IMG/VR virus record: IMGVR_UViG_3300009604_000042 | Location: 1-30,898 of that record | From: a virus | Strand: one strand, 5' to 3' | DNA length: 30,898 nucleotides | Shown here: positions 1 through 30,898 of the stretch, one piece after another | Layout: each line of letters opens with the position of its first letter | How positions within the stretch are numbered: the stretch's first letter is position 1 | Notes under the pieces: generated by a model | Database searches by the model: none | What the model saw: only the letters and a program-made list of their open reading frames with translations | What the model was told of the DNA's origin: nothing | Position numbers and translations under genes: made by a program

Positions 1-35
1 AAGGGAGCCTCCTGAGATTTTCGGGGTCTGTTTTT

Positions 36-53
36 ACCCTATGAAAACAGGGG
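36..53 (-). repeat. Dispersed CCCYTGTTTT-NATRGGG element, copy A
   Basis: On the minus strand this reads CCCCTGTTTTCATAGGGT, an imperfect palindrome with CCC and GGG arms around a T-rich core. A very similar element lies at 16077-16093 (minus strand: CCCTTGTTTTATAGGG), and a related plus-strand version at 23059-23075 (CCCCTGTTTTATGGAGG). Both minus-strand copies sit in intergenic DNA next to a run of T on the plus strand. Operator, promoter part or other signal is inference; the similarity between copies is seen directly. Confidence 0.5.
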
Positions 54-70
54 TTCCAGAGCCTCTGGAA
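54..70. terminator. Perfect 7-bp hairpin, possible terminator
   Basis: TTCCAGA and TCTGGAA form a perfect 7-bp stem around a GCC loop. On the plus strand it is followed at once by TTATTT. On the minus strand it lies 42 nt beyond the stop of the metallophosphoesterase gene and is followed by CCCCTGTTTT. The stem is only moderately GC-rich and neither T tract is perfect, so it may instead be part of a regulatory site with the adjacent repeat. Confidence 0.35.
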
Positions 71-111
71 TTATTTCGAGATTCTGACCGGAATTATTCG
101 CGGTTTTCAGC

Positions 112-786
112 TCAGAGGCTCATCGGCTCGAAGATTCCGAGGCGACCGTCCAGGACGACGCCACAGCCGACGACGGGCTTCGCGGAGAACTTGAGACCGT
201 AATCCATCGCGGCGACGTCTCGATCAATGCCACAGCCGACCGACATCCCGAAGACCAGAGAATCCCCGTTCGCGAAATACTGGACACCGGCCTGGCTGTG
301 ATGGTGGCCCTGAACCCAGGACGAGAACGCCTCCTTCGCGTTCTTCAGGGCGGCGAGCTGGCCCCCTTTTCCCCTGTCCCCGTGAGCGTACTTGACGCCC
401 TCGATCTCGACGGTCGTGAACCTGGGACGCCAGTCCCAGCGGGGCGTTTCCCAGATTTGAGAATGGGATCGGATCATCTCCAGCGGGATCCCGACAGCCC
501 TGGCCTGACGGCGGGGGAGGGCGTCGTGGTTCCCGGTCATGACCGTCACGGTCGGGAAGGCTCGCCGGATCTGGGTCACCTGCTCGAGGGCGAGGCGATA
601 CTCATCACCAGGGGCTGGGGAGGCTGGGTTCTTCTCATGGAATGAGATCGCTGCGAAGTCGACGACGTCGCCGATGTGGATCGTCTGGGTCGTCTTGTAC
701 TTCTTCCGGACTCCCACCAGGAAGTCAACGTAGCCGGGGAGCATCGCCGGGGCGTGAGTGTCCCCGATCACCAGGATCTTCGCCAA
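112..786 (-). CDS. Calcineurin-type metallophosphoesterase
   Basis: This is the only minus-strand gene seen. Counting from the upstream ATG at 801, it has the metal-binding motifs of the family in order: GDTH (13-16), GDVVD (44-48), GNHD (90-93), HGD (140-142) and GHHH (165-168). Such enzymes hydrolyse phosphomono- or diesters with two metal ions; the substrate here is unknown. The ATG at 801 has no good ribosome site, but the bases of its first codons (GGAGGAG) form a strong one, 6 nt before a TTG at 786. I prefer the TTG start, which gives MAKILVIGDTH, a typical N-terminus for this fold. The gene is transcribed away from the head genes, so it is probably an independently expressed accessory gene. 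Confidence 0.9.
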   Translation of the reverse strand: MAKILVIGDTHAPAMLPGYVDFLVGVRKKYKTTQTIHIGDVVDFAAISFHEKNPASPAPGDEYRLALEQVTQIRRAFPTVTVMTGNHDALPRRQARAVGIPLEMIRSHSQIWETPRWDWRPRFTTVEIEGVKYAHGDRGKGGQLAALKNAKEAFSSWVQGHHHSQAGVQYFANGDSLVFGMSVGCGIDRDVAAMDYGLKFSAKPVVGCGVVLDGRLGIFEPMSL

Positions 787-849
787 GTCGGTCTCCTCCA
801 TGAAACTCGAGGCCCGATCATCTTACACTAGCGGCGAGGGGCTTCCCGA

Positions 850-876
850 GAATCTAATCACATCGTGAATAGATTC
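850..876. promoter_or_regulatory. Inverted repeat in the divergent intergenic region
   Basis: GAATCTA (850-856) and TAGATTC (870-876) are perfect 7-bp arms with 13 nt between them, about two helical turns centre to centre. The repeat lies between the diverging metallophosphoesterase and head genes. This spacing suits a dimeric regulator, but no protein can be assigned. I see no convincing -35/-10 pair on either strand in 802-925. Confidence 0.4.
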
Positions 877-925
877 CCCGTTTTCCGCTGTCCTCCCTGG
901 GGCGGGATGTCGATAATTCGAGGGC

Positions 926-1165
926 ATGGTTCAGAGCATAACTAACGCCGACGCTGTATCTGTTCCCCTCACTCACGCGGCCAGGATGGTCGCGCTGTTC
1001 GAGGCGGCTCTCAAGAATAACATCGGCGTCAACTCCGTCAGCGTGGACGGCTTCACGACCAGCTTCAATCGTCAACAAGCGATCTCAGAATTGAATTATT
1101 GGAAGAGACGAGTCGGAGCGGAGACTGGAAGTCGACCCCTGAAGATGAGGATCAAGCTGGACTGA
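926..1165 (+). CDS. gpW-like head-tail joining protein
   Basis: The product has 79 residues. Size, position just before the portal, and pattern fit the lambda gpW family: an N-terminal helix (HAARMVALFEAALKN), a central beta hairpin (VNSVSVDGFTTSF), then a helix (RQQAISELNYWKRRV) and a basic tail ending KMRIKLD. gpW closes the filled head and offers the tail docking site. In lambda-like genomes the terminase large subunit precedes W; here the gene upstream is the oppositely oriented phosphoesterase, so the terminase lies elsewhere. The stop overlaps the portal start (TGATG), which suggests translational coupling. The ribosome site before the ATG (GAGGG) is weak. Confidence 0.75.
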   Translation: MVQSITNADAVSVPLTHAARMVALFEAALKNNIGVNSVSVDGFTTSFNRQQAISELNYWKRRVGAETGSRPLKMRIKLD

Positions 1166-2601
1166 TGGCGACCAGGACGAAGAAGAGAACGACCAGGAAG
1201 AAGAAGGCGGCTCCTCGAAAAGAGCCGACCTCCCTAGCTTATGACTCATCCGAGTCGGACACGAAGCGGAGGAACCCCTCGACGCGGCTCAAGAGCGTCG
1301 ACCACATCCTCACACCGACGAAGCGGAAGCGGCTGGTCAGCTCGACCAGGGACATCGTCCAGAACTTCTCAATCGCACAATGGGCCGTCAAGCGGCACCT
1401 CGACTATAACTCCTCCTTCAGCTTCCAGCCGAGGACAGGAGACGACGAACTCGACCGCCAGCTTCATGATCTGATGCACTGGTACGAGCGACCGCTGAAC
1501 TGTGACGTCTCTGGGCGTCACTCATTCTGCCAGCTCATCCGGATGTGCGAGGAGCGGCGGGTCGTCGACGGGGATGTCTTCCTGGTCAAGATGTCCAGCG
1601 GTCACCTCCAGGCGATCGAGTCGGATCGCGTGAGAACTGACGCGATGGGAAACAGCTCGAGCGACGACGGCCTGATCCACGGCTGCAAGGTCAGCAAGGG
1701 AGGACGCCTCCAGTCGATCGCGATCCATAACCGCACAGCCTCCGGGGGGTACGAATTCGCCCGGACGGTCAGGGCCGGGAACGTCTATCAGCTCGGATAC
1801 TTCGACCGCTTCGACCAGATCCGGGGAGTCAGCCCGATGGCCTCGGCGATCAACGCCTTCCGGGACGTCTACGAGGGGGCGGAGTACGCCCTGGCGAAGA
1901 TGAAGGTCTCGCAGCTCTTCGGCCTCGCGTTCTATCGTGAGAATCCGGACGAGTTCGGGGTCACCGATGGCGGCGACGATGCCGGTTATGATGTCGACTT
2001 CGGGAAGGGGCCGGTTATGCTCGACCTGAGTCCCGGAGATCGTGCTGAGTTCCTCGAAAGTAAGTCTCCTCACCAGGAGTTTCAGTCGTTTATGGAGACG
2101 ATGATCGGGGTCGCCCTGAAGAGTCTTGGAATTCCATTCTCATTTTACAGTGAGAATTTTACAAACTTCTTCGGCGCCAAGAGCGCCGCGATTCATTACG
2201 AGAAGAGCTGTAAATCACGACGAGCGACCCTCCGGGAGCTGCTCGACAGGATCACCCTCTGGCGGCTGGGGCTGTTCATCCAGGACGGAGACCTCGTCCT
2301 CCCCGCTGGGATGCAGCTCTCCGGGGTTGAATGGGAGTGGGTTCACGACGGGACGCCCTGGTGGGATCCGTCCAAGGAGGTCAGAGGGGACGTTCTGGCG
2401 ATCGCCTCCGGTCTGAAGACCAGGAGCCAGGTGATCAAGGAGCGACATGGACGAGACTTCCGGGATGTCGTCGACCAGCTCGCCCGCGAGGAGCAGTACA
2501 TCAAGGACGCCGGGATCACCGTCGAAACAGACAAGCTCATCATCTCAGGAGATACAGATGACGAAGAAGACCAAGACGAACAGACGCCGGAACGTCCCTG
2601 A
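1165..2601 (+). CDS. Portal protein, lambda gpB type
   Basis: This protein forms the ring through which DNA enters and leaves the capsid. The first 21 residues are very basic (MATRTKKRTTRKKKAAPRKEP). The body fits lambda-type portals: VKRHLDYNSSFSF near residue 70, ERRVVDGDVFL, AIESDRVRTD, then IRGVSPMASAINAFRDVYEGAEYALAKMKVSQLFG, and a region (IPFSFYSENFTNFFGAKSAAIHYEKSCKSRR) where related portals have conserved residues before the C-terminal helices. The frame is open from 1099, but the ATG at 1165 overlaps the gpW-like stop and gives a sensible N-terminus; upstream residues come from the gpW gene read in another frame. Its 478 residues are in the usual portal size range. Its end overlaps the next gene by 44 bp. 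Confidence 0.93.
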   Translation: MATRTKKRTTRKKKAAPRKEPTSLAYDSSESDTKRRNPSTRLKSVDHILTPTKRKRLVSSTRDIVQNFSIAQWAVKRHLDYNSSFSFQPRTGDDELDRQLHDLMHWYERPLNCDVSGRHSFCQLIRMCEERRVVDGDVFLVKMSSGHLQAIESDRVRTDAMGNSSSDDGLIHGCKVSKGGRLQSIAIHNRTASGGYEFARTVRAGNVYQLGYFDRFDQIRGVSPMASAINAFRDVYEGAEYALAKMKVSQLFGLAFYRENPDEFGVTDGGDDAGYDVDFGKGPVMLDLSPGDRAEFLESKSPHQEFQSFMETMIGVALKSLGIPFSFYSENFTNFFGAKSAAIHYEKSCKSRRATLRELLDRITLWRLGLFIQDGDLVLPAGMQLSGVEWEWVHDGTPWWDPSKEVRGDVLAIASGLKTRSQVIKERHGRDFRDVVDQLAREEQYIKDAGITVETDKLIISGDTDDEEDQDEQTPERP

Positions 2602-3667
2602 GGCAGCTCTCACGCTCAAGGCGGGGGAGTTCGGATTCAGTCACGACGACGCCCAGGGCCGCGTGAAGCTGCTCGCTCGCTCGAGCCAGCCGATCGATCA
2701 TTGGTTCTGGGGGCGGATCGTCCACGACATGTCGGGCGTCCAGCACAAGGAGCGGATCGTCCTGGATTACAATCACGATCCTGACCAGGTGATCGGCTAC
2801 CTGGACGGCTTCGAGGTGACCGATGAGGGACTCCAGGCGACGGGTCAGCTCGTCAGCTTCACAGACGACGACAGGGCGGCAGAGATCCAGCACAAGGGGA
2901 GCCTCGGCGTCCCTTACGAGGCTTCGATCAATTTCGGAGGCTCTGGCCTCAAGCTGGAGGAGGTCTCCGAAGGCGAGAGCGTCCCGGTCAACGGCTACGA
3001 GTTCGACGGCCCTGGTGTCGTTGTTCGCACCTGGCCTTTTCGCGGATGCGCTGTCTGCCCTTACGGGGCTGACGAGAATACAGAATCGACGGTATTTAAG
3101 GACGGCCCTCTAGTGGCCGTCGACATCTTAACAGGAGAGGAAGACATGATCGAAGAAGCAAAAACGGAAGACGATCAGGTCGAGGAGGCTGTCATCGAGG
3201 AATCGACTGACGAGGCCGAGCCGACTGTCGAGGAGGTCGTGACCGAGGCGATCGAGGGAACCGACGAAGAGGAAGCCCTGGAGACAGCCGAGGAAGAGAC
3301 CGCCGAAGAGGAACTGGCTGTCGTCGAGATGGCTCAGGAGGATCCCCGGAGCGAATGCGGTCGCTTCATTCAGTCCTTCGGAGCTGATGGCGGCAAATGG
3401 TTTGCCGAGGGTCTGAGCTTCGCGGAAGCCCAGGATCGGCACATGGTCGGAGTTATCGAAGAGCGTGACGCTCTCCGCGAGGAGAACGAGACGCTCCGGA
3501 CTCAGCTCGCGGCTGTCAGTCGCGGCGAGGCCGAGGCTCTGGACTTCTCAGTCGCCCCTGGTGATGAGAATTCGGAGCGGATGGCGAAGATCAACGGTTA
3601 CAAGGATCAGCTCGGGAGTCTCGGCGCGGCAGCTTTTGCGGCCCGCTTCGACAACTCAAAAGAATAA
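2558..3667 (+). CDS. Prohead maturation protease with C-terminal scaffold region
   Basis: The N-terminal ~190 residues look like a caudoviral prohead serine protease: LDYNHDPDQVIGYLDGFEV contains the likely catalytic His, and GSLGVPYEASINFGG the likely Ser. A long acidic stretch follows, rich in E, D, V and A, then a coiled-coil-like segment (EERDALREENETLRTQLAAVS) and a short C-terminal domain, as expected for a scaffold. So protease and scaffold appear fused. I chose the ATG at 2558 because AGGAGA lies just upstream and the sequence MTKKTKTNRRRN is a natural start; the frame is open further upstream inside the portal gene. The main capsid gene follows directly. See the separate entry for the internal start. 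Confidence 0.87.
   Translation: MTKKTKTNRRRNVPEAALTLKAGEFGFSHDDAQGRVKLLARSSQPIDHWFWGRIVHDMSGVQHKERIVLDYNHDPDQVIGYLDGFEVTDEGLQATGQLVSFTDDDRAAEIQHKGSLGVPYEASINFGGSGLKLEEVSEGESVPVNGYEFDGPGVVVRTWPFRGCAVCPYGADENTESTVFKDGPLVAVDILTGEEDMIEEAKTEDDQVEEAVIEESTDEAEPTVEEVVTEAIEGTDEEEALETAEEETAEEELAVVEMAQEDPRSECGRFIQSFGADGGKWFAEGLSFAEAQDRHMVGVIEERDALREENETLRTQLAAVSRGEAEALDFSVAPGDENSERMAKINGYKDQLGSLGAAAFAARFDNSKE
3146..3667 (+). CDS. Nested scaffold protein from an internal in-frame start
   Basis: An ATG at 3146 is preceded by GGAGAGGAAG with good spacing, inside the protease gene and in the same frame. Translation from it would give 173 residues beginning MIEEAKTEDD, that is, the acidic and coiled-coil scaffold region without the protease. 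This is the arrangement known for lambda C/Nu3, where the scaffold is made from an internal start of the protease gene. The ribosome site and the domain boundary are seen directly; that the short product is made is inference. Confidence 0.6.
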   Translation: MIEEAKTEDDQVEEAVIEESTDEAEPTVEEVVTEAIEGTDEEEALETAEEETAEEELAVVEMAQEDPRSECGRFIQSFGADGGKWFAEGLSFAEAQDRHMVGVIEERDALREENETLRTQLAAVSRGEAEALDFSVAPGDENSERMAKINGYKDQLGSLGAAAFAARFDNSKE

Positions 3668-3702
3668 CTACTCACTAACAAGAAGAACGGAAGGACTAGA
3701 CA

Positions 3703-4626
3703 ATGGCTGACAGCTTCATGACGACCGCAGAGGTCACTAAATTCAACGACTCCGATCTGGATGTCGGGATCATCAGCGACGTCCTCGACGACGCGCCGGT
3801 TCTGGCTCGTTTAGCCGCGCGATCGATCGCCGGTTATACCTACAAATACCTCAAGCGGACAGCAAATCCGACGACCGGCTTCCGGACTGAGAACGACGGG
3901 CGAGACCTGAACCTCGGGACTTACTCGACCGTGACGGTCACCCTGGCGATCCTCGACGCCTCCTTCGGCGTGGATGTCGCGGTCGCCCAGAGCGACGAGC
4001 GTGGATGGTCTGCGATGCTCGGCACCCAGGCTATCGATCACCTTCGATCGGCGATGGCAAAAGCCGAGGACGAGATCCTCAACGGTGACAACGCCAACGG
4101 CTTCGACGCGATGGCCGACCAGACGACCGGTCACATCGGCGGAGCGATGAACGTCAACGCGGCGGGAACGACAGCAGACACGGCCTCGAGTGTGTACCTG
4201 GTCAATACCGGGATCTCGGACGTTCATGTGGTCTGGGGTCAGAACGGCGTGATCGATGTCGGCGAGACAACGATCCAGAAGTTCGCCGGATCCTCGACTG
4301 GATCCTACCCGGCGTACTACACCCCGATAACCTCCTGGTGTGGTCTCCAGGTCGGCGGAGCTTATTCGCTCGGGCGGATCTGCAACATCACCGAGGACAG
4401 CGGAAAGGGACTATCTGACGCCCTGATCTCTCAGGCGATCAGCAAGTTCCCCGCAGGACGCGGGCCGAGCTTCATGGCGATGAACCGACGGAGCTTGCAA
4501 CAATTGCAGGCTTCCCGGACAGCAACGTCACCGAGTGGTGCCCCTGCTGCGTTCCCAGATTCGGCCTTCGGAATTCCGATTGTTGTCACGGACAGCCTAT
4601 CGGAAACTGAAGCTCTCTTGAGTTAG
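3703..4626 (+). CDS. Major capsid protein
   Basis: The 307-residue product follows the protease/scaffold gene and precedes the connector genes, the usual place of the capsid gene. The N-terminus (MADSFMTTAEVTKFNDSDLDVGIISDVLDDAPVLARLAA) and the segment YTYKYLKRTANPTTGFRTENDGRDL, followed by DVAVAQSDERGWSAMLGTQAIDHL and IPIVVTDSLSETE near the C-terminus, fit HK97-fold capsid proteins of the type with a short N-arm. No long N-terminal delta domain is present, consistent with a separately supplied scaffold. A purine-rich AGAAGAACGGAAGGA run lies in the 35-nt leader. The fold assignment rests on context and pattern, not on a search. Confidence 0.85.
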   Translation: MADSFMTTAEVTKFNDSDLDVGIISDVLDDAPVLARLAARSIAGYTYKYLKRTANPTTGFRTENDGRDLNLGTYSTVTVTLAILDASFGVDVAVAQSDERGWSAMLGTQAIDHLRSAMAKAEDEILNGDNANGFDAMADQTTGHIGGAMNVNAAGTTADTASSVYLVNTGISDVHVVWGQNGVIDVGETTIQKFAGSSTGSYPAYYTPITSWCGLQVGGAYSLGRICNITEDSGKGLSDALISQAISKFPAGRGPSFMAMNRRSLQQLQASRTATSPSGAPAAFPDSAFGIPIVVTDSLSETEALLS

Positions 4627-4634
4627 CGGAAGCG

Positions 4635-5012
4635 GTGACGACCTTGACTATTATCGCCGACATCCTAGTCCAATCGTTCCAGACGCTCGCTTCGACGGGC
4701 GGAGTGTCGATCCGTTATGTCCGAGGAGACGACGTTGTCGACCTGACAGCCGTCCCTGGCTCTACGGATTACGAGACGGAGACGAGCGGCGGGATCTTCG
4801 AGAGCCACACGGCGAGGGATTACCTCGTCTTGGCCGAGGATCTCAAGATCGGAGGCGAGAGAGTCAGGCCGAAAAGAGGCGACGAGATACGCGAGACTGT
4901 GGCAGGGGAGGAGGTCACCTTCCCTGTCATGGCTCTCGGCGGCTCGCGGCACTATTCCTTTTCGGATCCACACCGGCAGATCCTCAGAGTCCATACGAAG
5001 CAGGTGAATTGA
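4635..5012 (+). CDS. Probable head completion (head-tail connector) protein
   Basis: The 125-residue product lies between the capsid gene and the tail terminator, where lambda carries the gpFII-type connector. It is predicted to be beta-rich (VSIRYVRGDDVVDLTAV, TSGGIFESHTARDYLVLAEDL) and ends with YSFSDPHRQILRVHTKQVN, a tail I associate with small phage connector proteins. The start is a GTG at 4635, eight bases after the capsid stop, with a weak AGCGGAAGCG ribosome site. Its stop overlaps the next start (TGATG). Function is inferred mainly from gene order. Confidence 0.6.
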   Translation: MTTLTIIADILVQSFQTLASTGGVSIRYVRGDDVVDLTAVPGSTDYETETSGGIFESHTARDYLVLAEDLKIGGERVRPKRGDEIRETVAGEEVTFPVMALGGSRHYSFSDPHRQILRVHTKQVN

Positions 5013-5431
5013 TGAGCGTGATCGGCGACATCGCTGATGGTCTGGTCTCCGCCCTGAATGGGTTATCACTCAGCCAGTCCTTCACCGCGACCCGAGTCGC
5101 TCTCCCCCGCTTCGCTCTCGAGGATCTCGCCGGTCTGGATGTCACCGTCTGGGCCGCTGACGAGGAGATCAGCCTGGAGTCCCGCTCCAGGAATCAACAC
5201 GACTACACGATCATGATCGGGATCAGGAAGCCGGTCGACCCGGACTCGACGAGCGACCTGGACGGGATGCTCGACCTGGTCGAAGAGATGAAGGACGGCC
5301 TGGACTTTACAGGTCACAGCGGGGCGACATGGATCCGGACGGATCACTCGCCTCTTTTTGATCCAGACGTTTTACAGGAGCGGCGCGAGTTCCTCGCATC
5401 GCTCGAGGTCAATTTTAGAAAGGTGAGGTAG
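5012..5431 (+). CDS. Probable tail terminator / tail completion protein
   Basis: The 139-residue protein directly precedes the tail tube gene, the usual place of gpU-type tail terminators, which cap the tail and bind the head. The sequence shows an N-terminal helix (IGDIADGLVSALNGL), a central segment with YTIMIGIRKPVDPD, a helix (LDGMLDLVEEMKDGL) and a final strand (FLASLEVNFRKV), matching the layout of that fold. The ATG at 5012 overlaps the upstream stop and follows CAGGTGAA; a TTG one codon earlier is possible. The assignment rests on context and general pattern. Confidence 0.6.
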   Translation: MSVIGDIADGLVSALNGLSLSQSFTATRVALPRFALEDLAGLDVTVWAADEEISLESRSRNQHDYTIMIGIRKPVDPDSTSDLDGMLDLVEEMKDGLDFTGHSGATWIRTDHSPLFDPDVLQERREFLASLEVNFRKVR

Positions 5432-5435
5432 AGCA

Positions 5436-5876
5436 ATGGCTCTTGTATTAGGATTAGACGCGAAAGCATACAGAAACACGGGAACCTGGACTTCCGCCAC
5501 GTGGAGTCTCATCGACAACCTGAAGGACGTCACGATCAACCTGGAAGCCGGTGACGCGGATGTCACGACCAGGGGCGGCGGCGGCTTCCGCCAGTCGGTC
5601 GCGACGCTGAAGGACGGCTCTGTGGACTTTCAGATGGTCTGGGATACTGCTGACGCAGAATTCACGGCCCTGCAGACCGCATTTTTTGCGAATACGTCCG
5701 TCGAGATGGCCTTCATGGACGGCCTGATCGCGACGACGGGATCCCAGGGACTTCACGCTGACTTTTCTGTCACGAACTTCTCCAGGAGCGAAGCTCTCGA
5801 GGAGGCTCTGATGGTCGACATCTCGCTCAAGATCACCAAGTCCGCAAACACCCCGGAGTGGCTGACAGTTTCCTGA
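5436..5876 (+). CDS. Major tail (tube) protein
   Basis: The 146-residue product has features of siphophage tail tube proteins: an N-terminal MALVLGLDAKAYRNTGTW, a segment with LIDNLKDVTINLEAGDADVTTRGG, the pattern QSVATLKDGSVDFQMVWDTADAEFTALQTAF, and a final strand LMVDISLKITKS. It stacks as hexamer rings around the tape measure to form the tail shaft. It lies just before the tail assembly chaperone genes, as expected. AAGGTGAGG precedes the ATG. Its stop overlaps the next start (TGATG). Being short, it probably has no added Ig-like domain. Confidence 0.85.
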   Translation: MALVLGLDAKAYRNTGTWTSATWSLIDNLKDVTINLEAGDADVTTRGGGGFRQSVATLKDGSVDFQMVWDTADAEFTALQTAFFANTSVEMAFMDGLIATTGSQGLHADFSVTNFSRSEALEEALMVDISLKITKSANTPEWLTVS

Positions 5877-6364
5877 TGAAACAATTCACAGACAATAAAG
5901 AGAGGAGCTGGACGCTCTCCCTGAATATCGCAACAGCGAAGAAGGTCAAGGACGCGGTCAGCTTCGATCTACTGTCTGAGGATGTCGGCGAAATGGTCGG
6001 ACGCCTGGCGATCGATCCTGTCCTCCTCTGTGATGTGATCTTCGTCCTGGTCAGTGACCAGGCGGAGAGAAACAACATCACGGACGAGGACTTCGGTGAG
6101 TCGATGGCGGGCGAGGCGATCGGGTCGGCGACGGAAGCCCTCCTGGACGAGATCGTGGATTTTTTCCCGCCCCGGAAGCGGAAAGTCCTCCGGATGGCCC
6201 TGGACAAGATGGAGGAGGCGGAAGCTCTCCTGATGACCAGGGCGGAGGATCTGATCAGCAGCAAGACGGCGGAGGAGATAGTGGAGGAGGTGATCAACGC
6301 AGCAGAGGATGGAGGCTCGTCTGGGAGATCGCCGGATCTGTCGGAGTCGATCCCCTCCCCCTGA
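5876..6364 (+). CDS. Tail assembly chaperone, gpG-like
   Basis: This is the unshifted product of a two-frame tail chaperone gene lying between tail tube and tape measure genes. Its 162 residues start at an ATG overlapping the tube gene stop; the frame is open 18 bases earlier (GTG) but the overlap start is typical here. It is acidic and helical, with SLNIATAKKVKDAVSFDLL near the N-terminus and a long helical segment after PPRKRKVLRMALDKMEEAEALL. It probably coats the tape measure before tail assembly. The gene contains a TTTTTTC heptamer in the right frame for a -1 shift, and a typical gpT-type domain lies in the -1 frame. Confidence 0.8.
   Translation: MKQFTDNKERSWTLSLNIATAKKVKDAVSFDLLSEDVGEMVGRLAIDPVLLCDVIFVLVSDQAERNNITDEDFGESMAGEAIGSATEALLDEIVDFFPPRKRKVLRMALDKMEEAEALLMTRAEDLISSKTAEEIVEEVINAAEDGGSSGRSPDLSESIPSP
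6160..6166 (+). other. Candidate -1 ribosomal frameshift heptamer TTTTTTC
   Basis: The zero frame reads GAT TTT TTC, so the heptamer has the X XXY YYZ arrangement (T TTT TTC) needed for tandem slippage. After a -1 shift, translation continues with CCC at 6166 in a frame with no stop until 6928. This frame has no ATG, GTG or TTG before the gpT-like domain except a TTG at 6376 already inside it. A CCC just before the gpG stop (6359-6361) could also slip by -1, but the downstream domain seems to begin near 6310, upstream of that point. Confidence 0.55.
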
Positions 6365-6930
6365 CTCTCCGAGAGTTGTTCTGGATGATGAACGGTCATC
6401 AGATGGCTCTCTGGAATCACACCTCCGCCGTTATGAGCCTGATCGCGAACGTGAACCGGGGCAAAAATTCCAAGGTCTTCGCGCCGAGCGACTTCCATCC
6501 ATACAACCAGGAACAGAAGAAGAGTAAACCAGTTACAGACAAGAGAGCGGGCTTCGACTTACTGAAACAGCTCGCGGGAGGTGACCTTGGCGAAGTTCGG
6601 TATCAGCGTAAACAGCCGAGCGGGATCGTTCCTGGACTCGAAGAAGATCAAGAACAGGGTCAGCGGCGGCGTCCGGAAGAAGATGATGACCTTCGGCGGC
6701 TTCGTCCGGCGCGAGGCGAAGCAATCGATCCGGGTATCGAAGAAGAAGTTCAGCTCCCCAGGGGATCCACCGAAGGCGCGGTCGGCCTCGAGTCCGATCA
6801 GGAAGCTGATCTTCTTCGCTTACGATCCATTCAAGAAGGGGGTCGTGATCGGGCCGCTGATCTTCCGCCAGGCGAAGGAGAAGCTGACAGCCCCCCGCCT
6901 GGAGTATGGGGGGACTCATCGGATCGTTAG
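6166..6930 (+). CDS. gpT-like part of the frameshifted tail chaperone gpGT
   Basis: In the -1 frame, 6310-6500 reads GWRLVWEIAGSVGV, DPLPLTLRELFWMMNGHQMA, LWNHTSAVMSLIANVN, ending near VFAPSDFHPYN. This matches the common phage chaperone pattern LTLRELxWM...W.HTA..LxLIAN...F.P.DFHPY. The preceding stretch after the slip site is low complexity, rich in G, D and Q, and may act as a linker. If the shift occurs at TTTTTTC, the fusion would have about 351 residues. The frame continues unusually far, overlapping the next gene by about 340 bases; that last part (after about 6590) looks like antiphase reading of the gp10-like gene, so the C-terminus may be a lost-stop extension. Confidence 0.65.
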   Translation, partial: PAPEAESPPDGPGQDGGGGSSPDDQGGGSDQQQDGGGDSGGGDQRSRGWRLVWEIAGSVGVDPLPLTLRELFWMMNGHQMALWNHTSAVMSLIANVNRGKNSKVFAPSDFHPYNQEQKKSKPVTDKRAGFDLLKQLAGGDLGEVRYQRKQPSGIVPGLEEDQEQGQRRRPEEDDDLRRLRPARGEAIDPGIEEEVQLPRGSTEGAVGLESDQEADLLRLRSIQEGGRDRAADLPPGEGEADSPPPGVWGDSSDR

Positions 6931-7042
6931 TAAGCGGACAGGGAAGCGGCGCGTGGTCAGGTACAAGCCGAGGCCGTTCATGGTGCCAGCCTTCGAGCAG
7001 GTGATCATGAAACACAGGAATTTATTCAAGGGGATCCTCTGA
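6587..7042 (+). CDS. HK97 gp10-like minor tail / tail completion protein
   Basis: The basic protein of about 151 residues lies between the tail chaperones and the tape measure. The N-terminal segment (FGISVNSRAGSFLDSKKIKNRVSGGVRKKMMTFGGFVRREAKQSIR) and the C-terminal RPFMVPAFEQVIMKHRNLFKGIL fit the gp10/gpZ type of small tail proteins, which contain the motif RPFMxPA. A GTG at 6581 is possible, but GGGAGGTGA lies at ideal distance before a TTG at 6587, which I prefer. The order here (after the chaperones) differs from HK97, where this type comes before the tube gene. Its stop overlaps the tape measure start (TGATG). Confidence 0.7.
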   Translation: MAKFGISVNSRAGSFLDSKKIKNRVSGGVRKKMMTFGGFVRREAKQSIRVSKKKFSSPGDPPKARSASSPIRKLIFFAYDPFKKGVVIGPLIFRQAKEKLTAPRLEYGGTHRIVSKRTGKRRVVRYKPRPFMVPAFEQVIMKHRNLFKGIL

Positions 7043-8871
7043 TGGTTGCCGGCAAATCAGTAAGAGCGGGGCGGGCCTTTGTGGAGCTTACCCTCCGGGA
7101 CTTTGTCTCCGCTGGCCTCAAAGCTGTCCAGGCGAAGCTGAAGGCGTTTGCGGCGAGCGTCCGGGCGGCGGGTCTCGCGATGATGAAGCTCGGAGCGATG
7201 ATCGCGGCCCCTCTCGCCCTGGCGGGTCTCGCCTTCGCGAAGATGGGAGACACTCTCCAGAAGATGAGCATGAGGACAGGGACGAGCGTCGAGTTCTTGT
7301 CCCGCCTATCTCACGCGGCCCAGATCGCCGGGACGTCTGTCGCCGACATGGAGAAGGGCTTCAAGGCTCAAGCTCGCTTCATGCTGGGAGCCGGTCAGGG
7401 TCTCATGACCCAGACGAGAGCCTTGCAAGCTCTGGGTCTGAGCTTCAAGGATCTGAAGGGTCTCTCCCCGGAGGATCAGTTTATGAAGATGGCGGGAGCC
7501 TTGTCGAAGGTCGACGACAAGACGCTCCAGGCCGGACTCGCTCTCCAGATTTTCGGTCGGGCAGGGGCGAATATGCTCCCGATGCTCGACAAGGGAGCGG
7601 ACGGTCTAAAAGCGATGATGGAAGAGTCCGACAGGCTCGGCCTCACGATGAGTACAGACGACGCGAACGCCGCCGCGATCCTGACGGACAGGATGACGGA
7701 GCTATGGTCGAGCGTGAAGATGGCGGTCTTCCACATCGGGGCAGGCCTGGCTCCGATGCTGACGAAGGCGGCGGAGAAGATGCGAGACTGGACGACGGTC
7801 GCCCTGGCCTGGATTAAAAACAACCGGGACATGATCATGCTGGTTGTGAAGCTCGCCGGGGGTCTGATGGCTGTGGGGGCTGCTTTGTTCATTCTCTCCC
7901 CTGCGATCAGCGCGGCGGCTGTGGCGGTCGGCGTCCTGATCACGGTCGTCGGCGTCCTCCAGGGACTCCTCGCCGTGATGGTCTCCCCGATCGGGTTCAT
8001 TGTCGGGGCGATGGTGTACCTCGCTCACGCGACCGGGAACCTCGGGAACATCACCCAGGACGCGGCGGGGATCGTCAAGGAGTCCTGGGGAGGGATCAAG
8101 GACGCTGCCCTGACAGCCTTCGGCGGTGTGACAGATGCTCTGATGTCGGGCGAGTGGAAGCTGGCCGCAGAGATCGCCTGGCTCGGGATAAAGTCCGCCT
8201 GGACGTCTGGGATCAAGCCGCTCAGAGAAGCCTGGGTCGGCTTCGCGGGCTGGTGGCAATCGACCGTTCTGAAGCTGGGGACATGGTTCAAGAAAACCTG
8301 GCGGAAGAATACATCCGAAGTCAGGCAGGGATGGGAGGCCACGAAGGCGTACTGGTCAGCCGAAGGGACTCACGAAGAAAAAACAGCGGCGGCGCGGAAG
8401 GCCATAATGAAGAAGCGAGCAGAGGACGCGGCAGCGAATCAGATGGACGACAATGTCCTCAGAGCCGGACTCGACGGCATCAATGAGGAAGTAGCTAACG
8501 AGCTGGCTGCGATCGGAGCGGATGAGAAGAACAAGCGAGCCGCTCTCCAGGCAGCTAGGGCAGAGGCAGCGAAGCGGCGGGCTGAGCATAAATCCAGACT
8601 GGAGGAGGACTCCACGGGTCTCGAGGTTCCAGACCTTCCTCCGCTCCCTGATCTCGACCAGGTTCCCGGCTGGGATGGCATGGCGACAGCGGCGAAGAAG
8701 ATCGCGGCCTCTGGTCAATTCTCATCTGCGGCGGTCGCCAGGATGGGCGGCGTCGGCAAGGATCCAGCGGAAGAGACAGCTAAGAACACCGAGAAGACAG
8801 TTGAGGAGCTAAACGCGATAAACAACCATCTCCACAAGATGAATGTCTCAGGCGGTTACAGTTTTATGTAG
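7042..8871 (+). CDS. Tail tape measure protein
   Basis: The 609-residue product has the composition and layout of a tape measure: N-terminal amphipathic helices rich in A, K and L (RAFVELTLRDFVSAGLKAVQAKLKAFAASVRAAG), a segment typical of the family (FLSRLSHAAQIAGTSVADMEKGFK, LQIFGRAGANMLPMLDKGADGLKAMMEE), central hydrophobic stretches around residues 265-330 (MLVVKLAGGLMAVGAALFIL, AVAVGVLITVVGVLQGLLAVMV) and a charged helical C-terminal part. It sets tail length and is ejected during infection; the hydrophobic region may insert in the host membrane. This is a small tape measure, which implies a tail near 90 nm at 1.5 angstrom per residue (inference). No lytic or peptidase domain is seen. Confidence 0.92.
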   Translation: MVAGKSVRAGRAFVELTLRDFVSAGLKAVQAKLKAFAASVRAAGLAMMKLGAMIAAPLALAGLAFAKMGDTLQKMSMRTGTSVEFLSRLSHAAQIAGTSVADMEKGFKAQARFMLGAGQGLMTQTRALQALGLSFKDLKGLSPEDQFMKMAGALSKVDDKTLQAGLALQIFGRAGANMLPMLDKGADGLKAMMEESDRLGLTMSTDDANAAAILTDRMTELWSSVKMAVFHIGAGLAPMLTKAAEKMRDWTTVALAWIKNNRDMIMLVVKLAGGLMAVGAALFILSPAISAAAVAVGVLITVVGVLQGLLAVMVSPIGFIVGAMVYLAHATGNLGNITQDAAGIVKESWGGIKDAALTAFGGVTDALMSGEWKLAAEIAWLGIKSAWTSGIKPLREAWVGFAGWWQSTVLKLGTWFKKTWRKNTSEVRQGWEATKAYWSAEGTHEEKTAAARKAIMKKRAEDAAANQMDDNVLRAGLDGINEEVANELAAIGADEKNKRAALQAARAEAAKRRAEHKSRLEEDSTGLEVPDLPPLPDLDQVPGWDGMATAAKKIAASGQFSSAAVARMGGVGKDPAEETAKNTEKTVEELNAINNHLHKMNVSGGYSFM

Positions 8872-8882
8872 GTGGGGGATAA

Positions 8883-9824
8883 ATGGTAAATCATATAAGC
8901 ATCAGCGAACGAGCCAGCTCGAGACGGTCGACGATGTCCGAGTCTCCGAGCGTCGATCTAGAGTACGTTATCGATGGCACCTCCGACGACTTCCAGGTCA
9001 AAGGGCTGATGCTCTCGACAGCTCCGACCAGCTACGACGGCCTCCCGCTGAACTCGATCACGATCAAGCCGATGGATCGTCCCGATCTCTGGGAGGCGAC
9101 AGCAACCTATGCGAAGAAGGACAAGGACGGGGACGACGACGCGGATCCAGAGGACAAGCTGGCGTTCTCCTTCGACACAGGCGGCGGGTCGATGAAGATC
9201 ACCCAGGCTCTGGAGCAGACGAGCTACGGCTCAGACGACGCGGTCTTCGGAGCTGCTGCCGCTCCTCCTGACTTCGGTCGAGCGATCAATGTCAGCAGTA
9301 ACAACGAGGTCGACGGAGTGGACATCGTGATCCCGAAGCTCTCCTGGCAGGAGACGCACACATTCCCAGCATCGACGATCACCTCGACCTGGGTGAAGGC
9401 TCTCGCCAGGAACACCGGGAAGACCAACGAGGACAGCTTCCGGGGCTTCTCCCCTGGTGAGGTGTTATTCCTGGGAGCTTCTGGGAACTACTCGGACAAG
9501 CATGTCGCGGTAACCTATAAGTTCGAGGCATCTGAGAACATGGAAGACCAGAACGTCGGCGGGATTACTGTGGAAGAGAAACTCGGCCATGAGTATCTCT
9601 GGTGCCATTATTTCGAGAGGGAAGACCCGGACGCGAAGGAACTTGTCCCGAACGTCGGCGCGATCTACGTCGCGAAAGTATACGAGAGCTTTACCTTTTC
9701 ATCTTTGGGGATCGTGAAGTCCTCGATGGACAAGAAGGACGCCGCGGTCGATCGAGATCGCCCAGGCTTCGGGGGCGGTGGTGACGAGGGCGGTGACGAT
9801 CCAGAGGATCCTGACTTCGGATAA
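8883..9824 (+). CDS. Tail-region virion protein of unknown function
   Basis: The 313-residue protein directly follows the tape measure, a place often filled by distal tail or tip proteins. It is predicted to be beta-rich, with segments such as DLEYVIDGTSDDFQVKGLM, LWEATATYAKKDKDGDDD, FLGASGNYSDKHVAVTYKFEASENM and ALIVKYESFTF-like strands near the end (VAKVYESFTFSSLGIV). The C-terminus is a G- and D-rich flexible tail. The acidic inserts KDKDGDDDADPEDK could bind cations. GGTGGGGGAT lies before the ATG. I do not recognise a named family with certainty; a virion role is inferred from position and composition. Confidence 0.6.
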   Translation: MVNHISISERASSRRSTMSESPSVDLEYVIDGTSDDFQVKGLMLSTAPTSYDGLPLNSITIKPMDRPDLWEATATYAKKDKDGDDDADPEDKLAFSFDTGGGSMKITQALEQTSYGSDDAVFGAAAAPPDFGRAINVSSNNEVDGVDIVIPKLSWQETHTFPASTITSTWVKALARNTGKTNEDSFRGFSPGEVLFLGASGNYSDKHVAVTYKFEASENMEDQNVGGITVEEKLGHEYLWCHYFEREDPDAKELVPNVGAIYVAKVYESFTFSSLGIVKSSMDKKDAAVDRDRPGFGGGGDEGGDDPEDPDFG

Positions 9825-9833
9825 GGGGACGAG

Positions 9834-10628
9834 ATGCCGATCGAGAAAGTCCAACCGGGTCAGCCGCTGCAGATCCCCGCGTCCACCTACAACGCAATGG
9901 TCGACGCGGCCCAGGCTTTTCAGGGACATCTTCGTGGGATCGGATCGGATCCGCTCAAGTCATCCAGGTACGAGGGGACGGTCAGGGTCAGGAATGCCAC
10001 ATCGAACGCCTTCGACCGCTTCAACGTCGTCGGCCTCGGCGAGATGGTGATCAGCCACGAAGACAACGCCCAGAGCTTCTATTCTCGCCCGACCTTCGAG
10101 GCGGAGGCTCCTGTCAGGACGTCGGCCTTAAATTACGGGCGGCATGTGGCGAAGGTCGCGGTCGTCCAGGAGCCGATCAGGAGCGGTGCGATCGGATGGG
10201 CGAAGGTGGCGGGCCTGACGCCTGTCCAGGTAAACATCGTTAATAACTACGACGACATCGCGATCGTCCGACATGGGAACACGACCAGCCTAAAGAGCTG
10301 GACATCCGGGGAGAGTGGAGCGTCGATCCTCTGGCACAAGGCCGGGGAGACGGGCGTTCAGTGGTGCCTGGCTCTGCTGGGGAACTTCCGCTCCAAGTTC
10401 GCCTCGATGTATCGAGTCACCCTGGACGGGGAGCTGACGGACTCGACCGCCTCGATAACTGTCGACAACCTCGTCCCGATGGACGGGATCCAGCACCTCG
10501 ACACAGACAGCCTGACGGCTCACAATGTTTTCGCCTGGGCCGGGAGTGATGGCGCGAACGCCCTGGTCGTCTGGAATAATCACATCGGCCTCGAAAGGTG
10601 GGAGCTGATCCAGCTCGACTGTACATAA
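9834..10628 (+). CDS. Probable virion protein of unknown function
   Basis: The 264-residue product has a short N-terminal region (MPIEKVQPGQPLQIPASTYNAMVDAAQAF) that resembles an anchoring helix, then beta-rich sequence (YEGTVRVRNATSNAFDRFNVVGLG, HVAKVAVVQEPIRSGAIGWAKVAGLTPVQVNIV) and a C-terminal part with GVQWCLALLGN. The phrase FDRFNVVGLG and the GxIGWAKVxGLTPVQVN pattern suggest a repeating virion decoration or fibre-type protein made of jellyroll-like modules. GGGGACGAG precedes the ATG, 9 bases after the previous stop. It lies in the tail accessory block; no specific function is claimed. Confidence 0.55.
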   Translation: MPIEKVQPGQPLQIPASTYNAMVDAAQAFQGHLRGIGSDPLKSSRYEGTVRVRNATSNAFDRFNVVGLGEMVISHEDNAQSFYSRPTFEAEAPVRTSALNYGRHVAKVAVVQEPIRSGAIGWAKVAGLTPVQVNIVNNYDDIAIVRHGNTTSLKSWTSGESGASILWHKAGETGVQWCLALLGNFRSKFASMYRVTLDGELTDSTASITVDNLVPMDGIQHLDTDSLTAHNVFAWAGSDGANALVVWNNHIGLERWELIQLDCT

Positions 10629-12506
10629 ATGCCTGGCTTCCCCTGTTGCTGTACTGGTTGTGACATCGCCTCGGACGAGTTCGATCGGGCGAGCGTGGGG
10701 GCGGGCTGGACTCAGGTCGCGGGGACTTGGGCGATCTCCTCGAACCGCCTCGAGACCAGCGACTCGGACGCCTTGGCGATCTTCGCGACAGATCACCCCG
10801 AGGAATCCAGCTCACACCACATCAGCGTCCTGGGGCAAGTGTCGGACACCGAGAGCAAGATCCGGGGGGTCGTCGCTTATGACTCAGCCGATGACTATCT
10901 GTCTGTGGAGCTGATGATCAACACCTCCGACTGTTCGGAGATCAAGTTCTTCGAGCGGGTCGGCGGGTCGACCTCTCAGGTCGGGGACACCAGGAAGATC
11001 GGGATCCTGGCGACGGGGACGGACTATCGTCTCGAGGTCTGCTTCCAGGATGACACCTATCCAAACGACGACGGGGAGCTATGTGTGAAGCTGTCACTCT
11101 CTGACGGCTCTCACTCCTGGACGTTCTGCGAGTCGTCCATCACGGCGACAGGCGACCAGGTGGGACTGGGGACGGGGACGCTGACCTCGAGCGGGTCGGC
11201 GAGCTTCGAGAGCTTCGAGTGGAACAAAAGTAAGAAGGATCAAGGGAGCTGTCCTGATTGCAAGGGATCGACCTGTCTCCTCCTGGAAGATGCTTTCACC
11301 AGGGCCGACTCGACTGATCTGGGATGCAACTGGACGGAGACCAGCGGATCCTGGGAGATCGACGACAACGAGCTGGTGACCTCGAGCGCGTCGGCCCAGG
11401 CGACGACGACGATGACGAACTTTCGGCCTGAGTACGGGATCATCGGAGGGACTGTCCGCTTCGGGACTGGGCCGTTCGATACCGATGCGCTGGGAGATGT
11501 TGCGCGGATGATGCTGGACGTGGACGGAAGTAACTCCCACGCTTTACAAATTACCTGCGGCGTCTCGGCGCCCGCCCCAGGCTTCGGGAAGGTGGAGCTT
11601 CTCAAGGGAACGACAGTCCTCGCGACGGTTGTCAAGGTGATCCAGCCGGGGGTCGATTGGAACTTCACAGTCTGTCTTCAAGATGCCTATATCGAAACAG
11701 ACATCCATTCCGTTTCGGGTTCCGGAGTTGTCGGGGATCAGCTTCACCTGGACGCCGTAACGACCCCCTACGGCGGTGACAAGGCCGCTCTCGGGACGGG
11801 ATCCGGGAACAGCTCGATCGTCACCTTCGACTATTTCATCTGGCAGAGAGCAAAAAACTCAGACGACATGGACTGCCCAAGCTGCATCGATGAGGAATTC
11901 TGTGGAGCTTGCGAAGGCGACGTCGCTCCGTCGCTTTTCAAGGTCGCGGTCTCTGGATTCTCGCCGGGGGCTGGGACGCAGGAGGTGAACCGATGGGATT
12001 GTCCCGGCACCCCGGACGATTCAGGATCCGGTGCCTGTCCTGATTGTGAGTGTGAGTGTGACATCAACGGAACTTTCATCCTCTCCAAGACAATGAGCAC
12101 AGACACAGAGTGTCGCTGGGAGGCCGACGCTCCAAATGGATCTTTCAGTTGTGGCCCGTATGGGGCGCAGCACGTCTACTTGCTCCAGATCGGTCATGAC
12201 GGAACAAATCACTTCGTATCACTTCTCCATATCAATCCTCTCAGTATCGCCTGGAATTCTGGCCCGACGTGCGGAACCGTCGATCGATGTAATAGAGATT
12301 ACACTTATTGGAGGAGGGACTTCCAAACAAAGCCCGATTGCTTATCGATATTCGATATGGAGCTTCCATTCCATTCGACAAATCAGACCTGGCACGAAAA
12401 CAAGCCGCCTGGACAATGGCTGATCGGAAAGCATGATGCCTGCTTTAACGATGACTATCTGGAGTGTGTACACGATGAGTCATCAGTCAGGATTACCGCC
12501 CTATGA
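10629..12506 (+). CDS. Cysteine-rich virion protein with two LamG-like repeats
   Basis: The 625-residue protein has about 30 cysteines, beginning with PCCCTGC and including CPDCKGSTC, CPSCIDEEFCGAC and CPDCECEC. Two related modules are visible: residues ~12-195 start with DEFDRASVGAGWTQVAGTWAISSNRLETS, and residues ~220-400 start with DAFTRADSTDLGCNWTETSGSWEIDDNELVTS. Such openings are typical of concanavalin/laminin-G-like jellyrolls that bind carbohydrates. A third region (from VAPSLFKVAVSGFSPG) forms a distinct cysteine-rich C-terminal domain whose DNA (about 12080-12500) is less GC-rich than the rest, suggesting a recently exchanged tip. Paired CxxC motifs could bind zinc or form disulfides in the finished particle. 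It is probably a receptor- or surface-binding tail protein (inference). Confidence 0.65.
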   Translation: MPGFPCCCTGCDIASDEFDRASVGAGWTQVAGTWAISSNRLETSDSDALAIFATDHPEESSSHHISVLGQVSDTESKIRGVVAYDSADDYLSVELMINTSDCSEIKFFERVGGSTSQVGDTRKIGILATGTDYRLEVCFQDDTYPNDDGELCVKLSLSDGSHSWTFCESSITATGDQVGLGTGTLTSSGSASFESFEWNKSKKDQGSCPDCKGSTCLLLEDAFTRADSTDLGCNWTETSGSWEIDDNELVTSSASAQATTTMTNFRPEYGIIGGTVRFGTGPFDTDALGDVARMMLDVDGSNSHALQITCGVSAPAPGFGKVELLKGTTVLATVVKVIQPGVDWNFTVCLQDAYIETDIHSVSGSGVVGDQLHLDAVTTPYGGDKAALGTGSGNSSIVTFDYFIWQRAKNSDDMDCPSCIDEEFCGACEGDVAPSLFKVAVSGFSPGAGTQEVNRWDCPGTPDDSGSGACPDCECECDINGTFILSKTMSTDTECRWEADAPNGSFSCGPYGAQHVYLLQIGHDGTNHFVSLLHINPLSIAWNSGPTCGTVDRCNRDYTYWRRDFQTKPDCLSIFDMELPFHSTNQTWHENKPPGQWLIGKHDACFNDDYLECVHDESSVRITAL

Positions 12507-13885
12507 TCGAGTGGAGCTGTCCGAACTGCGAGATCGTCGTCCCGATGGACGAAGCGGACTTCCCTGTCCGCTGCTCCTGCGGCTACGACTCCGGGAATCC
12601 GGAGAAGATCAGCCTCGCGGCCAGGGCTTTCTCCTTCACGAAGGCGGCGATCAGCCATGTCGTCAGGGGATCCCCGACAGCCGACCAGGGTGAGATCGAC
12701 CATCGGCTCGGGGTCTGTCGGCGGTGTGAGTTCTTCACAGGCTCGACCTGTCTGAAGTGTGGCTGTCTGGTGAACTCCCGGAGGTTCCTGAACAAGCTCG
12801 CCTGGGCTGATCAGGAGTGTCCCATCGGACGCTGGGAGGAGAATCCGAGGTTCCTCCCTGACTGGGACGGACAGCCTGTCGACCTGGTGATGATCTTCCC
12901 AAAAAGCTCGAATACATTATGGGTCGAGACGCGCGGGATCCATGTCGCCGACTTTCTCCGGGCGAACGGGATCCGGGCCGTCGTCGCCCTGGTAAAGTCA
13001 AGCTCCCCGAGGAAGGGATGGAATTACGCGTCAATCTTGAGGGACGAGATCGCGAAGGTGATCCGGCTGACCAGGCCGGGGATCCTGATCAATCGGGCGT
13101 TCCTGGTGGACGTCGGAGTGGTCGAGCAGCTCGCCGGTGACTTCCCTGAGACCACCTTCGTCTCGGTCAATCACAGCTCTCACGCATACACCCAGTCCAA
13201 CGAGGCATGGATGAGCCAGCAGGCCGGGACGATCCAGCTCGCTCAGGATCAGGAGAATGTGATCTTTGGCCATGTCGACGAGCGGGATATCTTCACCAGG
13301 CTCGGCCTCCAGCGGTGTCTCTGGTTCCCGAACGTCGTGACGATCCCGGAGTCGTCCCCTGTGGAGGTCGACCTGGACGCCCCCCTAGTCTCTCTTGTAG
13401 GCCGCTGGCATATCGTCAAAAATCAACTTCAACAACTGATGGCGATGAAGCTGGCGGGAGTCCGGGGTCTGATGATTGTAAAAGATAAGCGAGGAAGACA
13501 GTCAGCCCAGTCCTTCGCCGAGTCGATCGGCCTGGAGGTGGAGTTCCCCCCCTGGGGTAGCTGGTCGGACTGGAACAGGCTGATCGGCGAGCGGATCGCT
13601 GTCGGACTCCAGGCGAGCTTCTCGGAGTCCTTCAACTACATCGCTCTGGAGCATCTGATCCAGGGGCGTCCTGTCGTCGGATCCTCGGCGGTGAGATATC
13701 TCCCGGCGAGCTGGAAGGCCGACCCGGACAGCCCGGACGACATCGCGAGAGTCCTCCGGATGCACCTGGACAACTACGAGGAACACTCCCAGGAGGCGAG
13801 AGAGGTCGCCGATCGGGTCAAGCGGACTAACAATCAAGCAATCCTGGAGACGCTGGAGCGGATCCACAAAAGAAGGAGACTCTAA
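12503..13885 (+). CDS. Zinc-ribbon / GT-B glycosyltransferase fusion
   Basis: The 460-residue protein starts with cysteine clusters: C6-x2-C9 and C24-x-C26, then C72-x2-C75, C83-x2-C86-x-C88 and C106 (in CPIGRW), a pattern resembling small phage zinc-binding proteins. Residues ~120-455 look like a GT-B glycosyltransferase: VSLVGRWHIVKNQLQQLMAM at the start of the C-terminal Rossmann domain and SFSESFNYIALEHLIQGRPVVGS, which contains the E-x7-E motif of retaining GT4-type enzymes. It may glycosylate virion proteins, DNA or host surface sugars; the position among tail genes favours virion glycosylation (inference). The start overlaps the previous stop (ATGA). Confidence 0.75.
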   Translation: MIEWSCPNCEIVVPMDEADFPVRCSCGYDSGNPEKISLAARAFSFTKAAISHVVRGSPTADQGEIDHRLGVCRRCEFFTGSTCLKCGCLVNSRRFLNKLAWADQECPIGRWEENPRFLPDWDGQPVDLVMIFPKSSNTLWVETRGIHVADFLRANGIRAVVALVKSSSPRKGWNYASILRDEIAKVIRLTRPGILINRAFLVDVGVVEQLAGDFPETTFVSVNHSSHAYTQSNEAWMSQQAGTIQLAQDQENVIFGHVDERDIFTRLGLQRCLWFPNVVTIPESSPVEVDLDAPLVSLVGRWHIVKNQLQQLMAMKLAGVRGLMIVKDKRGRQSAQSFAESIGLEVEFPPWGSWSDWNRLIGERIAVGLQASFSESFNYIALEHLIQGRPVVGSSAVRYLPASWKADPDSPDDIARVLRMHLDNYEEHSQEAREVADRVKRTNNQAILETLERIHKRRRL

Positions 13886-14724
13886 TGGCTGTTAAATTAT
13901 GGGTAGGCGGGACAGGCGGATCGGAGGGGAACTTTAATACGGCCTTAAACTGGGCCGGAGGCGCGGCCCCTGTGGCGGGCGATGACGTATACATCCGAGG
14001 GAGCCAGAACATCGACGACGGCCTGGACTGGTCGAGCGTGGATGTGGACGCCTTCATCGTGGAAAGTTCATACACCGGGACGATCGGATCCCGGACTTCC
14101 CCCTTCAGGATCGGGATCACCGATACCAGCGGGAGGATCGAATTCTCCGGATCCGGGGAGTCACATCTCGACATCGGCGGCTCGGCTGTCAATATGACAA
14201 TCCACAGTACAGCGTCGGCTGCTGTGGGATCCTACGGCCTGACGATCAAGGGGACGGGGATCGATGTCCTGGCTGTCGAGGGCGGGAAGGTCGGGATCGC
14301 TGTCGGGGATCCTGCTGACACCGCGACAATCACGACGCTCCGCTGTCTGGGAGGGAGGACTGTCGTCGGATCCGGGACAACTGTCACGAATATCGACGTC
14401 GGATCCGGGGCGAAGCTGACGACGCGGGCGAGCTGCGCCGACATGGACATCCGGAGCGGGACAGTGAAGACAACAGAGGCAGCGGCGATCTCGTCGAGCG
14501 TCACCCTCTGGGGCGGTCGCCTGATCCACAATTCAACCGGGACGATCGCCTCGGCGGTCATCCAGGGCGGGGAGCTGGACGTCTCCCAGGGAGGGCTGAA
14601 TGTCACGGTCTCGAGCTTGAAGCTCAACGAGGGAGCGTTCGTATACGATCCCGAGAGCGTGACGGTCTCTTCTATTGTCGAGGCGGACTACCCAGCCCGC
14701 TGGTCTGCAACGAAGGCGAAGTAG
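13885..14724 (+). CDS. Beta-helix-like tail or surface protein
   Basis: The 279-residue protein begins WVGGTGGSEGNFNTALNWAG, followed by APVAGDDVYIRG. This N x ANW ... P ... GD x V x I pattern is common at the start of right-handed beta-helix passenger domains in secreted and phage proteins. The rest is short strands rich in G, S, T, V and I (GSYGLTIKGTGIDVLAVEGGKVGIAV, GGRTVVGSGTTVTNIDVGSG), as expected for a parallel beta-helix. No catalytic residues can be assigned. It is likely a fibre or receptor-binding component of the particle. The start overlaps the preceding stop (TAATG) and follows AAGGAG. Confidence 0.6.
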   Translation: MAVKLWVGGTGGSEGNFNTALNWAGGAAPVAGDDVYIRGSQNIDDGLDWSSVDVDAFIVESSYTGTIGSRTSPFRIGITDTSGRIEFSGSGESHLDIGGSAVNMTIHSTASAAVGSYGLTIKGTGIDVLAVEGGKVGIAVGDPADTATITTLRCLGGRTVVGSGTTVTNIDVGSGAKLTTRASCADMDIRSGTVKTTEAAAISSSVTLWGGRLIHNSTGTIASAVIQGGELDVSQGGLNVTVSSLKLNEGAFVYDPESVTVSSIVEADYPARWSATKAK

Positions 14725-14737
14725 TGGAGGGAAGAAG

Positions 14738-14962
14738 ATGAAAGACTGGTTAATTGACGTTCTCGTCTCGGCGAAATCGAAGCGGATCCTCGCGGCGGCT
14801 CTCGGGGCTGGCCTGGTCGCCTGGGGCGACGAGATGGGGATGGCCCAGGAGCAGACGCTCGCGATCAGCGGGATGATCATCGCCTTGATACTAGGAGACA
14901 GTTACAGGAGTGTATCCGGGAAGTCCTCGACGACGGAGGTCAGCAACAATGGGAAAGCGTAG
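14738..14962 (+). CDS. Small membrane protein, holin-like
   Basis: The 74-residue product has two predicted membrane segments, around residues 17-30 (ILAAALGAGLVAW) and 43-55 (LAISGMIIALILG), separated by a short acidic loop (GDEMGMAQEQ). The layout resembles small phage membrane proteins with a basic N-terminal helix and a final ILGxSY segment, often called holin-like. GGAGGGAAGA precedes the ATG at 14738; the frame is open upstream to 14675 but that part overlaps the previous gene. It opens a block of small genes after the tail region, the usual place of lysis genes. The lysis role is inference. Confidence 0.6.
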   Translation: MKDWLIDVLVSAKSKRILAAALGAGLVAWGDEMGMAQEQTLAISGMIIALILGDSYRSVSGKSSTTEVSNNGKA

Positions 14963-15218
14963 GAGAGACAGCGACGAGATACCTGTCGTCCCGGACGAAA
15001 GCAAGAAGCAGGACAAGCGGGACTACAAGCTCTCGCGCATCGAGAGCAAGGCGACCCTGGCCCTCGCCAAGAGCGAGAAGCGGAAGGCTCTCGTCTCGCT
15101 GATCAAGTGGGGGCTGATCGCCCTGGCGGTGATCTACTTCGGCTCGAAGATGGCCGGAGGCGGCGGGATCGGCGACTGGGTCGAGAAGATCAAGGGGCTA
15201 GTCGGAGGAGGCTCATGA
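14949..15218 (+). CDS. Small basic protein with one C-terminal membrane segment
   Basis: The 89-residue product has a charged N-terminal half (KRRRDSDEIPVVPDESKKQDKRDYKLSRIESKATLALAKSEKRK) likely to form a helix, then one membrane segment (LIKWGLIALAVIYFGSKMAGGG) and a short tail. The ATG at 14949 lies inside the end of the previous gene, with GGAGGT nine bases before it; this decided the start over the open frame from 14910. Single-span proteins with a long helical domain occur among phage holin partners and inner-membrane spanins. No closer assignment is possible. Confidence 0.6.
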   Translation: MGKRRRDSDEIPVVPDESKKQDKRDYKLSRIESKATLALAKSEKRKALVSLIKWGLIALAVIYFGSKMAGGGGIGDWVEKIKGLVGGGS

Positions 15219-15649
15219 TGTATAAAAAGGCAAGGAAGCCGGAGGCGGTTCCGCCTGTTATGGCAATGGAGTTCCAGAGGCGGGCCGCTGTTTTTTCAAT
15301 GCTTCAACAATGGAGGGGATGGGATGCTGGGCATCAGAACGAGATATATCAAGCGGGGGGAACCTCGGCGGGTCTTCATCAGGGCGAGCCGGTGCGAGGA
15401 GGTGGTCAAGCTGAAGGAGTTCCTGGAGAGCCAGGGACTCGAGGCTGTCGGCCTCCTGGGTTATCTGAAACACCTGATCTTCTGGAGGAAGGGATGACTG
15501 ATCCGAGATACTTCGAGAACAGCGGGCAGGGTGAATACCAGGACAGGATCGAGGCGGCTCTTCGCCGGGAGGCCGAGCTGTCTGATCCGAGATACCTGGA
15601 CGAGATCCAGGCGGGACGAGACGCCCAGGGGGAGGAGGCTGATGAATGA
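15215..15649 (+). CDS. Uncertain ORF beginning MMYKKARK
   Basis: GGAGGAG sits four bases before an ATGATG pair (15215 and 15218), and the first stop of the frame is at 15649. The first ~30 residues (MMYKKARKPEAVPPVMAMEFQRRAAVF) look plausible, but the middle, rich in G, P and Q, looks like out-of-frame reading of the 57-residue gene at 15324, and the end coincides with the separate start at 15494. A run of six T at 15291-15296 lies exactly where a +1 shift would join the first part to the 15324 frame. So this may be a truncated gene, a frameshifted gene or a sequencing error at the homopolymer. Confidence 0.3.
   Translation: MMYKKARKPEAVPPVMAMEFQRRAAVFSMLQQWRGWDAGHQNEIYQAGGTSAGLHQGEPVRGGGQAEGVPGEPGTRGCRPPGLSETPDLLEEGMTDPRYFENSGQGEYQDRIEAALRREAELSDPRYLDEIQAGRDAQGEEADE
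15324..15497 (+). CDS. Small protein, 57 residues
   Basis: This short gene is easily missed. It starts at an ATG preceded by GGAGGGGATGGG and encodes a basic protein with a beta-type N-terminal part (MLGIRTRYIKRGEPRRVFIR), a helix (CEEVVKLKEFLESQGLEAVG) and a hydrophobic end (LLGYLKHLIFWRKG). The stop overlaps the next start (ATGA). Codon use matches the neighbours, and the protein looks natural, unlike the other two frames over the same bases. Function is unknown; its place suggests a lysis-block or accessory role. Confidence 0.6.
   Translation: MLGIRTRYIKRGEPRRVFIRASRCEEVVKLKEFLESQGLEAVGLLGYLKHLIFWRKG
15494..15649 (+). CDS. Small acidic protein, 51 residues
   Basis: The ATG at 15494 follows GGAGGAAGGG directly and overlaps the stop of the 57-residue gene. 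The product is acidic and hydrophilic, and carries a duplicated motif: TDPRYFENSGQGEYQDRI near the start and SDPRYLDEIQAG near the end. No membrane segment or domain is visible. It shares its frame and stop with the longer doubtful reading frame from 15215, but the strong ribosome site supports this start. Its stop overlaps the start of the following membrane protein gene. Function unknown. Confidence 0.5.
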   Translation: MTDPRYFENSGQGEYQDRIEAALRREAELSDPRYLDEIQAGRDAQGEEADE

Positions 15650-15875
15650 CATCCTCCGAGCTGTTACTGACTTCGGCTTCCCGCTCGTCCTCTGCCTCAT
15701 CCTGATCTGGATGATCCAGACATCAGGGAAGACGATCATCCGGACGGTCGTCGAGCCGCTGGTCAGCGCACACAAGGAGTTCCTCGGTCGGCTGGAGAAG
15801 CAGATCGACGGACAGACGAAGATCCTCGAGTCGATCAAGGATCTCCAGACGGAGGTCTTGAGGAAGCTCGACTAA
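15642..15875 (+). CDS. Small single-span membrane protein with coiled-coil tail
   Basis: The 77-residue product has one membrane segment near the N-terminus (FGFPLVLCLILIWMI, residues ~10-24) followed by a helical, charged region (VEPLVSAHKEFLGRLEKQIDGQTKILESIKDLQTEVLRKLD) with a heptad-like pattern. This layout resembles hemolysin XhlA-type proteins and inner-membrane spanins of phages, though neither can be claimed. The ATG at 15642 is preceded by GGAGGAGGCTG and overlaps the preceding gene by 8 bases; the open frame upstream is a shadow. It fits a membrane or lysis module. Confidence 0.65.
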   Translation: MNDILRAVTDFGFPLVLCLILIWMIQTSGKTIIRTVVEPLVSAHKEFLGRLEKQIDGQTKILESIKDLQTEVLRKLD

Positions 15876-15903
15876 ACTGCTCCCAATCATGGAGGAAAGG
15901 GAA

Positions 15904-16026
15904 ATGAGATTCTACGAGATGTGCAAAGCGGCCCTGTGGCTGGCCGCGATCTGGGCGACCCTGGCGGTCGCCCTCCTGTCGACGCTCCTGACCTGGAAGG
16001 TCTTGAAGTGGTGGAACTGGCTCTAG
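15904..16026 (+). CDS. Very small membrane protein, 40 residues
   Basis: This gene is too short for common gene callers. Its ATG at 15904 is preceded by ATGGAGGAAAGGGAA, an excellent ribosome site. The product is MRFYEMCKAA followed by a long hydrophobic helix (LWLAAIWATLAVALLSTLLTW) and a basic, Trp-rich end (KVLKWWNWL). A single span with an amphipathic Trp-rich end could act in membrane permeabilisation or host takeover, but that is inference. It closes the block of small membrane genes; the next gene begins behind a promoter 120 bases later. Confidence 0.65.
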   Translation: MRFYEMCKAALWLAAIWATLAVALLSTLLTWKVLKWWNWL

Positions 16027-16076
16027 CGGCCAGGTTCCTGACAAAATGAGAATTTAGAGGGCATATTTCTTTTTTG

Positions 16077-16093
16077 ACCCTATAAAACAAGGG
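16077..16093 (-). repeat. Dispersed CCCYTGTTTT-NATRGGG element, copy B
   Basis: On the minus strand this reads CCCTTGTTTTATAGGGT. It matches copy A (36-53) at nearly every position, and both have a plus-strand T run immediately before ACCCTAT. It lies 20 bases upstream of the -35 of the early promoter at 16114, a suitable place for an activator or repressor site. Slightly upstream, 16026-16038 carries GCGGCCAGGTTCC, which recurs at 23048-23060 beside the third copy. Confidence 0.5.
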
Positions 16094-16113
16094 CTTTTAG
16101 TATCAGGTTAATG

Positions 16114-16141
16114 TTGACATAGGTCACCAGACGATCATAAT
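16114..16141 (+). promoter_or_regulatory. Sigma70-type promoter of the early region
   Basis: TTGACA (perfect -35, 16114-16119), a 16-base spacer and CATAAT (-10, 16136-16141; five of six consensus bases). It lies at the junction between the late structural/membrane genes and the early genes, in an AT-rich 120-base gap. A start of transcription near 16148 would give a leader of about 40 bases before the first early gene. Confidence 0.75.
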
Positions 16142-16156
16142 AGAAGCATGTTAAAC

Positions 16157-16186
16157 ATCAACACCACACCAAACGAGGAGACAACG
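16157..16186 (+). repeat. Repeated early-gene leader, copy 1
   Basis: The leader contains CACACCAAACGAGGAGACAA and ends CG just before the ATG at 16187. The same sequence, with one or a few differences, lies before the ATGs at 16485 (16458-16484) and 16906 (16879-16905). It includes the GAGGAG ribosome site. Conservation extends well upstream of the ribosome site, which suggests that the leader itself has a role or has been duplicated as a cassette. Confidence 0.7.
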
Positions 16187-16396
16187 ATGACGATCCTTAT
16201 CAAAGTTACCGACAACAGGAAAGAACTCATGCTCCACTTCGGAGACGCGAGGATTGTTGATTTCGTAATCGGGAAAGAACTAGAAGCCTGTAAACAGCCC
16301 GTCAATGGCGATGTATTGCTAACACATGGAATACACCTTTCTGATCATTACAAACCGACGGTGTGGCTCTCTCCCCACTTGTTCGAGATCGCATAG
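16187..16396 (+). CDS. Early protein of unknown function, 69 residues
   Basis: First gene behind the promoter at 16114. The ATG at 16148 is in frame, but it lies at the probable transcription start, while the ATG at 16187 follows GAGGAGACAACG, so I chose the latter. The product (MTILIKVTDNRKELMLHFGDARIVDF and so on to HYKPTVWLSPHLFEIA) is small, soluble and mixed alpha/beta. No domain is recognised. Base composition is less GC-rich than the late genes. First-transcribed small phage genes often act on host functions, but nothing here proves that. Confidence 0.7.
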   Translation: MTILIKVTDNRKELMLHFGDARIVDFVIGKELEACKQPVNGDVLLTHGIHLSDHYKPTVWLSPHLFEIA

Positions 16397-16402
16397 GTCG
16401 AA

Positions 16403-16434
16403 ACGCCCCCAGGGGCGTCGTCCGGTTGTGCCGG
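16403..16434 (+). other. Two consecutive hairpins in the leader of the second early gene
   Basis: ACGCCCC (16403-16409) and GGGGCGT (16412-16418) form a strong 7-bp stem with a CA turn (or 6 bp with a CCAG-type loop). CCGG-TTGTG-CCGG follows at 16422-16434. There is no T tract, so this is not a standard terminator. It could protect the mRNA end, reduce read-through or present a binding site ahead of the gene at 16485. Confidence 0.45.
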
Positions 16435-16457
16435 GCCTGACGAGACCATCAGCAGAC

Positions 16458-16484
16458 ACATCACACCAAACTGAGGAGACAACG
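16458..16484 (+). repeat. Repeated early-gene leader, copy 2
   Basis: This reads ACACCAAACTGAGGAGACAA then CG before the ATG at 16485. It is identical to copy 1 except for one inserted T over about 24 bases. Unlike copies 1 and 3 it has no recognisable promoter directly upstream; two hairpins lie there instead. It carries the ribosome site. Confidence 0.7.
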
Positions 16485-16778
16485 ATGGGCAGCAAATTAT
16501 TGGACGACATGCACGACGCCAGAAGGATCGCCGCCGCGATTCTGCAATTCAGCCAGATGGTCGAATCCCAGAAGGCCGTGGTACTGGAAAGGGCAAGCGA
16601 TGTAGCCCAGACCCTGATGCTTGATCAAGACCTTGAGTGGGACAAATATGAGAAGCTCCTCTCATCTCTTGGAATGGAGAAAATCAATTTAGACGAGACC
16701 GTCAAGGCTGGGATCTCCAGCGTCTACGACGACGACCTGGACGACCCGATCGGATTATTCGGGCCGAGCAGGTATTAA
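16485..16778 (+). CDS. Early protein of unknown function, 97 residues
   Basis: The ATG at 16485 follows the second copy of the shared leader with GAGGAG; the open frame further upstream overlaps the previous gene and is not coding. The product is largely helical and acidic (KLLDDMHDARRIAAAILQFSQMVESQKAVVLERASDVAQTL) and ends YDDDLDDPIGLFGPSRY, an acidic tail of the kind seen in small phage inhibitors, though no family is recognised. A rho-independent terminator follows 20 bases after the stop, so this gene ends the first small early transcript. Confidence 0.7.
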   Translation: MGSKLLDDMHDARRIAAAILQFSQMVESQKAVVLERASDVAQTLMLDQDLEWDKYEKLLSSLGMEKINLDETVKAGISSVYDDDLDDPIGLFGPSRY

Positions 16779-16798
16779 AGGAAGTCACCGAAGAGAGC

Positions 16799-16831
16799 GA
16801 GGCCGTCCACCCTGGGCGGCCTCTCCTTTTT
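16799..16831 (+). terminator. Rho-independent terminator
   Basis: GAGGCCGTCC (16799-16808) pairs with GGGCGGCCTC (16814-16823) in a 10-bp stem with one G-T pair and a 5-base loop, followed by TCC and TTTTT (16827-16831). It lies just after the second early gene and directly before another promoter, so the early region begins with separate short transcripts. Confidence 0.85.
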
Positions 16832-16835
16832 GGGG

Positions 16836-16863
16836 TTGACGGGATTGTCGCATTATGGACAAT
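16836..16863 (+). promoter_or_regulatory. Second sigma70-type early promoter
   Basis: TTGACG (16836-16841), a 16-base spacer, and GACAAT (16858-16863). The -35 has five of six consensus bases and the -10 four of six. Spacing equals that of the promoter at 16114, and the distance from -10 to the shared CACACCA leader is similar, so promoter and leader look like a copied unit. It would drive the operon from 16906 onwards. Confidence 0.6.
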
Positions 16864-16878
16864 GACGTCCTAATTGGT

Positions 16879-16905
16879 ATCACACCACACCACGAGGAGA
16901 CCGTC
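16879..16905 (+). repeat. Repeated early-gene leader, copy 3
   Basis: This reads ATCACACCACACCACGAGGA then GACCGTC before the ATG at 16906. It shares the ACACCACACCA block and GAGGAGAC with copy 1 but differs in the last bases before the start codon. It contains the ribosome site of the first gene of the long replication operon. Confidence 0.6.
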
Positions 16906-17082
16906 ATGGAAGACAAGAGACGAGACGACGACGACCAGACTGATCCGATCGTCGAGGAGATCGAGAAGGAACTCCGCGAACTCTACGGAAGCCGGGAGGA
17001 CTCTCCCAGGCTCAAGAAGCTCTGGCCTCTGATTGATCAGGCTCTCGCGATGGATACCCCGAGAGTCAGGAAGCCCAGGTAA
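16906..17082 (+). CDS. Small charged early protein, 58 residues
   Basis: The ATG at 16906 follows GAGGAGACCGTC. The product begins with a strongly charged region (MEDKRRDDDDQTDPIVEEIEKELRELYG) and continues as helices (DSPRLKKLWPLIDQALAM) with a basic end (TPRVRKPR). No domain is recognised. It is the first gene of the operon that leads into the HTH, zinc-ribbon and CsrA-like genes; the next gene starts four bases after its stop, so expression is probably coupled. Confidence 0.65.
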   Translation: MEDKRRDDDDQTDPIVEEIEKELRELYGSREDSPRLKKLWPLIDQALAMDTPRVRKPR

Positions 17083-17085
17083 GTC

Positions 17086-17271
17086 ATGGAAGAGACGACC
17101 CTCCTCACCTTCAGCGAACTCGCCGAGATGCTCCGCGTCTCCAGGTCGACCGCTCACAGGATGCTCCGGGATGAGAAGCTCCCGGTCTGGATCCTGGTCG
17201 GTCGCCGACGTCGCTGGAGGAGGGAGGACGTCGAGGCGTGGCTCAGAGAGCGGGAGGGATCCGTCCGATGA
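17086..17271 (+). CDS. Helix-turn-helix DNA-binding protein, excisionase type
   Basis: The 61-residue product is almost entirely one winged HTH of the MerR/excisionase class (HTH_17): LLTFSELAEMLRVSRSTAHRMLRDEKLPVWILVGRRRRWRREDVEAWL. In this class the first helices bind DNA and the VGRRRRWRREDVEAWL segment forms the wing and last helix. Related proteins are excisionases, repressors or replication activators. No integrase is in the window, so control of early transcription or replication is as likely as excision. AGGTAAG precedes the ATG. The stop overlaps the next start (ATGA). Confidence 0.85.
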   Translation: MEETTLLTFSELAEMLRVSRSTAHRMLRDEKLPVWILVGRRRRWRREDVEAWLREREGSVR

Positions 17272-17621
17272 TCTGGATGATCTGCCAGCCCTGTCGCGTC
17301 AGCTATCACTCGACCTGTCTCCCGATCGGCGACGAGAACGTCCCCCAGTTCCCCGAGTGTCCCAGGTGTGGGGAGATGGGAGCGGAGACTGACATCATCT
17401 ACCTCGGGACGGCGGAGCTGAAGCTGGCCGCGACCCTCGCGTCCAGGCGGCTCGCCCTGCTGAACATACTCAAGGCCCATATCCTCCAGCTCATCGAGGA
17501 GATCGAGAGGAACGGGGGTCTCCGGGAGGAGAGCTTCCGACGCCTGGAGAAGATGAAGACGATGATCAACGACCCGAAACTTCTGACAACAGGGGAGACC
17601 GATGCCGCTCGTCCTCACTAG
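17268..17621 (+). CDS. Zinc-ribbon protein with helical C-terminus
   Basis: The 117-residue protein has an N-terminal cysteine pattern: CQPCRVSYHSTC, then CPRCGEMG, which gives two CxxC pairs expected to hold one zinc ion. Residues ~50-117 are helical (LKLAATLASRRLALLNILKAHILQLIEEIERNGG, RLEKMKTMIND). The ATG at 17268 overlaps the HTH gene stop and follows GGGAGGGA, which decided the start. Its last 20 bases overlap the CsrA-like gene. A nucleic-acid or protein-binding regulatory role is plausible; no family name is claimed. Confidence 0.65.
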   Translation: MIWMICQPCRVSYHSTCLPIGDENVPQFPECPRCGEMGAETDIIYLGTAELKLAATLASRRLALLNILKAHILQLIEEIERNGGLREESFRRLEKMKTMINDPKLLTTGETDAARPH

Positions 17622-17856
17622 ACGCCCTGACCAGTCCGTCCAGATGGATCTCCAGCCGATCCTCGAGACAATGATCCGGATCGCGATGAACCGATCCGCC
17701 GAGGGGATGAGCCTGAGCGAGATCCTGGCGGAGATCCCGGCCCAGGAGATCGTGATCAAGCTCGGCAGGATCAGCAAGCACAAAGCGAAGATCATCGTCT
17801 CGGCCCCTGACGCTGTCCCGATCACTCGCTCCGAGATCATGGAGGAGGCGACATGA
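17602..17856 (+). CDS. CsrA-like RNA-binding protein with an insertion
   Basis: The ends of the 84-residue product match CsrA/RsmA: MPLVLTRRPDQSV at the start (CsrA: MLILTRRVGE..) and EIVIKLGRISKHKAKIIVSAPDAVPITRSEIMEEA at the end, corresponding to strands 2-5 and the C-terminal helix, with Arg76 at the place of the RNA-binding Arg44 of E. coli CsrA. Between strands 1 and 2 there is an extra stretch of about 30 residues (from DLQPILETMIRIAMNRS to LSEILAEIPAQ) that looks helical. CsrA dimers bind GGA motifs near ribosome sites to control translation. Normal CsrA has about 60 residues, so this is an expanded variant. It overlaps both neighbours and so sits inside the early operon. Confidence 0.75.
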   Translation: MPLVLTRRPDQSVQMDLQPILETMIRIAMNRSAEGMSLSEILAEIPAQEIVIKLGRISKHKAKIIVSAPDAVPITRSEIMEEAT

Positions 17857-19229
17857 TGAAATATCGACACTTCGTAAAATCGAAGGCCAAGGCGGATAAG
17901 TCATCAGGCTTTGATCCAGGGCCGTTGAACGAGCATCTGTTTGAGTGGCAGGCAGACGTCGTTCGATGGGCTTTACGTCGCGGCAGAGCTGGCCTGTTCC
18001 CTGACACTGGCCTCGGGAAGACACTCCAGCAACTCGTGATCGGTGAAGAAATCGTAAAGAAGACAGGCGGCAAGTTCCTGATCCTGACGCCGCTGGCTGT
18101 GAGTGCGCAGACTGTGAGAGAGGCTGACAAGTTCAGCATCTCAGTCCCGGTGGCTGTGGCATCCTCGGCTGCGGATGTCGTCGATGGGATTACGGTTACA
18201 AACTACGATAAGCTCCACAAGTTCGACATCGAAGAGTTCATCGGAGTCGCCTTGGACGAGGCCAGCATCCTCAAGACATTCGGAGGTAAAACTCGCCAGG
18301 CATTAATCGATTCATTCCAACATACTCCATATCGATATGCACTGACGGCGACTCCATCACCAAATGATGTAATGGAGATCGGTAGTTATGCTGAATTCCT
18401 CGGAGTGATGACGAGATCGGAGATGCTGTCCACCTGGTTCATACACGATGGAGGCGACACGTCAAAATGGCGGGTGAAGCGTCATGCAGAGTTTAAGTTC
18501 TTTGAGTGGATGGCTTCCTGGTGCGTGATGTTGAATAAGCCGAGCGATCTCGGTTACTCAGATGATGGGTACATCCTGCCAGATCTGAATGTCCACGAGC
18601 ATATCGTCTCAACAGACATCCCCGATGGCTTCCTGTTTCAAAATGACGCCATCACGTTAAATGAGCAGCGAGCAGTCCGCCGAAGTTCAATCAGTGACCG
18701 TGTCTCGATTGTTTCTGACCTGGCGAATCAAAATGGAGAGCCGTGGGTTATATGGTGTAATCTTAATGACGAATCGAGAGCATCGAGCGAGGCGATCCCA
18801 GATGGCGTCGAGGTCTTCGGTAGCATGGATAATGAAGACAAAGAAGCTGCACTCCACGCCTTCGGAAATGGTGATAAGCGAGTCATTATTACGAAGCCAT
18901 CAATCGCGGGGCATGGTCTAAACTGGCAGCATTGTTCGGATGTCGCATTCCTCGGAATGTCGCATTCATTCGAGCAGTATTATCAGGCTGTTCGCCGCTG
19001 TTGGCGATTCGGGCAACGGAGCGAGGTGAATGTCCACCTGATCATGTCTGACCGCGATGGATCAATTCTGGCGAACATTAAACGCAAAGAGGCAGAACAT
19101 AATCGTTTAGTTCGAGGGATCGTTGAGGCAATGAGCGAGATCACGAGTGCGGAGATAGGTCGCCAAGAGAGACACCGCGAGGATTATGAACCTCGCCAGA
19201 CAATGAGGATACCAACATGGCTAAAGTAA
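17853..19229 (+). CDS. SF2 (DEAD/SNF2-like) helicase paired with a methyltransferase
   Basis: The 458-residue protein shows LFEWQADVVRWALRRGR (Q-like motif), Walker A DTGLGKT (51-57), motif II LDEAS (134-138), TATP (165-168), and in the C-terminal lobe SIAGHGLNWQHC and QAVRRCWRFGQ (378-388), the motif VI of SNF2-type translocases. It probably moves on DNA without classical unwinding. The end overlaps the methyltransferase gene by 13 bases. From about 17860 to 20134 the codon use changes: more AT-ending codons and fewer AGG/CGG arginine codons than in the rest of the operon, suggesting that the helicase-methyltransferase pair arrived together. It could support modification, defence against host restriction, or replication. 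Confidence 0.88.
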   Translation: MMKYRHFVKSKAKADKSSGFDPGPLNEHLFEWQADVVRWALRRGRAGLFPDTGLGKTLQQLVIGEEIVKKTGGKFLILTPLAVSAQTVREADKFSISVPVAVASSAADVVDGITVTNYDKLHKFDIEEFIGVALDEASILKTFGGKTRQALIDSFQHTPYRYALTATPSPNDVMEIGSYAEFLGVMTRSEMLSTWFIHDGGDTSKWRVKRHAEFKFFEWMASWCVMLNKPSDLGYSDDGYILPDLNVHEHIVSTDIPDGFLFQNDAITLNEQRAVRRSSISDRVSIVSDLANQNGEPWVIWCNLNDESRASSEAIPDGVEVFGSMDNEDKEAALHAFGNGDKRVIITKPSIAGHGLNWQHCSDVAFLGMSHSFEQYYQAVRRCWRFGQRSEVNVHLIMSDRDGSILANIKRKEAEHNRLVRGIVEAMSEITSAEIGRQERHREDYEPRQTMRIPTWLK

Positions 19230-20134
19230 TCGATCAACAGACTGCGGATCAGTGGGCCTTATATCAGTGTGACTGTGTCGAGGGAATCGGTGACCTGGGG
19301 GACGGAACAATTCATTACTCAATGTTCTCGCCACCATTTGCCTCCCTCTACACCTATTCAGCCTCCGATCGCGACATGGGGAACTGTCAGAATTATGATG
19401 AGTTCTCGCAACACTTCTCCTACCTGATCGCAGAACTCCATCGAGTTACCATGCCTGGTCGACTGTGTTCTGTGCATTGCATGAATCTACCAGCGACAAT
19501 GACTCATGACGGATACATCGGATTGAAGGACTTCAGGGGGGACATCATCAGATCGTTCACCGATGCAGGATTCATCTATCATTCTGAGGTGGCGATCTGG
19601 AAGGATCCAGTTACTCAAATGCAGAGAACAAAGTCTCTCGGGCTATTGCATAAACAGCTATGCAAGGATTCGACCCGCTCTCGGATGGCACTTCCTGATT
19701 ACGTCTGCACATTCAGAAAGCCGGGCGATAATCCTGAGCCTGTTGAGGGCGAGTTGGATCGATGGGTCGGAGACAAGTCGACATTCAAGCAAACAGGCAG
19801 ACTGTCAATCGACATCTGGCAGCGGTACGCATCGCCGATTTGGAGCGACATCAATCAGAGCAACACGCTACAATTTACGACCGCCCGAGATGGCCGGGAC
19901 GAGAGGCACATTTGCCCGCTTCAACTGGAAGTGATAGAGAGATGCGTCCAGCTATGGAGCAATCCGGGAGACACCGTCCTCGATCCATTCTCTGGGATTG
20001 GATCAACAGGCCATGTCGCCGTCAAATCAGGACGTCGTTTTGTAGGCTTTGAGTTAAAGGAGTCATATTTCAAGGTCGCCAGAAGGAATATGCGAGCGGC
20101 AGAGAAATCAACTCAGGAGCAGAGACTTTTCTAA
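19217..20134 (+). CDS. DNA methyltransferase, probably N4-cytosine type
   Basis: The 305-residue protein has motif IV SPPF (38-41) near the N-terminus and the AdoMet-binding motif DPFSGIGSTG (256-265) followed by FVGFEL near the C-terminus. Catalytic motif before AdoMet motif is the beta-class order; SPP rather than DPP favours N4-cytosine over N6-adenine, though this is not decisive. The ~200 residues between them contain the probable target recognition region. No restriction nuclease is seen nearby; its partner is the overlapping SF2 helicase. Likely role: modification of phage DNA against host restriction or a regulatory mark (inference). Base composition matches the helicase and differs from the other neighbours. 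Confidence 0.9.
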   Translation: MAKVIDQQTADQWALYQCDCVEGIGDLGDGTIHYSMFSPPFASLYTYSASDRDMGNCQNYDEFSQHFSYLIAELHRVTMPGRLCSVHCMNLPATMTHDGYIGLKDFRGDIIRSFTDAGFIYHSEVAIWKDPVTQMQRTKSLGLLHKQLCKDSTRSRMALPDYVCTFRKPGDNPEPVEGELDRWVGDKSTFKQTGRLSIDIWQRYASPIWSDINQSNTLQFTTARDGRDERHICPLQLEVIERCVQLWSNPGDTVLDPFSGIGSTGHVAVKSGRRFVGFELKESYFKVARRNMRAAEKSTQEQRLF

Positions 20135-20149
20135 CATGGAAGCCACAGG

Positions 20150-21757
20150 GTGAGAGCGTACATCAACGACAACAAGAGGATCCAGATCGTCGCTCCGTCG
20201 ACGCTCTCCGGCTTCTGCCGGCGGCTTCCGGGAGTCCACAGGGTCGGGGACGGCTGGACATGCAGGGCGACCCCGGCGGCGGCGTATGAACTGTCCAGCG
20301 GGACAGACCTCGAGCTGTCCGGGGAGATCGCGACTCTCGCGGTCAGGTGGGTCTCCCAGGTCGGCCCTCCGGCCTTCGAGGTGGAGCCGTCTGTCACTGT
20401 CCTCCCGCCCTGGAGCCACCAGAAGACCGCGTACAGCTTCGCCAGGCATAAGGACGCCTGTCTGCTGGCGATGGACATGGGGACAGGGAAGACGAAGGTC
20501 GCGATCGACCTGGCGGTCAACTGGCGAGCGAAGCGGATCCTCGTCCTCTGTCCGAAGAGCGTCCTCCGCGTCTGGTTCCGGGAGCTGGCCATACACATCC
20601 CCGAGCAGGTGGAGACCGACATCCTGATCCTCGACAAATGGACAGCCGCGAGGAAGGCGAAGGAGACGATCGAGTTCCTCTCCCCGATCAACGCGGAGAA
20701 GTCCCGCTGGCTGGTCGTCAACTATGAGTCGATCAGGTCGCGACAGATGGCGAACCTGGTCACCTTGAGGAATTGGGATCTGGTCATCCTGGACGAGAGC
20801 CACAGGATCAAGTCAGCGACCGGGGTGACGTCCAAGATCGTCGCCAGGATCGGCGAGAAGGCCAAAAGGAGGCTCTGTCTGACCGGTACGCCGATGCCTC
20901 ACAGTCCTCTCGACCTCTTCGGGCAGTTCCGCTTCCTCGACCCTGGTGTCTTCGGGACGACCTTCGGGAGGTTCCGCGACGAGTACGCTGTCACGCATCC
21001 GCGCTTCCCCTCTCAAGTCCGCTTCTGGCGCAACGAGGAGCAGATGAAGCGGAAGCTCTGGGAGCTGTCCTATCGCGTCGAGGCGGAGGATGTCCTCGAC
21101 CTCCCTGAAGTTCAACACATTGAGATCCCTGTCGCTCTCTCAGCGAAGGCCCAGCGGATCTATGACGAGCTGGAGAGGGAGTTCATCGCCGAGGTCAACG
21201 AGAAGCGGACGGTCACAGCAGGTCACGCCCTGGTGAGACTCCTCCGCCTCCAGCAGATCACCAGCGGCCACATCAAGGAAGACGGAGGTGAGATCCAGCA
21301 GATCGACACGGCGAAACGGGACTGTCTAAAGGACATCATGGAGGACATCCCTCCAGGTGAGCCGGTCGTCGTCTTCTGTCGATTCCGTCACGACCTCGAG
21401 CAGATCAGGGAGGTCGCCAGGATGAAGGGGATCAAGTACGGCGAGATCAGCGGATCCAGGAAAGACCTGACAGCCGAGGGGACGATCCTCCAGGAGACCT
21501 CCCTGCTGGGCGTCCAGATGGCGAGCGGGGGGCTGGGGATTGATCTGACCAGGGCGAAGCGGGCGGTCTATTACTCGATCGGCTTCTCCCTGGGAGATTA
21601 CGAGCAGAGCCTCGCCAGAGTCCACAGACCCGGACAGGAGCATCCTGTGACCTACTATCACCTGGTCGCGGAAGGAACCGTCGATCGTCGAGTTGTCAAC
21701 GCTCTCACAAAACGAAGGGACGTCGTGGAGAGCATATTGGAGGAGTTAAGACGATGA
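20150..21757 (+). CDS. SNF2-family helicase
   Basis: The 535-residue protein shows an N-terminal extra domain of ~85 residues (RIQIVAPSTLSGFCRRLPGVHRVGDGWTCRATPAAAYEL), then PPWSHQKTAYSFA, Walker A MGTGKT (110-115), DESH box (215-218), LTGTPMPHSPLDLFGQFRFLDPGVFG, typical of SNF2 proteins, and QSLARVHRPGQEHPVTYYHLVAEGTVDRRV at the end (motif VI). Proteins of this kind are frequent in siphophage replication regions. The start is a GTG at 20150; the ATG at 20136 runs into a stop after five codons. Codon use returns to the GC-rich style of the phage. The N-terminal part resembles SMARCAL1/HARP-type modules only loosely. Confidence 0.92.
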   Translation: MRAYINDNKRIQIVAPSTLSGFCRRLPGVHRVGDGWTCRATPAAAYELSSGTDLELSGEIATLAVRWVSQVGPPAFEVEPSVTVLPPWSHQKTAYSFARHKDACLLAMDMGTGKTKVAIDLAVNWRAKRILVLCPKSVLRVWFRELAIHIPEQVETDILILDKWTAARKAKETIEFLSPINAEKSRWLVVNYESIRSRQMANLVTLRNWDLVILDESHRIKSATGVTSKIVARIGEKAKRRLCLTGTPMPHSPLDLFGQFRFLDPGVFGTTFGRFRDEYAVTHPRFPSQVRFWRNEEQMKRKLWELSYRVEAEDVLDLPEVQHIEIPVALSAKAQRIYDELEREFIAEVNEKRTVTAGHALVRLLRLQQITSGHIKEDGGEIQQIDTAKRDCLKDIMEDIPPGEPVVVFCRFRHDLEQIREVARMKGIKYGEISGSRKDLTAEGTILQETSLLGVQMASGGLGIDLTRAKRAVYYSIGFSLGDYEQSLARVHRPGQEHPVTYYHLVAEGTVDRRVVNALTKRRDVVESILEELRR

Positions 21758-21823
21758 ATCCATACCAGAAGAAGTTCCCGGCCTTGTTTGTGCTATGGGA
21801 GGAACTCAGGAAGGGAGTGGAGA

Positions 21824-22225
21824 ATGGACGAGCGACAGAGCGGGATCCTGGCGGAGTTCCTGGAGGTCGACAGGACGATCAAGAAGCAGGAGGCCGAGAT
21901 CAAAGAACAGAAGGCGACCAGGTCGAACCTCGAGAAGCTGCTGCTCCAGGAGATGGACGGAGCGAAGATCGAGAGGCTGACGTCACAGGGCCGGACGGTC
22001 TTCCCCAGGGAAGTCCTCGGCGTGACGATCGACCAGGAGAAGCGGGAGCAACTGCTCGAGGCGGTAAAGGCCCACGGACTCGACCACCTGGTCACCGTAC
22101 AGCCCGCCCGACTGAAGACTGTCATCCAGGAGTGGCTGGCTGACGGGGATGAGAGCATCCCCCAGGAGATCCGCGAGTGTGTGCGGCTCTTTCCACATCG
22201 ACGACTGACTGTTAGAAGTTCTTAA
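21824..22225 (+). CDS. Conserved phage protein with coiled-coil N-terminus
   Basis: The 133-residue product has a long N-terminal coiled coil (FLEVDRTIKKQEAEIKEQKATRSNLEKLLLQEM), then IERLTSQGRTVFPREVLGVTIDQEKREQLLEAVKAHGLDHLVTVQPARLKTVIQEWL, a small domain I associate with a phage family that lies next to replication genes and shows the pattern GRTVYLRRE...AL...GL..LV. Function is unknown; a role close to DNA replication or recombination is suggested by position. The ATG at 21824 follows GGGAGTGGAGA; the frame upstream to 21788 lacks a ribosome site. 66 bases separate it from the helicase stop. Confidence 0.65.
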   Translation: MDERQSGILAEFLEVDRTIKKQEAEIKEQKATRSNLEKLLLQEMDGAKIERLTSQGRTVFPREVLGVTIDQEKREQLLEAVKAHGLDHLVTVQPARLKTVIQEWLADGDESIPQEIRECVRLFPHRRLTVRSS

Positions 22226-22243
22226 TGATAGGAGACGAGTGAG

Positions 22244-23008
22244 ATGAATGAGATCACGACGAAGACGAAGACGAAGAAGACGGAGCTGGCTGTGACAGAG
22301 TTCGCGGCCCTGGCACCTGGGAGCGAGATGGCCGAACTGATCGCGGCGAACTATGGCGGGGAGGTCACCCTGAGCGAGCAGGATCTGGTGTCGGTGAAGA
22401 TGCCCTCAGCCGGATCCACCTCCTGGACGTTCGAGGACGTCGAAGGGGAGCGGACGGAGAAGGAGCTGGTCGGCCTCTGGGTCTTCCGGGGCTTCGGGGG
22501 CGTCCTCTGGCCGACTGACTCGCCGGGGAACTCCAGCCCTGTCCTCGTCACGAACGACTGGCGGACAGCCAGGCGGGTCGGGGATGACCTCGGGGAGATC
22601 GACGGGAAGATCCTCGAGCGGTTCAAGCGAGAGGACGGCTTCTTCGACTGGCAGGGACTCGCCGGGGGCCGGTTCCCTGAGTGTCCCTTCGGCTACGGGG
22701 CCGGGAGGAACGGAGGCAAGCGGGTCAGCGAGTTCCAGACGGTCGCCCTGCTCCGACCTGATGACCTTCTCCCCCTGCTGATCCGGATAACTCCGGGGAG
22801 CTTCAAGCCGCTCGAGACGTTCATCCGCCGCCTCCGCGTCCCTTACTGGCGGACAGTCATCGGGGTCTCCCTGGAGAAGATGACAAACCAGAGCGGGCAG
22901 GGCTTCAGCCGCGTCGTCTTCCGCCTGGTCGGAACTGTCGAGAAGGACGAGGGCGATCGCGTCAAGGAACTCTACACCGACGCCCTCTCTCGCTCCCTGG
23001 GGAGCTGA
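22244..23008 (+). CDS. Conserved phage protein of the replication region, function unknown
   Basis: The 254-residue product has segments I recognise from a widespread phage family without assigned function: TSWTFEDVEGERTEKELVGLWV, VLWPTDSPGNSSPVLVTND, CPFGYGAGRNGGKRVSEFQTVALLRPDDLLPLLIRITPGSFKPLETFIRRL and GVSLEKMTNQSGQGFSRVVFRLVG. Relatives usually carry a small cysteine cluster before the NQFGS-like stretch; only one Cys (ECPFG) remains here, so a metal site may have been lost. Its place between the coiled-coil gene and the primase suggests a DNA replication or single-strand DNA role (inference). TAGGAGACGAGTGAG precedes the ATG. Confidence 0.65.
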   Translation: MNEITTKTKTKKTELAVTEFAALAPGSEMAELIAANYGGEVTLSEQDLVSVKMPSAGSTSWTFEDVEGERTEKELVGLWVFRGFGGVLWPTDSPGNSSPVLVTNDWRTARRVGDDLGEIDGKILERFKREDGFFDWQGLAGGRFPECPFGYGAGRNGGKRVSEFQTVALLRPDDLLPLLIRITPGSFKPLETFIRRLRVPYWRTVIGVSLEKMTNQSGQGFSRVVFRLVGTVEKDEGDRVKELYTDALSRSLGS

Positions 23009-23058
23009 TCACGCTGTCGAGGATCCTGGTCGCCTGTCACGGAGGACGCGGCCAGGTT

Positions 23059-23075
23059 CCCCTGTTTTATGGAGG
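23059..23075 (+). repeat. Dispersed CCCYTGTTTT-NATRGGG element, copy C (leader)
   Basis: CCCCTGTTTTATGGAGG on the plus strand. It shares CCCCTGTTTT-AT with copies A and B (minus strand) and runs directly into the GGAGGAG ribosome site of the gene at 23084. The 13 bases GCGGCCAGGTTCC (23048-23060) overlapping it recur at 16026-16038, upstream of copy B. A looser relative, CCCCTTTTTTACATGGAG (27418-27435), precedes the gene at 27442. Confidence 0.4.
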
Positions 23076-23083
23076 AGACAGAG

Positions 23084-23359
23084 ATGGAGAAGATCGCGGC
23101 GACTGCTCTGATTGTCTTTGCTTCCCAGTTCACATTTATCGCGTTAAAGGGGAGCCAACAGATCAACGTCGTCGCCGGTCGCTTCTGGACGGCGGGGGCT
23201 GTCTCGCTGGGCCTGGGGGTGAGCGGTCTGGTGACGCTGGACATCATCGCGAACGCCATGATACACGGATCACACTGGTCAGTTTATGCGAGCTATCTCG
23301 CCAGCGGTGTCTGTGGCATCTGGGCCGCGATGATGATCGAGAAACGGAGAACTAATTGA
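23084..23359 (+). CDS. Membrane protein with about three spans
   Basis: The 91-residue product has hydrophobic segments around residues 4-19 (IAATALIVFASQFTFIA), 35-60 (AGAVSLGLGVSGLVTLDIIANAMI) and 68-83 (YASYLASGVCGIWAAMMI), with basic ends. The segment ALKGSQQINVV after the first span recalls a small phage membrane family with LKAFQQxNV. The ATG at 23084 is preceded by GGAGGAG at 23071-23077; the ATG at 23069 contains that ribosome site and is less likely. It sits inside the replication operon; such proteins may tether replication to the membrane or alter the host envelope (inference). Confidence 0.65.
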   Translation: MEKIAATALIVFASQFTFIALKGSQQINVVAGRFWTAGAVSLGLGVSGLVTLDIIANAMIHGSHWSVYASYLASGVCGIWAAMMIEKRRTN

Positions 23360-23379
23360 TACTGTAATGGAGGTGAATT

Positions 23380-23670
23380 GTGAGCGATACGGACTGGAGT
23401 ACAGACTTGTTTCGTTTGAGGTTTTCAAAAGTAGTCGAGGGCCGTGTTGACCCTGACATTGATGAGGATAATGGATTACGAAAGCCAGTGATCGAGATGT
23501 TTATGGCTAATGAGTACGCTATTGCAGGGGTAGTAAACGCCATGTGTGCTGACGGGTGGACTTCTGAAGTGATTTGCAGAACTCGGCAATATCAATTATC
23601 AGATGGATGGTCGAGTCCTTCCGCGAGTCAGCAACATAAACTAGCAAAGGGTTTGATCAGAGAGCCATGA
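23380..23670 (+). CDS. Protein of unknown function, 96 residues
   Basis: The start is a GTG at 23380 with ATGGAGGTG seven bases before it. The product (MSDTDWSTDLFRLRFSKVVEG to HKLAKGLIREP) is soluble, with a likely helix-turn region around EMFMANEYAIAGVVNAMCADGWTSEVI and a C-terminal helix. The DNA is clearly less GC-rich than its neighbours, with many AT-ending codons, so it may be a recent insertion into the operon. Its stop overlaps the primase start (ATGA), so translation is probably coupled. No family recognised. Confidence 0.65.
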   Translation: MSDTDWSTDLFRLRFSKVVEGRVDPDIDEDNGLRKPVIEMFMANEYAIAGVVNAMCADGWTSEVICRTRQYQLSDGWSSPSASQQHKLAKGLIREP

Positions 23671-25043
23671 CAGCAATCGCGGACATCCTGGCCCTCGGCT
23701 GGAAGATCCTCCCAGTCGCCGAGAAGGGGAAGAGGCCGCTCCTGGCCCGCTGGCCTGACCTGGCGACCTCTGACCCGGACATCATCGCCGCGTGGAGCGA
23801 GAGCTTCCCTGGGTGCAACTGGGGAGTGAAGCTCGGCCCGGACAGCGGGATCATCGATGTCGAATGTGACGACGAGAGGGCCGAGGCGACCCTGGTGGAA
23901 TTGTTCGACGGGGATGTCCCTGTGACGCCGATGTTTGAGTCTCACCGGGGACGCCACAGGATCTTCCAGTTCCGAGAGGGACTCCCGGACAAGGCGGTCG
24001 TCTTCATCGACAAGCTCGAGGTCAGGATCGGAGGAGGCGGACAGGGGGCGCAGAGCATCATCCCGCCGAGCGTCCACCAGACGGGGGCGGTCTATCACTG
24101 GCTCCCTGGTCTCTCTCCCGAGGATGTGAACCCCGCCCCCCTGCCCTTCGAGGTCTTTGACCTGATCCGCCAGGAGCGGCCCAGAGGGGACAGCGGAGCG
24201 AGCTGGAAGGACGGAGTCGCCGGAGTCTCCCAGGGAGGGAGGAACATGACAGCGACCAGTGTGATCGGGAAGCTCCTCTCGTCGCTGAGGGATCCCTTCA
24301 ACAATGAGGAGGTAAACCTCCAGTTCGATCTGGTGATGGCCTGGAACCTCCAGAACGAGCCGCCGCTGGATCTGGACGAGATCCGCCTGGTCTTCGACTC
24401 CATCCTGACCAGGGAGAGACAGCGAAGGAACGACTCGGACTTCCATGAACACTTCGCGCACAAGCAACAACTCAAGACGAAGGAGGAGCCGGAAGGGGTC
24501 GACGGCTGGAGGCTGAAGATCGTCAACGGACGCCCGAGGATCTTCAAGCTCTACGCTCCCCTCTGGGAAGGGTCGATCTCGCTGACGTCGGCGATGATGA
24601 TGACGCCCAGGTCGATCATGATCCAGGCTCTCGAACAGAAGAACGTCGTCCTCGACAAGAGCTTCTCGAGGATCTGGACGGGGAAGGACGACGAGGGGGT
24701 CTGTTCCAGGCTCGTCGATACAGCCGAGGAGATCGAGCCACAGATCGAGGAACACCGAGACCTGGTCGTCGCCTCGATGCTCAGGGAACAGATCGCCAGG
24801 GCCGTCGAGGTCAGGGAAGGGAAGAAGCCGGACGGGAGCGTCCAGAGGATGGAGGGGGGGGATGTCGTCTTCAAATTTTCCGTCGTCCTGGAGCGGCTCG
24901 CCTATTCCGTCGAGCGGGTGACCAGGCCCGAGCTGTCCGGGATCCTCCACCAGATCGGAGCGAAGGATTACCAGCAGAGGAGACTGAAAAGACTCGACCG
25001 GGACAGCGTCCAGAGGCTCGACGAGATGCTGGGGAGAGAGTGA
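23667..25043 (+). CDS. PrimPol-type (AEP) DNA primase/polymerase
   Basis: The first ~170 residues match the bifunctional primase-polymerase domain: LGWKILPVAEKGKRPLLARWPDLATSDPDIIAAW, WGVKLGPDSGIIDVECDDERA (acidic metal-binding motif), FESHRGRHRIFQF (the H-containing motif) and IIPPSVHQTGAVYHWL. A PriCT-like helical segment follows (SVIGKLLSSLRDPFNNEEVNLQFDLVMAWNLQNEPPLDLDEI). Residues ~270-458 form a C-terminal domain that I do not recognise; there is no Walker motif, so the D5-type helicase usually fused to such primases is missing. It probably makes primers, or primes and extends, at the phage origin. The intergenic stretch behind it contains repeats. Confidence 0.88.
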   Translation: MTAIADILALGWKILPVAEKGKRPLLARWPDLATSDPDIIAAWSESFPGCNWGVKLGPDSGIIDVECDDERAEATLVELFDGDVPVTPMFESHRGRHRIFQFREGLPDKAVVFIDKLEVRIGGGGQGAQSIIPPSVHQTGAVYHWLPGLSPEDVNPAPLPFEVFDLIRQERPRGDSGASWKDGVAGVSQGGRNMTATSVIGKLLSSLRDPFNNEEVNLQFDLVMAWNLQNEPPLDLDEIRLVFDSILTRERQRRNDSDFHEHFAHKQQLKTKEEPEGVDGWRLKIVNGRPRIFKLYAPLWEGSISLTSAMMMTPRSIMIQALEQKNVVLDKSFSRIWTGKDDEGVCSRLVDTAEEIEPQIEEHRDLVVASMLREQIARAVEVREGKKPDGSVQRMEGGDVVFKFSVVLERLAYSVERVTRPELSGILHQIGAKDYQQRRLKRLDRDSVQRLDEMLGRE

Positions 25044-25093
25044 TGAACGGTTCCCCTATAAGACTATTTTTTACCCTCTTTTATACGTTTCCC

Positions 25094-25107
25094 CGTTCAC
25101 CGTTCAC
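25094..25107 (+). repeat. Tandem direct repeat CGTTCAC x2
   Basis: Two adjacent perfect 7-base copies in the intergenic stretch downstream of the primase. GTTCAC is partly complementary to the GTGAAGG of the 12-base repeats 45 bases further on, so the two sets may bind the same protein in opposite orientations. Confidence 0.5.
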
Positions 25108-25145
25108 TTCTTGTCTCAACTTCAACAACAGAAACAGTTTACAGG

Positions 25146-25169
25146 GTGAAGGAGTGAGTGAAGGAGTGA
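25146..25169 (+). repeat. Tandem direct repeat GTGAAGGAGTGA x2
   Basis: Two adjacent perfect 12-base copies followed by a further G. Short tandem copies like these are iteron-like. They also contain AAGGAG, but no reading frame that starts just after them looks like a gene. Confidence 0.55.
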
Positions 25170-25251
25170 GTTTAGTTTATTCACCTCTCAACTTATGGCC
25201 CTCCCTGGTGAAGCAAAACAGATAATTCCCTTATAGGGGGAGGAGATTTTT

Positions 25252-26898
25252 ATGAAAGCGGCGAGACTGATCGGCGGGGCTGGAACTGGGAAGACCACGG
25301 AGCTGATGGAGATTATGGACAAGCTCCTGGCGAGGGAGATCGGCCCGCTCGAGGTCGGATTCTGCTCGTTTACCAGGGCGGCGAGGAGAGAGGCCGCGAC
25401 CAGGGCCGGGGATCGCTTCGGTGTCCCTGTTCCTGTCCTGGAGAGGGAGGGATGGTTTAGGACGATCCACTCGGTCGCCTATAACGTCCTCGGGATCGGG
25501 GCGGAGCTGCTGGCCGGGGATTCAGCGAAGACCCGAGAATGGTTCCGGGAGACGTTCGACGAGGATGTGATCATGGAGGACTCGGACGGCTTCGCGGAGC
25601 CTTCCAGGGGGAGCGAGATCGAGACGATCCTATCCATCTGGGGAGCTGCCAGGAGCCGATTGGTCTCGCTCGCTGACCAGTGGGAGATGGTCAACGCGGT
25701 CGACAGCTCGATCCCTGACCTCGACGATTGTCGCTCTGTCGTCGATCACTATGAGCTGGCGAAGCAGGTGGACGGGCGGGTGGACTTCGCGGACATCCTG
25801 GCGAAGTTCGCCGGGAGGGAGTTCCGTCTCGATGGCCCGCTGGAGACATCACCGGACGGGGAAGTCCCCGACGTCCCGGTCTGGATCTTCGACGAGCAGC
25901 AGGATGTGACGCCCCTGCTCGACCTGGTCGCCAGGAGGCTCGCCTCTGGCCCCTCGACGAGATACGTCTACCTGGCCGGGGATCCCTTCCAATCGATCTA
26001 CGGCTTCGCTGGGGCTGATGGCTCCCTGTTCATGGACTGGGATGTCCATCAGGAGCGGACGATGGACAGGAGCTTCCGCTGTCCTGCTGACATCCTGGAG
26101 ATGGGGGAGGCCGTCCTGAGCGGTTGCTCGAATTACTTCGACAGGGGGATCCTCCCGGCAGACCATCAGGGGGAGGTCTGTGAGAGCTGGCTCCCTGACC
26201 TGGGCGATCTGGATCCGTCCGTCGAGACGCTGGTGATCGCCCGGACGAACTACATCGCCAGGACGGTCGCGTCCCAGCTCACCGCCAGGGGGATCCCCTG
26301 GTCATCGACGCGGGGATCCGGCGGCTGGCTGTCAGCGAAGAAGCGGGAGGCGATGGTGTCGCTGGGGAAGCTCTCGGACGGCGAGGCGATTAAGCTGGAC
26401 GGCTGGAAGCGGATCCTGGAGATGATCCCGGCGAGGGATTACCTCAAGCGGGGAGTCAAGAAGCGGTTCCTGTTGGACAAGGAGGAGCCAGAGGGGGACG
26501 CTGTGAGTCTCTGGAACCTGGGAACCTGGGGAGCAACCCCGGAGCTGGTGGACAGGATCGCCAGGGATGGCTGGGTCAGCCTGGTCGAAGGTGGTGACCT
26601 GTTCGTCAGAGCCGTCTCGCGGTACGGATACAAGGACGCTCTCGGGACTCAGATCCGCGTCGGTACGATCCACAGCGTCAAGGGACTCGAGGCTGACAAT
26701 GTGACCCTGATCAGCGAGTCCAGCCGGAGGTGTAGCGAGTCGGAGCGGACTCCCTGGGGAGCTGACGAGGAGCGGCGGGTCGCCTATGTCGGGATCACCA
26801 GGGCGAGGAAGAAGCTGACGATCACCAGGCCAACAGGCTCGCTCGATTACGAGATCCCGATCCCAGGAACGCGAAGACATGCAGATACCATATCATGA
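25252..26898 (+). CDS. UvrD/Rep-like SF1 helicase
   Basis: The 548-residue protein has the SF1A motifs in order: Walker A GGAGTGKT (8-15), CSFTRAARREA (motif Ia), TIHSVAY, FDEQQD (213-218, motif II), GDPFQSIYGFAGAD (motif III), RSFRCP (motif IV), GTIHSVKGLEADNV (motif V) and YVGITRARKKL (motif VI). This is a 3'-5' DNA helicase of the UvrD/Rep/PcrA kind and could be the replicative or repair helicase of the phage. The TIHSVKG form is normal for the family. GGGGGAGGAG precedes the ATG. The end overlaps the nuclease gene by 20 bases, suggesting that helicase and nuclease work together. Confidence 0.93.
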   Translation: MKAARLIGGAGTGKTTELMEIMDKLLAREIGPLEVGFCSFTRAARREAATRAGDRFGVPVPVLEREGWFRTIHSVAYNVLGIGAELLAGDSAKTREWFRETFDEDVIMEDSDGFAEPSRGSEIETILSIWGAARSRLVSLADQWEMVNAVDSSIPDLDDCRSVVDHYELAKQVDGRVDFADILAKFAGREFRLDGPLETSPDGEVPDVPVWIFDEQQDVTPLLDLVARRLASGPSTRYVYLAGDPFQSIYGFAGADGSLFMDWDVHQERTMDRSFRCPADILEMGEAVLSGCSNYFDRGILPADHQGEVCESWLPDLGDLDPSVETLVIARTNYIARTVASQLTARGIPWSSTRGSGGWLSAKKREAMVSLGKLSDGEAIKLDGWKRILEMIPARDYLKRGVKKRFLLDKEEPEGDAVSLWNLGTWGATPELVDRIARDGWVSLVEGGDLFVRAVSRYGYKDALGTQIRVGTIHSVKGLEADNVTLISESSRRCSESERTPWGADEERRVAYVGITRARKKLTITRPTGSLDYEIPIPGTRRHADTIS

Positions 26899-27169
26899 CG
26901 AGCTGGAGAGGGACATCCAGCGGAAGGTGATCGCGATGCTCAGGGGCCGGGGCTTCTGGACGCTGAACATCCACGGTGGCCCCTGGCAGACTCCAGGGAT
27001 CCCGGACGTCCTGGCGGTCAAGGACGGGAGAGCGTACTGGTTCGAGGTCAAGCGGCCAGGCCAGCCGGTGACGAAGCTCCAGGCGAAGACGCTCGAGGAT
27101 CTTCGGCTCTATGGTTGCGTGGCCGAGGTCGTCCACAGTGTGGCGGAGGTGGTCGCGTGTTTAGGATGA
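26879..27169 (+). CDS. VRR-NUC domain nuclease
   Basis: The 96-residue protein is a minimal PD-(D/E)xK nuclease of the VRR-NUC type: LERDIQRKVIAMLRGRGFWTLN (helix with the conserved E/Q), GIPDVLAVKDGRAYWFEVKRPGQPVTKLQAKTLEDLRLYG, with the D of GIPDV and the E and K of FEVK as likely catalytic residues, and a final VAEVVHSVAEVVACL. Phage members cut branched or structured DNA and are often found beside SNF2 or SF1 helicases. The start overlaps the helicase gene end. Its stop overlaps the next start (ATGA). Confidence 0.92.
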   Translation: MQIPYHDELERDIQRKVIAMLRGRGFWTLNIHGGPWQTPGIPDVLAVKDGRAYWFEVKRPGQPVTKLQAKTLEDLRLYGCVAEVVHSVAEVVACLG

Positions 27170-27348
27170 GAGTAAAGGAAGGTGATCGGATCAGGCTCGA
27201 CCAGTTTGAGGTCTTCATCGAGCGGGTCGGTCACCGGAACGTCCACATCGGGATCGAAGCCCCGAAGGAGCTGACGATCGTCAGACAGAAGAAACCCCGC
27301 TTGATAAAATCCGAGGCGGTCGATAGGATTCAAGAGTCTCCTCCTTAA
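27166..27348 (+). CDS. Second CsrA-like protein, with altered first strand
   Basis: The 60-residue product has the typical CsrA core: FEVFIERVGHRNVHIGIEAPKELTIVR, matching [27 protein letters not shown] of E. coli CsrA, with Arg40 at the place of Arg44. The C-terminal LIKSEAVDRIQ resembles the EEIYQRIQ helix. The first strand differs: instead of MLILTRR it has MRVKEGDRIRL, so one of the two RNA-contact strands is missing or changed. The ATG at 27166 overlaps the nuclease stop (ATGA) and follows TTTAGG; the open frame upstream is a shadow. It is the last gene of the early operon. The length is normal for CsrA. Confidence 0.7.
   Translation: MRVKEGDRIRLDQFEVFIERVGHRNVHIGIEAPKELTIVRQKKPRLIKSEAVDRIQESPP
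27301..27329 (+). promoter_or_regulatory. Promoter-like sequence inside the end of the second CsrA-like gene
   Basis: TTGATA (27301-27306), a 17-base spacer and TAGGAT (27324-27329). Both hexamers are close to the sigma70 consensus and spacing is optimal, but the bases also encode protein. Transcription from it would start near 27336 and meet a strong terminator about 90 bases later. Confidence 0.5.
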
Positions 27349-27427
27349 CGGGAGGTGTGTGTGTGATGAGACGCGAGTCTCCTGGGGAATGGCTGAGCCT
27401 TCCAGGGCTGAGTTATTCCCCTTTTTT
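27336..27427 (+). ncRNA. Candidate small structured RNA or late-control leader
   Basis: Behind the promoter-like sequence there are three hairpins in a row: CCTCC-TTAACG-GGAGG (27340-27355), GAGAC-GCGA-GTCTC with a GNRA tetraloop (27368-27381), and the terminator hairpin (27384-27421) with a T run. No gene is present in 27349-27441 apart from the next leader. A promoter followed after ~90 bases by a terminator ahead of virion genes recalls lambda pR'-tR', the target of Q antitermination. Whether the RNA exists is unknown. Confidence 0.4.
27384..27427 (+). terminator. Rho-independent terminator between early and second virion block
   Basis: GGGGAAT (27384-27390) pairs with ATTCCCC (27415-27421), with an inner AGCC...GGCT stem, followed by TTTTTT (27422-27427). 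It ends the early operon and lies 14 bases before the leader of the next gene, so the downstream virion genes need read-through, antitermination or a promoter that I could not find. Confidence 0.85.
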
Positions 27428-27441
27428 ACATGGAGACCACG

Positions 27442-27900
27442 ATGGCAAACGGTTGGACAAATCGCGGAAAATACAACGCCCTGGACGCGCTATTTCGGGC
27501 GACAGCTCTCCCGACTAATTACTACATCGCCCTGACAACGGACGCGCCGACAGCAGACACGAATGTAATGAGTGACCTCACTCAGATCGCGACGGGGAAT
27601 GGTTACGTTGACGGGGGGTTTACTCTGACGAAAGGAGATACCGACTTTGACGTCTTGACCGAGACGGATGGATCGGATCTCGCTCTGATCGAGGTGAAAG
27701 ATGTCGCCTGGACAGCTTCCGGGGGTACGATTCCGGCATCTGGTGACGGTGCGCGGTATGCTGTCTTGACTGGACATCATGCAACGGTCGCGAACCGGGA
27801 GGTCTGGGCGTACTGGGATCTTAGCTCGAACCGGACGGTCTCGGACACTCAAGTCCTGACTCTCGAGGATTGCCAGCTCAAGCTGACGGAGCCTAGTTAA
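27442..27900 (+). CDS. Tail fibre-associated protein
   Basis: The 152-residue product has WTNRGKYNALDALFRATALPTNYYIALTTDAPTADTNVMSDLTQIATGNGY at its start. The pattern, in which LDALFRATALPTNYYIALTT leads into sequence with GNGY, is common in small phage fibre or baseplate proteins that precede tail fibre genes. The rest is beta-rich (VLTGHHATVANREVWAYWDLSSNRTVSD). The ATG at 27442 follows ATGGAGACCACG; the ATG at 27430 contains the ribosome site. The stop overlaps the next start (TAATG), so the two fibre genes are probably translated together. Confidence 0.7.
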   Translation: MANGWTNRGKYNALDALFRATALPTNYYIALTTDAPTADTNVMSDLTQIATGNGYVDGGFTLTKGDTDFDVLTETDGSDLALIEVKDVAWTASGGTIPASGDGARYAVLTGHHATVANREVWAYWDLSSNRTVSDTQVLTLEDCQLKLTEPS

Positions 27901-28955
27901 TGACAGGATTCCGACTAGCTGACAGGGTGAAGGAGACCAGCACGACGACCGGGACAGGTACGCTGACCCTGGCCGGGGCTGTGACTGGCTTTCAGAGCTT
28001 CAATTCTGGGATCGGGGACGGAGCCTCGACGACGTTCGTGATAGAGGACTCGACGAACTGGGAGGTCACTGTGGGGAAGTACACTCACAGCGGGACGACG
28101 CTCTCCAGGGATACCCTGATCGCCTCGAGTACGGGGAGCGCTATAAGCTGGGGAGCTGGGACGAGGAACGTCTTCATCTCGGAGCCTTCGACCGCAGTCC
28201 TCCAGGGGACAGTCGTGAAGACGGCGAGCTATACCGCTCTCGCCTCCGACAGCGTGATCCTCTGCAATCCAGGTGCCGCCATGACGGTCACTCTCCCCTC
28301 GGCGGCTTCGGCGACCCTGGGGATCCGCTTCCTGGTCAAGAAGATCGACAGCTCGGCCTATGTCGTGACGATCTCAGACGGAGCCTCGGCGGATGTGGAT
28401 CACGCCTCCAGCTCGAAGCTCTACCTGGAGGGGGACTCGATCGAGTTGGTCTGTGCTTACAACGGGAGCGGATACGAGTGGCTGGCCCTGTCCCGGCGTC
28501 TCGCCCCTCACAGCGCGAAGATGGAGAACTCCGCCGCGCAAAGCGTCGGAGATTCAGCGTGGAGGATCCTCGCCTTCAATACGGTTGTGTATGAACACGG
28601 GGCAGACGCGGATGCTGGGAATGAGCGGATACAAGTAAAGCGGGCCGGAAGATATAACATTTTCGGCAGCCTGACGTTGGATCTCTCGATGGACGCCAAT
28701 GTCTGGCTCGCGATTGCTGTCATTAGTGATACTTCAACGCCCGACGGGGATGATGTCCTCGCCTACAATCTCCAGCATATAGGAACCGGTGCCTACGGTG
28801 ATTATCTTGGTACAGTTTCCACCTCCGTCGATCTAGCTGCCGACGATTATGTCTATCTGCTTTGTTACCACGACGAGGGCGGGATGATGTCTCCGAGTAC
28901 GCTCAATACGTACACCCGCCAATATACGCGGTTCTCCATTGCCGAGGTGATATAG
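27900..28955 (+). CDS. Tail fibre protein with jellyroll tip
   Basis: The 351-residue protein begins with a classical phage fibre N-terminal domain: RVKETSTTTGTGTLTLAGAV, then FNSGIGDGASTTFVIEDSTN, WEVTVGKYTHSGTTLSRDTL and SWGAGTRNVFISEP. A middle beta domain follows (ASYTALASDSVILCNPGAAMTVTLPSAASATLGIRFLVKK). The last ~140 residues (AWRILAFNTVVYEHGADADAG, AGRYNIFGSLTLDLSMDAN, TRFSIAEVI) look like a C1q/TNF-type jellyroll, a frequent receptor-binding tip. DNA of this last part (from ~28560) has more AT-ending codons than the rest, suggesting that the tip was exchanged. The N-terminal part attaches the fibre to the tail. Confidence 0.85.
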   Translation: MTGFRLADRVKETSTTTGTGTLTLAGAVTGFQSFNSGIGDGASTTFVIEDSTNWEVTVGKYTHSGTTLSRDTLIASSTGSAISWGAGTRNVFISEPSTAVLQGTVVKTASYTALASDSVILCNPGAAMTVTLPSAASATLGIRFLVKKIDSSAYVVTISDGASADVDHASSSKLYLEGDSIELVCAYNGSGYEWLALSRRLAPHSAKMENSAAQSVGDSAWRILAFNTVVYEHGADADAGNERIQVKRAGRYNIFGSLTLDLSMDANVWLAIAVISDTSTPDGDDVLAYNLQHIGTGAYGDYLGTVSTSVDLAADDYVYLLCYHDEGGMMSPSTLNTYTRQYTRFSIAEVI

Positions 28956-29465
28956 ATGGCAAGTATTGAATTTTCCGAATCTGGTAATCTGTCCGCCTTG
29001 ATAAGAATACTGGCCTGCGACCCGCTCGCGGCTTCGTACCACAACGGACTCCTCGAGATTTCGGGGGTCGATCAGGAGGACTTGGAGGCGGCTGCGGCGA
29101 CTTATGCGGCGGATCCGGAGGCCCATCTTTTCAAGCCAGCAAGAGAGGCCAGGGGGCGGGTCTTCGGCGAGCAGGTGATCAGGGAGATCGAGGGGAGGTA
29201 CTCGTCCTTCAGGCGGGAGCTGTTCTTGGCTCTTTATGTCGAGGCTGTCTCTCTCGGCCTGGTCAACAGGGCCGCTTATGTCACCCAGCTCCTGAGTTGG
29301 GTTAAAGAGGCCGTCTCGGTCTGTATTCAATACGAAGCCGACTTGGCAAGCGCCGAGTCAATTGCATCGATTGGATCTGTGAGTGATGGCTCCGAGGCGA
29401 TCATAGCCATTCTCGAGGACGACCCAGAGGTCACAATAAAGGCGGCCCTGGAGATCCTCGACTGA
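28956..29465 (+). CDS. Protein of unknown function following the tail fibre
   Basis: The 169-residue protein starts directly after the fibre stop and is mostly helical: LSALIRILACDPLAASYHNGLLEISGV, EDLEAAAATYAADPEAHLFKP, FGEQVIREIEGRYSSFRRELFLALYVEAVSLGLVNRAAYVTQLLSWVKEAVSVCIQYEADLASAESIASI and a final helix. Helical soluble proteins right after fibre genes are often fibre assembly chaperones, or small adaptor proteins; that is the best guess but is not shown by any motif. The next gene begins two bases after its stop. I see no clear ribosome site other than GCCGAGGTG inside the previous gene. Confidence 0.6.
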   Translation: MASIEFSESGNLSALIRILACDPLAASYHNGLLEISGVDQEDLEAAAATYAADPEAHLFKPAREARGRVFGEQVIREIEGRYSSFRRELFLALYVEAVSLGLVNRAAYVTQLLSWVKEAVSVCIQYEADLASAESIASIGSVSDGSEAIIAILEDDPEVTIKAALEILD

Positions 29466-29466
29466 T

Positions 29467-30540
29467 ATGTTTGGCCTCTCATCATTCTCTGAGGTTCCCT
29501 TCTCGACGCTCGTCTCAGTCGGGGAAGATGTGACGGTCTCCCCAGGGTCGAGCGAGGCGATCGCCCAGGCGACGGCCCCGTCCGCTCTCCAGGGATCCCT
29601 GACTCTCTCGCCAGGGGCGTCGATCTCGATCGCGGCGGCTGTGGATCCCTCGCTGGTGATGTCCTCCCTGACTCTCTCCCCTGGCTCCTCCGAGGCGATC
29701 GCGGCGTCTGTGGATCCGACGCTGGTGATGTCCTCCCTGACTCTCTCCCCTGGCTCCTCCGAGGCGATCGCGGCGTCTGTGGATCCGACGACAGTGATGT
29801 CCTCCCTGACTCTCTCACCTGGATCCTCTGAGGCGATCCCTGTGGCTGTGGATCCGACGCTCGTGATGTCTTCTCTGACGGCCTCACCTGGATCCTCTGA
29901 GGCGATCGCGGCGTCTCTGGATCCGTCGCTGGTGACGGACTCTCTGACGGTCTCAGCCGGGACATCTGAGTCCCTCGCTGGTGGTGTGGATCCGTCTGTC
30001 CTGCTGGGATCCATCTCCCTCGTCCCTGGGTCGTCCTCTGTGGTCGTCCAGGGCGTTCTGGGTGGTCTCATCATGTCCTCGATCAGCGTCGATCCTGGGG
30101 CGTCTGAGAGCGTCTCAGAGGGTACGGATCCGGGGGTCATTCTAGGCTCCCTGACGGCCTCTCCAGGCTCTTCGATTATATTGGCCTCAGTAGTCGATCC
30201 CACCGTGACGGCTGTCCTGGTGGTGTCTCCAGGGTCGTCTGAGGCTATACCGGGATCTGTCGACCCTGCTCTTGTGATGACATCGATCACAGCCTCACCA
30301 GGTACGAGCGAGGCGATCGCGGGCGCTGTGGATCCAGATGTCGGTCTTCTGGGGATCGTCTATGTCGACGCTCCCAGGATCCAGAGGGCGAGCTTCTCGG
30401 CCTCCCTTGTACAGTTCGCAGACATCAACAGCCCGAGGATCGAGACGACTGAGGGGACGGACGGCCTGGTCGCTGTCGCCACAGTGGACGGGGAACGGGC
30501 TGACCAATCAACGATAACCGCAACAATTGACGCGAGGTAA
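29467..30540 (+). CDS. Virion protein with twelve 23-residue repeats
   Basis: The 357-residue product has a short N-terminal segment (MFGLSSFSEVPFSTLVSVGE), similar to the F-G-x-S-x-F-S-E-x-P-F-S openings of some phage structural proteins, then 12 tandem repeats (residues 22-296) of the type LTLSPGSSEAIAASVDPTLV plus MSS, then a C-terminal segment of ~60 residues (YVDAPRIQRASFSASLVQFADINSPRIETTEG...). The repeats are strongly non-polar/small, without Cys or charged residues except D and E, and probably form a beta-solenoid or extended stalk. No enzymatic motif is present. It is likely a fibre or spacer in the tail tip. The antisense strand also has a long open frame, but that follows from codon bias. 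Confidence 0.7.
   Translation: MFGLSSFSEVPFSTLVSVGEDVTVSPGSSEAIAQATAPSALQGSLTLSPGASISIAAAVDPSLVMSSLTLSPGSSEAIAASVDPTLVMSSLTLSPGSSEAIAASVDPTTVMSSLTLSPGSSEAIPVAVDPTLVMSSLTASPGSSEAIAASLDPSLVTDSLTVSAGTSESLAGGVDPSVLLGSISLVPGSSSVVVQGVLGGLIMSSISVDPGASESVSEGTDPGVILGSLTASPGSSIILASVVDPTVTAVLVVSPGSSEAIPGSVDPALVMTSITASPGTSEAIAGAVDPDVGLLGIVYVDAPRIQRASFSASLVQFADINSPRIETTEGTDGLVAVATVDGERADQSTITATIDAR
29530..30354 (+). repeat. Tandem array of 69-bp coding repeats
   Basis: Twelve units, eleven of 69 bp and one (the eleventh, near 30220) of 66 bp. Units 3 (29668-29736) and 4 (29737-29805) differ at only three positions, in CTGGT versus ACAGT, so they are a recent duplication. Units 7-10 have diverged most. 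Nearly every unit carries GTGGATCC or a variant of it. Copy number may change by recombination. Confidence 0.85.
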
Positions 30541-30545
30541 TACTC

Positions 30546-30898
30546 ATGGCGACACGACTGAAGGACTCCAGCGGCGACTTTGTGACGATCCAGGAAGGCG
30601 AGAGCTGCAACATCACCGGGACGCTCAAGGACACCGCTGGCTCGACTGTGACCAGTCCGATCACGTTTACGATCAGCCTCCTCGATCAGTCGACCGGGGC
30701 GATCGTCAATAGTCGGAAGGATCAGGACGTCCTGAGCAGCGTCTCCGCTGGTGTGTACAGTGTGGAGCTGGACAGCTCGGACACCGCTATCGTCGGCGAC
30801 CTGGATGAGCAGACGACACAGGACAGGATCGTCCGCCTCAAGTTCACCTGGAACGATGGGGACTCCACCAGGACGGGCCTCGAGGAGTTCTTCTTCCC
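30546..30898 (+). CDS. Beta-rich virion protein, cut by the window end
   Basis: The gene starts at an ATG at 30546 and stays open to the end of the window (117 codons). The product (MATRLKDSSGDFVTIQEGESCNITGTLKDTAGSTVTSPITFTISLLDQ, then SSVSAGVYSVELDSSDTAI and DRIVRLKFTWNDGDSTRTGLEEFFF) reads as an Ig-like beta-sandwich, as found in fibre or accessory virion proteins. The rest is beyond the window. A GAGGTAA overlapping the stop of the previous gene serves as the ribosome site, 6 bases before the ATG. The function is inferred from position behind fibre genes. Confidence 0.65.
   Translation, partial: MATRLKDSSGDFVTIQEGESCNITGTLKDTAGSTVTSPITFTISLLDQSTGAIVNSRKDQDVLSSVSAGVYSVELDSSDTAIVGDLDEQTTQDRIVRLKFTWNDGDSTRTGLEEFFF

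Follow-up and report, generated by a model that had tools for sequence, protein, structure and literature searches.

Tandem repeats in tail-associated proteins are known from crAss-like phages, where the array of BACON repeats has been grown by duplication in one lineage (accessible part of PMC6949934). The array described here is likewise tandem and tail-associated, but a BACON repeat is a whole carbohydrate-binding domain whereas the present unit has 23 residues and our protein is without a Pfam match. Closer in size are the mycobacteriophage proteins of phrog_8501 (Brujita gp24, Dylan gp61 and, judged by gene order, Corndog gp64), which share with our protein tandem 23-residue units, a tail-gene context, proline as the commonest residue at positions 6 and 18 and hydrophobic residues at positions 4 and 20, but differ in the connector residues (I9 and V15 versus I12 and V16) and in the number of units (5 versus 12). 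By mass spectrometry, Corndog gp64 was detected in virions banded twice in CsCl, and Catdawg gp61 in a lysate (accessible part of PMC4351075). Catdawg gp61 is 99% identical to Dylan gp61, a protein of 133 aa with a five-unit array, and Corndog gp64 appears, from gene order and size/length, to be the counterpart of Dylan gp61. In the accessible part of a preprint on the Corndog baseplate (PMC13252515), gp61 is the 836-aa central fibre and the array protein is not resolved. A third group comprises protein 68 of Pseudanabaena phage Pam2 and the metagenomic arrays L263 and L041; it has the same 23-residue period with hydrophobic residues at 2, 4 and 20, P6 and G23, but its connector is aromatic (FTNTNTFYSP) and not of the GSSEAIAASVD type. 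A description of the 23-residue repeat was not found in the open-licence full-text literature.

The repeat-protein gene and its contig

The window is a whole virus record of 30,898 bases, a contig classed as linear and, as is often the case for this class, perhaps a fragment. It contains PHROG matches to a portal, a head maturation protease, a major head protein and a tail tape measure and, therefore, most likely derives from a siphophage. Six contigs with other sample numbers (L213-L218) encode a capsid protein 96-100% identical to that of the window; thus, the phage has close relatives, and the array region lies outside all six. Further upstream, an N6/N4 DNA methylase gene (19217-20134) sits between two genes for SNF2-type helicases (17853-19229 and 20150-21757); this trio is notable for a small siphophage and perhaps serves anti-restriction or DNA modification. 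Genes for a primase-polymerase, a UvrD-like helicase and a VRR-NUC/Hjc-like nuclease follow one another at 23667-27169, directly 5' of the fibre module. The right end of the window is organised as follows.

27430-27900, plus strand: upstream neighbour, 156 aa, weak match to Gp80 fibre protein (sub-cut-off) and to phrog_644
27900-28955, plus strand: upstream neighbour, 351 aa
28956-29465, plus strand: immediate upstream gene, 169 aa, without known family
29467-30540, plus strand: repeat-protein ORF, 357 aa
29467-29526, plus strand: N-terminal segment MFGLSSFSEVPFSTLVSVGE (20 residues) ahead of the array
29527-30354, plus strand: array of 12 units (nine of 23 aa, then 22, 23 and 24 aa)
29665-29733, plus strand: unit 3 of the recent duplicate pair, differing from unit 4 at 3 of 69 nt
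29734-29802, plus strand: unit 4 of the recent duplicate pair, differing from unit 3 at the same 3 of 69 nt
30355-30537, plus strand: C-terminal tail after the array, 61 aa, without family match
30546-30896, plus strand: downstream gene, truncated by the contig end

Searches of the 357-aa protein against Pfam (E 0.01) and PHROG (0.05) gave no match below these thresholds, and a receptor-binding domain or head was not recognisable with either library. It consists nearly entirely of the array and has a low-complexity Ser/Ala/Thr composition. Its self-match at lag 23 was 0.42, compared to a maximum of 0.17 over all lags in 200 shuffles; the 23-residue periodicity is far beyond chance. At the DNA level, Tandem Repeats Finder reported a period of 69 with 4.5 copies and 88% matches at 29627-29935. 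Among the ten 23-mers of the array (the two units of other length were left out), P6 and P18 were each present in nine. The initial annotation had described twelve 23-residue repeats at 29530-30354; the number of units and the end hold, but the array starts one codon earlier, at 29527, and the units vary from 22 to 24 aa. Two minus-strand ORFs of 212 and 310 aa cross the array (29327-30290) and most likely arise incidentally from codon usage in a gene that is repetitive and GC-rich.

A recent duplication in an older array

Units 3 and 4 had been called almost identical in DNA and, indeed, their three differences all fall within one codon and none is synonymous. The longest exact self-match at lag 69 extends over 71 nt (29651-29721). 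Identity drops on both flanks of the pair: unit 2 differs from unit 3 at 13 nt, unit 5 at 9, unit 6 at 12, unit 7 at 27 and unit 1 at 32 (units 11 and 12 were left out of this comparison). Since units 3 and 4 are nearly identical and the other units far more diverged, there was one recent internal duplication within an older, diverged array, although in metagenome assembly more than two copies of a near-identical unit might have collapsed into two. In eight of nine unit pairs tested dS was higher than dN; the exception was pair 3-4, which is too young to tell, and in pair 5-6 both values were nearly equal (0.28 versus 0.25).

These values bear on the question of whether the array could be an artefact of assembly or of GC-rich coding and not a feature of a protein, as might be suspected from its occurrence on a single metagenomic contig and from the long antisense ORFs overlapping it. 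However, the units are diverged, the protein pattern is conserved across many independent contigs and dS exceeds dN in the pairs given above. Such an artefact has next to no probability: it is refuted as far as the array is concerned, and short-read collapse could affect only how many copies the identical pair represents.

A family of 23-residue arrays in phages

A close relative of the window protein was not found in viral contigs, in phage records (tblastn) or among solved structures. The gene at 27430-27900 led to L002, whose array ORF (7446-9908) has about 13 units, the first two of them near-identical, behind a 422-residue N-terminal part. A first DNA pattern scan (A, three residues, N or D, P; three times at 69-nt spacing) yielded 83 viral stretches, and a profile of the window and L002 units picked out L082 (2.9e-40), a 337-aa ORF with 12 units. 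A second DNA scan (hydrophobic residue at 2, P6 and P18 across four units) gave at least 120 stretches. Seventy open-frame matches were examined among those listed and 41 from 34 loci passed the filter; after exclusion by eye of L242, L300 and L313 (proline-rich or other ORFs), the array set amounted to 31 ORFs among the matches listed, including the window. L147 was rejected as a member because it is a DNA-perfect repeat with a doubtful frame.

The unit pattern of the repeat family is x-h-x-h-x-P-(11)-P-x-h-x-h-G/S. Position statistics of five groups revealed a common trend with hydrophobic residues at 2, 4 and 20, prolines at 6 and 18 and G or S at 23; the mycobacteriophage group fitted worst (P6 in 8/15, P18 in 9/15). 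Positions 7-17 depend on the class, and L041 and Pam2 carry aromatic or aliphatic residues at 8-9 and 15-16. Sixteen loci of uncultured phages form class A (L333, L348, L342, L266, L264, L271, L275, L281, L283, L303, L321, L240, L331, L245, L082 and L002), and 15 of them, L002 not included, align to the window over four units without gaps and in register. Their unit is that of the window; they differ from it in being frequently fused to other domains, including LamG, and in having 9 to about 28 units versus 12. In L264, a second ORF of 1090 aa (8499-11768) gave a weaker array match.

A held-out profile was built from 21 segments of 14 other viral class-A loci, with the window, L082 and L002 excluded from training. 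It scored the window with 1.7e-57, L082 with 6e-55 and L002 with 1.3e-51; the reversed window protein scored 2.6e-26, and shuffled and unit-permuted window proteins were not among the matches. By this sequence criterion, the window's array is a member of the class-A family. Over all arrays, reversed sequences matched strongly, shuffled ones never and only one unit-permuted one did. The nearly palindromic pattern of the unit explains why reversed arrays score and makes modest E-values between classes untrustworthy; reading moderate E-values as proof of one family was rejected, since reversed decoys scored well. When a window segment was part of the profile, the advantage over the reversed copy was about 12 to 80 bits for most members of the other classes, but Dylan gp61 and L006 scored below their reversed copies. 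Mycobacteriophage arrays did little or no better than their reversed copies (Brujita 4e-13 versus 1e-10, Dylan 3.8e-4 versus 4.4e-4), and window-type and mycobacteriophage-type arrays matched weakly in a profile-profile comparison (probability 12). Because reversed decoys score well, we make no claim that the window array and those of mycobacteriophages are homologous; what they have in common is the pattern. The mycobacteriophage arrays are the only ones with virion evidence and their tie to the window is weak; the product of the window ORF may be present in the virion. Several array proteins were assigned as minor tail proteins by PHROGs, but reversed L082 and L041 matched too. The minor tail protein profile phrog_8501 matched L082 and L271 and did not match the window protein.

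Outside viruses, the profile of alignment A5, in which the prolines are invariant because the scan required them, found no class-A array at E 1e-15 or better in 595 prokaryote genomes (299 + 296). As a positive control, all 17 virus records that carry arrays were recovered at E 1e-10 or better; 16 of these have rows in A5 and L002 is the independent one. A DNA pattern scan of bacterial genomes, evaluated with the first unit profile, gave no strong array among the matches listed. The L266 and L333 arrays had no match in named phages by tblastn, which masks low-complexity sequence.

Unit number across and within lineages

With one scoring scheme, which undercounts irregular units as in L041, the 31 ORFs among the matches listed contained 7 to 28 units per array. 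The longest array counted, with at least 28 units, lies in a 2312-aa ORF of L240 (3160-10095, minus strand). Mycobacteriophage array proteins have 5 or 8 units by eye, so that the family ranges from 5 to about 28. Among the matches listed, 7 of the 31 array ORFs have a unit pair with at most three differences in 69 nt and growth by unit duplication is a habit of the family.

The range of counts, the near-identical pairs and the recent exact duplication in the window would all fit a variable-number length ruler, in which the count changes often among close relatives and tunes the reach of the fibre. However, the number did not vary wherever near relatives were available for comparison. All 31 records at least 95% identical to Dylan gp61 span its 399 nt in one piece; the three complete arrays of L255, L263 and L304 all measure 807 nt with 0 or 2 differences, on contigs that are only 89-91% identical; and three of three Mycobacterium abscessus prophage proteins have 8 units each. 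A second isolate of the window's own array was not found in viral contigs or in eleven capsid-relative records, whose contigs measure only 4.6-20.4 kb. Duplications thus occur, but unit number seems steady between the near relatives compared, which makes ongoing length tuning less likely for those phages. The initial annotation had concluded that the array is expanding or contracting and that length variation could tune receptor reach. With constant numbers in the Dylan gp61 records and the L255 group, neither statement finds support, and we consider a length ruler quite improbable.

Gene neighbourhood and domain fusions

Of 35 other array loci, all of them fragments, 13 have a gene of the 27430 type at a distance of about 2.5 kb or less from the array, and this fibre-module gene is nearby in 12 of the 16 class-A loci. 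A tail-fibre neighbourhood of the array is thereby supported. In L082, the homologue (54% identity) is located about 1.8 kb 5' of the array; two further genes in between were compared with those of the window and had no recognisable likeness. The N-terminal part of the 27900-28955 product resembles a stretch near the L263 and L285 arrays (43% over 135 aa, E 9e-10), and a search for relatives of the 28956-29465 gene found none. Homologues of the truncated downstream gene (61-64% identity) lie directly 3' of the array ORFs of L293 and L315. The segment MFGFTSFAVAPFAALS, which is close to the window's own N-terminus, directly precedes the aromatic-class arrays of L255, L263 and L304. In Xanthomonas phage PhiXhv-12 and isolate ctRVW222, the regions with a 27430 homologue contained no array by profile. 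A different DNA repeat with a 141-nt lag is present in L263 (6993-7923), 5' of the array gene; this region differs by about 10% between contigs, and the array gene is nearly identical.

Ten array proteins were scanned for domains. LamG lectin domains were above the Pfam cut-off in two (L333 and L348) and below it in two more (L264 and L321). LamG follows the array in L333 and precedes it in L348; with arrays on either side of the lectin domain, the view of the unit as a spacer linking an anchor in the virion to a distal head does not hold in every case. The presence of these lectins, the window protein being almost wholly array and the 11-residue connector being the variable, class-specific part could also be taken to mean that the array itself serves as adhesin and binds the receptor through its repeated faces, as a multivalent surface for glycans or proteins. 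Against this stand the absence of a binding-domain match (Pfam, PHROG) in the window protein, its low-complexity composition and the accessory appearance of the array in the lectin-bearing phages. A binding function of the array is, therefore, rather improbable.

Predicted fold of the array

AlphaFold2 without an alignment gave a pLDDT of 54; six units with a 15-row alignment gave a pLDDT of 66 and a pTM of 0.64, with a nine-residue strand every 23 residues. The structure prediction proposed at the outset thus returned a regular strand, albeit with modest confidence. The array is predicted to be beta-rich, and together with the lag-23 periodicity and the tail-fibre neighbourhood this agrees with the stalk that the initial annotation suggested from the unit composition. 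The single-chain models have the look of beta-solenoids, and 23 residues fits one coil of a beta-helix. Foldseek with the array models found no match at E 0.001 or better and, therefore, no fold family was assigned; VIA-align, which merely re-ranks the Foldseek list, placed beta-helices first, the best being a pectate lyase beta-helix (Z 10.6, 2.7 Å over 132 residues).

The triple beta-spiral is characterised by short alternating strands, conserved prolines and a variable connector. The same features in our unit, together with the tail-fibre context, raise the question of whether the array is a trimeric beta-fibre of this type instead of a monomeric beta-solenoid; single-chain modelling cannot show a trimer. 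The resemblance of the models to beta-solenoids and the match of 23 residues to a beta-helix coil argue the other way, but AlphaFold2 over-predicts beta-solenoids for perfect repeats (accessible part of PMC11795689). We regard the trimeric fold as possible but doubtful; it is an alternative in fold only and is compatible with a stalk.

Discussion

The array is real and well formed, ordinary in kind and new as a named family. On the demonstrated array, duplication, family membership and gene neighbourhood we base the reading that the ORF probably encodes a tail-fibre-type structural protein of a siphophage, in which the array would be a modular stalk or spacer grown by in-register unit duplication. 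Each 23-residue unit would add one beta-rich step, consisting of a constant strand segment (P18-x-h-x-h-G/S-S-h-x-h-x-P6) and a connector of 11 residues (positions 7-17) that varies more. Units would multiply when 69 nt are duplicated in register, as exemplified by units 3 and 4, and the copies would later diverge with both prolines and the hydrophobic positions kept under constraint. Other phages would reuse the unit, alone or joined to lectin-like domains, as an interchangeable extension piece.

The pattern is nearly palindromic, with reversed arrays matching the profile and shuffled ones not. This leads to a more far-reaching proposal, for which our confidence is low: the P6/P18 unit may be a structural module that has not been described before in tailed phages. 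It would be a quasi-palindromic beta step, symmetric in pattern about position 12, and would build a fibre with its own architecture; unrelated phages would have 5 to about 28 such steps stacked in their tail proteins, with the connector swapped among three classes.

Tail fibres determine which bacteria a phage can use, and fibre stalks are under-represented in family libraries, since ordinary searches fail on repeats. If the 23-residue unit had a name and could be searched for, many phage proteins now called hypothetical would gain an annotation, and there would be a clean system in which fibre length is countable in units.
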